The position numbers were made by a program, and so were the translations under genes. This document shows positions 1 to 47,301 of a stretch of DNA of 47,301 nucleotides, in pieces (the first letter of the stretch is position 1; every line of letters begins with the position of its first letter). The DNA is from Chloroflexota bacterium (GTDB lineage Bacteria; Chloroflexota; UBA11872; UBA12225): assembly GCA_016199265.1 (NCBI GenBank), contig JACQGX010000237.1:1-47301 (forward strand). The letters are read 5' to 3'. The notes beneath the pieces were generated by a model, which worked only from the letters and a program-made list of their open reading frames with translations, ran no database searches and was not told the origin of the DNA.

Positions 1-108
1 GGCACCGCACGCGGCCGCAAACTGCGGCCAAACCCGCCTGAGTTAGCGAAAACTAGAGTTTAATAGATAGAGTTGAGGCACACTGATGCCAAGCTAGGAG
101 GAGCAGGG

Positions 109-1515
109 GTGAACACACGCACTGACAAGGTGTCGCGGTCGTCGGAAAGTACGGTAGAGATGCCGGCCACCTCGCCGGTATCGCGCCGGCGACTCTTTGC
201 CGCCGCCGGAAGCGGCGCTGCCGGGCTAGCCGCGGTGGTGGCGGCGTGCGGTCCCGAGGGCGCGCCGGCCGGGCCAGGCGGCAAGGGAGCGAAGGCGATT
301 TCCGGTACGCTGACCTACTGGCCGGAGGGCGGCGAGAACACCGCCAGTTACCAGGCGTGGGTGCAGCGTATCGCCGACTTTCAGAAGGCCTATCCAGAGG
401 CCAAGGTGGAGATGACGGTGACGCAGGACCGTGATGCCAAGCTGGTCACCGCCGTCGCCGCCGGCACGCCGCCGGATGTCTCGGTGCACGACCGCTACAC
501 AGTCGCCTCCGCCCAGGCACGCGGCATCATGATGGACATCATGCCCTACTTCAAGACGGCGGGCATGAAGGGTGAGGATCAACAGCCGTGGTGCTGGGAG
601 GAAGTCTTTCGCAGCGGTAAGCTGTGGGGCTTGCCGTACTCGACCGACACCCGCATGGTGTACGTCAATCGGGAGCACCTCAAGAAGGCGGGCATCCCAG
701 AGACCGCGCCAAAGACGCTCGACGACTTCGTCAAGGTCATGCGCCAGTTGAACGCCGGCAGCCCAGGCAATTGGCAGCGCATCGGGTTCATACCCGTTGG
801 GAACTGGCATAACTGGCGCCTTTTCGGCTGGGGCTGGCTCTTCGGCAGCGAATGGTACGACGCCAAAGCGAATCGCGTGACGATGGATCACCCCAAGAAC
901 ATCGCTGCCCTCGAGTGGGAGGTGCAGCGCACGCAGGAGTTGGGCGGCTACGACGCGCTGGACGGGTTCCGCAAGGCGCAGCCTAAGAGCGGCATGATGG
1001 ATATGTTCAAGGCCGGCGCCGTCAGCACGGCGATCAACTCGACGTCCCAGTTGCTCGGCGTGTTTGCCGTCAAAGACTTGGACTGGATTGTGTGGGCGCC
1101 GCCGCCCGGCCCCGGTGTCAACCGCACCCACACCTGGTCCGGTGGCTTCGCGAACGTGCTCCCCACCGGGCTGAAGAACCCAGAGGCGTCGTTTACACTG
1201 GCGAAATACCTCTCGGACGAGGAGTTCCAGAAGGTCCAGAACAAGACTGGGGCCGGCCGGCTGCCCACGCTCAAGTCGGCGGCCAAGGACCCCCACTGGA
1301 ACACCGTCGACTCGCGCGTCAAGCAGTTCGTCGACCTCCTGCCCTTCTCGCACATCCGGCCGCCCATTGTGCAGATCAGCATCATGAACCGCGAGCTGGA
1401 CGGCGCCGAGGGCGCCGAAACCGTCGCGCTCAAGGGTCAGAAAGCGCCGCGCCAGGCGCTCCAGGAGGCGAACCAACGGGTGAACGACGCGATCAAGGAA
1501 GGCCGGGCGGACTAG
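109..1515 (+). CDS. Extracellular solute-binding lipoprotein of a carbohydrate ABC transporter
   Basis: This 468-residue protein resembles family 1 solute-binding proteins, which capture sugars outside the membrane and deliver them to an ABC permease. I chose the GTG start because AGGAGG (96-101) lies seven bases upstream; an in-frame TTG at 73 lacks such a site. The N-terminus has a twin-arginine motif (SRRRLF, residues 25-30), a short hydrophobic stretch and a lipobox ending at Cys47, so Tat export and lipid anchoring are expected. The body carries typical features such as TYWPEGGENTASYQAW after the linker and GLPYSTDTRMVYVN mid-protein. The permease and ATPase genes that usually accompany it are absent. 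The next sequence is an oxidoreductase stub, also a usual member of such operons, so the operon was probably broken. The substrate cannot be told from sequence. Confidence 0.9.
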   Translation: MNTRTDKVSRSSESTVEMPATSPVSRRRLFAAAGSGAAGLAAVVAACGPEGAPAGPGGKGAKAISGTLTYWPEGGENTASYQAWVQRIADFQKAYPEAKVEMTVTQDRDAKLVTAVAAGTPPDVSVHDRYTVASAQARGIMMDIMPYFKTAGMKGEDQQPWCWEEVFRSGKLWGLPYSTDTRMVYVNREHLKKAGIPETAPKTLDDFVKVMRQLNAGSPGNWQRIGFIPVGNWHNWRLFGWGWLFGSEWYDAKANRVTMDHPKNIAALEWEVQRTQELGGYDALDGFRKAQPKSGMMDMFKAGAVSTAINSTSQLLGVFAVKDLDWIVWAPPPGPGVNRTHTWSGGFANVLPTGLKNPEASFTLAKYLSDEEFQKVQNKTGAGRLPTLKSAAKDPHWNTVDSRVKQFVDLLPFSHIRPPIVQISIMNRELDGAEGAETVALKGQKAPRQALQEANQRVNDAIKEGRAD

Positions 1516-1520
1516 GAATT

Positions 1521-1549
1521 CACCACGGAGACACAGAGACACGGAGAGG
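1521..1549 (+). repeat. Purine-rich CACGGAGACACAGAG-type dispersed repeat
   Basis: A run built from GGAGACACAGAGACACGGAG follows the stop codon of the solute-binding protein within a few bases. Similar 'cacagagacacagag' units are common intergenic repeats in several bacterial phyla. Only one clear copy is seen here, so calling it a repeat family rests on general knowledge. Confidence 0.4.
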
Positions 1550-1642
1550 GCTTGGGTTCTTCGCGTCGGGCGGATGGTGCCGCCTGGCGGTAAGCGTTGC
1601 GCAGTGGCGCGGCCGAAGGAGAGAGGGAGAGAGCACACAGAG

Positions 1643-1792
1643 ATGAGCGAAAAAGGTGTGGTGCGGGTGGCGATGATTGGGGCGGGGCGGATGGCGAACA
1701 ACGTTCACTATCCGTCGCTGGTATCGTTCGGTGTCAAGATCGACCACACGGGCGGGGATGCTCTCCCAGCCCAGAACCATGCACGCCGCTAG
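1643..1792 (+). pseudogene. Truncated Gfo/Idh/MocA oxidoreductase, N-terminal stub
   Basis: From an ATG at 1643 the frame encodes [20 protein letters not shown] followed by VHYPSL. This is the start of the Rossmann NAD(P)-binding fold of Gfo/Idh/MocA sugar dehydrogenases, with the GxGxxA/M dinucleotide-binding loop. After about residue 30 the similarity stops and the frame closes 20 codons later, so more than 300 residues are missing. Such oxidoreductases are often encoded beside sugar-type solute-binding proteins like the one upstream. The stub abuts an integrase 3' fragment, which suggests a deletion or integration event joined the two near position 1730-1810. Confidence 0.7.
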
Positions 1793-1808
1793 GCGGCGCT
1801 CACCGGCG

Positions 1809-2018
1809 ATGAGCAAACCGCCGCACGCCTTCCGGCACGACAAAGCCAGCACGCTGCTCAACGCGGGCGCCCGGCTCGAAGAAGTGCAAGACCTCCTGGG
1901 CCACGCCTCGCCCGAGACGACCAAGTAGATCTACGCCGACTACGACACGAGCCATCTGCGCACGGTGTTCGACAAGTACTCCGTGCCACTGAGCCAGCGG
2001 ACAAAGCGCCCACCGTAG
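1809..2018 (+). pseudogene. Tyrosine recombinase (phage-type integrase) C-terminal fragment with in-frame stop
   Basis: The frame reads [20 protein letters not shown], then [14 protein letters not shown], a TAG (1926-1928), and IYADYDTSHLRTVFDKYS to a TAG at 2016. These are the HxxR box, the LGH box and the catalytic tyrosine region of tyrosine recombinases. The amber codon falls just before the IYADY segment that holds the nucleophile. All of the N-terminal arm and most of the catalytic domain are missing. The fragment is therefore a dead remnant and marks past mobile-element activity at this junction. Confidence 0.75.
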
Positions 2019-2067
2019 GTGCCGGAGTTACCACACCACGCCCGCTGCCATCGTGGGGTGTAGCTAC

Positions 2068-2343
2068 CTAGGGCATGTATGTCCGAGAAAACCCCTGCGG
2101 TCCGACCGCGCGCACTTCAACAACTCCCTCCATCTCTGACACCAGATAGATTGTGTCGAAGTTATCGCAGTGCTGGAGCCGCGCGACCCACGGCGGACGG
2201 CGAATGTAGAACTTGCTGACGCCATCAACGTTGGGGTCGACACACAGCAAATCCCAACAATGAAACAGCCTGTCGCGTTCAAGCAGCGACAGGCTGCCCA
2301 TGTACGGGCGCGCTGCCGGGCTTACCCTAACCCGAAACCCCAT
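2068..2343 (-). CDS. Putative RelE/ParE-like small protein (toxin-like)
   Basis: This 91-residue protein starts at an ATG lying inside the 3' end of the upstream gene, a 17-base overlap typical of translational coupling. Its pattern (VRVSPAARPYMGSLSLLERD early, a central basic segment, then FDTIYLVSEMEGVVEVRAVG) resembles the strand-helix-helix-strand layout of RelE/ParE-type ribonuclease or gyrase toxins, in which the C-terminal strands read 'Y.i.Y.v....v.v..i'. I could not recognise a specific family or catalytic residues, so the toxin idea rests on size, overlap and secondary-structure pattern. No good independent ribosome site is visible. Confidence 0.5.
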   Translation of the reverse strand: MGFRVRVSPAARPYMGSLSLLERDRLFHCWDLLCVDPNVDGVSKFYIRRPPWVARLQHCDNFDTIYLVSEMEGVVEVRAVGPQGFSRTYMP

Positions 2344-2536
2344 ACTCGCGCTTCAGCTCCTCAAGTGTTGGCCAGTGGTCTGCCCCCCCCTCCTCCTCAG
2401 CCATGCCATTGGATCGTTCCCACATGGTCATGAGTTGGGCATTGTCCAGGGCTGCCTGGATTATAGCCCTTGCTCGCGTTTCTAGCCTATGAGCCTCCTC
2501 GCGGACTGTTTCGTACGACTTCAAGTCAGCTATCAT
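2327..2536 (-). CDS. Small helical protein, putative antitoxin partner
   Basis: The 69-residue product starts MIADLKSYETVREEAHRLET, is mostly alpha-helical and ends in an acidic, proline-containing tail (HWPTLEELKREYGVSG). I chose the internal ATG at 2536 because GGGAGA lies just upstream and the -10/-35 pair at 2558-2585 would start the message near 2551, excluding the upstream ATG at 2572. The gene overlaps the following RelE-like gene by 17 bases, with antitoxin-first order as in most type II modules. No DNA-binding motif is obvious. A pair of unrelated hypothetical genes is the alternative. Confidence 0.5.
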   Translation of the reverse strand: MIADLKSYETVREEAHRLETRARAIIQAALDNAQLMTMWERSNGMAEEEGGADHWPTLEELKREYGVSG

Positions 2537-2557
2537 GCTCCCGTCTCCCTTTGAAAG

Positions 2558-2585
2558 CGCATACCATGACAAAAACCATTGTCAA
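2558..2585 (-). promoter_or_regulatory. Candidate sigma-70 promoter of the small gene pair
   Basis: On the minus strand TTGACA (2585-2580) is followed, 16 bases later, by TATGCG (2563-2558). A TGACA...TGTCA inverted pair overlaps the -35 region and could be an operator. Predicted transcription would start about 15 bases before the ATG at 2536. Confidence 0.45.
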
Positions 2586-2879
2586 GCCGATATCGTACGC
2601 TTAAGTCTACCACCTGTGCGCAAGACCAATGCCCTCGGTTGTAACGGAGCCGCTGCAATTTCGTGACAGTGTAAGGCTGGAACACCAACGCCCCCTGGTA
2701 GTTGCCATTTGGCAATCCGCCATTTGACGGATATCACGGTACCATTTGGGACAGCAATCGCGCCCGCGTACTGGTGTCCCGCCCGCGCGCCTGGGCAGCG
2801 CACCTGGGCGGCGTAACACCGTTACGCTGCCTGTTACGCTCCGTTGCGCCGCCAGGCACCTACCCGAAAATCGCGCCTA

Positions 2880-2918
2880 GTGGCCCGTTTCAGCGCCACG
2901 CGCGCTGAAACGGGCCAC
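2880..2918. repeat. Perfect 17-bp inverted repeat (hairpin)
   Basis: GTGGCCCGTTTCAGCGC (2880-2896) pairs perfectly with its reverse complement at 2902-2918 across a five-base loop. No T-run follows on either strand. It lies about 160 bases beyond the helicase stop and may act as a terminator or as an RNA 3'-end stabiliser. Confidence 0.8.
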
Positions 2919-2936
2919 CCCTCCAGCTCCGCCACC

Positions 2937-2967
2937 GTTCGACTCAGGTTCCACTCCTGAGTCGAAC
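2937..2967. repeat. Perfect 12-bp inverted repeat (hairpin)
   Basis: GTTCGACTCAGG (2937-2948) pairs with CCTGAGTCGAAC (2956-2967) around a seven-base loop. With the neighbouring 17-bp hairpin it forms a tandem stem-loop region downstream of the defence-like operon. Confidence 0.8.
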
Positions 2968-3075
2968 CGTACCGGCAGAAACATCGGCGCCGCTCCTGGG
3001 ATGAAGTGAAGCGGCGCCAAAATCGCCACATCCTTGCACGCGCCACCCTTTCGCATGGGCGAGAGCCGAAGGCGA

Positions 3076-6000
3076 CTACTCTGCAGAGGGCAGCGCCGCG
3101 AGGACGGCGAGACTGGCGAGCGTCTCTTCCACGGCCCACCTCGGGTCATCCAGGGCGGCGATGAGTTCGGAGAGGCCGCGGAGACCCTCCCGCTTGGCTG
3201 GGGTAAGGCGGCCAACCTCGGCGCGGACGAACACCGTCTCTTCGGCGGTCCAGGCAGGGAACTGGCTGCCCAGGCAGCGGAACGCCTCCTGCCAGCGCTC
3301 AGACACGTCGCGTCTGGCGAGTTGCGCCTGCCAGGTGGCGGTCCACGGCTGTCCAGGCTGGGCCGCTTCGAGCGCGCGAGCAGCGGCGCGGCGGAGACGG
3401 AGGCTGCAGGCCGCGTGCTGCGACTGCAGGGCGTCACGTTGCCGAGCGAGCGCTGCATCGGCCATCTGCCGTACCCGTGCCTCGGCCGCATCCTGGGCCT
3501 GCCGCCGGGCCGTCTCCAGTGCCTGTTGTGGTGGCGACTGGCCTTCCCAGGCGTCGAGCAGCGCCAAGAGGTCGGCCATCGCGGAAACGGGCCTGGACTG
3601 ACCGTCTGCGCTGACCCAGCGCATCTCCACGGCGACGAATGCCGGAGACCCGTCAAAAGCGCCGTACCTCGCCGGCGCGGCCGCCGCCCCGTTCGCGTTG
3701 TACGCACCCGATCCGGCACGGGCGTTACTTTCCGCGCCTAGGGCCGGCGGCGCGCTAGTACCCTGCGCTGCCTGGGCAGCGCGGGCAATCACCAGAGGCG
3801 ACCCGGCCGGCAGCTCCCTAAGCAACGCTTCAATCTGGAGCCACATGCGGGAGCCGGGACCGAACGGCTCGGCATCTTCTCGTGCCTCCAGGACGGCGCT
3901 GTCCAAGCCGACGGTGGTGGCGTTGGCCGGCGTGCGGATCTGCCAGGCCCCGTCGTCCAGCGCCTCAGCCGATACGCCGACATCCGCCTCCACCAGCCTG
4001 GCAAGAGCGGCTTTGAGCTGTTCCTTCTCCACCGGCGGCAGGGCACCTGGTACGTTGAGGTCCTCCAGCGCCGCCGCGTCGGACGGCGTGTAGACGCTTT
4101 GGGCCACCATGTTGCGCTCCGCCGCCGCCGCGGTTTGCTCGAGGTTCGCAATCTCGGCGTCCAACTGCTGGAGCGGGACGCGACGCATCAAGAGGCGCCG
4201 GGCGGCGCTCAGCACCGGCTGCATCGGCCCGACAAAGCTTTCGAACAAGCCACAGCGCACGTTGAGCACGTGGTAGACGTTGCGGTCGATGCTGCCCGCC
4301 AAGAAGAAGTTACGGATGGGCAGCACGGCATGGCGTTGCCCGATACGGTCAATCCGGCCGATGCGCTGCTCCACTCGTGCCGGGTTCCAGGGAAGGTCGT
4401 AGTTCACCAGTGCGCCGGCCCTTTGTAAGTTGAGGCCTTCGCTGGCGGCGTCCGTACAGAGAAGGACGTGGATCTCGCCGCCCTCCAGGGCCGCGGTGAT
4501 GGCCCCTTTCTTGACGGTCTGCCAGGCCGTCCCGTTCCATCGCTCGCCGCCGTCTCCGGTGTAGACGGCCAGGCGCTGGCCCCACGTCGATACCAGCCGG
4601 TCGCGTAGGGAACGCACCGTATCGCCGTACTCGCTGAACACCAGCACCGGCCGGCCGCCCTCTGTGACCCGGTGCAGCACGTCCCACAGCCGGTCAGCCT
4701 TGCTGTCACTGCCGGCGAGTAGCCTGATGCGATCCAGTAGCCGGCGCACCTCTCGCACCTCGGCATCGACCCCGGCCACCGTGGACGGCAGCGCGGCGTC
4801 GATTTCTGCCTCCTCCCCCGCATCAGCCAAATCATCTGCCGAGACCGCCACGCCAACATGTACGATCGCGGCCACCGCCGGGTCATAGGACTTTGTCAGC
4901 AGAGACTCGCGGTGACGCAAGAGTGCCTCTTCCCGGCGCAACATACTCTCCTTGAGCGCGCCCCAGGAACTTGTCGCGCGGCGCTGGTACACCACCATGA
5001 CAAAACCTTTGCCCCTTTTCTCCTTCTCCAACAAGACGTAGCGGGCGTCGATGTAACGGCTCACCGCTTCGTAACACTCGCGCTCCGGGCGGTACGCAAA
5101 CTCCACCACTTCTTCCTGGACGTCGCGCCGCGGGGGTGGCAACTCCACAATGCCGCGGGCGTGGTACTGGCGCAGCAGGCTGCGGGTGTGGCGGTGCATT
5201 CGCCGGGCCAGCGGCGTGGACTGGCGCAGCCACCTGGCCCAGCGCGGCCGATGCACTGGCAACCCGCCGCCAGTTGCCAGCGACGGCAGGCCATCCGGCG
5301 GCTTACCTGCGACGGACACCGCCAGGCGTTGCGCGGCCGCCGGCAGAGCATCGTCTGGCGGCCGCTGGCCCCATTCCAGCGCCCCAATGCAGCGGAAATA
5401 CCGCTCTACCGTATCGAACCCGGCTTGCCACTCGCCGCCGACACCCAGGGGCACCAGGAGGTCCCACGGCTCCCACGGCGAGGTCTGCATGGGCGTGGCC
5501 GACAGCAGGAGCAGGCTGCGCGCCTGCCCGCGGAGATGCAGGTCACGCGCCAGGCGCAGCAACAGATTGGCCTGGTTGAAGGCCCTGGCGTCTTTCTCGG
5601 TCCGGCGGGCATGGTGGGCCTCGTCAATCAGCACCAGGTCCCACGGTTCCGCCGCATCCAGGCGGGCCTTCATCGCTTCGGTACGCGCCAGTTCCCGGCT
5701 CAGCAGCAGCAGCGGTTGGGCCAGCGCATCGGTGACGGTCTGCGCCGCCACATCGACCACTTCACCCGGCCAGGTGAGGCGGCCGTCCTCCCAGCGCGGC
5801 GCCAGCACCCCGGCCTTTTCCCGCAATTCGGCTTGCCACTGGCGTAGCAGGCCGGCCGGCACCAGCAGCAGCGCACGTGCCACACCCCGGCCGGCCAGCA
5901 ACGCCTGCACGGCCAGCGCCGCCTCGATGGTCTTGCCCATACCCACTTCGTCACAGAGCAGGCGGCCATCCGGCCAGGCGGCCACCACGTCGCGGATAAC

Positions 6001-7068
6001 GCGCTGCTGGTGGGGCCACGGATCGACCGGCGCCAGGGCCACGGCGGCCAAGTCGCCATCCGGCAGGTACGGCGCCGCCAGGAGGAACCGCCAGGATGCC
6101 CGTGCCTTGCGGGTATCCAGAGTCGTGGCCAGAGGCGCTTCACGCACTCCCTTGGGAGTCTGCGGTGGCGCTGCTTCGGTGGGAGGAGGCGTGTTGATCG
6201 GTGGCGCCGGAGGCGGGAAGAAGGGCGGCTTGGCGGGCGCAAAGCGCAGCAACCCCTGTCGCGCGGCATCCGGCAACGTCACCGTGCGAACGTAGCGGTG
6301 CTGGTCCTGCCATAGTTGGTCGAACCGCGTGCGGTAGTAGTTCACCGCCTGGGCGTCGGCATCACTCAGCCAGGCCGGACTGACTTCGATCTCTTCATAG
6401 TTGCCGGCCAAGCCCGAAGCCGACTCGTTGGCACTGCCGCGGAAGACCAGCACGTCGCCCTGAGCGTCCGTCACCAGACCGAACTTGGCATGGACGATGC
6501 CAGCGCCCTGCCGGAGCACGCCCACCTTGACTTCCAGCAGACCGGCGCGGGCCAGCCAGGCCAGCGCCGCCAGCCGCGCCGCCTCCGCACCCGTTGCTGG
6601 CTCACCCAGGCGCGCCAGCAAGTGCCGGGCCAGCGGCGCCGGGTCGCCTTGCGAGAGCAGCGCCTGGGCGTCGGCCGGCTGCAACTGCTCATTGACGATC
6701 AGGCGCATGGCGGGCCGCGGCCCCCTGTAGTCCGGCGCAGCCAGGCGGCGCAGGAATGGCTCGAATCCGGCGGCCGCGGCGGCCAGCACGCTGCTGGAGA
6801 AGTAGGCGCACTCCCGGTCATAGGTGCGTGCGGCGGACAGTGCCGGGGCGTAGAGTTCCCGCACTACTTCCGGCGATGGGGCGCTGACGAACTTCCGCCA
6901 GGTGCGATCACGGAGGCGCGGCACCAACGCGCCGTCGTCATCCAGGGCGAGACTGAGCGCCGTGTGGGCGGTGATGGGTTGGCCGAAGAGGTCAAATGAG
7001 GACACCCCTCCCCCGGCCCCTCCCCGCAGCGCGAGGGAAGGTTGGGATGGGGGTTCCTCTCCGCTCAC
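3076..7068 (-). CDS. Phospholipase-D-like / SNF2 helicase fusion protein
   Basis: The 1330-residue product is the last gene of the operon. Residues about 80-230 form a phospholipase-D-like domain with a single HxK motif (H193, K195) and GSANES at 211-216, as in nuclease-type PLD proteins. Residues about 350-900 form a superfamily 2 SNF2/HepA helicase: DEVGMGKT at 373-380, DEAH at 482-485, an LLLLSATPMQ motif, and the C-terminal lobe with CTDAASEGLNLQ and an RIGRIDRIGQ arginine-finger region. A long helical tail follows. SNF2 helicases of this kind occur in BREX (BrxHII) and DISARM (DrmD), and PLD proteins in DISARM (DrmC). The GTG start overlaps the methyltransferase stop (GTGA). Residues 5-20 are encoded by a dispersed palindromic repeat, so translation might instead begin at the GTG at 7005. 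Confidence 0.93.
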   Translation of the reverse strand: MSGEEPPSQPSLALRGGAGGGVSSFDLFGQPITAHTALSLALDDDGALVPRLRDRTWRKFVSAPSPEVVRELYAPALSAARTYDRECAYFSSSVLAAAAAGFEPFLRRLAAPDYRGPRPAMRLIVNEQLQPADAQALLSQGDPAPLARHLLARLGEPATGAEAARLAALAWLARAGLLEVKVGVLRQGAGIVHAKFGLVTDAQGDVLVFRGSANESASGLAGNYEEIEVSPAWLSDADAQAVNYYRTRFDQLWQDQHRYVRTVTLPDAARQGLLRFAPAKPPFFPPPAPPINTPPPTEAAPPQTPKGVREAPLATTLDTRKARASWRFLLAAPYLPDGDLAAVALAPVDPWPHQQRVIRDVVAAWPDGRLLCDEVGMGKTIEAALAVQALLAGRGVARALLLVPAGLLRQWQAELREKAGVLAPRWEDGRLTWPGEVVDVAAQTVTDALAQPLLLLSRELARTEAMKARLDAAEPWDLVLIDEAHHARRTEKDARAFNQANLLLRLARDLHLRGQARSLLLLSATPMQTSPWEPWDLLVPLGVGGEWQAGFDTVERYFRCIGALEWGQRPPDDALPAAAQRLAVSVAGKPPDGLPSLATGGGLPVHRPRWARWLRQSTPLARRMHRHTRSLLRQYHARGIVELPPPRRDVQEEVVEFAYRPERECYEAVSRYIDARYVLLEKEKRGKGFVMVVYQRRATSSWGALKESMLRREEALLRHRESLLTKSYDPAVAAIVHVGVAVSADDLADAGEEAEIDAALPSTVAGVDAEVREVRRLLDRIRLLAGSDSKADRLWDVLHRVTEGGRPVLVFSEYGDTVRSLRDRLVSTWGQRLAVYTGDGGERWNGTAWQTVKKGAITAALEGGEIHVLLCTDAASEGLNLQRAGALVNYDLPWNPARVEQRIGRIDRIGQRHAVLPIRNFFLAGSIDRNVYHVLNVRCGLFESFVGPMQPVLSAARRLLMRRVPLQQLDAEIANLEQTAAAAERNMVAQSVYTPSDAAALEDLNVPGALPPVEKEQLKAALARLVEADVGVSAEALDDGAWQIRTPANATTVGLDSAVLEAREDAEPFGPGSRMWLQIEALLRELPAGSPLVIARAAQAAQGTSAPPALGAESNARAGSGAYNANGAAAAPARYGAFDGSPAFVAVEMRWVSADGQSRPVSAMADLLALLDAWEGQSPPQQALETARRQAQDAAEARVRQMADAALARQRDALQSQHAACSLRLRRAAARALEAAQPGQPWTATWQAQLARRDVSERWQEAFRCLGSQFPAWTAEETVFVRAEVGRLTPAKREGLRGLSELIAALDDPRWAVEETLASLAVLAALPSAE
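7005..7053. repeat. GC-rich palindromic dispersed repeat, copy A
   Basis: C-runs (CCCCTCCCCCGGCCCC) followed by an inverted G-rich half ending GGGATGGGGG form an imperfect palindrome with a GCAGCGCG centre. It shares its layout with the copies at 10027, 27509 and 46587. Here it lies inside the first codons of the helicase gene. Confidence 0.7.
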
Positions 7069-10000
7069 TGGCCGCGCCGCGCCCGCACCGGCGCTTCCAT
7101 TGTGGGGAGCATCAGTTGGCCGCCCCCTGGCGCCTGCCAGGGTATGGCCGCACCAAGACCCAACGGCTCCAGCAAGCTGCGCCAGATGCCGAACTCCGGG
7201 AAGTCCCGCGCACCCGGCCCGAACTGCGCCGCTCGTGGCGTGGCGGCGACCAATGCCTGAAGTAACGCTCCCGCCTGGGTGCGCTGGCCCGCTGGCAGAC
7301 GGTTCCAGAGCGCCCGCGCTGCGCCGGTGCCGGCCGGTGAGGCTACCGGCGCCGGTTCATCAGTAGCGGCGGGTGCTGGTGGCGTGGCCGGATCATCCGC
7401 CGGTGGGTCGGCTTCCAGCGCCGCCAGGGCCAGCGCGTGGCACACATCCAGCGCCGTGGCGAAGCGTTCGTCCCGCGGGTGGACATGGCCTCCTTCCGGC
7501 TCGGCTGTGCCCAGGTGGGGCTGCGCCCGCCGCCGCGCTGCCGCCGCCAGCAGTGCCAGGTTTCCCTTGGCGCGGACGGCGACGCCGGCCTGGACCAGAT
7601 CGCCGGTATCGAGGCCGAGGGCCAGGGCCAGCAGGCGCACCTGGTCGAACGCAATGGAGGCGCTGCCGAACTGCGCCCACCACAACAGCGCGGCGCGGGA
7701 GATGGCATCCATGTCCGCCAGGGCACTGCCCGTGCCAGATGGCAACTGCGCCGCCAGTTGGGCGGCCCGCCAGGCAGCGACGGCTCCGGCCGCCTCCTGC
7801 ATCACGCGGTCGAAGCCGACCGGGCGGCCGGTCACGTCCCGTACTTCGTCATAGGCGCTGGCGACGCCGATAGCCGGGCCGAAGGCGCCCACCAGTTGAT
7901 CGACGCCGCTGAGACTCTGGGCGCCCAGACGCTCCGCGGCGGCCTGCGCCGCCCGTACCACCTGCGGGCGTAGTTCCTCCCAGTAGCCGGTGCCGGCGCT
8001 GGCCCGGCGGGGGCGGCAGCACAGCAGCACGGTACTCTGGGCCGCGTTCTGGTCGCGGATATGCAGGCTGGTGGCGCTCTCCGTGGTGACCGGCCAAGAG
8101 GCCTTGACGATGAACCCGGCGTCGCGCAGGCTGCCCGCCAGGGCGTTCCACGCCTCCGTTTTGGTGTGCGTGAACATCACGGTGAGCACGCCATCCGGCC
8201 GCAGCACCCGCCGGGCTTCCTTGAAGGCGGCCAGCATCTGGCGCTCGTAATAGGCGTGCGCGTCCCGCCTGGCGTCCCCGGCCATGCCGTCCAGGGCGCG
8301 ATGGCGCGCCGTGTTGGCGACCGCCTCTTCGTTCTTGGGGCACAGGTCGGTCTCAAACCAATCGGGGTGCTGGTCGCCGATGGTGCGCTGCAGCCAGACG
8401 TAGAAGTAGTCCGCCAGTTCGCTGTACTGCACGTTGTCGTAGTACGGCGGATCGACCACCACGGCAGTGACGCTGCCATCATCCAGGTGCCAGAGGTTGG
8501 TGGCGGAGGCGCGTTGCACCGCCGCCGGTTCCGCTCCCGCCGCCTTCGGCAGTTCGGCCAACTGGCGGGCAGCCTTCAGTACGTTGCCGATGGCCCATTG
8601 CAGTCCGCCGCCGGAAACGCTCAGGGGCATTTCGGCAAACGTGGCCTTAAATGCAAAGTCGTGCCTGTCGAAGACCGACCTCATCGCCTTCTTGGTTGGT
8701 TCCCAACTCGACATGAGGCTGTCGTAGTTCGCCACCTTGTCCACCACCAGCGCCAGCAGATGCACAATCGCATCGGCCATGTCATCGTCGGCGCGGCGGA
8801 TGTCCGGCTCCAGGCGCTTGAGTTCTTCTGCCAGCACGCCCAATGCCAGGAGTTGCCGCGGGGCGAAGAGGTCAGTCCATTTCTTGCCACCGTAGAGGCG
8901 AGGCCGCTGGTCGGAGGTGATCTCCGGCAATTCCTGGGTGGGCAGGATGCCATCTCGCTCCCACTGCGGCTTGAGCCGGGCCAGTTCTTGCTCGGCCAGG
9001 GCCAGGGCATCCTGGTCGGCCTGGGTGGGTGGCCGGAAGTCCAGCTTAGGCGCCTTGGTCGCCACGGCGTACAGCACGTAGCCCAACTTACCGGCCTGGG
9101 CCTGACCCTGCACATAGGCCGCGGGGAAGGTGGAGCGGCTGCCGAAGAGGCTGCGCCCGCCGCCCCGGATGTACGTCGACTCTGGCGCCTTCGCCACCTC
9201 GCCGGCCAGGTGCCCGATGCGCTTTATCTCCGTGCGCCAGGTGCCCGTTTGGGAATCCACATGGGTGGGTACGGCGACCACGTTGGGCCGGAGCAGCATC
9301 CAGTCCGGTACCAGCGGCGTGGGATGGCCGGTCTCCCGGCACGGCACCGTGCGAGCGAAGATGTACGTGTTGGCGGTATCTGCATCTCCTGAATACAGAG
9401 GTTGCAGTCTGGCGTCAACGTGGCGTTTCCACTCCTTGGCCCAGAACGCCGCGCGCTTCGCAAGTCGAGGGCCAAAGCGAAGTGGGTGATCGACCGTGGC
9501 AAGCATGACCGCCGCTGCTACTGGATTGAAGTCACTGGCTGCGGTAGGCAGGCCGATGCGGGCCGCCTCAAGTGGAATTGAGCCTCCCCCGGCCATCGGA
9601 TCAAGGACGGTTGGCAGGCTACCCCAAACGCGAGACATCGCCCGGTGGGCCGCGTCCACCGCATCTTCTGGGAGGGCAGCGGAGAAGGCACGTGGGCCGA
9701 ACGGACTTGGGATTCTCTCGCCCGTAAGGCGGGCCTGGTCAAGTGTATCGGCTGCGGCAAGAATTGCATTGGCTCCGCCGCTCAGACCGAGCAGGCGCTC
9801 AACCATCCCGCGGTCAGCGTCGGCCGGCAGGAGCGAGCACAGCACCGCCGCGCGTGAGATAGCCAGCGGGCGGCGCGCCCACCAGACGTGCAATTGCACG
9901 TTGGGCGGGAACGGCGCCATGAATTGATGCTCCCGCTTGCACTCGATGCCGATGGCCCGCGCCGGGAGCCATTCTTCTAGGAGCACGGGCGGCGGCTCAG

Positions 10001-10079
10001 TGACCGGAGCGGCGGCCGGTGCCCGTTTCCCCGCCGTGCGGGGGAAGGTCAGGATGGGGGTAGCCTCTCTGGTGGTCAC
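7065..10079 (-). CDS. DUF1156 (COG1743) adenine-type DNA methyltransferase
   Basis: The 1004-residue protein begins with the DUF1156 signature, including LHVWWARRPLAISRA near residues 64-78. It has SAM-binding motif I (LDPMAGGGSIPLEA, Asp160) and a catalytic DPPYYDN box at 543-549, the D/N-PP-Y type used by N6-adenine or N4-cytosine methyltransferases. COG1743/DUF1156 enzymes are the PglXI methylases of type III BREX as I recall, and also occur in other defence islands. I chose the GTG at 10079 because it overlaps the preceding stop as GTGA. The first 20 residues are partly encoded by palindromic repeat copy B. The long insert between motifs and a helical C-terminus may recognise the target sequence. 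Modification of host DNA to mark self is the expected role. Confidence 0.92.
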   Translation of the reverse strand: MTTREATPILTFPRTAGKRAPAAAPVTEPPPVLLEEWLPARAIGIECKREHQFMAPFPPNVQLHVWWARRPLAISRAAVLCSLLPADADRGMVERLLGLSGGANAILAAADTLDQARLTGERIPSPFGPRAFSAALPEDAVDAAHRAMSRVWGSLPTVLDPMAGGGSIPLEAARIGLPTAASDFNPVAAAVMLATVDHPLRFGPRLAKRAAFWAKEWKRHVDARLQPLYSGDADTANTYIFARTVPCRETGHPTPLVPDWMLLRPNVVAVPTHVDSQTGTWRTEIKRIGHLAGEVAKAPESTYIRGGGRSLFGSRSTFPAAYVQGQAQAGKLGYVLYAVATKAPKLDFRPPTQADQDALALAEQELARLKPQWERDGILPTQELPEITSDQRPRLYGGKKWTDLFAPRQLLALGVLAEELKRLEPDIRRADDDMADAIVHLLALVVDKVANYDSLMSSWEPTKKAMRSVFDRHDFAFKATFAEMPLSVSGGGLQWAIGNVLKAARQLAELPKAAGAEPAAVQRASATNLWHLDDGSVTAVVVDPPYYDNVQYSELADYFYVWLQRTIGDQHPDWFETDLCPKNEEAVANTARHRALDGMAGDARRDAHAYYERQMLAAFKEARRVLRPDGVLTVMFTHTKTEAWNALAGSLRDAGFIVKASWPVTTESATSLHIRDQNAAQSTVLLCCRPRRASAGTGYWEELRPQVVRAAQAAAERLGAQSLSGVDQLVGAFGPAIGVASAYDEVRDVTGRPVGFDRVMQEAAGAVAAWRAAQLAAQLPSGTGSALADMDAISRAALLWWAQFGSASIAFDQVRLLALALGLDTGDLVQAGVAVRAKGNLALLAAAARRRAQPHLGTAEPEGGHVHPRDERFATALDVCHALALAALEADPPADDPATPPAPAATDEPAPVASPAGTGAARALWNRLPAGQRTQAGALLQALVAATPRAAQFGPGARDFPEFGIWRSLLEPLGLGAAIPWQAPGGGQLMLPTMEAPVRARRGQ
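10027..10060. repeat. GC-rich palindromic dispersed repeat, copy B
   Basis: A shortened copy: TTCCCCGCCGTGCGGGGGAA forms a near-perfect stem, followed by GGTCAGGATGGGGG, the same G-rich tail as copy A. It lies within codons 7-18 of the DUF1156 gene and keeps the frame open. Confidence 0.6.
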
Positions 10080-10579
10080 GCCACCGCCTCCACCAGGATA
10101 CGCAGCGCCCGCAGCGCCCGGCCGGCCTGCTCTCCGGTCAGCAACGCCAGCCACCAGGCGGCGTCCGGCCCGTGCATCTCCTGTGACCGCCGCGCGGCCC
10201 GCCCTAGGCGTGCCGGGTCACGTAGACCGCGCGATACCAGCGCGTAGCAGGCCACCCGCGCGCCCCAATCGGCCCGCAGGGGTTGGAATGGCCCCACCGG
10301 CGGCGGCCAGGCGCCGCCGTCCTTGCCGTTGCGTGCCGGCCGATCAACGCTGCCCGCATCGCTCTCGCCGTTTCCGATGGCCGGTGCGGGCAAGGTGCCA
10401 TTGCGGACAGCCCGGCGCAGCAGACCATCGCCCGCCGTCAAAGCCAGCGGCGACAGTGCCGCGACCCGTTGCAGGCGGTCCCGGCCTCCCCGCTTGGGCG
10501 CTCGCCGGTACACGATGGCCGCCTCCCCGTCCGCGCGGTGCACGAGTCGCAGCGCGTAGGGCGCCTCACGCAGTTTCAT
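10076..10579 (-). CDS. Defence-operon protein of unknown function (167 aa)
   Basis: The gene overlaps both neighbours by four bases (ATGA with the DUF499 gene, GTGA with the methyltransferase), so it belongs to the operon. I do not recognise the family with confidence. The N-terminal third (YALRLVHRADGEAAIVYRR) looks beta-rich. A variable glycine/asparagine linker follows near residues 60-90. The C-terminal part (FQPLRADWGARVACYALVSR, then RLGRAARRSQEMHGPDAAWW and a helical RALRALRILVEAV end) has the conserved look of a structured domain. Small DUF3780-type proteins occur at a similar place in related operons, but this sequence does not obviously match that family. It might be an adaptor between the ATPase and the methyltransferase. 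Confidence 0.75.
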   Translation of the reverse strand: MKLREAPYALRLVHRADGEAAIVYRRAPKRGGRDRLQRVAALSPLALTAGDGLLRRAVRNGTLPAPAIGNGESDAGSVDRPARNGKDGGAWPPPVGPFQPLRADWGARVACYALVSRGLRDPARLGRAARRSQEMHGPDAAWWLALLTGEQAGRALRALRILVEAVA

Positions 10580-13500
10580 GGTGTTTCCATTGTGATGGCG
10601 GCCGCGCCGTCGCCGGCCCGCTCAGGACCAAAGTGGGCTTCGATGTGTAGAAGGTGTTCGTCTACCTGCGCGTCGCGCAGCCGCCGCGCGGCCTGCGTTT
10701 GTTCCTCATCGCCGGTGAAGGCGATCGACAGTTGGGCCTGGTAGGTGGAGCCAGGCAACCGCCGTGCCAGGTTGGCCGCGATCTGCGCCAGGTCCCCCGC
10801 GGCGGCGTGGGTGCGCGGCACCTGGTCAATGCTCAATTGCACCCGGCTCGGTGTTAGGCCAGCATCAGCGGCCGGGTCACCACCCACTGTTGCCAACACC
10901 TCGATGCTCATCAGTGGTTGTTTGGCGTTCAGCACACGGCCCACCACGGCCAGCTTGGGCATGTGCGCCGGATCAGCGATGACCACCGTGAGGGCGTGGA
11001 GCGGCCGGCGCACGGCCAGTTCACGCGCCCGCTGCCAGTCATTGGCGGTCTCCTCCCATGACTGAGGCCACGGAACTGGAGGGCCATCAACGGGCTGGTC
11101 GTCGGTGGGGCCGGTGGGACCAGACCCGCCTCCCGCCGGTTGAGGGGAAGGCGCCATCCATTCACGGGCGCGGGCGCTCGCCGGCCGGGCGATCAGCGTC
11201 AAATCATCCAACTGGAAACTGGCCGGCCCTTGCTCCGGCGGCAGTTGCGTCACCGTGCGCTGGCCGGGCGCGCCGGAACAGCGACGATCACCCAGGTAGG
11301 CATCACCCGTGGTCAAATGCAGGGCTACCAACCCCTGACGCGCCGCCGCCGCGATCCCCCGGCGCACCGGGCCATCATCCAGAAAGAACCGCAGCCCGGA
11401 CATGCTTAACACCCGCTCGTGAATATCCTTCGCGGTGAACAGGTCGGCGTCGCCATCGTGCGGTGTCGTGCCGGGCAGCACCCGGTCCACGAGGAGCTGC
11501 GGGCCGAGCATGTCGTCCTCGGTGAACCGCAGTTCGTTGTCCTTGAGCATGTCCAGCAGGCGTTGCTGCCCGTTCAGCGCCCCATTGCCGCCCGTTGGGC
11601 TGGCGGCCGCCAGGTAGCCCTCCGTAACGGTCAATGGCTCATGTTCGGGCAGCACCAGCGCCGTCCAGGCCAGGCGTGATTGCACCGGCACCTGGCGCGG
11701 CAACACGTCCATGATCGGCTTCAACTGCTGTCGCGCCAATGTCGCGGAAATCTGGCCCGACCCCGGCATCGTGGCCTCGGCCTGGAGTTCCCGGTCAAGC
11801 TCCCGCGCCGCCAGCAAGCGCCGCGCATAGCCGATGGCCTGGCGCCACTGGTCGGTGCGTGGCGCGAGGGCCATGATGGTGTTGCGGTACTGGCGTGGCA
11901 GTGGTTCACCAGGCGCTGCGCCCGCTGCCGGCCGGTCCCGTGGCGAGGTGTCTTTGTAGGCCACCACATCCTGCGCCAGCGCCAGACGGTCACACAACGC
12001 CAGGGTCGGCACCGGCCGGTCGGCAACGTCGGCAGCATTTCGGGGCCAGTTACGGACGTGGAGCGGCCGGCCGGCGTAGTACGCCTGGACATGGCTGCGT
12101 ACCTCCGCCGCCGCGTCGGCCTCCGGGATGCGCGCCATCTTCTCTTCCAGGCGCTTGTTCACGCTCGGTTCAACGGTGAAACGATACACCCCCGTCGCCG
12201 GCTCAGTAATGTGCCAGGCCACGCCCGCCAGCCGCGCGATGCCCTCCGCGATTTCGGTCCCGGCATCGCTCGGCCGCAGGGCCGCCAGGGTCACATCGGC
12301 GCGATCCATGCTGGGCGCCGGCGTGACCTGCAAGCTCTCCAGGAACAGCGCCCGCGCCGCCCGCCGGTGCGCGTCGCCGGTCGCCAGCGCTTCATCCAGC
12401 CTGGCCGCGTGTCCGTGCACATCCGCTTGGAGCGCCGGACGAAAGGCGCCGCGCTGGAGCCGGTCGAGCAGTTCGGATTGAAGCAACTGGTCGGTCCAGT
12501 CAATTCCCCCGGCGCTGATGAGCGGCAGATCAGCCTGACGCTCCCACACCTGGCGCAGCAGGCGCGCGAAGAGGCGCAGCGTGCCGCGGCTGCGCTGGAA
12601 CTCCGGCAACGCCTGCAATCGGTCCTGCACCGTCCGCAGCAGGCGCGGATGGAAGGGGTACGCCGCCTCAATCTGCGCCTGGTAGACGTCCGTACACACC
12701 TCCGGCGGCAACACGTCCGGGTCAGTGGCCCGGATGCGCTCGTAGGCCGCGCGGTACTGTCCCGCCGTAGCCTTCGCTACGGTCGGATTGACCGACTCCA
12801 GCAGCCGCCGCGTGATGACGGCGATGGCCTCGCCGCCCACTGGGTCAAAGTCCGTTGCCAGGCGACCGGCCTCGCTGCCAAGCGCCGCTTGCGCCGCCGC
12901 CCGCTCTGCCTGTGTGGGGCCAGCCGCCTTGTCCAACTGCTCGCCCAGGCCGGCGTAACCAAGTTGCGGGCCGGGATCGGCGATTACCACCACCAGGCCA
13001 GGACGGGTCGCGGCCAGGGCCATCAATTGGCGAATGAACAACAGCGTCGTGGTGGCCTGCGGCGTCCCCTCTCCCCAGGCTGCCAGATACAGTACAAGCT
13101 CATCGAAGAGGAGGAGAACGGGCCCATCGGGCAGGATTGAACGGGTTACATCCAGATGTGGGAGGGTGGCGGGATCATCCGGCGTCTGCGCCAACAACGC
13201 CTTAACGCCGGCATCACGCCCCAACTGCCACGCCAGTTCACCCCACAGCGTTCGGATAGCCCGACCACCGTGATACGACACCACATCACGCCCAGCCGTC
13301 TGCCCATCAATGCCGGCGACATCTACACGATGCGGCCGTTCGGCGGCCGGTACAAGGTCATTCCCCACGTCAGCCACGCCGCTATGGTTCGCCAGGTGCC
13401 AGAGGGCAATCAGGGCGTGGGTCTTGCCACCACCGAAGCCGGTGTGCAGCCGGATAGCCGTGCCTGGCCGGTGGGTGTGGTTGAGGTGAGCGAACACGCG

Positions 13501-13716
13501 CCGTGCCACTGCTTTGAGACTGGCGCCGGGATGCGTGTTACGGAAAAAGGTCGCGGCCTCGCTGTACACCGTGGGCGCGCGGCCCTCCATAACTTCGTCA
13601 AAGCGGGCAGCGAACAGCGCATCTTGGAGATCGGCGCGCAGCACGTCCTGGCGGGGCTGGCAGCCGGCGAGCACAGAGAGGCCGGTGGCAGCGGGTGCAG
13701 CGGCGGGAGTGACCAT
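10576..13716 (-). CDS. DUF499 P-loop ATPase (BrxC/PglY-like)
   Basis: The first operon gene encodes a 1046-residue AAA-type ATPase of the DUF499 class. The Walker A is unusual and diagnostic: GFGGGKTH at residues 93-100. Walker B is VLLLFDE at 200-206. A receiver-like ADPGPQLGY segment and a long helical C-terminus follow. DUF499 proteins are large ATPases of defence operons; BrxC/PglY of BREX belongs to this set. I place the start at the ATG at 13716, giving MVTPAAAPAATGL, because residues further upstream would come from the IS66 element whose end lies at 13734. An AGAGAAG ribosome site remains between the element and the start. The native promoter has therefore been separated from the gene, and transcription may come from the transposase gene, which reads in the same direction. 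Confidence 0.9.
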   Translation of the reverse strand: MVTPAAAPAATGLSVLAGCQPRQDVLRADLQDALFAARFDEVMEGRAPTVYSEAATFFRNTHPGASLKAVARRVFAHLNHTHRPGTAIRLHTGFGGGKTHALIALWHLANHSGVADVGNDLVPAAERPHRVDVAGIDGQTAGRDVVSYHGGRAIRTLWGELAWQLGRDAGVKALLAQTPDDPATLPHLDVTRSILPDGPVLLLFDELVLYLAAWGEGTPQATTTLLFIRQLMALAATRPGLVVVIADPGPQLGYAGLGEQLDKAAGPTQAERAAAQAALGSEAGRLATDFDPVGGEAIAVITRRLLESVNPTVAKATAGQYRAAYERIRATDPDVLPPEVCTDVYQAQIEAAYPFHPRLLRTVQDRLQALPEFQRSRGTLRLFARLLRQVWERQADLPLISAGGIDWTDQLLQSELLDRLQRGAFRPALQADVHGHAARLDEALATGDAHRRAARALFLESLQVTPAPSMDRADVTLAALRPSDAGTEIAEGIARLAGVAWHITEPATGVYRFTVEPSVNKRLEEKMARIPEADAAAEVRSHVQAYYAGRPLHVRNWPRNAADVADRPVPTLALCDRLALAQDVVAYKDTSPRDRPAAGAAPGEPLPRQYRNTIMALAPRTDQWRQAIGYARRLLAARELDRELQAEATMPGSGQISATLARQQLKPIMDVLPRQVPVQSRLAWTALVLPEHEPLTVTEGYLAAASPTGGNGALNGQQRLLDMLKDNELRFTEDDMLGPQLLVDRVLPGTTPHDGDADLFTAKDIHERVLSMSGLRFFLDDGPVRRGIAAAARQGLVALHLTTGDAYLGDRRCSGAPGQRTVTQLPPEQGPASFQLDDLTLIARPASARAREWMAPSPQPAGGGSGPTGPTDDQPVDGPPVPWPQSWEETANDWQRARELAVRRPLHALTVVIADPAHMPKLAVVGRVLNAKQPLMSIEVLATVGGDPAADAGLTPSRVQLSIDQVPRTHAAAGDLAQIAANLARRLPGSTYQAQLSIAFTGDEEQTQAARRLRDAQVDEHLLHIEAHFGPERAGDGAAAITMETP

Positions 13717-13733
13717 TTGGCGCTTCTCTACTT

Positions 13734-15265
13734 GTGACTGTCTAGCCTGAGAGATTGGGGACGAGGGGCGTACCGGTGAAGACCTGTTCGAGGGTGGCGA
13801 GTACCGGCAGGCCCTGCTTGCGGATGGTGGCAATGTACCCTCGGAGGCGGGCACATCGGGTAGCGCCCGCGGGGCTGCGGAAGCCCCCCGAGATCTTCTG
13901 TTGGACCTGCAGCAGGCGCAGGTCGCGCTCGGCCTGGTTGTGGTCGAACGGCACGCGGCAGTCGTGCGCGAACGCCCATACCGCCTGCCGGTGGGTGGTC
14001 AGCCGGTCGAGCAGGTGCTGGGCCTTGCGCTGTTTCTTCCGCCCCCGCGGCGGCGGGGCGTCGGGTGGGGGGGCCTGGGGTGGGTTGGCGGCCCGCCCCT
14101 GCTCGAGGAGGTGGTCATAGTGGGCCGCCAGGGTGGCCAGGGTGACCTCGTCCAGGTGGTCGTGCCTGGCGGCGCGGGCGGTGTCCACCAGGTCCTGGGC
14201 GGTGACCAGCCGCGTCGCCAATTCGTCGGCCCCCGCCTGGTGGTGCGGTTCGTGCCGGAAGAGCAGCTCCCGCAGCAGGTGGGCGTGGCCCAGGGCGTGG
14301 GCGCAGCCGGTGTAGGTCAGGTACGACGCGTAGGCGTCGTGCTCCGCCGTGCCGGTGAAGGCGGGCAGGATGCCAATCGTCTTGGTCGCGTCGGTGCACC
14401 CCAAGCGGGGCACCGCGTCGTGGGTCAGCGTCGCCGTATCGGCCACGTGCCGCCACGCGCGGTGGCCGTTCACCCGCACACTCGTCTCGTCGCAGCCGGC
14501 CACGGCCGCCGCGGCCAGCGCCGCCTTGATCGCGGTCTCCACCGGCGCCAGCGCGGCGCAGCCGGCCACCTCGGCCGCCGCCACCGTCCGCGCGCCGGGC
14601 CCCGCCCCGAACAGGTCATCCAGCAGTTCGGTGGTGCGGGCATACGGCAGCAATTGGTCGTCGTGGAGGGACACCGCCTCCGCCTTGAGCCGGTCGCCAT
14701 ACGGCACCGGCTGCGTCACGCCCGCCGGGAACACGCCGGCCGTCTCCGCGCCACACGTGGGGCAGGTGACGTGCGCCACCCGGTGCTCGGTCACCTCCAG
14801 CGCCAACGGCGGCAGGTCGACCACCTGGCGCCGCTCGGCGTCCAGGCGCTCCCCCGCGGCCGCGCCGGGCGCCGCCACGTCCAGGGCCTGCCCGCAGGCG
14901 CCGCACTGCGCCCGGCCCGTCTCGCCGGGGGCGGGACGCCGGCTGCGTGGCGCCGGCTTGGGGCGCCCCAGGTCACTCGACGGCGGCGTGCTGCGGTGGT
15001 GGCGGTCCAGCGCCAGGCGGTCTTCCGGCGCCGGCACCCGCGCGCTCAGCACCACGTTGGCCGCCTCCAGCGCCGCGATCCGGTCCAGCAGCGCCTCGAC
15101 CAGCGCGAGCATCGCCGCCGGTCCCGCACGGTAGCTCGCCAGCAGTGCCTCGCGCGTCGGCCGGTTCACCGCCACTACGTGTACCATCTCCGCCGCGCCC
15201 GCCGCAAGCGCCGCGGCCGCGCTCGACACCTCAGCCTCCGCGCCCCAGGGAGGCTAGACAGTTAC
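13734..15265 (-). mobile_element. IS66-family insertion sequence (single-transposase type)
   Basis: A 15-base terminal repeat GTRACTGTCTAGCCT occurs at 13734-13748 and, inverted, at 15251-15265, differing at one position. The ends begin GTRA as IS66 elements usually do. The 1532-base element holds one transposase gene and no tnpA/tnpB, as in the ISBst12 subgroup. The flanking octamers (CTCTACTT and AGCGTAGT) differ, so the usual 8-bp target duplication is missing, which points to a later deletion or recombination. Confidence 0.85.
13742..15229 (-). CDS. IS66-family transposase
   Basis: The 495-residue protein has an N-terminal helical segment (AALEAANVVLSARV), a zinc-finger-like region (C109/C112 and C156/C159), and a DDE catalytic domain with CDETS (Asp247) and NQAERDLR (Glu434). 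The VQQKISGGFRSPAGA stretch and the C-terminal IATIRKQGL are IS66 hallmarks. The stop codon (TAG, 13742-13744) lies within the left terminal repeat. The gene looks intact and reads toward the DUF499 gene 26 bases beyond its stop. Confidence 0.92.
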   Translation of the reverse strand: MSSAAAALAAGAAEMVHVVAVNRPTREALLASYRAGPAAMLALVEALLDRIAALEAANVVLSARVPAPEDRLALDRHHRSTPPSSDLGRPKPAPRSRRPAPGETGRAQCGACGQALDVAAPGAAAGERLDAERRQVVDLPPLALEVTEHRVAHVTCPTCGAETAGVFPAGVTQPVPYGDRLKAEAVSLHDDQLLPYARTTELLDDLFGAGPGARTVAAAEVAGCAALAPVETAIKAALAAAAVAGCDETSVRVNGHRAWRHVADTATLTHDAVPRLGCTDATKTIGILPAFTGTAEHDAYASYLTYTGCAHALGHAHLLRELLFRHEPHHQAGADELATRLVTAQDLVDTARAARHDHLDEVTLATLAAHYDHLLEQGRAANPPQAPPPDAPPPRGRKKQRKAQHLLDRLTTHRQAVWAFAHDCRVPFDHNQAERDLRLLQVQQKISGGFRSPAGATRCARLRGYIATIRKQGLPVLATLEQVFTGTPLVPNLSG

Positions 15266-15492
15266 AGCGTAGTAACGAATGGGACGGCTTCTACGCCAAT
15301 CCCAAGCCACCCGCGCACCGCAGCGTCCTCAAAGCGGCGGTCGACTACGCGCACCCGCACCTGCTAACCGGCCAGTGAGGCATCATCACCTACGATGCCA
15401 TCATCCCCGTGCGCGACGCGCTGGCGAAGGTCTACGCCGGCGAGGTGGCGGTGAAGGACGGCCTGCAGGGCAGCGCGCTCGGCCAGGCGTAA
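15266..15492 (+). pseudogene. Solute-binding protein C-terminal remnant
   Basis: Directly beyond the IS66 end the frame reads NEWDGFYANPKPPAHRSVLK and AAVDYAHPHLLTGQ, then TGA (15376-15378), then GIITYDAIIPVRDALAKVYA to a TAA at 15490. This resembles the C-terminal lobe of extracellular sugar-binding proteins ('..pyahplp..i...l..vl.Ge'). The N-terminal part is absent and an internal stop is present. The rest of the gene was probably lost in the rearrangement that removed the IS66 target duplication. Confidence 0.65.
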
Positions 15493-15515
15493 CTGGCCAT
15501 CAAGCCGTTTGCGTG

Positions 15516-15521
15516 TATACT
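15516..15521 (+). promoter_or_regulatory. -10 element (TATACT) of the Phd/PIN module
   Basis: TATACT lies 19 bases before the antitoxin ATG. The predicted start near 15528 would place GAGGAG (15529-15534) at the very 5' end of the message. GTATAC around it is palindromic and could bind the antitoxin. No good -35 box is seen. Confidence 0.5.
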
Positions 15522-15540
15522 TCGGTACGAGGAGCGTCTG

Positions 15541-15798
15541 ATGGTTTCCGTCACTGTCGAAGAAGCCAGGGTAGAGTTGCCCTCTCTCATCCAGCGAGCC
15601 GCCGCCGGCGAAGACGTGCTGATCTCAGAGCACGGAAAGCCGGTCGCCAAGCTGGTTTCGGTGCCGATCGAGAATTCACAGCCCTTGAAGCCGCGTGTCC
15701 CCGGCTCCATGCGAGGCAAGATATGGATCGCGGACGACTTCGACGCACCGCTCCCGCCTGATCTTCAAGCCGCCTTTGAAGGTGAGGAGATCGAGTAG
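15541..15798 (+). CDS. Phd/YefM-family antitoxin
   Basis: The 85-residue protein has the Phd/YefM layout: MVSVTVEEARVELPSLIQRA, then the GEDVLISEHGKPVAKLV strand-turn that forms the DNA-binding dimer, then an acidic tail (DDFDAPLPPDLQAAFEGEEI) that would wrap the toxin. A GAGGAG ribosome site precedes the ATG. Its TAG stop is followed immediately by the GTG start of the PIN gene, so the two are co-translated. It likely neutralises that toxin and represses the shared promoter. Confidence 0.92.
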   Translation: MVSVTVEEARVELPSLIQRAAAGEDVLISEHGKPVAKLVSVPIENSQPLKPRVPGSMRGKIWIADDFDAPLPPDLQAAFEGEEIE

Positions 15799-16188
15799 GT
15801 GGGCCTGCTGCTCGATACCAATGCCTTTCTCTGGTGGATCGCCGGCGGTCACCTGCTCTCCCACGCGGCGTACGACGCCATCGCCGACTCCACCAACCGC
15901 GTGTTCTTCAGCGCCGTCTGTTCGTGGGAGATCGCGATCAAGCTTGCCACCGGTAAACTGCGGGTAACACCTGACGCTACTACGTGGTTGCCCGACGAAC
16001 TCCAGAAGAACCATTTCATCGAGTTGCCGATCACAGTCGCGCACACGATGGCGGTCGAACACCTCTCCATGCACCACCGCGACCCGTTCGATCGCCTACT
16101 CATCGCGCAGGCGATGGAGGAGAATCTCACCATCGTCACGCGCGATGCGAGCTTCTCGCAATACGCGGTTAGTGTTATCCGAGCCTGA
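15799..16188 (+). CDS. PIN-domain ribonuclease toxin (VapC-like)
   Basis: This 129-residue PIN protein starts with GTG directly after the antitoxin stop. It begins MGLLLDTNAFLWW and carries the acidic metal-binding set: Asp6, Glu44 (SWEIAIKLA), Asp95/Asp98 (HRDPFDRLLIAQA) and Asp116 (TRDASF). The SWEIAIK and DPFDRLL patterns match the VapC subgroup usually paired with Phd-type antitoxins. The predicted role is cleavage of specific RNAs when antitoxin is lost. All key residues are present and the gene looks intact. Confidence 0.93.
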   Translation: MGLLLDTNAFLWWIAGGHLLSHAAYDAIADSTNRVFFSAVCSWEIAIKLATGKLRVTPDATTWLPDELQKNHFIELPITVAHTMAVEHLSMHHRDPFDRLLIAQAMEENLTIVTRDASFSQYAVSVIRA

Positions 16189-16401
16189 CGGCGATGCGTC
16201 ACGCAAATGGTGACAGGTAGGGCACGCCGTGCCAGTGACCCGTCCGCGAGGCCATTTATCGCTCGCGCAGATCCGCAGTTGCGTGCGATGCACGGCGAAT
16301 CGCACGGAATGGCACGGCGCCGGTGGCCGTGCGAGACTCCCCCTTCCCGCCTCGCGGGAGCCCGCCGGGGACCCGCTTACGGGTGTGGCGGCGGCCGGGG
16401 G

Positions 16402-17400
16402 TTAGGTCCGCCACCTCGCCAGCATCTCCCGCCCCACCGATCCGTCGAACACGTGCCCGTCGTCGAATGTGTGCAGCACGAAGTTCTCCGGTGCCTCTGA
16501 GGCCGCATACGCCCGGTGGATGCGCGCCAGCGCCCGCTCGGCCCACTCGTGCGGAATGAGCGAGTCCCGTAAGCCCCACTTGATCACCATCGGCCGCGGC
16601 GCGATCAGCGAGAAGATCTCCGGCGTATCGCCGTAGCGCAGCAGCCCCGGGATCAGCTGCGCGCCGCACTGGCTGAGCGCCTGGAACCGCTCCTGGTACA
16701 CGTTCAGGCAGCCCGACGGCACACACGCCGAGATCCGCCGGTCGAACGCGCTGACCATCATCGTCATCCGCCCGCCCAGCGACAGCCCGGCGCAGGCCAG
16801 CTTGTTGGGGAGCACGTACGGCAGCGACTGCAGCACGTCCAGCGCGCCGGCCAGATCGCACAGGTGCAGCGCCGCTACGGTCGTTCCCAGCAGCGTCGCC
16901 GCCATGTAGTTGCGCATGCAGCGGTCGATGCGCTTGCCCGGATAGCCCGGCCGCCGCTCGCCGAACCCGCGCAGGTCCGGCGCCAGGACGACAAAGCCAT
17001 CCTGCGCGATGCAGTGCCCAAAGTCGTACTTACACCGCGCGATCTCTCCGTCGCGCTCCGGCGTGTCCCCAATCCCCACCACGCTGTCCTTGCCGAAATC
17101 GCCGTGCCCGTGGAGACACAGCACCCCTGGCACCGGCCGCTCTCTGCTGACTCCCTTCGACACCAGCAGGTACGCCGGCACCCACACGTCCTGCTCCGTC
17201 TGGTAGCGCACCCGGTGCCGCACGTAACTCCCGCAGTCCACCTCCTCCTCAACGGTCAGTCCCGGCGCCACCCGCTCCGGCATCTCCCCCAAGAGCCGCG
17301 TCACCGTCGCCCGGAACCGCGTCTGCCACGCCGCCAGCTCCGCTGGCGTCTCCCCGACGAAAAGCATGGTCGGTCGCGCCTGATCGATCAGGCGCGACAA
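16402..17400 (-). CDS. Alpha/beta hydrolase (acetyl-xylan-esterase / dienelactone-hydrolase-like), 5' end displaced by an IS
   Basis: From the TTG at 17400 the frame gives 332 residues with a complete serine hydrolase triad: Ser207 in GLSLGG, Asp279 and His316 in DDGHVF, plus an LHGHG oxyanion-hole motif at 96-100. An extended N-terminal region before the fold is typical of large esterases acting on sugar esters. In-frame codons continue upstream of 17400 (LELLEFEYD) to the CTAG target of the IS701-like element. Beyond the element, the same frame resumes and offers a TTG (MPPT). The native start was therefore probably cut off by the insertion, and whether the shortened product is made is unknown. 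No signal peptide is visible. Confidence 0.85.
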   Translation of the reverse strand: MSRLIDQARPTMLFVGETPAELAAWQTRFRATVTRLLGEMPERVAPGLTVEEEVDCGSYVRHRVRYQTEQDVWVPAYLLVSKGVSRERPVPGVLCLHGHGDFGKDSVVGIGDTPERDGEIARCKYDFGHCIAQDGFVVLAPDLRGFGERRPGYPGKRIDRCMRNYMAATLLGTTVAALHLCDLAGALDVLQSLPYVLPNKLACAGLSLGGRMTMMVSAFDRRISACVPSGCLNVYQERFQALSQCGAQLIPGLLRYGDTPEIFSLIAPRPMVIKWGLRDSLIPHEWAERALARIHRAYAASEAPENFVLHTFDDGHVFDGSVGREMLARWRT

Positions 17401-17427
17401 GTCGTACTCGAACTCCAGTAACTCTAG

Positions 17428-19068
17428 TCTCGAGTTCCGCCATTATGCCGGTGCTGGCGCAATGCTGGGGGGCGGCCGCGAGGGCGACGACGCGCGAGGG
17501 TGAGCGTGCAGGCAGCGGGGCGGGTGTCGGTAGACGCGGGAGTTTTGCTGCCGCCGTGTCTGGCACGGCGGCGTGAAAAAGGCGATGGGCAGGTGCCCGG
17601 CGGTCGCCGCGGTGAGGCCGGCCCGGCGCCGCGTGGTCAACACGTCGGCGAACGACGGGGCGGCCTTGCGGCGGTACCACGGCCGCACGACCCACGTGGC
17701 GCCGCGGCCGGCCTGGAGTGCGGTGGCATACCACCGCACGATCAGCGCGAAGACGATCCCGGCGAACGGGGCGGTGCGGCGCCCCGCCAGCACGGTCTGG
17801 TTCTGGGGCGCGTCGAAGCCGAGCCGGCCTTTGAGGAGGAAGCACGTGACCTCCAGGGTCCACCGGGTCGCGTACGTCTCGAGGAGGCAGGCGACGCTGA
17901 CCGTCAAGTCGGTGCAACAGAACGCCGCAGCTTTGCGCCGGCCACTGGGGTCGCGCACGACGACGTCGCGCAGCGGCGCGGTGGGCAGCACGCGGTACCA
18001 CAACGCGGTGCCCCGGAAGACCAGCGGCCGGACGGTGCGGCCGTACCGGGTGACCGGCAGGGCGTGCCAGTGCTGCCGGGCCTGGACCTGCGCCGCGGGG
18101 GTGGGCAGTCGCTCGCCGCGCTGGCGGGGGCGCCCCTTCTGTCCTGGGTGCCGCGGCGGTGGGGGCGTCCAGCGGGCGCCGTCCAGCCGGAGGGGGCCGC
18201 TGACCTCGACGTTGGCCGGGCGCCCGGCGACCGTGGTTTCGTTCACGTCGCCGGTGTCCCCGACGACGGAGACCGTGCGTTCCGGGGCGAGGGCGGCCGC
18301 CCAGCCAGCGACGACGGCACTGGCCTCCCGGGCCAGGGCCGGCTTGGGCGGCCGCTGGGCCGGGGCCAGGGGGAACGCCTGGTGCGCCTGCTGGTACCGC
18401 TTCCCGGACGTGGGGCGCGAGGGGGCATCCTGGCGGTGGCCTGCCTTGCGGCCGACGTACCGCCGGCACAGGAGCGGCACGGCCACGCCCCGCGGGCCAC
18501 CGACCACGCCAAACGGCAACGGCAGCCACACCGCCAGAACGACCCACACCTGGCCGCAGCGACGGAACGTCTTGCGCCCGTGGGAGAGCCGCGGGTCGTG
18601 GTGCATCGACCCGAGCGCAATCGCTTTGCCCGCCTTGCGCGCCAGACGGTCGTCCACCAGCACGATGAGCGGGCAGCCGGCCGGCAGCAGGCGCAGCGCC
18701 AGGGTGAACACCACCTTGCCCACCGCGTCCAGGTCCCAGCGCGCCCGGCTGAAGCAGCGGTGAAACACCGAGCTAGGGCGCCAACTCCGCTCCCCGTCGC
18801 CGCCGACCACCCCGGCCGCCACCGCGACGCCGGTCACGGTGTGGCGGCCCGGACAGTGCCGCCAGCCCGCCACCAGGCAACAAAAGGTGTGCTACGTCGG
18901 GGCCGTGAAGCACGGCAGGAACGCCGCCAACAGCAGCGCGAATGACTCGGGTACCATCAAGGGGGGCATGGCTTCCTCCGGCGGGCGGTGATCTCGACAT
19001 GCACCGCACCCCCGCAGGAGCCGTGCCTCCCTCCCTCCCTCACCCGTCCAAAATGGCGGAACTCGAGT
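17428..19068 (-). mobile_element. IS701-like insertion sequence flanked by CTAG
   Basis: The 17-base ends read T/ACTCGAGTTCCGCCATT at 17428-17444 and, inverted, at 19052-19068. They differ only at the outermost base. CTAG flanks both sides (17424-17427 and 19069-19072). A 4-bp CTAG-type duplication is typical of IS701 elements, so this is a precise insertion of about 1641 bp. It lies within the first codons of the hydrolase gene and carries one interrupted transposase gene. Confidence 0.8.
17443..18969 (-). pseudogene. DDE transposase (IS701/DDE_5-like) with amber codon 26
   Basis: From the ATG at 18969 the frame reads MPPLMVPESFALLLAAFLPC then FTAPT, meets TAG at 18892-18894, and then continues unbroken for 482 codons. 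Family members usually have Trp at that place, so TGG to TAG is the simplest change. The rest is complete: a VDDRLARKAGK motif (first Asp), VVGDTGDVN (second Asp), a GRPRQRGERLPTP linker and RWTLEVTCFLLKGRLG (catalytic Glu). An internal GTG (18873) could restart translation without the N-terminal helix. The element's ends are intact, so it could still be moved by a related transposase. A sequencing error is the alternative. Confidence 0.8.
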
Positions 19069-19087
19069 CTAGCGTGGGTGGCAAACC

Positions 19088-19106
19088 CTAGCGCGAGTCC
19101 GCCATT
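19088..19106 (+). repeat. Extra IS701-like end motif
   Basis: CTAGCGCGAGTCCGCCATT matches the element's left end including CTAG, apart from two missing bases and two changes. It lies 15 bases outside the right end in the orientation of a left end. Nothing element-like follows it. It may be a leftover of an earlier insertion. Confidence 0.5.
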
Positions 19107-19163
19107 TCCTTCCCCTCTCCCGCCATCCGGAACTGCTGATTGCACCCAGACTACAACGCGCGT

Positions 19164-19192
19164 TTGCACCGCCCACATCCGGCTGATATACT
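19164..19192 (+). promoter_or_regulatory. Sigma-70-type promoter of the iron-uptake permease
   Basis: TTGCAC (19164-19169) and TATACT (19187-19192) are spaced by exactly 17 bases. Transcription would start near 19199, only about 11 bases before the permease ATG, and no ribosome site is evident. Confidence 0.6.
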
Positions 19193-19209
19193 CCGGCCGC
19201 GACTAACAA

Positions 19210-20313
19210 ATGCTAACTATTCGCAATACCGCCGCCGCCCGCCTTCCCGGCCTCCCGAGCGTCGGCGTGTCGCTCCGGCCGCCCCGTGGCCGGACGACAA
19301 TCCTCGTCGGCGTCCTGCTCGCGCTCCTCGCCGCCGCTGTCGTCGTTTCGGCGGCCCATGGCCCCGCCCGCATCACCTACCTCGAGAGCGCCGCCATCGT
19401 CCTGGACGACGTTGGGATTCATTTGGGCGTGCCGTACCCCCGGACAGCCGAGTTGGTGATCGAGCAGGTGCGCCTCCCGCGCATCCTGACCGGTGCCCTG
19501 GTCGGCATGTCCCTCGCCCTCGCGGGCGTCGCGCTTCAGGGACTGTTCCGCAACCCCATGGCTGACCCGGGCATCCTCGGCGTCTCGGCCGGCGGCGCGC
19601 TCGCGGCCGTGCTCGCCATCGTCACGGGCATGCAGGCGCGTAGCGTCCTGTTCCTGCCCGCCATGTCGGTGATCGGCTCCCTCACCACCGTCTCGCTCGT
19701 CTACGGACTGGCCAACGCTGGCGGGCGCTTCACCCTCGCCTCGCTGCTCCTCTCGGGCATGGCCGTGAGCGCGTTTCTCGGCGCGTGCATCTCGTTCATC
19801 ATGCTCAGCCAGCGTGAGCTGGCTTCGCTGCAGGCGGTTCTGTTCTGGTTGGCCGGCGGCCTGGATGCACGCCTCTGGCTGCACGTGCGCCTCATCGCGC
19901 CACCGCTATTGCTCGGCGCCGTGGCGGTGTACGCCTTCGCCCGCAGCCTGAACGTCATGCTCCTGGGCGAGGAGACCGCGCACTCGCTCGGCGTCCGCGT
20001 CCGGCGGAGCCGCCTCATTCTGCTCGCCCTGGCCTCGGTCTTGACCGGCGTCGCGGTCTCGGTCAGCGGTACCATCGGCTTCGTCGGGCTGGTCGTGCCT
20101 CACGCGATGCGCCTGCTGGTCGGCCCCGACCACCGCATCCTGCTGCCGGTCAGTGCCCTCGCTGGCGCGGTGTTCCTCGTCACCGCCGACACTGTCGCGC
20201 GTCTGGTCCTTCAACCGGCTGAGCTGCGCGTCGGCATCGTGACGGCGTTCGTCGGTGCACCGTTCTTCCTCTTCCTGCTGCTGCGCAACCGCCGCCGGCT
20301 CAACCTCCTGTAG
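19210..20313 (+). CDS. FecCD-family iron/heme/cobalamin ABC transporter permease
   Basis: The 367-residue membrane protein has the FecCD/BtuC pattern: a first membrane helix near residues 30-50, then RLPRILTGALVGMSLALAGV and the diagnostic LQGLFRNPMADPGILGVSAG segment around 97-125, several further helices, and a GLVVPHAMRLLVGPDH motif near 290-305 that contacts the ATPase. Length and layout fit a ten-helix permease working as a homodimer. It lies 47 bases before a binding-protein gene of the same transporter type. The ATP-binding subunit is 3.5 kb downstream. The substrate is probably an iron chelate or heme, judging by the HutX-like and ferredoxin neighbours. Confidence 0.93.
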   Translation: MLTIRNTAAARLPGLPSVGVSLRPPRGRTTILVGVLLALLAAAVVVSAAHGPARITYLESAAIVLDDVGIHLGVPYPRTAELVIEQVRLPRILTGALVGMSLALAGVALQGLFRNPMADPGILGVSAGGALAAVLAIVTGMQARSVLFLPAMSVIGSLTTVSLVYGLANAGGRFTLASLLLSGMAVSAFLGACISFIMLSQRELASLQAVLFWLAGGLDARLWLHVRLIAPPLLLGAVAVYAFARSLNVMLLGEETAHSLGVRVRRSRLILLALASVLTGVAVSVSGTIGFVGLVVPHAMRLLVGPDHRILLPVSALAGAVFLVTADTVARLVLQPAELRVGIVTAFVGAPFFLFLLLRNRRRLNLL

Positions 20314-20360
20314 ATGGGCCCACCACTGTGTTCACGAAAGGAAGGAGCATCACACATACC

Positions 20361-21437
20361 ATGGACACCTTCAGCAGACGCCGCGCACTTCGTTCACTCA
20401 CCGTTCTCGGCAGCGCCGCCGCCGTCGCCTGTGGCGCCCCGGCCTCGTCGCCCCAGGCTCGACCGGCTGCTACCACTGCGCCTGCTACGAGTCAGTGGAC
20501 CCAGATCTGGGCTACAGTTCCGGACATCGTCGATCCGAACAACGCCGGCTGGCCGCGCCGCGTGCGCGACTTCCGCGGCAAGGAAGTCGCTATCAAGGCC
20601 ACGCCCCAGGCCTTGATCGCCGACACGCTCGGCCTCGCTGAGGTGACGCACGCCCTCGTCCCCGTCTCGCGCATCCGTGCCGCGTGGGAGGGCGACATCC
20701 TTCGGCCCACGTCCAACATCCGGGAAATTGCCGCCCGCGTCCCGTTACGGTACGCCTCTTTCGGCGGCGCCGGCGGCACGGAGGAAATCATTGCCTTCCA
20801 GCCTGACCTTATCGTCTTCAGCCAGTTCATCCCCGCCGAAAAGGTGCAGCTCATCGAAGAGGCCGGGGTAACCGTCGTCGTCAGCGGCATCAGGTCCAGT
20901 GTCGAGGACTACAAACCCATGATCCGCTTCCTCGCCTACGTGTATGGCGAGGAAGCCAACGGCGAGCAGCTTATCGCCGAGATCGAACGCCGCATCAAGG
21001 TTGTGACCGCCGTCACCGAAAAGAAGCGGGAGGCGGAGAAACCGCGCGTGCTCTACCTGGACGGCGGCGCGTGGGCTAACGGCGCCGACACCGGTCCGGA
21101 CGCCATCATCCGCTACGCCGGCGCCATCAACCCGGCCGCCAAGGCCGGCATCAAGGGCTCACAGCAGGTCGGGGTCGAATCGATCGTCGCCCTCAGCCCC
21201 GACTACATCATCGTGAACCCCGAAGGGACCGACGGGGCAAAGCGCCAGGAGCTGCTGACCCACCTCGCCCTGGGCGAGGTGCCCGCAATCAAGAACGGCC
21301 GGCTGGTGGACATCCACGGGCGATACATCCGCGCGATCTCCCATTGGGCCGTTCGCGGCCTCGAGGAACTGGCCAAGATCCTCTGGCCCGACGACTTCAA
21401 GGGCGTGGAGTTCAAGGACTTCGTCTACCGTCAATAG
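20361..21437 (+). CDS. TroA/FecB-type iron-complex binding lipoprotein
   Basis: The 358-residue protein starts MDTFSRRRALRSLTVLGSAA and has a lipobox ending at Cys24 (AVACGAP), with an RRR motif suggesting Tat export. The mature part shows the two-lobed helical-backbone fold of class III binding proteins: HALVPVSRIRAAWEG, EEIIAFQPDLIVFSQFIPAE in lobe one, and VESIVALSPDYIIVNPEGTD with the ALGEVPAIKNGRLVDIHGRY end in lobe two. I chose the ATG at 20361; GGAAGGAG lies 13 bases ahead. It would hand its ligand to the upstream FecCD permease. The ligand (siderophore, heme or cobalamin) is not resolved by sequence. Confidence 0.9.
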   Translation: MDTFSRRRALRSLTVLGSAAAVACGAPASSPQARPAATTAPATSQWTQIWATVPDIVDPNNAGWPRRVRDFRGKEVAIKATPQALIADTLGLAEVTHALVPVSRIRAAWEGDILRPTSNIREIAARVPLRYASFGGAGGTEEIIAFQPDLIVFSQFIPAEKVQLIEEAGVTVVVSGIRSSVEDYKPMIRFLAYVYGEEANGEQLIAEIERRIKVVTAVTEKKREAEKPRVLYLDGGAWANGADTGPDAIIRYAGAINPAAKAGIKGSQQVGVESIVALSPDYIIVNPEGTDGAKRQELLTHLALGEVPAIKNGRLVDIHGRYIRAISHWAVRGLEELAKILWPDDFKGVEFKDFVYRQ

Positions 21438-21457
21438 GCGACCGTGCCTGCCGCGGC

Positions 21458-22381
21458 TCAGGCGCTGAGCAGCACCCCCGTGATCGGCTCTGCCGGGATC
21501 GGCGCTCCCGATGGGCTCGCCACCAGGAGTTCCACCCCTGGCCGCGACGCGTAGCGCTCCTGCACCCGGCGGAAGAACTCCACCCGCTCCGGCTGTAGCT
21601 CGCACGGCTTGAACTCGTCGTCCAGGTGCGGGAACGGGAAAATGGCCTTCAGGAGAGTCCGGCCGCCGGCCGCACAATACTTGACCGAGAGGCTCAGTGG
21701 CAGTCCGTGCCCGCTCACCCCCCCATGCTCTTCGCAGAACCGCAATGTCTCCACCCGGCGGAAGTTGACGTGTACGTGCATTCCGGCATTTGCCAGCGTC
21801 ATGTAGCCCTTTTCGACCGACAGGCGATCGAAGACCGTCGGGGGGAACGCTTCGATCACCGAGCTGCCCACGGCCAGGACGAAATTGATGCGCCCGCTTT
21901 CCCGTAGTTCCTCCGTGATGTCGCTCAGCGTCTGGACGAACACCTCACGGTCTTCGGCCTCACCGCCGCTGCGCTGGATAGTGACGCTTCGCACACCCGG
22001 CTCCTTCCCCCACCGATCGCGAATCGCTAGCCACGCATCCGGCGCGGCGCCGCTGCCGGTGCCGGTAGACCCGTTTCCCCGCGCGCCAGCGGCCCCTAGG
22101 TGCGCCTGCAAGAGCGCCTCACCCGCCGTGTCGGCAAACACCACCGAGTAGCGCGGCCCCCGCCCCTGGTCTTCCGTCAGCGCGATCAAGTTCACATCCC
22201 TCAAGTCGACTAACACGCGCCAGTCTTTGCCGCTCAGCGTCGCTCGATCGCTGTCTACACGCGGCCGTTCGCCGGTTCCCAGCTCAAAGACGCCCGCCAC
22301 TCCACCGTGGGCGATAGAAAACGCCGTTCCGTCAAGCTCTGCCAACTCACGCAGGAGCGCCCCCGCGCGCGCTGTCTCCAT
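21458..22381 (-). CDS. HutX/ChuX/HemS-like heme-utilisation protein (putative)
   Basis: The 307-residue cytoplasmic protein lies in reverse orientation between the iron-uptake genes. Its N-terminal half (GKDWRVLVDLRDVNLIALTE, then YSVVFADTAGEALLQAHLG) resembles the repeating unit of HutX/HemS proteins, which carry or degrade heme. The C-terminal half contains NAGMHVHVNFRRVETLRFCE and a KAIFPFPHLDDEFK segment with several histidines that could be metal or heme ligands. A low-complexity glycine/threonine linker around residue 100 separates the halves. It starts at the ATG at 22381, divergent from the ferredoxin-fusion gene, so the 115-base gap holds both promoters. Family assignment is by pattern only. 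Confidence 0.55.
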   Translation of the reverse strand: METARAGALLRELAELDGTAFSIAHGGVAGVFELGTGERPRVDSDRATLSGKDWRVLVDLRDVNLIALTEDQGRGPRYSVVFADTAGEALLQAHLGAAGARGNGSTGTGSGAAPDAWLAIRDRWGKEPGVRSVTIQRSGGEAEDREVFVQTLSDITEELRESGRINFVLAVGSSVIEAFPPTVFDRLSVEKGYMTLANAGMHVHVNFRRVETLRFCEEHGGVSGHGLPLSLSVKYCAAGGRTLLKAIFPFPHLDDEFKPCELQPERVEFFRRVQERYASRPGVELLVASPSGAPIPAEPITGVLLSA

Positions 22382-22409
22382 CTTACCGCCTCCTTGTTAC
22401 GCACCGGCT

Positions 22410-22438
22410 TTGACTCGTCTGCCAGCCCAGTATATACT
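22410..22438 (+). promoter_or_regulatory. Strong sigma-70-type promoter of the ferredoxin-fusion gene
   Basis: TTGACT (22410-22415) and TATACT (22433-22438) are separated by 17 bases. Just downstream, TTGCAAA and TTTTCGCAA form an imperfect palindrome (about 22452-22474) placed where a Fur- or DtxR-like repressor could block transcription. The opposite strand must carry the promoter of the HutX-like gene. Confidence 0.7.
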
Positions 22439-22496
22439 CCCGCTGTGGTTATTGCAAATACAAGGTTTTCGCAACATCCGACAGGGAGGTATTTCC

Positions 22497-23756
22497 TTGA
22501 CAGACGCCGCACCACCCGTCGACTCAGACCCCTGCGCTCCGGCCGCCGGCCGGGCCGTCGATGCGCTGCGCTCGCCGCACCGCACCCACGTCCTCGTCTG
22601 CACCGATCCCTGGCGAGACGGCTGCGCCAGCAAGGGCTCGCACGCCATCGCCGCCCGTCTGCGCCGCGAGCTGCGCGATCATGGTCTGCGCATGGAGGTG
22701 CGCACCACCAATACCTACTGCCAGGGGTGGTGCGTCCTGGGCCCCAACCTGATCGTCGAGCCACACGGGGTGTGGTACGAGCGCGTGTCGCCTGCGGATG
22801 TTCCAGAAATCATCGAGGAGCATCTCCTGCGGGGCCGCGCCGTCACCCGACTCCTCCGCGAGGACTACCATATCGCCCAGCCCGGGAAGCTCCCCAGCGC
22901 CGGTAGCGTGGCCGTCTCACCCGGTGGCGCGGACGGGTTCCCGCGCACCTTGATCGACGGCCTCGGCCGCCAGGTCACCATTGCTCATCGTCCCCTTCGC
23001 GTCGGCGCCGTGTCGTCCGGAGCAGAGGCGATCGTGCGCGCGCTCCTCCCGACGGACGTGATCGTTGATGCCGCCCAAATCCTGAATGCGCCCGCCGGGA
23101 ACGACGGCGCCGCGCTACTCATGGCCGACCACGACGTGGACACCGGCACGCTCGCTGCCGCCGACGCGGCCGGCGTTCCGCTGGTCGCCCTCCATCGGCC
23201 GCGGTACGTCACGCACATCCAGGCCAACGTCGGCCTCGCCGCGCGCTCCGTCGGCGCCGAGCGCCGCGCGGTCGAGTTGAACGCCGCGATCGATGCCCAA
23301 CTGGATTCCAATCGCACCGCCGCATCACGCGCCGGCCGCCGGCCTCGAACCGTCTTCTACTCCCCCGATGGCACCGCCTTCGGACCGTACTCGTTCGCCT
23401 CGTCGCTGATCAGCGGTGCGGGCGGCCACAACCCCGTTCCGCCACGCGGCCCCGGCCGCGACGACGCCGTTCCGCTGGCCGTCGAGGCGCTCGCGGCCCT
23501 GGACCCGGACGTGATCCTGCTCCGCACCCAAACGAACGGACACGCCGCCCAGGACGCGGTCGACGCCTTGCTGTGCGATCCGCGACTCGCGGGCGTGCCG
23601 GCGGTCAAGTCCGGCCGCGTCCACGCCATCGACCTCGCGGCGTACGGCGGGCGCCTCCGCTCCCACCAGGTGCTCACTCTGGTCGCCGACATCCACCGGC
23701 TTCTCTATCCCGAGTTCGCTTCCGGCGCGGTTCAGGCGCGCGCCGTCCGCCCGTGA
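22497..23756 (+). CDS. Fusion of a [2Fe-2S] thioredoxin-like ferredoxin and a periplasmic-binding-fold domain
   Basis: I chose the TTG at 22497 because AGGGAGG lies seven bases upstream, giving 419 residues. Residues 28-115 form a thioredoxin-like [2Fe-2S] ferredoxin: Cys35, Cys43 (GCASKGS), Cys75 and Cys79 in CQGWCVLGPNLIVEP are the expected four ligands. Residues about 145-410 are a TroA/FecB-like binding domain (IDGLGRQVTIAHRPLRVGAV, ALDPDVILLRTQTNG, CDPRLAGVPAVKSGRVHAID). There is no signal peptide, so the binding domain should be cytoplasmic, where it cannot act as a classical transporter receptor. Together with FecCD, HutX-like and ATPase genes it may receive and reduce imported iron complexes. 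The operon continues with the ATPase 26 bases downstream. Confidence 0.85.
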   Translation: MTDAAPPVDSDPCAPAAGRAVDALRSPHRTHVLVCTDPWRDGCASKGSHAIAARLRRELRDHGLRMEVRTTNTYCQGWCVLGPNLIVEPHGVWYERVSPADVPEIIEEHLLRGRAVTRLLREDYHIAQPGKLPSAGSVAVSPGGADGFPRTLIDGLGRQVTIAHRPLRVGAVSSGAEAIVRALLPTDVIVDAAQILNAPAGNDGAALLMADHDVDTGTLAAADAAGVPLVALHRPRYVTHIQANVGLAARSVGAERRAVELNAAIDAQLDSNRTAASRAGRRPRTVFYSPDGTAFGPYSFASSLISGAGGHNPVPPRGPGRDDAVPLAVEALAALDPDVILLRTQTNGHAAQDAVDALLCDPRLAGVPAVKSGRVHAIDLAAYGGRLRSHQVLTLVADIHRLLYPEFASGAVQARAVRP

Positions 23757-23782
23757 CACCTGCTCCTCCCGAAGGTCCCGGC

Positions 23783-24655
23783 ATGGCCAACCCTCAGGTC
23801 CCCGGCGCTTCCCTGTCCGTCGAAGACGTCGGCTACCGGGTCGACGCCGCGCAACTGCTCGACACCATCACGGTGCGCGCGAGCGCGGGAGAGTTCGTCG
23901 GCCTGGTCGGCCCCAACGGTGCCGGCAAGTCGACCCTCCTGCGAGCTATCGACCACATCATCCGGCCCAGCGCCGGCAGCATCCGCTTGGACGGGCGCGC
24001 TCTTGCTGATCTCTCCCCGCGCCAGATCGCGCGGATCGTCGCGCTCGTGCCCCAGTCGACCGTACTCGACTTTGGCTTCACCTGTGTCCAAGTCGTCCTC
24101 ATGGGCCGCAATCCCCACCTGGCCCCATTGCGGCCTGAAGGCTCGGCCGACTGGTCTATTGCCCACGACGCCATGGCAGCCACTGAGACCCTCGAGTTCG
24201 CCCACCGGTCAATCGTCGAGATGTCAGGCGGCGAGCGCCAGCGCGTCTTCGTCGCGCGCGCCTTGGCGCAACAGCCCCGCCTCCTCTTGCTCGACGAGCC
24301 CACCTCAAACCTGGACGTGGGCCACCAGCTCCAGATCCTCGACCTGGTATCCGACCTGGTGACGCGGGGCGTGACCGCCATCGCCGCCATTCACGACCTC
24401 AATCTGGCGGCGCGCTACTGCCATCGCCTCGTGCTCCTCCACCGCGGCCGCATCCGGGCCAGCGGCCCCGTCGCCGAGGTACTCACCCCCGAGCACCTCG
24501 CCGCTACGTTCGGCGTGCACGCCGTCGTCGGGCCCGATCCGGTGCTGGAAACCCTTCGGGTTACCGTCGTCTCGCGTCTACTCACGTCCTCCCCACCCGA
24601 GCCCACTGCGCCGGTGCCGATGGAGTCCCGCTCGCGCGCGGCGTCCATCGGCTAA
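23783..24655 (+). CDS. ABC transporter ATP-binding protein (FepC/FecE-like)
   Basis: The 290-residue ATPase has Walker A GPNGAGKST (43-51), Q-loop Gln91, signature MSGGERQ (147-153), Walker B LLLLDEP (167-173) and switch His204 in AAIHDLNLAARYC. The order and the IHDLNLA segment are typical of iron-siderophore and B12 importers. I prefer the ATG at 23783 with GAAGG upstream; a GTG at 23753 overlaps the preceding stop as GTGA and is the alternative start. It probably energises the FecCD permease at 19210, although that gene lies in a different transcription unit. Confidence 0.93.
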   Translation: MANPQVPGASLSVEDVGYRVDAAQLLDTITVRASAGEFVGLVGPNGAGKSTLLRAIDHIIRPSAGSIRLDGRALADLSPRQIARIVALVPQSTVLDFGFTCVQVVLMGRNPHLAPLRPEGSADWSIAHDAMAATETLEFAHRSIVEMSGGERQRVFVARALAQQPRLLLLDEPTSNLDVGHQLQILDLVSDLVTRGVTAIAAIHDLNLAARYCHRLVLLHRGRIRASGPVAEVLTPEHLAATFGVHAVVGPDPVLETLRVTVVSRLLTSSPPEPTAPVPMESRSRAASIG

Positions 24656-24912
24656 CCGCGGCCCCCCCGACGCTCGCTTCCGTGGGCGCCGCCCACCCTG
24701 CCCAAGCAGCGCCGGTCGGGCCCGGCTCGTCACCCGCTGCGCGGTCCGCCCTCGCCGCACGGGCGTGGAGGCACGGTGCGCTGCAAGTGGGTGACCACGA
24801 CGACGTCGAAGAGCGCGACCACGCTTGATCGCGGCGGCAAGCCCCCGCCGGTAGTCCGGTCTCACTTCTCTTTTGACGCGATGGAGTATCGTGCCTCTTG
24901 CATTCGGACTAA

Positions 24913-25831
24913 GAGCCTATCCGAATAACTGTCATACTTTGGAGGATGAGCAAGCAACCAACACAACCAGCCGCGAAGCGCAGTCGCGCGCGTACGCCCA
25001 ACAACAAAACGACGACGGGCTTCCGCATTTCCGACGCGCTCTGGGCCGTCTTGGAGCCGCTGCTGCCGGAGCGGGGGAACACGCATCGCTTTGGCGGCGG
25101 GCGTCCGCGGGTGCCGGAGCGGCGGTGCGCGGATGCCATCTTCTACGTCCTGCGCACGGGCTGCCAGTGGGCGGCGCTGAACGACACCGACTTGTGTGCC
25201 AAATCGACGGCCCACGATCGCTTTGCCGAATGGGTCGCGGCCGGCGTCTTTCTCCAGCTCTGGCAGGCCGGCGTCGACCAGTTCGACGAACTGCGGGGTC
25301 TTGATTGGGCCTGGTTGAGTCTGGATGGAGCGCTGACCAAAGCGCCCCTTGGGGGGAAGAAGACGGGCCCGAACCCGACCGATCGGGGCAAGTCGGGCAC
25401 CAAGCGGAGCCTGCTGACCGAAGGGCATGGTGTCCCCATCGGTCTGGCGGTCGACGGCGCCAATCGACACGACAGGAAGCTGGTGCGGGCCACGATCGAG
25501 CGCATGGTGGTCGCGCGACCGGTGCCGACGGCCGCGCAGCCACAAGGCATGTGTCTGGACAAGGGCGATGACTACAACGAAGTGCGGGAGACCCTCCACG
25601 AATTCGGCTTTACCGCCCACATCCGCGCCCGTGGCGAAGAAGCCAAGGACCTGGCGCGGGAGGCGGGCAAGCGTGCCCGGCGGTGGGTGGTCGAGCGCAG
25701 TCACAGCTGGATGAACCGTTTTCGCCGCATGCTCATTCGCTGGGAGAAGAAGCCCGAGCACTATCTCGCCTTCCTCCATTTCGCCTGTGCCCTGATCGCC
25801 TTCCGCGCCGCCGGGTTATTCGGATAGGCTC
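24913..25831 (+). mobile_element. Intact IS5-family insertion sequence with TAA duplication
   Basis: Perfect 17-base ends GAGCCTATCCGAATAAC (24913-24929) and its inverse (25815-25831) bound a 919-base element. TAA is repeated at 24910-24912 and 25832-25834, the short TNA-type duplication usual for IS5/IS427 relatives. Perfect ends, a clean duplication and an open transposase frame suggest a recent insertion. It landed just beyond the 3' end of the nucleotidyltransferase gene, without breaking a gene. Confidence 0.93.
24946..25827 (+). CDS. IS5-family transposase
   Basis: The 293-residue transposase has an N-terminal helix-turn-helix-like domain (FRISDALWAVLEPLLPER), RCADAIFYVLRTGCQWAALN, and the DDE core: Asp127 (SLDGALTKAP), Asp205 (CLDKGDDYN) and Glu250 (RRWVVERSHSWMNRFRR). 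This is the single-frame type of the IS5/IS1031/IS427 set. The stop codon overlaps the right terminal repeat. No defect is visible. Confidence 0.95.
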   Translation: MSKQPTQPAAKRSRARTPNNKTTTGFRISDALWAVLEPLLPERGNTHRFGGGRPRVPERRCADAIFYVLRTGCQWAALNDTDLCAKSTAHDRFAEWVAAGVFLQLWQAGVDQFDELRGLDWAWLSLDGALTKAPLGGKKTGPNPTDRGKSGTKRSLLTEGHGVPIGLAVDGANRHDRKLVRATIERMVVARPVPTAAQPQGMCLDKGDDYNEVRETLHEFGFTAHIRARGEEAKDLAREAGKRARRWVVERSHSWMNRFRRMLIRWEKKPEHYLAFLHFACALIAFRAAGLFG

Positions 25832-25845
25832 TAAGTACGACGCGC

Positions 25846-27075
25846 CTATCGCACGGCATCCAACGCGGCCAAACTGGCGCGCGCCGTGTGCCGCACTCCC
25901 GCCGTCTCTCCATTTACCAGGGTCGACAGGCCATGCGCGACTCGCTCGTCGCCCGGGAAGAGCACCCACCCGAGCATCCCGGCCGCCCATGCCTCCAGAC
26001 ACGGGCGGGCCGCGACGAGCGTCTGGTCACCCTGCCGCTGGACCGGAATGCCTCCCTGCGAGGCCCAGCCCTCGACGTGGGCCGGCACGTGCCGGTCTTC
26101 GACCGCCCGCAGCAGCAGCCAACCGGCCAGTTCCACCGGCAGCCAGGCCGCATCACGCGCGGCGCCGGCCAGCTCCTCCAGCGCGAATTCGCGGTAGGCG
26201 GCGAGGAAGTGGTTCTCGAACTCGAGCGCCGCCGCGCACAGGTCGCGGAGCCGCCGCCGGGTACCCGCGTCCTCCGGCACGAGGTAGCCGAGCTCCACGC
26301 GGCCAAGCTGGTCCGCCGTCTCCACGAGAGTCACCCACTGGTCGCCGATCGCCTTGCGGTACGCCAGCGCGATCTCCTGCTTGCGGACGACGCAGCGTCC
26401 CGCGCGCCAGGCGACGAGGGCGTTGGCGCCGCCCAGGATGGCTCGGACCAGGCCGCGCGTCGTGCGGCGGACGGTGCCGTCGCGGGATTGGCGCTGGACG
26501 CGGTCGTACCCGAAGAACCCGCCATCCGGATCGGGGTACCGAAGCGGGAAGGCTAGGCGTTCCTTGCCCTTGCCACCGTAGAGCCCGCGCACCTCGGCCA
26601 GGTACCGGAGCGCGCCGTTGCCGTAGCGTTCCGCCATGAGCGAGCACGCCCACCACGCCGCCGACGGCAAGGGGATGCGCTGGCGGATGTCCTCGCCGTG
26701 GAGGTGGTGGCTGGCCAGCTTGAGATACACGCGCCGGCCAACCGGGTCATACCAACTGCCGCGGTCGCCGAAGTCGAGGAGGTCGTGCTCCTGGTAGCGA
26801 CCGGCCCCGACGGGGATCCGGCTGAGCGAGTTGCAGTACTTCTCCAACTGGAGTGCCATCCGCCGCTCCGTTGACTCCCGAAGAGCGCCCTCCTTGAACA
26901 CGATGTTGACGTCGACGTCGCTGGTGGGCGCCGCCGTCCCTTCGGCGAAGCTGCCGGTCAGGTAGTAGGCCCGCACGGCGCCCGGAAAGGCCGTCTCGAA
27001 CACGCCCACGTAGCCGCGCATGATCCGGTCGACCTCGGGGTCGCCCGTAGCGGACCGCAGCTCGATCTCACCCAT
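25846..27075 (-). CDS. Nucleotidyltransferase-fold protein (resistance-type)
   Basis: I chose the ATG at 27075, giving 409 residues, because it overlaps the upstream kinase stop (ATGGGTGA). The N-terminus carries the pol-beta nucleotidyltransferase motif GSFAEGTAAPTSDVDVNI at residues 41-58, with metal-binding Asp53 and Asp55. A long helical C-terminal region without a recognised fold follows (two segments rich in YRKAIGDQWVTLVETAD- and AAALEFENHFLAAYREFAL-type helices). The linkage to an aminoglycoside-phosphotransferase-like gene suggests modification of a small molecule such as an antibiotic. That is an inference, since the fold also occurs in MNT/HEPN toxins and tRNA-processing enzymes. 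Confidence 0.8.
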   Translation of the reverse strand: MGEIELRSATGDPEVDRIMRGYVGVFETAFPGAVRAYYLTGSFAEGTAAPTSDVDVNIVFKEGALRESTERRMALQLEKYCNSLSRIPVGAGRYQEHDLLDFGDRGSWYDPVGRRVYLKLASHHLHGEDIRQRIPLPSAAWWACSLMAERYGNGALRYLAEVRGLYGGKGKERLAFPLRYPDPDGGFFGYDRVQRQSRDGTVRRTTRGLVRAILGGANALVAWRAGRCVVRKQEIALAYRKAIGDQWVTLVETADQLGRVELGYLVPEDAGTRRRLRDLCAAALEFENHFLAAYREFALEELAGAARDAAWLPVELAGWLLLRAVEDRHVPAHVEGWASQGGIPVQRQGDQTLVAARPCLEAWAAGMLGWVLFPGDERVAHGLSTLVNGETAGVRHTARASLAALDAVR

Positions 27076-27508
27076 GGCGAAGCCACCCACCAAGGGCGTG
27101 CCCCGCCAGCATGGCCGCGCTGCGGTCGCTCCTGCCGGGGAAGCCAAACGACTCGTGGAAGACCTCGAAGAAGTGGGCGCTCGTGATCAGCCCGAGTTCC
27201 ATGCCGAGGTCGACCGCCCGCTCGCGCTCGGAGCGCGTCCGCCACGGCAGCGCCTCCACGTACGCGGCGCGCACCTCCTCGCCGCGGCCGCCGCAGCGCG
27301 ACGTGAGTTCCTCGATGGAGAAGAACGGGCGACTGATCACCGCCACCTCCCAGTCGAAGATCAGCACGCTCCCGTCCTCGCGGACCACGCAGTTTCCCGT
27401 GTGCAGGTCGGTGTGGTCGATCGACTCGGGCCAGCCGCCGGCGCCGAGGAGCGCGAGGCAGCTTCGCGAGGTCGAACTCGTACCACCACCGAGCGCCGAT
27501 GGGGGGGA
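27068..27508 (-). pseudogene. Aminoglycoside-phosphotransferase-like kinase, C-terminal half, disrupted
   Basis: The frame contains the kinase catalytic loop HTDLHTGN, the metal-binding FDWEVAVISRPFFS and a helical C-terminus to a TGA that overlaps the next gene. Upstream of the catalytic loop the coding sense changes frame: RWWYEFDLAK appears in one frame and LALLGAGGWPES in another. A dispersed palindromic repeat (27509-27551) then replaces the N-lobe. The ATP-binding lobe is absent, so activity is unlikely. The overlap with the nucleotidyltransferase gene shows the two were once coupled. Confidence 0.75.
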
Positions 27509-27551
27509 CCCCTCATCCCCCAACCCCTTCTCCCCCGAGTGGGAGAAGGGG
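27509..27551. repeat. GC-rich palindromic dispersed repeat, copy C
   Basis: CCCCTCATCCCCCAACCCC leads into CTTCTCCCccgagtGGGAGAAG, a perfect eight-base stem. It follows the same plan as copies A and D. It separates the broken kinase from the acetyltransferase remnant. Confidence 0.8.
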
Positions 27552-27744
27552 AGTAGCGGCTCCCACCGGGCACCGCCACCACACCGGCGGCCTCCAGGCA
27601 CGACACGCTGCGGGCGAGCAGGTCGTGCACGTAGCCGCGGCCGCGCTGCTCGGGAGCGAAGCTGTAGGTCGCCCCGCTACTGAAGACGGTGAAGGCGTGT
27701 AGCTCGTCGCGCGCGATGGCGCGCATAGATACAGACGCTGGCAT
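27552..27744 (-). pseudogene. GNAT acetyltransferase remnant
   Basis: An ATG at 27744 with AGGAG six bases upstream begins MPASVSMRAIARDELHAFTV, typical of the first strand and helix of GNAT acetyltransferases. After a few residues the frame jumps to FAPEQRGRGYVHDLLARSVS and CLEAAGVV, which matches the acetyl-CoA-binding RGxGxxxxLL region normally about 80 residues later. The middle has been lost and the 3' end is cut by the palindromic repeat. The strong ribosome site shows a real gene once began here. Confidence 0.6.
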
Positions 27745-27989
27745 GCGTTACTCCTGAGTAGGTCCGTGTGTTCACAAACCGGCTGCTCATCGCTACACAC
27801 CTCCTTTCTGGGGTTCGGTCAGAGACGGCTTCTTGTCTTCGTCCCCAGCGCCGATGGTACAGCATCTCGGCGCAACTGTGCCTGTGCTTGTGCTGCCACC
27901 GTCCCCGGCAACGCAGCCGTGGCTGGCGCAGGCGCTGGCGGCTCGCCTTTTCTGGCGAGCCACGCATCACGGACGCCTATCTCATGGCC

Positions 27990-28766
27990 AGAAGGCTCGG
28001 CTGCCGGACACACGCTGTTCGCCGATCTGGCCACGGCCTACGCGCGACTCGGCTTCCTGGCCGTCAGCCTCGGCCACCTGCCGTCGGCCAGCGAGATGCA
28101 GCACCGTTACAACCTCCCGCTGGACGTCAGCTTCGTGATCGACGCGCTCGCCCGCGCGGCCGCGGCCGCCCGGGGGACGCCTGGGACGCAGAGGAGGCGC
28201 TCCCGATGCCGGCCGACTTCACCGGCGAGCCGGACGTCGACCACATCGGCGAGCCGGACGTCGACCACATCGGCGTGCTCGGCCACTCGTACGGCGCCTT
28301 TACGGCGCACGCGGTCGCCGGCGTCGAGCTGGGGCCGACGATGGGCATCCGCACCTTCTGCGACCCGCGCGTCGACGCAATCGTGGCGATCGCGCCCCAG
28401 GGCATGGACCGCCACGGCTGCTTCGACAAGGGGCCCGACCACAACAGTTGGCAGGACGTCACCATAACGTCTTACGTCTGGCTCGCCGATCAGGACCTGC
28501 CGGAGTGGCGCCGGCGGCCGTTCGACCGCTACCCCGCCGCCGGGGACAAGTTCCTGACGATCGGCAAGGACCAGAACCACGCCTCGATCGCGGGGTGGCG
28601 CGCCCCGGAGGCGGTGCGCCGGCTCCTCGACCTCAACACCGCGCTGTTCTTCCACACCTACCTGCGCGGCGGCGGTGGCCGGTGCCAGATCGGCACCCCG
28701 GCCTGGATCGACGGCTGGACGTTGGAGCGCAAGCTCGATCCTCGTGTCGGTCCTGCGTGCCCGTAG
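27990..28766 (+). pseudogene. Alpha/beta hydrolase, frameshifted
   Basis: The first part, HTLFADLATAYARLGFLAVS to FVIDALARAAAAARG, is read in one frame. The second, DAWDAEEALPMPADFTGEPD through the nucleophile motif GHSYGAFT, to the end, is read in another. The switch falls at a run of five G near 28173-28178, so a one-base slip broke the gene, or the assembly has a homopolymer error. The second half also carries an 8-residue tandem duplication (28224-28271). The 5' end of the gene is degenerate. It resembles dienelactone-hydrolase or PAF-acetylhydrolase-like enzymes. Confidence 0.7.
28224..28271 (+). repeat. Tandem duplication, 2 x 24 bp
   Basis: Two identical 24-base units encode GEPDVDHI twice, just before the nucleophile region of the broken hydrolase. 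Identical copies imply a recent event. Confidence 0.9.
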
Positions 28767-28929
28767 GCTCGTAGGCTGCTTCCCTCGGATGGCGCCGTGG
28801 CCGCCGGCGGGTTTGCCGCGGACCTATGACGAGCCGTGCGGCAAGCGACAGCCTCCACCGTCGTTGCGCGCGCTCCAGCTTCATGCCGTCTCAGATGAAG
28901 GCGCTGCCGGCGACCACCTACGCCGCCGG

Positions 28930-29262
28930 CTATCGGTGATAGGCCCAGTACAGTTCCGTCCGGTAGGGCAGGAGCAGCTCGTCACGTGCACGCGTCTCGG
29001 CATGCCGGTCGAGGATGCCGAGAACCTCCTGGCGCACCACTGCCTGCTCCTGCGGCGGGAGCGCGGCGATGCAACTGCTGGAAAGCAGCCGTTCGACGAC
29101 GCCTTCGCGGCTCAAGCGCTGCGCGTGGCGGAAGTGGCGCTCCTCAAGTGGCGTCCAGGCTGGATTGCGCTCAAAGGGGCGCCGCCAGTGACCCGTTCGC
29201 GGATCAGGCACATCGGCAGGGGCACGGCGGTCTCGCACCCGCGCGAGTTCAGCGGCCCACAC
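28930..29262 (-). pseudogene. SAM-dependent methyltransferase C-terminal remnant
   Basis: The frame encodes NPAWTPLEERHFRHAQRLSR, then EGVVERLLSSSCIAALPPQE and a TRARDELLLPYRTELYWAYH end. This matches the C-terminal helix-strand region of class I methyltransferases of the UbiE/type 11 sort, after motif III. The SAM-binding Rossmann half is missing. It ends abruptly near a P-loop gene fragment on the same strand, so a deletion probably fused the two remnants. Confidence 0.6.
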
Positions 29263-29319
29263 GACCGAGCAGCATGGTGGGTGCTATCCGGTGGGACGTA
29301 TGGGTCGGTGAACTGCCGA

Positions 29320-29430
29320 CGTGCCGCGGCAGCAGGGGAAGAGTGAGGACACGCGCAAGGCGCGGAGCCAGCGTCGACTTGCCGCCGGCAGGTGCACCAC
29401 TGGCAAGAACGAGGAGCGGATCCGTTCGGC
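29320..29430 (-). pseudogene. P-loop kinase N-terminal fragment
   Basis: The minus-strand frame reads DPLLVLASGAPAGGKSTLAP then RLARVLTLPLLPR, a clear Walker A of an AAA_33/zeta-like small-molecule kinase. The protein stops matching after about 35 residues. It overlaps the promoter region of the divergent RHH/PIN module. Confidence 0.55.
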
Positions 29431-29432
29431 TG

Positions 29433-29438
29433 TATACT
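29433..29438 (+). promoter_or_regulatory. -10 element (TATACT) of the RHH/PIN module
   Basis: TATACT lies 20 bases before the chosen antitoxin start. Transcription starting near 29445 would leave only GGTGAG as leader, which argues for the ATG at 29459 rather than the one at 29447. No clear -35 box is seen. Confidence 0.45.
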
Positions 29439-29458
29439 GGCAATGTATGGTGAGACCG

Positions 29459-29764
29459 ATGATCAGGAAACAGGTGTATCTCGGCCAGGAGCAGAATCGA
29501 AAGCTCAAGGCGCTGGCTGCTCGGCGCGGCTGCACCGAGGCCGAGATCATTCGTGAGGCACTGGATAACCTCCCCGATCCAGAGGGCGACCTGCTGGAGC
29601 GGCTGGCGGCCGACGGCCTTCTTGCCCCCAAGCCAGACTTTCCCCACCTGCCGCATGGGGAAGCGGCTCGCAGATTCTTGGAGGACTACGAGGCATGGCT
29701 GGACGCTCATCCGCGAGACCTGAGGTTGTCTGAAGCTGTGCTCGAGGACCGTGGACCCCGCTAA
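29459..29764 (+). CDS. Ribbon-helix-helix antitoxin (CopG-like)
   Basis: The 101-residue protein starts MIRKQVYLGQEQNRKLKALA, followed by ARRGCTEAEIIREALDNL: a beta-strand, helix, turn, helix pattern of CopG/Arc-type DNA binders. The rest (PDFPHLPHGEAARRFLEDYE and an acidic, tryptophan-containing tail) would contact the toxin. GGTGAG precedes the ATG. The TAA stop shares one base with the start of the PIN gene (TAATG), so the two are coupled. It should neutralise the PIN protein and regulate its own promoter. Confidence 0.88.
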   Translation: MIRKQVYLGQEQNRKLKALAARRGCTEAEIIREALDNLPDPEGDLLERLAADGLLAPKPDFPHLPHGEAARRFLEDYEAWLDAHPRDLRLSEAVLEDRGPR

Positions 29765-30213
29765 TGGCATTCGTTTTCCTGGATACCTCGGGCCTGGTCC
29801 GCAGGTACGATCGGTCGGAGCCTGGTGGTGCTCGAGTCCGAGCGATATGCGCCCCTTCTCTCAGACACACCATTCTCCTCGCTCGCTTGGCGAGCGTGGA
29901 GTTCGCGGCGGCCCTCAACCGGAAGGTTCGGGAGGGAGTACTGCCCCCACTGGAGCGGAATCGCCACTGGCAGGCATTCGAGCTCCATTGGCGTAACCAG
30001 TATCAGGTCGTCCAGGTGACCGAGCAGATCTACGACCGCGCGCAGCATCTGACGTTCGCGTATCCACTGCGCACCCTCGATGCCTTGCAGCTCGCCAGCG
30101 CGCTGGCCGGTGCGGCGCGGCTGGCACCGCACCGGCTCCAGTTCTGGACGGCGGATGCGCAGCAGGCCGCCGCTGCCCGAAGCGAAGGTCTCACCATTGA
30201 ACTGCTCACCTGA
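29764..30213 (+). CDS. PIN-domain toxin (VapC-like)
   Basis: The 149-residue PIN protein begins MAFVFLDTSGLVRRY and has the full acidic set: Asp7, Glu46 (SVEFAAALNRK), Asp106 (LRTLDALQLASAL) and Asp131 (WTADAQQ). The TLDALQLA motif belongs to the VapC group that pairs with RHH-type antitoxins. It starts inside the antitoxin stop codon. The gene is complete and differs clearly from the two other PIN toxins in this window. Confidence 0.92.
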   Translation: MAFVFLDTSGLVRRYDRSEPGGARVRAICAPSLRHTILLARLASVEFAAALNRKVREGVLPPLERNRHWQAFELHWRNQYQVVQVTEQIYDRAQHLTFAYPLRTLDALQLASALAGAARLAPHRLQFWTADAQQAAAARSEGLTIELLT

Positions 30214-30437
30214 CGGCACCTCCGGCAGAGCGGGTAGGACCTCACCAATCGGCATGGCCCAGCACCCAGGGCGGTGCCGGCGACGTTTCTCGCCCTCGCC
30301 GGCACGCCGTCAGGCCTGGCGGCCGGCGAATCCCATGCCGCGGCTAACAAAGCTGAGCACCTATGCCCTTCCTGCTATCCGGCAGTCTTGCCTGCACTCA
30401 TCTCGCTTGGGTGCAAGCAATTGCTCCGGTTTGTTGT

Positions 30438-30502
30438 CCGCTCACCCTGAGCCTGTCGAAGGGCGGGCCGCACGCGCCCTTCGACAGGCTCAGGGTGAGC
30501 GG
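30438..30502. repeat. 65-base perfect palindromic repeat (TGAGCCTGTCGAAGGG type)
   Basis: Arms of 28 bases (30438-30465 and 30475-30502) are perfect inverse complements around a nine-base loop. The core CCTGAGCCTGTCGAAGGGC is a motif seen repeatedly in unrelated bacterial genomes as a REP-like dispersed palindrome. It may also end transcription of the PIN gene. Confidence 0.9.
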
Positions 30503-30569
30503 TGCCAGTCCGGAACTTTTGCGCGCACCCATCTCGCTTCCCAGCGTGGCGCAGGCTCTCCCATGCGGT

Positions 30570-30575
30570 TATACT
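30570..30575 (+). promoter_or_regulatory. -10 element (TATACT) of the zinc-ribbon protein gene
   Basis: TATACT lies 18 bases before the ATG. Transcription near 30582 would begin one base before the GGAGG ribosome site. Confidence 0.5.
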
Positions 30576-30593
30576 GCGCACCGGAGGCGGCCG

Positions 30594-31109
30594 ATGACGT
30601 TCTTGCTGTGGGCGGTGGTGGTTAGCGGCGCGACGCTGGTGGGCGCGGTCGGTCTGGCGCTCGTGTTCTCCGCGAATGCGTTCGCGGGAGTTGCGCTGCC
30701 GCTGGCGGTCGCGGGGACGGCGCTGCTGGTGGTGGCCGGGGTGCGTGACCGGCGGAATCGCGGGATGCTGCGCCTGCGCCATTGCCTGGAGTGCGGCGCG
30801 TCGGTCACCGCACGCGCGGCGGTGTGTCCCCGCTGCAGTAGTGTGCGGCTGGAGCGTATCGCCGGCGATGGGAATGGCGGCCGTGCTGGGCGGCGCGCGT
30901 CGGCGGCGCGTGAGATGCCCGTCTCGGCGTTCTCGCCGGATCGCTCGGGCGTCATCGGCTGGGTGGACAGCGCCCCGCCGGGCGCGGATGGATGGGCCGT
31001 GGGTGAGGGCGCGGCGACCAAGCGCTTACGCGTCTGGGGGATCGCGCTGTGGGCAGTTGCCGGGGCTTGCCTGGCGTTCGGGCTCTTCGGGATCCTGTCC
31101 CCGAGTTGA
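30594..31109 (+). CDS. Membrane protein with a zinc-ribbon domain
   Basis: I chose the ATG at 30594, which has GGAGG upstream, giving 171 residues. Two hydrophobic helices (about 3-25 and 30-50) are followed by a cytoplasmic four-cysteine zinc ribbon, CLECGASVTARAAVCPRCSS near residues 63-82. A polar linker and a last hydrophobic helix (GIALWAVAGACLAFGLFGIL) complete it. I recognise no specific family. Zinc ribbons on small membrane proteins often serve protein contacts. No partner gene is obvious. Confidence 0.75.
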   Translation: MTFLLWAVVVSGATLVGAVGLALVFSANAFAGVALPLAVAGTALLVVAGVRDRRNRGMLRLRHCLECGASVTARAAVCPRCSSVRLERIAGDGNGGRAGRRASAAREMPVSAFSPDRSGVIGWVDSAPPGADGWAVGEGAATKRLRVWGIALWAVAGACLAFGLFGILSPS

Positions 31110-31444
31110 CCGGCGGCGACGGGTGTATGTTATGTATGGAGGCGAGAACAGGTAGCCGCGCCGCCTGGGAGCGGAACACGCGGCACCGGGAGGCGACGGT
31201 GCGCTCCCCTGGTCCATCCAACGTCGCACGCGCCCGCTGGACGACCTCATCGACTCCGCCGACCGCGCCGTCCAGGCGATCTTGAGCGGACCGTAGCTCC
31301 TCCGCCAAACATGCGCGGTGTCGCGGCCGATGCAGTCAGACACTGCATATACTGTGCTGTTGATGAGCGGAAATACCGCAGTCGTGCCGATGGCCGGGAA
31401 AGCGGCGCCGTGCGCCGGCGCCGCCGCGTGGAGGCGCGCGGCGC
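31110..31444. other. Intergenic region, no supported gene
   Basis: Only short open frames are present. One ending at about 31294 reads RRTRPLDDLIDSADRAVQAI, which has a natural composition, but it has no clear start and I cannot assign it. Confidence 0.5.
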
Positions 31445-33214
31445 GTGGCTGACGCACCGGCCCCGGCCCCGTCCGCGACCGCCGACCGGCACGGCGCGCC
31501 GGAGGTGTTCCTGGAACGGCTGCGCGACTCCGACCCGCAGGTCCGGCTGAACGCCGCCGTCAGGCTGGCGTATCTGGGCCGCGCCGAAGGGCTCGACGCC
31601 CTCCTCGCGGGCCTGGCGCACGAGAGCGGCTCGATCCGTTTCCACCAGGTGCCCGACGCGCTCGCGCTCCTCGGCGACGCCGGGAACGATCGGCTGGAGC
31701 AGCTCGTCAGACAGCCCGGCCCAGCACGCCTGGGCGCAGCGCGGGCCCTGCTGCTCCGCGGCCGGCTCGACGGAGTCCCGGAGGCGGTGGCGGCGCTGCT
31801 GGGCGCGCCGGACCACACCACCCGGTGGTCCGCGGCCCTGCTGGCGGGAGAGATCGGAGCGGCAGCGCGCGTGGCTGCGGACGCGCTCCGCCGCGCGCTG
31901 CAGGAGGGCGGCCCGGAGATTGCTATCGGCAACCAAGCGCTCGCGGCGATCGTGGGGCCGGACGCAGTGCCGGCGCTTCGTCAGGAGCTCGAGCACCCGG
32001 CCGAGCCTCGGCGCATGGCGGCCATGCGCGGACTGTCCGGCCTCGGCGCGGCAGCGGTCGAAGTGGCGGCGCAACTCCTGCATACCGTCGAGGATGGCGG
32101 GCTGTCGCTCCGCGAGCGACTGACCGCCGCCCATGCGCTCACCCGCGCCGGCACGCCTGGCGACGAGCTGCTCGCGTCACTGCGGCGCATCCTCCCTCGT
32201 GTGGACCGCTGGCTCTCCATCGGGTTGCTGAGAACGATCGCGCAACTCTGCCCCGAGTATCCCGTGCGGCCGGAGGCAAGCCAGCAGTGGCCCGCCTGGG
32301 AGTCGCGCCTCGCTCATCGTGTGCCGGCGGCGAAAGCGGAGTCGTCGAGAGACTCGCTGCTGCAGATGCTGGTTGATCACCTCACGCATCCGGATCACGA
32401 TGTCCGGCGCACCGCATGCCTGGGCCTGGCTTTCTTCGGTCGCGCCGGCGGCCGCGCCGCGGCCGCGGTGCGGGCCGCGCGCGTCTCGGAGCCGCTTCGC
32501 CACGACGTCCTGCGCCGGCTGGGCGAACCCTCCGAGCTCGACACGACTGGCTTCCCGTGGGATCACACCATGGTGCAACCCGAGCTGGATCTCGACAGCA
32601 TCGCCGGGGAATGCGAATCCCTCTGGGTCCGCGCCAACGGCGGCGCGCTCGACTACCCGATCGCGGTGCCGAAATGGGCGTTCCTGCAGTACCTGGTGGA
32701 CCGACACGGGATGCTCCTGCACGGCTCCCGCTCGGCCGGTATCGACGTGCTGCGCCCGGTCAGCCACAGTTGGGGCGGTGGGCGGACGAGCGACCAGCCG
32801 GGGGTCTTCGCGGTCGATCACGCGCTGATGGCGATGTACTTCGGGATCGTCGACCGCACAAGGGTGCCGCATCTCTCAAATGGCCTGAGTGAGCTCACCG
32901 GGCCGGACGGCACGCCGGTGCGCGGTTTCCAGCTCGGCACCGACCTCATCGCGCTGGCCGGCCGGCCCTTCATCGACGCCACCGTCTACATCGTCCCGCC
33001 CGATACCTTCTCCATAATGGGCGAGTTGACGAGCCTGGTCCCGGTGCGGCCGCTGGCGAGCCTGCCGGTTGCCCCTCAGGACTTTCCACTGCTCGAGTAT
33101 CTGTGGGGGACGGACCTCGGTCCACTCGCCTCGCAGTTCGCGGACGAGCATCCTGCGCTGCGGGACGTTGGCTTCTGGGCGACGAAGCGATCCGCGCTGT
33201 CCGCTGAACGCTGA
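31445..33214 (+). CDS. HEAT-repeat protein with a C-terminal ADP-ribosyltransferase-like domain (putative)
   Basis: The 589-residue protein starts at a GTG with GGAGG about ten bases upstream. Residues 15-370 are rows of HEAT-type helical repeats (PQVRLNAAVRLAYLGRAEGL, TTRWSAALLAGEIG, HDVRRTACLGLAFFGRAGGR), which act as protein-binding scaffolds. Residues about 400-560 are different: MLLHGSRSAGIDVLRPVSHS, PGVFAVDHALMAMYFGIVDR and ATVYIVPPDTF recall bacterial proteins with an ADP-ribosyltransferase-like fold (an 'LHGS' strand, 'VfA..d...a.yfa' helix and 'tVYi.p...F' strand). I infer this from pattern, without a confirmed catalytic triad. No signal peptide or membrane segment is present. Confidence 0.6.
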   Translation: MADAPAPAPSATADRHGAPEVFLERLRDSDPQVRLNAAVRLAYLGRAEGLDALLAGLAHESGSIRFHQVPDALALLGDAGNDRLEQLVRQPGPARLGAARALLLRGRLDGVPEAVAALLGAPDHTTRWSAALLAGEIGAAARVAADALRRALQEGGPEIAIGNQALAAIVGPDAVPALRQELEHPAEPRRMAAMRGLSGLGAAAVEVAAQLLHTVEDGGLSLRERLTAAHALTRAGTPGDELLASLRRILPRVDRWLSIGLLRTIAQLCPEYPVRPEASQQWPAWESRLAHRVPAAKAESSRDSLLQMLVDHLTHPDHDVRRTACLGLAFFGRAGGRAAAAVRAARVSEPLRHDVLRRLGEPSELDTTGFPWDHTMVQPELDLDSIAGECESLWVRANGGALDYPIAVPKWAFLQYLVDRHGMLLHGSRSAGIDVLRPVSHSWGGGRTSDQPGVFAVDHALMAMYFGIVDRTRVPHLSNGLSELTGPDGTPVRGFQLGTDLIALAGRPFIDATVYIVPPDTFSIMGELTSLVPVRPLASLPVAPQDFPLLEYLWGTDLGPLASQFADEHPALRDVGFWATKRSALSAER

Positions 33215-33354
33215 GCGGCGCCCGCAATCTCCCGCAGGCGGGCGCGTGGGATTGTCGCGCTCGTCTGCATCTGTTCTTAGTGGAGGAGACAAGATGGGCC
33301 CGCCGGTTCGCCGGCCCCCGCCGCCGGTCTCATCCCATCACCGGAGGTGTCGCC

Positions 33355-34644
33355 GTGACCGCAAACGCCATTGTCGCCGCAAACAAGTCCCCGGCAGCCG
33401 AGCGTGTGCCCGAAATCGATCCGGCGCTGCTCGATCCGTTCACCGGCACGTACGCTCTGGCGGACGGACGCCTCGTCTTCGTCGGCCCCCTGCTCGGCGC
33501 CAACTCGGTGTTCGTGTACTACGACTTCGGCACCGGCCGTGTGGGTGCGCTCTACCCGTCGGCGCCGAACGTTTTCACCGCAGGTCCTGCGCTCTTTGTC
33601 CCAGAACCGACCGATGCCGCGCTCGCGTTTAGGCGCCACGGGAGCGGCATGGTTGGTATCGAGTGGCGCGCCCCCGACCAGGACCCGATTCCGGGCGCGC
33701 GGCTCCCCCTCCGGGGCGAGGAGGTGACCTTTCGGAACGGCGACGTGACGCTCGCCGGCACGCTCCTGCTGCCGGAGGGCGCCGGGCCGCACCCGGCGGT
33801 GGTGATGATCCATGGCTCCGGCAAGCAGACCCGCGGCGGCGTCCGCCTGTGGGCCGACTACTTCGTGCGTCGCGGCATCGCGGCGCTGGTCTATGACAAG
33901 CGTGGCGCCGACGCCTCCAGCCGCGCGGGCGGGTCGTTCGAGGACCTGGCACACGATGCCCTTGCCGGTCTGGCCTGCATCAGGGCGCGCCCCGCTATTG
34001 ATCCGCGTCGCGTTGGGCTGTGGGGCGGCAGCCAGGGCGGCTGGATTGCCCCGCTCGGCGCCGTGCTCGCGCCGGACCACGTCGCGTTTGTCGTGATGAT
34101 GGCGGGCCCCGGAGTGAGCATCCCCGAGCAAAACGTCCAGAACGTCGAGCACTCGATGCGCGCGGCCGGCTGTTCGGCGGAGGCCATCGCCGCCGCCGTG
34201 GAGTGGATGCGCGCCTTCAACCACCTCTGGGCCACCGGTGAAGGCTTCGAGCAGGTGCGCGACGGCCACGCCCGCCTGCGCGAGCGCGGGTGGGCCGATT
34301 TCGTCGGTCCATCGGTCGAGAAGCCCCCGTCTCACGCGGGCCTGCGCATCGGGCGGTTCGACATGGCGTACGAGCCGGTGCCGATGCTCGAGCGGGTGAT
34401 GTGGCCCGTGCTCGCCCTCTTCGGCGAGCACGACACCGCGGTGCCGCCCGAGCAGAATGCGCCGCCGGTCCAGGCGGCACTGCGGCGGGCGGGAAATCCC
34501 GCGTCCACTGTGCGGATCGTCCCGCGCGCGAACCACCTCGGCTTGGTGGCCACCGACGACGGGCGACTGGCCACCTGCACCCATTTCATCCCCGAGTACC
34601 TGAAGACCGCCGCCGACTGGATTCTGCAACTGCCGTCGAACTGA
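33355..34644 (+). CDS. Alpha/beta hydrolase with extra N-terminal domain
   Basis: The GTG at 33355 has GGAGGTG five bases upstream, giving 429 residues. Residues 20-110 form a beta-rich domain (FTGTYALADGRLVFVGP and following) like the N-terminal part of beta-lactamase-related esterases. Residues 115-425 are the hydrolase: IHGSG (152-156), nucleophile Ser226 in GGSQGG, Asp360 (FGEHDTAVPP) and His394 (RANHLGL). The pattern matches the family of secreted or cytoplasmic peptidase-like hydrolases with a lid helix insert near 260-320. A strong site GGAGGAG before an ATG at 33294 leads only to a short frame and was not used. Confidence 0.9.
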   Translation: MTANAIVAANKSPAAERVPEIDPALLDPFTGTYALADGRLVFVGPLLGANSVFVYYDFGTGRVGALYPSAPNVFTAGPALFVPEPTDAALAFRRHGSGMVGIEWRAPDQDPIPGARLPLRGEEVTFRNGDVTLAGTLLLPEGAGPHPAVVMIHGSGKQTRGGVRLWADYFVRRGIAALVYDKRGADASSRAGGSFEDLAHDALAGLACIRARPAIDPRRVGLWGGSQGGWIAPLGAVLAPDHVAFVVMMAGPGVSIPEQNVQNVEHSMRAAGCSAEAIAAAVEWMRAFNHLWATGEGFEQVRDGHARLRERGWADFVGPSVEKPPSHAGLRIGRFDMAYEPVPMLERVMWPVLALFGEHDTAVPPEQNAPPVQAALRRAGNPASTVRIVPRANHLGLVATDDGRLATCTHFIPEYLKTAADWILQLPSN

Positions 34645-35017
34645 GGCGGCCACCCATTGCTCGTCGGGCGGGCAGCCACGCTTCCCGCCATCGGGCAGGG
34701 CGAGCCCGTGCTCCGCGCGCCGCACGCTGCGCTGCGCCGCCTCCTGGCCCGCGAGGATCTGTGGCAACCGCGGCGTGGGGCGGGCCATGACGAGCCGGGC
34801 GCGATGACTCAAGCCAGCGGCCCTCAATCTGCTAGACTGCACTAGGAGATGGGTAGCGTTTCCGGTGTTACTTTACAGGCCAGGGTGATGTTCTAGTAGC
34901 TCCTCGCGCGTTCCTTGCTTTCCTGCACATGGTGGCTATGGAGCGATAGTCGAAAGGGTGGCCCGTAATTGGCTCTTGCAGTCGTCCGGCATTCAGAGAT
35001 CAGAAGGAGTGATACCG
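34645..35017. other. Intergenic region, weak promoter candidate only
   Basis: No gene is supported. TTGCTT (34915-34920) and TATGGA (34937-34942), spaced by 16 bases, are a weak promoter candidate for the Xre/RES module. Confidence 0.4.
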
Positions 35018-35431
35018 ATGGTCACCGCCCCTGAACGACTAATAAGCGCCACACAAGAGGCGGCGACGTCGCGTGCCGTCGAAGAGGCGGCCTACCGGGA
35101 GTCGGTCCAGCTACCTATCGCGGACATCGCACAGCGCCTACAGCAGGTCTTGGGTCAGCGCCTAGTGGCTGTGCTTGCGGGCGTGAGCGACGCCAAGGCG
35201 GTAGGCAGGTGGGCGCGGGGAGAGCGCGCGCCCCATCCCGCGAACGAGACCCGGCTCCGTACGGCCTATCGAGTTACCGCGCTGCTGTTGAGCGCAAACG
35301 CTCCGGAGACAATCCGCGCGTGGCTTAGCGGCATGAACCCGGTCCTCGACGACCGCTCACCCGCCCGAGTGCTGGCAGAGAACCCGGAGGAAGTGCTCAT
35401 CGCCGCGCGCGAGTTCTTGGCAAACGGGTGA
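35018..35431 (+). CDS. Xre/MbcA/ParS-type antitoxin of a RES module
   Basis: The 137-residue product starts at the ATG at 35018, which has AAGGAG upstream. It shows the DUF2384 (MbcA/ParS/Xre) pattern: a helix-turn-helix-like region with VLAGVSDAKAVGRWARGERA and the C-terminal toxin-binding part with WLSGMNPVLDDRSPARVLAE and NPEEVLIAAREFLANG. Proteins of this family pair with RES-domain toxins, and a RES gene follows. The antitoxin would hold the toxin inactive and repress the promoter. Confidence 0.85.
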   Translation: MVTAPERLISATQEAATSRAVEEAAYRESVQLPIADIAQRLQQVLGQRLVAVLAGVSDAKAVGRWARGERAPHPANETRLRTAYRVTALLLSANAPETIRAWLSGMNPVLDDRSPARVLAENPEEVLIAAREFLANG

Positions 35432-35553
35432 CCGCACTCTGCTGGCGATCCATCGGAGAGCAGATTGCCCTGAGAAAGCCTCAGGCCAACCGATGAGTTC
35501 TGGTCGCAGGCTCTCCCAGGGGCGTCGCGTAAGGCTGCTACTATTGGCGCGCC

Positions 35554-36240
35554 ATGCCGCTCGTCGACGCCAGGACGCCTACGGAGCTGCTGCACCGAGT
35601 CGGCCGCCTGCCGCCTCCGCTCGACTTTACGCCGTGGGCATATAGTGGCGGGGGACGTTACGACGATCCCCTCGGCAAGGCAACTGGCGATCCGCCAGGC
35701 GGCCGCTTCCGCACGCTTTATGCGTGCGAGCGCCGGATGTGTAGTTTCATCGAGTGCATCGCAGGGTTTCGCCTAGACCCACTGACCGAGGCGGCGATGC
35801 ACCCTATGGTTCCGGAAACGATGGATCCGGATGCATTGTCAGAGGCGGGTATCGTCACACTGGACTGGCGACAGCGGCACGCGATGCAGACCCTGCACCT
35901 CGCTCCTGACCAGCGGTGGCTTGACGTGCGAGAGATGGAGACCGTCCAGTTGCTCCGTGGAGTGTTCGCCAAGATGCTCGCCGAGTTGGGTCTTCCCGAT
36001 CTCGACAACAGCATCATCCGCAGCGTGAACCGCCGCCTCACGCAAGCGATCGGGCGCTGGGCCTACGAGCGCGGCTATGCCGGGGTTGCGTACCGGAGCC
36101 GCTACAACGACTCGTGCGATGCATGGGCGCTCTTCGAGGGCCGCGCTCAATTTGCACCAGTCGGCTCGCCGGAGCCAGTTCGACACGACGATCCCGATCT
36201 CGTAGCGGCCGCCCGACTGCTCAGACTCTCCATCGCCTAA
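35554..36240 (+). CDS. RES-domain toxin (NAD+-degrading type)
   Basis: The 228-residue protein shows the RES layout: LHRVGRLPPPLDFTPWAYSG early, GRYDDPLGKATGDPPGGRFR with the conserved glycine/arginine pocket, TLYACERRMCSFIECIAGF with a catalytic-type glutamate, and a C-terminal YAGVAYRSRYNDSCDAWALF with the serine/arginine set that gives the family its name (Arg-Glu-Ser). RES toxins such as MbcT deplete NAD+. The start ATG lies 122 bases after the antitoxin stop, an unusually long gap for these modules, and no strong ribosome site is seen. A promoter of its own, or a hairpin-controlled second message, is possible. Confidence 0.85.
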   Translation: MPLVDARTPTELLHRVGRLPPPLDFTPWAYSGGGRYDDPLGKATGDPPGGRFRTLYACERRMCSFIECIAGFRLDPLTEAAMHPMVPETMDPDALSEAGIVTLDWRQRHAMQTLHLAPDQRWLDVREMETVQLLRGVFAKMLAELGLPDLDNSIIRSVNRRLTQAIGRWAYERGYAGVAYRSRYNDSCDAWALFEGRAQFAPVGSPEPVRHDDPDLVAAARLLRLSIA

Positions 36241-36378
36241 TGCCGCGGCATTTCCCGCTGCCTCGTCGGCGCTCCGCATGCCGGGAGTTCCCGTGTGGCC
36301 GGTGCTGCAGCTGGCGCCCCGAGGCCCGCGCTGTCCAAGGTGCGTTTGAGCTGACAGCACTGGGAGCGAGACGGACAA

Positions 36379-37437
36379 GTGACTATAGAAGCAGGAGCGG
36401 CGACGCCGCAGGGAGCGCGGGAGGCGGCTCGCGAGCGCCTGACCCAGTACCTGAGCCAAGGCGGGTCTCGGCGGCACCTCATCTACGTTGCCGCCAAGCT
36501 GGGGTTCGCCGAACTCCTCGCGGACGGCCCCCGGCACGGCCATGACCTCGCGGCCGCGCTGGGGGCGCACGAGGACACGTTGCGCCGGGTCATGCGCGGC
36601 ATGGTGGCAATTGGGCTCTTGACCGAGGAGGACGACGGCCGGTTCGGCCTGGATGAGATGGGCCACCTCCTCCGCAGCGATGCGCCGGAGCCGCTGGGCG
36701 GCCGGGTGATCAAAAGGGTCGAGCTGGGGATGGCGTGGGGTGGGCTGTTGCACGCCGTGCGCACCGGCGAGACCCCCTTCGAGCACGTCTTCGGAGAGGG
36801 CCCATTCCCCCACTTCGCCCGCGACCCCGCCGTCGCCGCCCTCGGCGCACGGCTGAACCCGGGCACCTCGTGGGAGGTCGCCCAGGCCATCGCCGCGGCC
36901 TACGACTTCGCGCCCTTCGCGACGGTGGTCGACGTGGGCGGCGGGAACGGCATCGTCTTGGCGGCGATCCTCCAGCGGTACCCGCACCTGAGTGGTGCCG
37001 TGCTCGACCAGCCGCACCTGATGGAGGACGCCCGCCAGGTGGTGGCGCACTACGGAGTGGACGCGCGCTGTCAGTTCGTCGCCGGCGACTTCTTCGAGGC
37101 GGTGCCGCCCGGCGACGTGTACGTACTCAAGACGATCCTCCACGACTGGGACGACGCCCGTGCCGGGCGCATCTTGGAGCGGTGCCGGCAGGCGATGCGC
37201 CCGCGCGGGCGAGTCGTGGTAGTGGAGAGCCTCCTGCCGGAGCGGGCGATCCAGGGGGCGTCGGGCTTCCTTGGCGACGTGATGATGCTCGTCGAGACGG
37301 GCGGCCGGGAGCGCACCGAGCGCGAGTACCGCACCCTCTTCGCCGCCGCTGGGCTCGCGCTCACCGAGATCCGGCCGCTGCAGGCGGGCCAGTACGCCGG
37401 CCGGAGCCTCATCGAGGCCGTGCCGGCGAACAGATGA
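36379..37437 (+). CDS. SAM-dependent O-methyltransferase (hydroxyindole/flavonoid type)
   Basis: The 352-residue protein starts at a GTG. Residues 15-100 are the winged-helix dimerisation domain (RRHLIYVAAKLGFAELLADG, DTLRRVMRGMVAIGLLTEED). The Rossmann domain has VVDVGGGNG at 183-191, LDQPHL at 209-214, and catalytic His255 in ILHDWDD. This is the plant-type O-methyltransferase family (Methyltransf_2), used in bacteria on phenolic or polyketide products. Nothing nearby tells the substrate. A tiny sugar-transferase remnant begins directly after the stop. Confidence 0.92.
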   Translation: MTIEAGAATPQGAREAARERLTQYLSQGGSRRHLIYVAAKLGFAELLADGPRHGHDLAAALGAHEDTLRRVMRGMVAIGLLTEEDDGRFGLDEMGHLLRSDAPEPLGGRVIKRVELGMAWGGLLHAVRTGETPFEHVFGEGPFPHFARDPAVAALGARLNPGTSWEVAQAIAAAYDFAPFATVVDVGGGNGIVLAAILQRYPHLSGAVLDQPHLMEDARQVVAHYGVDARCQFVAGDFFEAVPPGDVYVLKTILHDWDDARAGRILERCRQAMRPRGRVVVVESLLPERAIQGASGFLGDVMMLVETGGRERTEREYRTLFAAAGLALTEIRPLQAGQYAGRSLIEAVPANR

Positions 37438-37452
37438 AAGGAGTTACGGCAC

Positions 37453-37518
37453 GTGGCAAAGAGGGCATTCGACCTTGTTGTGGCGAGCGTGATGCTACTG
37501 GTCCTTTTGAAGACATAG
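37453..37518 (+). pseudogene. Bacterial sugar transferase N-terminal stub
   Basis: A GTG with AAGGAG about ten bases upstream begins MAKRAFDLVVASVMLLVLLK (GTG read as Met) and stops at TAG 37516. This is the characteristic first membrane helix of undecaprenyl-phosphate sugar transferases ('KR.fDl..a..lLll'). Only 21 codons remain, so the rest was lost. Confidence 0.6.
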
Positions 37519-37535
37519 AGACACTGGAGAGCCGA

Positions 37536-37904
37536 ATGTGTATGGATGACCGGTTTTGGATCCTGGTGGACCAGCTCGTGGACACCAGCGAAATCGTGAT
37601 CGACCGACCCCGCGGCAGCGCGCACCCGCGCCGCCCCGAGGTCGTGTACCCGATGGACTACGGCTACCTCTCCGGAACCGGAGCCGTGGACGGCGGTGGG
37701 GTCGACGTGTGGCGCGGCAGCTTGCCGGGGGGCCGTGTCACGGCCGCAATTGTCACCGTCGACGTGTCCAAGCGGGACGCCGAGGTGAAGCTGCTGGTGG
37801 GATGCACGGCGGCGGAGTGCCGGCTCGCGCTGCGCACCCACAACCAGGAGTCGCAGGCGGGGCTCCTCGTCGTGCGGCCACACGAGCCAGATGCGGATCG
37901 CTGA
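37536..37904 (+). CDS. Divergent inorganic-pyrophosphatase-like protein
   Basis: The 122-residue protein, with GGAGAG upstream of the ATG, resembles soluble pyrophosphatases: IVIDRPRGSAHPRRPEVVYP then MDYGYLSGTGAVDGGGVDVW, aligning with the substrate-binding strand and the 'DGDPLDV' loop. In normal enzymes (about 170-200 residues) that loop holds three metal-binding aspartates. Here the middle one is Gly (DGGGVDVW). The C-terminus with the last catalytic residues is also shorter. It may bind another phosphoester or be inactive. It stands alone after the sugar-transferase stub. Confidence 0.7.
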   Translation: MCMDDRFWILVDQLVDTSEIVIDRPRGSAHPRRPEVVYPMDYGYLSGTGAVDGGGVDVWRGSLPGGRVTAAIVTVDVSKRDAEVKLLVGCTAAECRLALRTHNQESQAGLLVVRPHEPDADR

Positions 37905-38245
37905 TCGCTCGGGGAGGCAGTGACCGATAGCCATCGTACCACCCATACGAGAGCTGATGTGCGGTGCGGACGGAAGGCCCGCCAGCGCAGCGACGCCCGA
38001 GTTGCGCAGTCGTACTGGCGCCTACAGGCCTGCCGCGGTGCTGAGTACGCCGTCCACGAAGATTGCCAACCGGGCGGAACTCGGCCGCGCCCAAGCGAGC
38101 GCTCGAGCCAGTCGAAGTACGCTGAGGCCCAGCGGCGCTATCGCGCGGTTGTCCATCTGGCCGCCCGGGACGCTACCCACTCTTGCGCTCGCGTTCCGGC
38201 GGCGGCGTGTGGTAAGATACGCCAGTTTCGGGACACGAAGTCCAG
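37905..38245. other. Intergenic region, no supported gene
   Basis: Only short overlapping open frames of unnatural composition are present. The region ends at the structured leader of the Trm1-like gene. Confidence 0.5.
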
Positions 38246-38375
38246 CGGCGCGTAGCGCCGGTGGGCCAGGGTGCCAGCGGCAATCGGAGCCGCTGGATCA
38301 AACGGTCTCGCGGTGCCCCTAGCCGGCACTGCCGGCCGCTACCGGTCCCTTCAGCCGAGTCGGTTCACCGACTCG
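38246..38375 (+). promoter_or_regulatory. Candidate structured 5' leader of the Trm1-like operon
   Basis: Three perfect stem-loops lie in a row: CGGCGC/GCGCCG (38246-38260), CCAGCGGC/GCCGCTGG (38274-38296) and CGAGTCGG/CCGACTCG (38356-38375). The last one ends 16 bases before the GTG start, close to its ribosome site. The arrangement suggests an RNA element controlling translation, but I recognise no known riboswitch or T-box. Confidence 0.4.
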
Positions 38376-38391
38376 TGTTCTGGAGGACCAC

Positions 38392-39081
38392 GTGCGCGAC
38401 CAACCATCCCGAACCCCTGACCTCCGGCCGATCCGAGAGGGTTCGACCGAGTTCCTCGTGCCGCACGTCCCGTCAAGTCGGGCCACGCGCGGTCCGGGGA
38501 GCGCCCGTGACGGGCTCTTCTTCAACCCCGCCTCGGCCTTCGCGCGCGATCTCTCGGTGCTCTACCTGGCGGCGGTCGTCCGGCCGGGGATGCGCGTCCT
38601 CGATGGCCTGACGGGCGTCGGCGCCCGCGCGGCCCGGTGGCAGCGGGAGGTCCCCGGCGAGATCCCCTTCGCCGCATGCGAGGTGTGCGGGTGGCCGGCC
38701 CACTTCGCGGGGCCGCTGTGGACCGGCTGTTTGTGGGATCCCGACCTGCTGCGACGGCTGCTGCTGCTGGCGGACGACCGGCCGCTGGCCACGGGCAGCG
38801 AGGTGCGGGCGGCGCTGGCGGGCTGGCTGGCCGAGGCGGCGGCACCACCGCTCTTCTACGACCTGCACGCCGCGGCGGCCCACTGCGGTGCAGTCGCCAT
38901 GCCACCCCTGGAGACAGTCCGGCAGCGGCTCGCGGTGTTCGGGCACCTGGCCGTGCGGACGCACTTTCCCCGGACTGGCATCAAGACCGATGCCGGTGCG
39001 CGACAAGTCCTGGACCTGCTGCAGCACGGCGAGCACCACGCCGGCGGGGACGTGGGAGGCGCGGCCCCGAGGACGGAGTAA
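38392..39081 (+). CDS. Trm1-like tRNA (guanine-N2)-methyltransferase with a large internal deletion
   Basis: The GTG at 38392 has GGAGG five bases upstream. The first part (IREGSTEFLVPHVPSS, GLFFNPASAFARDLSVLYLA, RVLDGLTGVGARAARW) matches the start of Trm1 enzymes, which dimethylate guanine 26 of tRNA. The second part (CEVCGWPAHFAGPLWTGCLW, then PPLFYDLH and a VRTHFPRTGIKTDAG end) matches the C-terminal zinc-bearing domain. Between ARWQREVPGE and IPFAACEVCG about 150-170 residues are missing, including the D-PFG catalytic loop. The frame stays open, giving 229 residues instead of about 380. Methylation activity is not expected. Trm1 is rare in bacteria. Confidence 0.75.
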   Translation: MRDQPSRTPDLRPIREGSTEFLVPHVPSSRATRGPGSARDGLFFNPASAFARDLSVLYLAAVVRPGMRVLDGLTGVGARAARWQREVPGEIPFAACEVCGWPAHFAGPLWTGCLWDPDLLRRLLLLADDRPLATGSEVRAALAGWLAEAAAPPLFYDLHAAAAHCGAVAMPPLETVRQRLAVFGHLAVRTHFPRTGIKTDAGARQVLDLLQHGEHHAGGDVGGAAPRTE

Positions 39082-39112
39082 GCCTCGGCGGGACCGGTTC
39101 GATGTGGAGTCA

Positions 39113-40234
39113 ATGATGCAACAGGACAAACCAGTGGAGTCGGTGATGCAACGGAACGAACAAGACGAACAAAGCGATCTCTGGGATCAGGACTGGATCG
39201 CGCCGGGGTGGTCCCAGCTCCGCCGCCGCCTCGCCCGCACGCCGGAGGTGCGCGAGCGCCTCGGCCGCCTTCTGGCGGCGGAGCCCGCCCTCGCCGGCCG
39301 GCTGGCGGAGCTCGCGCCGGCGCCGATCGAGTCCGCCGGGTCGCTCTTCTTCTCCGGCCGGTGGCGGGACACCAGCGGCGCCGGCGGTGCCGCCGGCACG
39401 GCGGTGCTGGTCAAGCTTAACTGCACGGCGCGGGACCTCTTCTGGATGCGGGCGCTCTCGGTCCCGTCGGTCCCCGCCGAAGAGGCCGACTCCGCCGCGG
39501 TCGTGCCCGCCCTCTTCGCCTCTGGCGGGTCGCTGAGCGGCGAGGCGGTGCGCTGGGTCGTCTTGGAGCGCCTGCCCTACCGGCTCAACGACTTTCCCGA
39601 TGACGTCCGGTGGGACATGCTGGCCGAGGCCGCAGCCCGCTTCCAGGCGGCCGCGGCGCGCGTGCCGGTCCCTCGCGCCGACCCCCCGGTCCTGTTCCGG
39701 CTCGACGCCGCCGCGATCCTGGGGTTTCTTAACCTGGGTGTGGGCGCCGGCGCCCCCGACTCGGCGCGGCGCCTGCTCGACCGCCTCGACGCGGACTGGG
39801 CCTGGCTCGAGCGGGCGTGCCCGACGGCGGTCAACCTCGGCGACCTGCACCCGGGGAACGTGCTCTGCCGGACGCCGCCACCGGCGCCGGGAAGAGCGGT
39901 GCTGATCGACCCCATCGTGCGGGTGGGGCCGTGGGCGTTTGACCCCGCCTACTGCCAGGCGAACGTCGGCGCCGACGCGGACCTGGTGGCCCGGACCGCG
40001 CGGTGGCGGGAGCGGCTAGGGCTGCCGGTCGGCGCTCCCGAGGACCTAGCCCGGATCGCGACGCTGCTCCTGGGCTGGATGAGCGCGATGTGGTGGCCCG
40101 CCCCGTGGCTCCCTGGCCTGCCGCCGCGCGGCACGCCCAAGGGGGCCGCGAGCGTGCCATGGGGCGAGGCGTGGAGAGCGCAGGCCGAGAGCTACATCGA
40201 GGCCGCCGCGGCGGTGGGGGGCGACCGGCGATGA
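39113..40234 (+). CDS. Phosphotransferase-family (APH-like) kinase
   Basis: The 373-residue protein has a kinase-like fold: a probable ATP-lysine in AVLVKLNCTARD (Lys101), the catalytic loop NLGDLHPGNVL (Asp244, Asn249) and a metal-binding LIDPIVRVGP (Asp266). This matches aminoglycoside phosphotransferase-type enzymes that phosphorylate small alcohols. It follows the Trm1-like gene by 31 bases and overlaps the next gene (ATGA), so the three form an operon. The substrate is unknown. Two ATGs (39113 and 39116) could serve as start. Confidence 0.85.
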   Translation: MMQQDKPVESVMQRNEQDEQSDLWDQDWIAPGWSQLRRRLARTPEVRERLGRLLAAEPALAGRLAELAPAPIESAGSLFFSGRWRDTSGAGGAAGTAVLVKLNCTARDLFWMRALSVPSVPAEEADSAAVVPALFASGGSLSGEAVRWVVLERLPYRLNDFPDDVRWDMLAEAAARFQAAAARVPVPRADPPVLFRLDAAAILGFLNLGVGAGAPDSARRLLDRLDADWAWLERACPTAVNLGDLHPGNVLCRTPPPAPGRAVLIDPIVRVGPWAFDPAYCQANVGADADLVARTARWRERLGLPVGAPEDLARIATLLLGWMSAMWWPAPWLPGLPPRGTPKGAASVPWGEAWRAQAESYIEAAAAVGGDRR

Positions 40235-40479
40235 GGCTGCGCTTCCTGGGGACCGGCGCGGCGGAGGGCTACCCGGTCCTGTTCTGCGGGTGCGAGGACT
40301 GCGAGACGGCGCGGGCGCGCGGCGGCCCGAGCATCCGCCGACGCGCGGCCCTGCTGGTGGACGACGCCCTGCTGATCGACTTCGGGCCGGACATCGGCGA
40401 GGCGGCCCGCGCGATGCGCTTGCCGCTCCACCGCGTGGAGCACCTGCTGATCACCCACGCACACGGCCGTTTTGGATAG
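40231..40479 (+). pseudogene. PhnP-like metallo-beta-lactamase-fold protein, truncated
   Basis: The frame starts at an ATG overlapping the kinase stop. It encodes MRLRFLGTGAAEGYPVLFCG, the cysteine pair region CGCEDCETARARGG, then LIDFGPDIGEAARAMRLP and HLLITHAH, the beginning of the metal-binding HxHxDH motif of this superfamily. After the second histidine the sequence turns to GRFG and stops. The remaining two-thirds is missing. The break adjoins a receiver-domain fragment, so a deletion probably joined them. Confidence 0.75.
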
Positions 40480-40610
40480 GATCATCTCGATGGAGACTGG
40501 TGCGGCGGGAATGCGACGGGTCGCGGGTGCACCGCTTGCGATCGCCGGGTGAAGCTCGCAGATGGCTGGCGAGGCTGGATCGAGGTATGGCTCGTGGCTG
40601 AAGCGATGGC

Positions 40611-40970
40611 TTGGTGCACGGAGCGCACGCGGCCGGCCTGCACGTCGGCGAGGAGCCGCTGGAGATCCGGCTGGCCACCGACGGCGAGGCGGCGCTGGCG
40701 GTCGCCGCCGAGGGGCCGGACCTGATCGTGCCCGACGTCATGCTGCCGAGGCTGGACGGCCTCAAGGTCTGCCGATGCCTCCGCCAGCAGAGCGCGGTCC
40801 CCATCCTTATGCTCACGGCGAAGGGCGACGAGGGGGACCGCGTGGTCGGCCTCGAGATTGGAGCCGACGACTACCTCACCAAGCCGTTCAGCATGCGCGA
40901 GCTGCTCGCCCGCGTGGATGCGCCAGGGGCGCATCCCACCGGCCGCTGCCTCGTGCTTGGACTGGCCTGA
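40611..40970 (+). pseudogene. Response-regulator receiver domain fragment
   Basis: The frame contains [60 protein letters not shown] and [20 protein letters not shown], an OmpR-type receiver with its phospho-acceptor Asp (VPDVMLP), the switch threonine (LTAK) and the conserved lysine (TKPF). The first strand with the acidic pocket and the whole DNA-binding domain are absent. It is flanked by other fragments. Confidence 0.8.
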
Positions 40971-41296
40971 GTGGCTATCTGGCCCATGCTGAACTGCCGG
41001 GCGCTGCAGACCACACCGGGCCGCTCCGGATCGTCGGCAGACTCCCATGACGGATCGGCTTGGTATGGGTTGGCCGAACGAGGCCCTCGCTGCTGGGCGT
41101 TGCCGCGCTAAGCGTGCCGGCAGGTCCGCGCCAGAGTCCGGTTGATGGGCGGCCACGCCGCGGCCACTGCCCCGTCACCCTGGCACATTACCATGAACAG
41201 CGACACCGCCCAACGTACACGCAGCTCGGGAGCCACCGCGCCGGACTCGTTGCACACGCTGGGCGGGCTTCCGAATACCCTGCGGTGCCCAGCCGC
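40971..41296. other. Intergenic region, no supported gene
   Basis: Short open frames only; none shows a natural protein pattern. The region lies between the receiver fragment and the end of the PIN gene. Confidence 0.5.
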
Positions 41297-41710
41297 CTAC
41301 GGCCGGATCAGGCGGACTATCACGCCCACGCTGACAGCTGCCCAACTCCGGTCGGCAGTGATCACCGGCCGGCCGAGCCGCAGGCCGACGGCCAGGCAGG
41401 CGCGGTCGCCCAGGGAGAGGCCCTGCGCCCGGGTGGCGGACCGGAGTTGGGCGATGGCGAGGGCATCGTCCTCGGTCAGCGGCACCACCTCCAGCAGGCC
41501 ACCGATGAGCCCCTGGTCCTGGAGGCGGCGGTGCGCGGTCGCCGGCTCCTCGCCGGCGTCGCCCAGACGGGAGAGGACCTCGGCGTAGTTGGCGATAGTG
41601 ACGACGGCCCCTACGGCGAGGGCCGCCTGGACCGTCTCGCTGCCGGGCTCCCCTTGGAGGTACGCGAGCACGGCCGAGGCGTCCAGGACCGAGCCTGCCG
41701 CGTCGTCCAT
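41297..41710 (-). CDS. PIN-domain toxin (VapC-like)
   Basis: The 137-residue PIN protein starts MDDAAGSVLDASAVLAYLQG and carries Asp10, Glu44 (NYAEVLSRLGDAG), Asp102 (LSLGDRACLAVGLRLG) and Asp120 (TADRSW). This LSLGDRACL pattern is typical of VapC toxins paired with AbrB-type antitoxins. Its ATG overlaps the antitoxin stop by one base. The set of acidic residues is complete, so an active RNase is expected. Confidence 0.93.
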   Translation of the reverse strand: MDDAAGSVLDASAVLAYLQGEPGSETVQAALAVGAVVTIANYAEVLSRLGDAGEEPATAHRRLQDQGLIGGLLEVVPLTEDDALAIAQLRSATRAQGLSLGDRACLAVGLRLGRPVITADRSWAAVSVGVIVRLIRP

Positions 41711-41976
41711 CAGCGCGCGTCCTCGCGCCGGGCCTCCTCCCGCCGCTCGGCGATCAGCTCATCGGCGAGGGAGCGCCCGGGAGCGAGGTCCCGGTAGAAG
41801 CCGCACAGGCGTCGGGCCTGCTCGCGCGCCGAGACGACCCGGAAGCCACCCTTGGCATCGACCGTCACGATCAGTCGGTCGCCAGGGTGCAAGTCCAGGC
41901 GTTGCCGCAGCCGAGCCGGGACGACCAGCCGGCCGCGCTCCCCGAGGGCAATGGTGTAGCGATCCGTGTGCTCCAT
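41710..41976 (-). CDS. AbrB/MazE-like (SpoVT-type) antitoxin
   Basis: The 88-residue protein begins MEHTDRYTIALGERGRLVVP followed by ARLRQRLDLHPGDRLIV, the swapped-hairpin DNA-binding domain of AbrB/VapB antitoxins. The rest (RLCGFYRDLAPGRSLADELI and an acidic helix) would mask the PIN toxin. The -10 element TACAAT ends only six bases before the ATG and no ribosome site exists, so the message is probably leaderless. Confidence 0.9.
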   Translation of the reverse strand: MEHTDRYTIALGERGRLVVPARLRQRLDLHPGDRLIVTVDAKGGFRVVSAREQARRLCGFYRDLAPGRSLADELIAERREEARREDAR

Positions 41977-41982
41977 GCGATG

Positions 41983-41988
41983 ATTGTA
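41983..41988 (-). promoter_or_regulatory. -10 element (TACAAT) of the AbrB/PIN module
   Basis: TACAAT on the minus strand is followed by six bases and then the antitoxin ATG, so transcription would begin at or next to the start codon. The -35 region is poor. Confidence 0.45.
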
Positions 41989-42065
41989 CCACGATTCTTG
42001 ATAAGCCCACATTTTCCGTCCTGCCCGCATGGGCTGGGTGGCCCACCAAGTGCCTTCCATTGCAT

Positions 42066-42523
42066 TCAGGGGCCAGGCTCCGGTACCCGCGTTGCCCCCT
42101 GTGAGAGGCTGGCGGACGATGCCGCACCCCTGCAGGTGGGCGGCCCCTTGGCCAGCCAGGCGCGGGACCAGACGAGCCCGGTGTGGGCCAGCGCGCCAAG
42201 TAGGCCGGGCAGCACGACCAGCGTCTGGGCGGCCAGCTTGTGCTTGCGGAGCACACCCAGACCCCGCCCTCGCCGGTCTCCTTTGCTGTCCGCCTCCATG
42301 GCGCCCGCCCGTCGTCGTGGGCCACCACGGCGGCCGCGGCCAGGTCCAGCCGGGTGGTGACGAGCACGGCGTGGGAGTACCCACTGGACTTGTCCTTGGA
42401 GGGGGTGCGCACAGGCCGTTTCCGCAAAACAACGGCCATGGCCACCCAGGTGGGCACCAGCGGGACATGAGCGCTGCCGGTTACACGGAACCAGGCAGCT
42501 AAATGCGCGAATTTACACAGCAA
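42066..42523 (-). pseudogene. DDE transposase C-terminal fragment, frameshifted
   Basis: One frame gives SSGYSHAVLVTTRLDLAAAA then VVAHDDGRA. The next gives MEADSKGDRRGRGLGVLRKH and KLAAQTLVVLPGLLGALAHT. Joined near 42300 by a one-base shift, these match the C-terminal part of IS4/IS1380-type transposases ('YDgR..iE...K.dk.gLgl...rkh..aAQ..vvll..laHn'). The N-terminal catalytic part is missing. No terminal repeats could be found. Confidence 0.65.
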
Positions 42524-42682
42524 ATCACAGTTTTGACAGTTCCAGGCGCTGCCGTCTCCCCCAGGCAGCCTGCTTGAGCGGGCTTGGTTGACGTGGCTGA
42601 GGAGGCCAAAGTGGCTTTAGCCCCCGGGCGGGCGCGGCCGGCAGACGACGTCACCCACTTCGGGACAGTGTCAGCCCGCCGG

Positions 42683-43849
42683 CTATGTCCCGAGTAGCTC
42701 CTCGCAGCCGAGATCCTCGTACGCCAGCATTACTCGCTCCAGGTGTCCCCACCACACGGCCGTAGGCCAGCCTTCGACCCAGCACCGGGCTACCTTCGTG
42801 AAGCCCCACAGCACGGACAGGCGGTAGTCGCACCACAGCGCGTCGCGGTCGTACCCGGCGACGCCGCCCGCGACGAGCCGCGTGTGGTAACGCTCCAGCA
42901 GCGGCCGCTCCAGCCGGCGTCGGCGCTCCGGGAACCACTGCAGCGCGAGCATGTAGGCCAGGTCGTCCGTTCCCGCGCCGATCCGCCAGCTCCCCCAGTC
43001 CAGGATGCGCGTGGTGTCCCTCGTCGGGTCGCGCGGGTAGAGGAAGTTCCACCAGTGGGGATCGCCGTGCAGCAGCGTCTGCGGCGCCCGCGCCTGCCTC
43101 GCCGTCAGTTCCGGCTCGAAGGCCAGCACGCGCTCGTACACGGACCGCCGCGCCGCCGACAGGCGGTCGCCGAGGAAATCCAGGAAGCCCGGGATAGGGC
43201 TCTCGCCCGCGCCTCGCACGTTGCCCACGCCGTGCGCGCGCGCCGTCTCGAGCCGCCAGGCGAGGCGCTCGGCGATGTCGCCGCCCGGGCCAATGCGCTG
43301 GTGCTCCCACCAGGCGGCGTGCAGGCCCGCCGCGCACTCCACGGCATCTCGGCACAGCGCCTCGAACGGCGGCAGCGGGTGCTCCGGCTGCCAGTGCGTT
43401 TGCGAGAGATCCTCCACCAGTACGTGGGCGTCGGCCGTCTCCGGTGCCTGGAATGCACGCGGGTCGTGCGCCGCGCTGAAGCAGCGGACGATCGGCACAG
43501 CGGCCATGGCCAGCGCGGGCGCGACGTGGGTGTAAAAGGACACCTCATGGGCTCTGCCGAGGATGTGGAACGCCGGATTCTGCCCGGGCCACCGCCGCGG
43601 GAGCTTCAGCAGCAGCGCGCTGGGGGCGCTTGGCGCGTCCGGCGAGTAGGACGGCGAGAGGTGCACCAGACGCCACATCGCCGTCTCCGCGCCTGGGGAG
43701 TACTCAACGGTCGCTACCTGTTGGTGCACGAGGGAGCCGCTGCGTCGCAGCACCTCCGCCAACCATTTGGGCGTGGCCTGCGCGGCTTCGGTGAGGGGGG
43801 TGGACATGGATGCGCTTCTCTCCCGCTGGTCCTGGACCGTCTCCGCCAT
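42683..43849 (-). CDS. Ecdysteroid-kinase-like phosphotransferase
   Basis: The 388-residue protein has AAGGAG seven bases before its ATG. It carries LLLKLPRRW (ATP lysine Lys82), HVLVEDLSQTHW (hinge), the catalytic loop HGDPHWWNFLYP (261-272; Asp263, Asn268) and RILDWGSWRIGAGTDDLAYM (Asp284). The 'HGDxHxxNflyp' and 'iLDWqs...g....DlaY' patterns fit the EcKinase/DUF1679 group within the protein-kinase-like fold. In bacteria these enzymes phosphorylate small hydroxylated compounds. It is the second intact phosphotransferase in the window, and is not closely similar to the one at 39113. Confidence 0.88.
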   Translation of the reverse strand: MAETVQDQRERSASMSTPLTEAAQATPKWLAEVLRRSGSLVHQQVATVEYSPGAETAMWRLVHLSPSYSPDAPSAPSALLLKLPRRWPGQNPAFHILGRAHEVSFYTHVAPALAMAAVPIVRCFSAAHDPRAFQAPETADAHVLVEDLSQTHWQPEHPLPPFEALCRDAVECAAGLHAAWWEHQRIGPGGDIAERLAWRLETARAHGVGNVRGAGESPIPGFLDFLGDRLSAARRSVYERVLAFEPELTARQARAPQTLLHGDPHWWNFLYPRDPTRDTTRILDWGSWRIGAGTDDLAYMLALQWFPERRRRLERPLLERYHTRLVAGGVAGYDRDALWCDYRLSVLWGFTKVARCWVEGWPTAVWWGHLERVMLAYEDLGCEELLGT

Positions 43850-43921
43850 GCCGCTGCTCCTTCCCGAGCCTCCTTATGTTGGTGCCACGGACAGCGGAAC
43901 AGTTAGCCATACAGGCTTGTG

Positions 43922-44923
43922 TCACATCGCCAGTGCCTCGGCGAGCGCTTGCTCCAGCGCCAGCCCGCTCCCCGCTTTCCAGGCAGCCGCCTGCGCCGCT
44001 TCATCCAGGGCTCGCCGGGCCGGCCGTAGCCAGCGATCGAACCAGGCTTCCTCGGGCGGCCCAAAGGTGATGCCCGCCGCCTCGTGGTGCGCCTTGCCGG
44101 CGCTCGCCAGACGCAGCGCCCGCTCCGGCTGTCCCAGATGCGCAGCGATCGCGGCGAACGTACGCAGCACCAGCCCCAACAAGTAGTCTGTACCAGTCGC
44201 GCGCGCGAGCGCGACATTCTCCTCCAAGGAACGCCGAGCCGCATCGTAGTCGCCTTGGTCGATATCCAAGCGCGCCAGACGGTACAGCGTGCCGCGGACG
44301 ATGTACGTGTTTCCCTGCTCCCGCGCGAGCGCGAGGCTCTCCTCATACAGGCCGCGTGCCGTTGCGTCGTCGTGGTTGGCGGCGCGGACCACCGTGGCCA
44401 GGTGGGAGAGCGTGACCGGCAGGAGCGTCGTCAGGCCCAGCGCGCGCCGGATGGTCAGGCATTCCTGGAGCAGCTTGCGCGCCGCGCTAGGGTCGTCCGC
44501 ATAGCACGCGAGCGCGCCGGCGTGATCGAGCAGCGTCGCCCGCGCAGCACTCGGTGCAGCCGCCCCCGGCAAGGCCAAGATCCGCGCGATCCACCTCTGC
44601 CCCTCGGTGACGCGGCCGCGCGATCCCCAGAACTCCCGCAACACGCGTACCAGGCGCGCGGCGCGTTCGACATCTTCGCGCTGCACCAGCCAGGCAAGCG
44701 TGGCTTGCAGGTGGGCGTACGCGTTCTCCAATCGATCGAACGCCACCGCCCGCCGGGAACTGAGCAGTTCGGGAAACAGGTCCTCGACGAACGCCAGCCA
44801 CCGTGCGGTGTCTCGCTCCTGCCGCTCCGTAAGCTCGGCGTCGTCTTCCATCGCCTCTAGCATGCCATCCTGCAGGCGGCTCTTGCCAGGCAAGACGAAA
44901 CGTGGAGGAGGCAGCAATATCAC
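43922..44923 (-). CDS. TPR-repeat protein, likely the C-terminal part of a LuxR/AfsR-type ATPase
   Basis: The 333-residue frame starts at a GTG without a clear ribosome site. Residues 40-75 (ERDTARWLAFVEDLFPELLS and FDRLENAYAHLQATLAWLV) match the junction that follows the NB-ARC ATPase in bacterial signalling proteins. From about 90 onward there are tetratricopeptide repeats (ARATLLDHAGALACYADDPS, YIVRGTLYRLARLDIDQGDY). The ATPase and any sensor or DNA-binding domain are absent. The gene is therefore a truncated regulator or a free-standing TPR protein. It lies 25 bases after the MFS gene on the same strand. Confidence 0.7.
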   Translation of the reverse strand: MILLPPPRFVLPGKSRLQDGMLEAMEDDAELTERQERDTARWLAFVEDLFPELLSSRRAVAFDRLENAYAHLQATLAWLVQREDVERAARLVRVLREFWGSRGRVTEGQRWIARILALPGAAAPSAARATLLDHAGALACYADDPSAARKLLQECLTIRRALGLTTLLPVTLSHLATVVRAANHDDATARGLYEESLALAREQGNTYIVRGTLYRLARLDIDQGDYDAARRSLEENVALARATGTDYLLGLVLRTFAAIAAHLGQPERALRLASAGKAHHEAAGITFGPPEEAWFDRWLRPARRALDEAAQAAAWKAGSGLALEQALAEALAM

Positions 44924-44948
44924 GGCCCGCTGCCCAGCTCTCGGCTCG

Positions 44949-46277
44949 TCACGCGACGGCCGCGCTTGGCCCCTCGGTGGGCTCGATGGGCACGATAGGC
45001 ACGATCACCCGGGGTAGTTGGAGGAGGGGCCACAGGCAGGCCACCAGGGAGATGCCTGCCGCGATGGCCAGTGCCGGCAGCAGCCCCAGGCGCTCCCCCA
45101 GCAACCCACCCGCCAGGGCGCTGATCGGCAGCATGCCCCACCCGACGAAGCGGATCGTCGCGCTCATCCGGCCTTGCAGCCGCTCTGGGGTCACCACCTG
45201 GCGCAGTCCGACGCTGGCCACATTGAACGACGGCGACGCCATCCCGTGCAGCACCGATCGGACCAGGAGGAGCGGCATAGCAAACGCCGGCACCATGCCC
45301 GCCAGCGGCACACAGACGTTGCCGATGCCAGTCAGCAGCAGGCTCCCGATGAGGGTACGCCGTTGCCCCAGGCGCTCGGTCACCGGGCGGAGCGCGACGG
45401 CGGTCAGCAGCGCCACGATGCTGAATACGGACACGATCACCCCGAGGAGCGCGGGCGTGAAGCCGAGCTCGCGCGTTTGGTACAGCACCAGCAGCGCGGC
45501 GTTGATCCCGCCGGCCAGCTGAACTGTCGCAATCTGACCGGCCAGCGTCCGCAGCACCGGGTGCCTCCCGACGATCCGTAGCCCCTCGCCAACGTCTCGC
45601 CAGACGCTGCGGCCGCGTGCCGGAGCGGCCGGGAGCGGCTCGGGTGTGCGGATCAGGCTCACGGATGCTGCCGACACAACGAAGGACGCCGCATCGACCA
45701 CCATCGCGACCGGCGCGGTGACGAGCTGCACGAGCGCGCCCGTCAGCGCCGGCCCGGCCGTCCCCGCAAACGAGCGGCTGACCTCCAGCTTGTTGTTGCC
45801 CTCCGTCAACGCGTCGCGCGGGACCAGCGATGGGAAATACGCCAGGTAGGCCACGTCGAAGAAGACCGTGAGCACGCCGACGAGGCGCGCGACGACGTAC
45901 AGGAGCTCGATCCGCAGCATCCCCAGCAGCGCGGCCGCAGGGACCAACCCGATGAGGAGAGCACGGCCGGCGTCCGCCAGGATGAGAATGGGGCGGCGGC
46001 GGAGCCGGTCCACCCAGGCGCCGACGAAGAGGCCCAGCAGGAGGAATGGCAGGTACTGCGCGGCCCGGATGGCGCCCATCTGCGCCGGCGTCGCGTCCAG
46101 GACCAGCACGGCGGTGAGCGAGAAGGCCAGCCCGCTCACCGCCGACCCGAAGAGCGAGACCGTCTGCCCCGCCCAGAGCTTGAGAAAGTCTGGGTGCCGC
46201 CACAGGCCACCGAGCCGAAGGGACGAGCAGGCCCTACCCAGGAGCGGTGAACCATCCGGGTCAGGTGCACGTTGCAC
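44949..46277 (-). CDS. MFS exporter (DHA3/enterobactin-exporter-like)
   Basis: The 442-residue membrane protein starts with GTG. It has FLKLWAGQTVSLFGSAVSGL in its first helix region, the loop motif VGAWVDRLRRRPILILAD near residues 85-102, many hydrophobic helices, and a second half repeating the fold (LRPVTERLGQRRTLIGSLLL). The 'f..lw.gq.iS..G..v' start is common in MFS_3/DHA3 drug and siderophore exporters. The neighbours do not fix the substrate. It may run with the DUF1992 gene, only three bases upstream. Confidence 0.92.
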   Translation of the reverse strand: MQRAPDPDGSPLLGRACSSLRLGGLWRHPDFLKLWAGQTVSLFGSAVSGLAFSLTAVLVLDATPAQMGAIRAAQYLPFLLLGLFVGAWVDRLRRRPILILADAGRALLIGLVPAAALLGMLRIELLYVVARLVGVLTVFFDVAYLAYFPSLVPRDALTEGNNKLEVSRSFAGTAGPALTGALVQLVTAPVAMVVDAASFVVSAASVSLIRTPEPLPAAPARGRSVWRDVGEGLRIVGRHPVLRTLAGQIATVQLAGGINAALLVLYQTRELGFTPALLGVIVSVFSIVALLTAVALRPVTERLGQRRTLIGSLLLTGIGNVCVPLAGMVPAFAMPLLLVRSVLHGMASPSFNVASVGLRQVVTPERLQGRMSATIRFVGWGMLPISALAGGLLGERLGLLPALAIAAGISLVACLWPLLQLPRVIVPIVPIEPTEGPSAAVA

Positions 46278-46280
46278 TGT

Positions 46281-46940
46281 TCACTCCGTAACGGGAGGGC
46301 ACGCCGTGTCAAAGCGGCGGCCGGCTTGCTCGGGGAGCAGGCGCGGTTTCTCGATCCAGGCGAGGCCGCGCGGCTTGTGCGCGTTGAACTCCTGGATCTT
46401 CCGGTCGAGTTCGGCGGCCTTCTGGACATAGAGGGCACGCGCCCGCAGGCGCTCGGCCTCGAGCGCGGCGGGTGAGGGGGTGTCCCCGGCGCTCTCTGCA
46501 CCCGCCGCGGAGCGAGGCGTCTCACCGTGTGGCCCGCGGCCAGATCGTCCGAACGGCCACCACAACCGGCGCACAGGCGTCCTGTTCCCCCTCTCTACCG
46601 GAGTGGAGAGGGGGTCAGGGGGTGAGGTCCCGCGCCGGCGCATCGCGGCAAAGTACCCGGCGGTGCGTTCGAGCATCGCCTGCAGCGCCTCGGCGTCGGC
46701 GCCGATCTCGCGGTCGAGCTCGACCCACAGCGGCGCTGCACCGGCGTTCTTGGCCACGCGAAAGGCGGTGGCCCACTCGGCCTCGTACGGGTTGTCGTCG
46801 TCGAGCTGGAGCGGCTTGCCGGTGCCCGGCAGATTGTCGAACTCACCGCGCTGCTGCGCCTCCTGAATCATCCGGTCGACGTGGCTGCCCCAATCGTCGA
46901 CGTGACGCCGCTTGCCTCCTTCATGGCGCAAAGGCGACAC
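46281..46940 (-). CDS. DUF1992 (DnaJC28-like) protein with a repeat-encoded insert
   Basis: The GTG at 46940 has GGAGGTG five bases upstream. The first part (WGSHVDRMIQEAQQRGEFDN, LPGTGKPLQLDDDNPYEAEW) is the conserved DUF1992 domain. The C-terminal part (LYVQKAAELDRKIQEFNAHK) is the usual helical end. Between them, residues about 105-120 (GTSPPDPLSTPVERGNRTPV) are encoded by dispersed repeat copy D, which has entered in frame and added a proline-rich linker. The length, 219 residues, is longer than the usual 120-170. The function of DUF1992 is unknown. Confidence 0.85.
   Translation of the reverse strand: MSPLRHEGGKRRHVDDWGSHVDRMIQEAQQRGEFDNLPGTGKPLQLDDDNPYEAEWATAFRVAKNAGAAPLWVELDREIGADAEALQAMLERTAGYFAAMRRRGTSPPDPLSTPVERGNRTPVRRLWWPFGRSGRGPHGETPRSAAGAESAGDTPSPAALEAERLRARALYVQKAAELDRKIQEFNAHKPRGLAWIEKPRLLPEQAGRRFDTACPPVTE
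46587..46627. repeat. GC-rich palindromic dispersed repeat, copy D
   Basis: CCCCCTCTC and GAGAGGGGG flank a short centre (TACCGGAGTG), followed by TCAGGGGGTGAGG. Layout and sequence match copies A and C. It lies in frame inside the DUF1992 gene. Confidence 0.8.
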
Positions 46941-47301
46941 GGCGACACCTCCTCGTGCACATCGTGCATGACTCTACTTGGCCCTTTCGACCATCCGCTT
47001 CGACGCTGCGCGGACGTACAAGCGACTACTTCGATACCGATCCAAGAGCCACAGCGGCGGCTTTCCCTACCATGACGGTAGCATGGCCGGGCGGCAGCTG
47101 GCATCGGTCAAACGCTGTATTTCTGGCCACGCAGACGCACCAGGAAACCGGCGTGCGCCGCGTCTCTGGCGGGTATGGTCGCTATGCTTCGTGGCTCCCG
47201 GCCTCTAGGATGCGGCAGCCGGTCAACGTCGGCTCACCGCCTCCGTCGTCGGACGGCTGCGCCACGTCTTGGGGACGGCTGCGCCGGATACCTCGGATAC
47301 C
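46941..47301. other. Window end, no supported gene
   Basis: No convincing gene is seen. GGACGGCTGCGCC is repeated twice within 30 bases near 47250-47290, and GGATACCTCGGATACC closes the window. Confidence 0.5.

Follow-up and report, generated by a model that had tools for sequence, protein, structure and literature searches.

A probable DUF499-centred BREX-related defence operon with a DUF7680 protein in a Chloroflexota bacterium

Rakesh & Krishnan reported DUF499-centred BREX-related (BR) systems in NAR in January 2026 (PMC12839542), and a defence role has been published for this kind of system (PMC12839542; PMC8565338). Type-1 systems consist of three genes, with a helicase that carries a C-terminal PD-(D/E)XK domain and no HKD (PMC12839542), and are the same as the Hma systems of PADLOC (PMC12839542; PMC8565338). 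In Type-2 systems an HKD nuclease replaces TUDOR at the N-terminus of the helicase and a standalone DUF3780 is present in 98% of taxa, and Type-3 loci include PglZ and iSTAND genes (PMC12839542). The ATPase, methyltransferase and helicase of the DUF499 systems are counterparts of BrxC, PglXI and BrxHII of type III BREX, where BrxC is a DUF6079 and not a DUF499 protein (PMC12839542).

The window analysed here is a stretch of 47,301 nucleotides, comprising a whole contig (C185) of a draft genome of 5.6 Mb that is 77%-complete. Between 13716 and 3076 the minus strand encodes four complete co-directional genes with no broken frame (Table 1), in the order DUF499 ATPase, 167-aa protein assigned below to DUF7680, DUF1156 methyltransferase and HKD-SNF2 helicase. 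The core of a BR system, a DUF499 ATPase, a DUF1156 N6-methyltransferase and an SNF2 helicase in one locus, is thereby present. The initial annotation had described a four-gene operon with four-base overlaps, and both the ORFs and the three junctions (ATGA, GTGA and GTGA) were confirmed, each start lying within the preceding stop. The catalytic motifs of the genes all read as intact. No pglZ, brxA, brxF or DUF1998 genes were found within the operon or between the operon and the IS66 element. Past its 3' end lie two hairpins, the longer of which is unique in the genome, and this pair is a possible 3' boundary of the operon.

Table 1. Positions of the operon genes and adjoining features in the window
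Feature	Coordinates	Strand or position	Basis
DUF499 AAA+ ATPase (HmaC-like), 1046 aa, first gene	10576..13716	-	Pfam, PADLOC, motifs
DUF7680 protein, 167 aa, second gene, fourth conserved component	10076..10579	-	Pfam DUF7680, alignment, AlphaFold2
DUF1156 DNA methyltransferase, 1004 aa, third gene	7065..10079	-	Pfam, PADLOC, motifs
HKD (PLD-type nuclease)-SNF2 helicase fusion, 1330 aa, predicted effector, fourth gene	3076..7068	-	Pfam, PADLOC, NCBIfam, motifs
IS66-like element	13733..15266	-	DDE_Tnp_IS66 108 bits; transposase ORF 15229-13742
Two perfect GC-rich hairpins, no T-run	12-bp stem 2937-2967; 15-bp stem 2882-2916	~110 nt past helicase stop	Sequence reading

The ATPase, which has a GTG start inside a longer ORF (13854), matched Pfam DUF499 with 60 bits and the PADLOC HmaC model with 223 bits, as against 81 bits for the PADLOC DUF499 model, and it contains a Walker A motif GFGGGKTH at residue 93 and a Walker B motif LLLFDEL. 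The methyltransferase matched Pfam DUF1156 (51 bits) and PADLOC HmaB (262 bits), is 52–54% identical to the proteins of two other Chloroflexota loci, and is predicted from its motif I (DPMAGGGS) and motif IV (DPPYYDN at residue 543) to be of the adenine-N6 type. For the helicase, matches were obtained to Pfam SNF2 and Helicase_C (40 and 56 bits), PADLOC PLD_Helicase (200 bits), NCBIfam phospholipD_antiphage (309 bits against a cut-off of 1100) and Pfam PLDc_2 (21 bits, below its cut-off of 27). An HKD motif (HAKFGLVTD...GSANES) is located in its N-terminal part at residue 193, the SNF2 motifs GMGKT, DEAH, SATP and QRIGRIDRIGQ are all present, and a PD-ExK pattern was not found in this protein.

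Among the described systems, Type-2 BR (DUF499/DUF3780/DUF1156/HKD-SNF2; the 'anti-phage' set NF042962-NF042964 of NCBIfam) shares with the window operon its gene order, the absence of PglZ, the HKD at the helicase N-terminus and a small second gene with the same predicted topology; in the Type-2 loci fetched, DUF3780 occupies the second operon position, as DUF7680 does here. The two differ in that the hallmark DUF3780 is replaced by DUF7680, that the window proteins fall far short of the NCBIfam equivalog cut-offs (124/1200, 201/1000 and 309/1100 bits) and that helicases of the DUF7680 type are 1050–1390 aa long, compared with about 910 aa in Type-2. Type-1, or Hma (HmaA helicase, HmaB methyltransferase, HmaC ATPase), resembles the window operon in giving the best ATPase and methyltransferase scores and in the motifs xFGGGKTH and DPPYxDN, whereas the Type-1 loci compared contain three core genes, arranged mostly as helicase, methyltransferase, ATPase, and lack both a small gene and an HKD. 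Type-3 has the same DUF499, DUF1156 and SNF2 core but includes PglZ and iSTAND and has no nuclease fusion, while the window operon has an HKD fusion, no PglZ and no further gene.

The likeness to BREX type III is confined to a homologous core of ATPase, methyltransferase and helicase; PglZ, BrxA and BrxF are absent from the locus and likewise from its relatives, and the ATPase is a DUF499 and not a DUF6079/BrxC protein, so membership of that type was rejected. DISARM likewise has an SNF2 helicase (the window protein is DrmD-like, 159 bits) and a PLD-type nuclease domain, but none of DrmA, DrmB (DUF1998) and DrmC is present and the methyltransferase is of another family, and this assignment was rejected as well. 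The label of a BREX III or DISARM-type set given in the initial annotation is thus not upheld, although its equation of the three large proteins with BrxC, PglXI and BrxHII agrees with the conclusion of PMC12839542. Its alternative suggestion of a distinct minimal system was correct insofar as the operon is self-contained without PglZ, but not insofar as it implied an undescribed system, as BR systems including Hma have been published.

The gene neighbourhood proved to be widely conserved. The same order of four genes was seen in about 34 loci retrieved from Haloarchaea and several bacterial phyla. A methyltransferase query of genome contigs, blind to the small gene, returned 19 loci, one of them (L030) just a fragment at the edge of a contig. 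Every methyltransferase-found locus whose contig reaches far enough has the order DUF499, DUF7680, methyltransferase, HKD-SNF2; the one locus without the small gene (L013) is cut by a contig edge at that place, its small gene being seen as L004. The hosts of the genome loci (L012-L029) were Chloroflexota, Alpha-, Beta- and Deltaproteobacteria, Planctomycetota, Verrucomicrobiota, Lentisphaerota, Acidobacteriota and Aminicenantes. The same query found the four genes on plasmids of Sinorhizobium, Rhodococcus, Nostoc, Picosynechococcus, Haloglomus and Haloarcula, and the set is also present on a viral contig (L106). On a Roseomonas mucosa plasmid (L019, L041) DUF499 is cut to 433 aa beside an IS6 transposase, with the remaining three genes at full length. 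Because the same order is kept across many phyla, a chance association of the four genes is excluded.

Several relatives have additional genes in their operons. These are inserted at the junctions on either side of the methyltransferase gene (L018, L022, L028, L029, L044, L046, L048, L049, L051 and L063) and encode AlbA/Schlafen, OLD-TOPRIM, cytosine methylase, UvrD, metallo-beta-lactamase fold, DUF262, DUF3800 and VapBC proteins. In one genome (G174), two genes lie between DUF7680 and the methyltransferase of the DUF7680 operon (L049, 11038-15566), one for a BrxC/BrxD-family ATPase (206 bits) and one for a DEAD helicase, which is a BREX-module insertion; the same genome has a DUF3780-type operon (L062, G174:C6) with broken reading frames for DUF499, the methyltransferase and the helicase. 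The Klebsiella plasmid NZ_CP114377.1 (L067) bears, between two IS26 copies, a divergent DUF499-DUF1156-SNF2 operon that includes SIR2 and ATP-binding genes and neither DUF7680 nor DUF3780, and DUF1156 matches were obtained on 28 Klebsiella plasmids.

For further comparison the loci were grouped as window-type (A), canonical DUF7680 (B), DUF3780 (C) and Type-1 (D). The comparison Type-2 loci were from plasmids (L063-L066), genomes (L060-L062) and viral contigs (L076-L096), and the comparison Type-1 loci were L045 and L068-L073.

The second gene product had been left as a protein of unknown nature, and on the strength of profile scores it probably belongs to the DUF7680 family. Its own score against Pfam DUF7680 (PF24728) was 22.5 bits, just under the curated cut-off of 24, and a 54% identical relative (L014) reached 31.7 bits over its full length; scores in relatives were 31–152 bits, with canonical members and plasmid loci at 98–152 bits. 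DUF7680 was found in 10 of 201 genomes of the phylum, in all ten directly downstream of DUF499. Neither Pfam nor a 21-member DUF3780 profile gave a DUF3780 match for the 167-aa protein, and assignment to that family by sequence was rejected. The DUF7680 profile matched 34/35 A and B loci and 0/28 others, and the DUF3780 profile matched 19/19 C (Type-2) loci and 0/35 A and B loci, with no Pfam or HMM overlap between the families at any locus compared; the 100% co-occurrence is partly by construction, because the small families themselves served as queries for the DUF3780 loci and for some of the canonical DUF7680 loci; they played no part in retrieving the window-type loci and six plasmid loci.

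The family alignment of the 167-aa protein comprised 17 members. An AlphaFold2 model of the DUF7680 protein (pLDDT 81, pTM 0.76) had the topology b-b-b-a-b-a-a-a-a, and a DUF3780 model, built from an alignment of genome and viral loci, had the same order of elements (three strands, a helix, a strand and four helices). Fold searches with the DUF7680 model against PDB and BFVD, and with the DUF3780 model against BFVD, gave no significant match. Profile-profile comparison of DUF7680 with DUF3780 gave a score of 27.8 (pairwise P 0.0011) over 87 columns in the C-terminal half only. This exceeded 200/200 column shuffles (maximum 25.8 over 22 columns, mean 12.1, s.d. 2.4), and the match was weak by hhalign probability (20%). 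Profiles and models together suggest that DUF7680 and DUF3780 are probably remote homologues.

Quick maximum-likelihood trees of the ATPase, methyltransferase and helicase, all unrooted, were used to place the window-type loci. Groups A, B, C and D were each monophyletic in all three trees. A and B joined in the methyltransferase (support 84–99) and helicase (93–99) trees; they were not united in the ATPase tree, where their union was not rejected (AU p 0.29). The three window proteins fell outside both the Type-1 and the DUF3780 clades. With Type-2 the DUF7680 loci share the HKD and a DEVGxGKT-like helicase motif; with Type-1 they share the Walker A xFGGGKTH and, in most cases, DPPYxDN. The PADLOC scores agree with this pattern, HmaC and HmaB being best for the ATPase and methyltransferase and PLD_Helicase for the helicase. 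The best reading is that the DUF7680-type lineage would be a mosaic between Types 1 and 2.

The chief alternative is that this is an ordinary published Type-2 BR system in which DUF7680 is merely a diverged DUF3780 with no branch of its own. The shared gene order, HKD-helicase and predicted small-protein topology would fit this explanation, as would the helicase tree, in which the DUF7680 loci group with the DUF3780 loci against Type-1, although in these unrooted trees either Type-1 or Type-2 may be the sister of the DUF7680 loci. It is nevertheless rather unlikely, given the lack of overlap between the two families and that the DUF3780 loci form their own long-branched clade, separate from the DUF7680 loci, in three of three unrooted trees. 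DUF3780 systems also have MGGGKTH and DPPYxDA where the DUF7680 loci agree with Type-1, and no mention of DUF7680 was found in the literature searched, including the main text of PMC12839542. It is, in our judgement, about as likely as not that the DUF7680 systems of bacteria and haloarchaea constitute an unrecognised fourth BR subtype, with a Type-2-like effector and small adaptor and a Type-1-like ATPase and methyltransferase, and that DUF7680 and DUF3780 form one superfamily of modification readers or adaptors serving HKD-SNF2 restriction effectors.

Overall, the locus is likely to be a complete DUF499-centred BR anti-virus operon of a DUF7680-type lineage, predicted to work like a restriction-modification system. 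It is best read as belonging to a known kind, the BR systems, with the DUF7680-type lineage as what is new. The proposed mechanism follows from the protein families (PMC12839542) and the operon anatomy. The methyltransferase would mark host DNA with N6-methyladenine, and the DUF499 AAA+ protein would assemble on DNA and scan it. The DUF7680 protein, a probable remote relative of DUF3780, may serve as the adaptor or reader through which the modification state of the DNA is coupled to the effector. Where invading DNA is unmodified, the SNF2 motor would then translocate and the HKD domain would cleave.

Defence might instead proceed by abortive infection or a block of replication, with methylation secondary and without cleavage of unmodified DNA. 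BREX itself blocks replication (PMC13326643), and nuclease or toxin-antitoxin genes occur inside the operon in relatives. This mode of action is unlikely in view of the HKD-like motif, present in 25 of 25 full-length helicases of the DUF7680 type (groups A and B), and of the methyltransferase, which is always kept. A housekeeping or plasmid-maintenance system of DNA modification with no anti-virus role would be consistent with the frequent presence of the system on plasmids; the patchy distribution in the phylum (10/201 genomes), the HKD-SNF2 effector and the homology to tested defence families make it very improbable.

The suggestion that this is a BREX III or DISARM set whose pglZ and other genes were lost in an IS66 event is scarcely credible: the component homologies are BREX-type (PMC12839542) and an IS66-like element ends 17 nt upstream of the operon, but IS-free relatives have the same four genes starting with DUF499, PglZ is entirely missing from 10 of the 12 carrier genomes searched, some at least 99% complete, and the host PglZ adjoins BrxL elsewhere in the genome. 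The loss of genes to this rearrangement, envisaged in the initial annotation, is refuted by these relatives and PglZ searches, and the possibility that homologous loci always contain pglZ came out negative, no relative fetched having the gene within its operon. The host's only PglZ (730 bits) has BrxL (906 bits) as its immediate neighbour on the minus strand at a contig end (L010, G000:C241, 8076-12586), the two forming a separate BREX locus. As DUF499 is first in all relatives, the insertion removed no core gene, and judged by its gene content the DUF499-DUF7680 operon is complete.

The right end of the IS66-like element abuts the operon at the DUF499 start, and the element may have replaced the native operon promoter. 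Its 16-nt inverted terminal repeats (TGTrACTGTCTAGCCT; 13733-13748 and 15251-15266) are 94% identical, and no clear 8-bp target duplication was recognised at its ends. Just beyond it lies a Phd/YefM antitoxin and PIN toxin pair (15541-16188, plus strand), and an iron/haem uptake cluster with FecCD permease, periplasmic binding proteins and an ABC ATPase is found on the same far side (19210-24655).

These results give DUF7680, whose function was unknown, a fixed place in a defence operon and link it to DUF3780. They also show that one branch of the HKD-SNF2 DUF499 systems is recovered by present detection tools only in pieces, namely Hma genes and PLD_Helicase. A PglZ-free restriction machine of four genes would allow the roles of ATPase, reader, methyltransferase and nuclease to be separated, and the mosaic, if true, bears on the exchange of effector modules among BREX-related subtypes.
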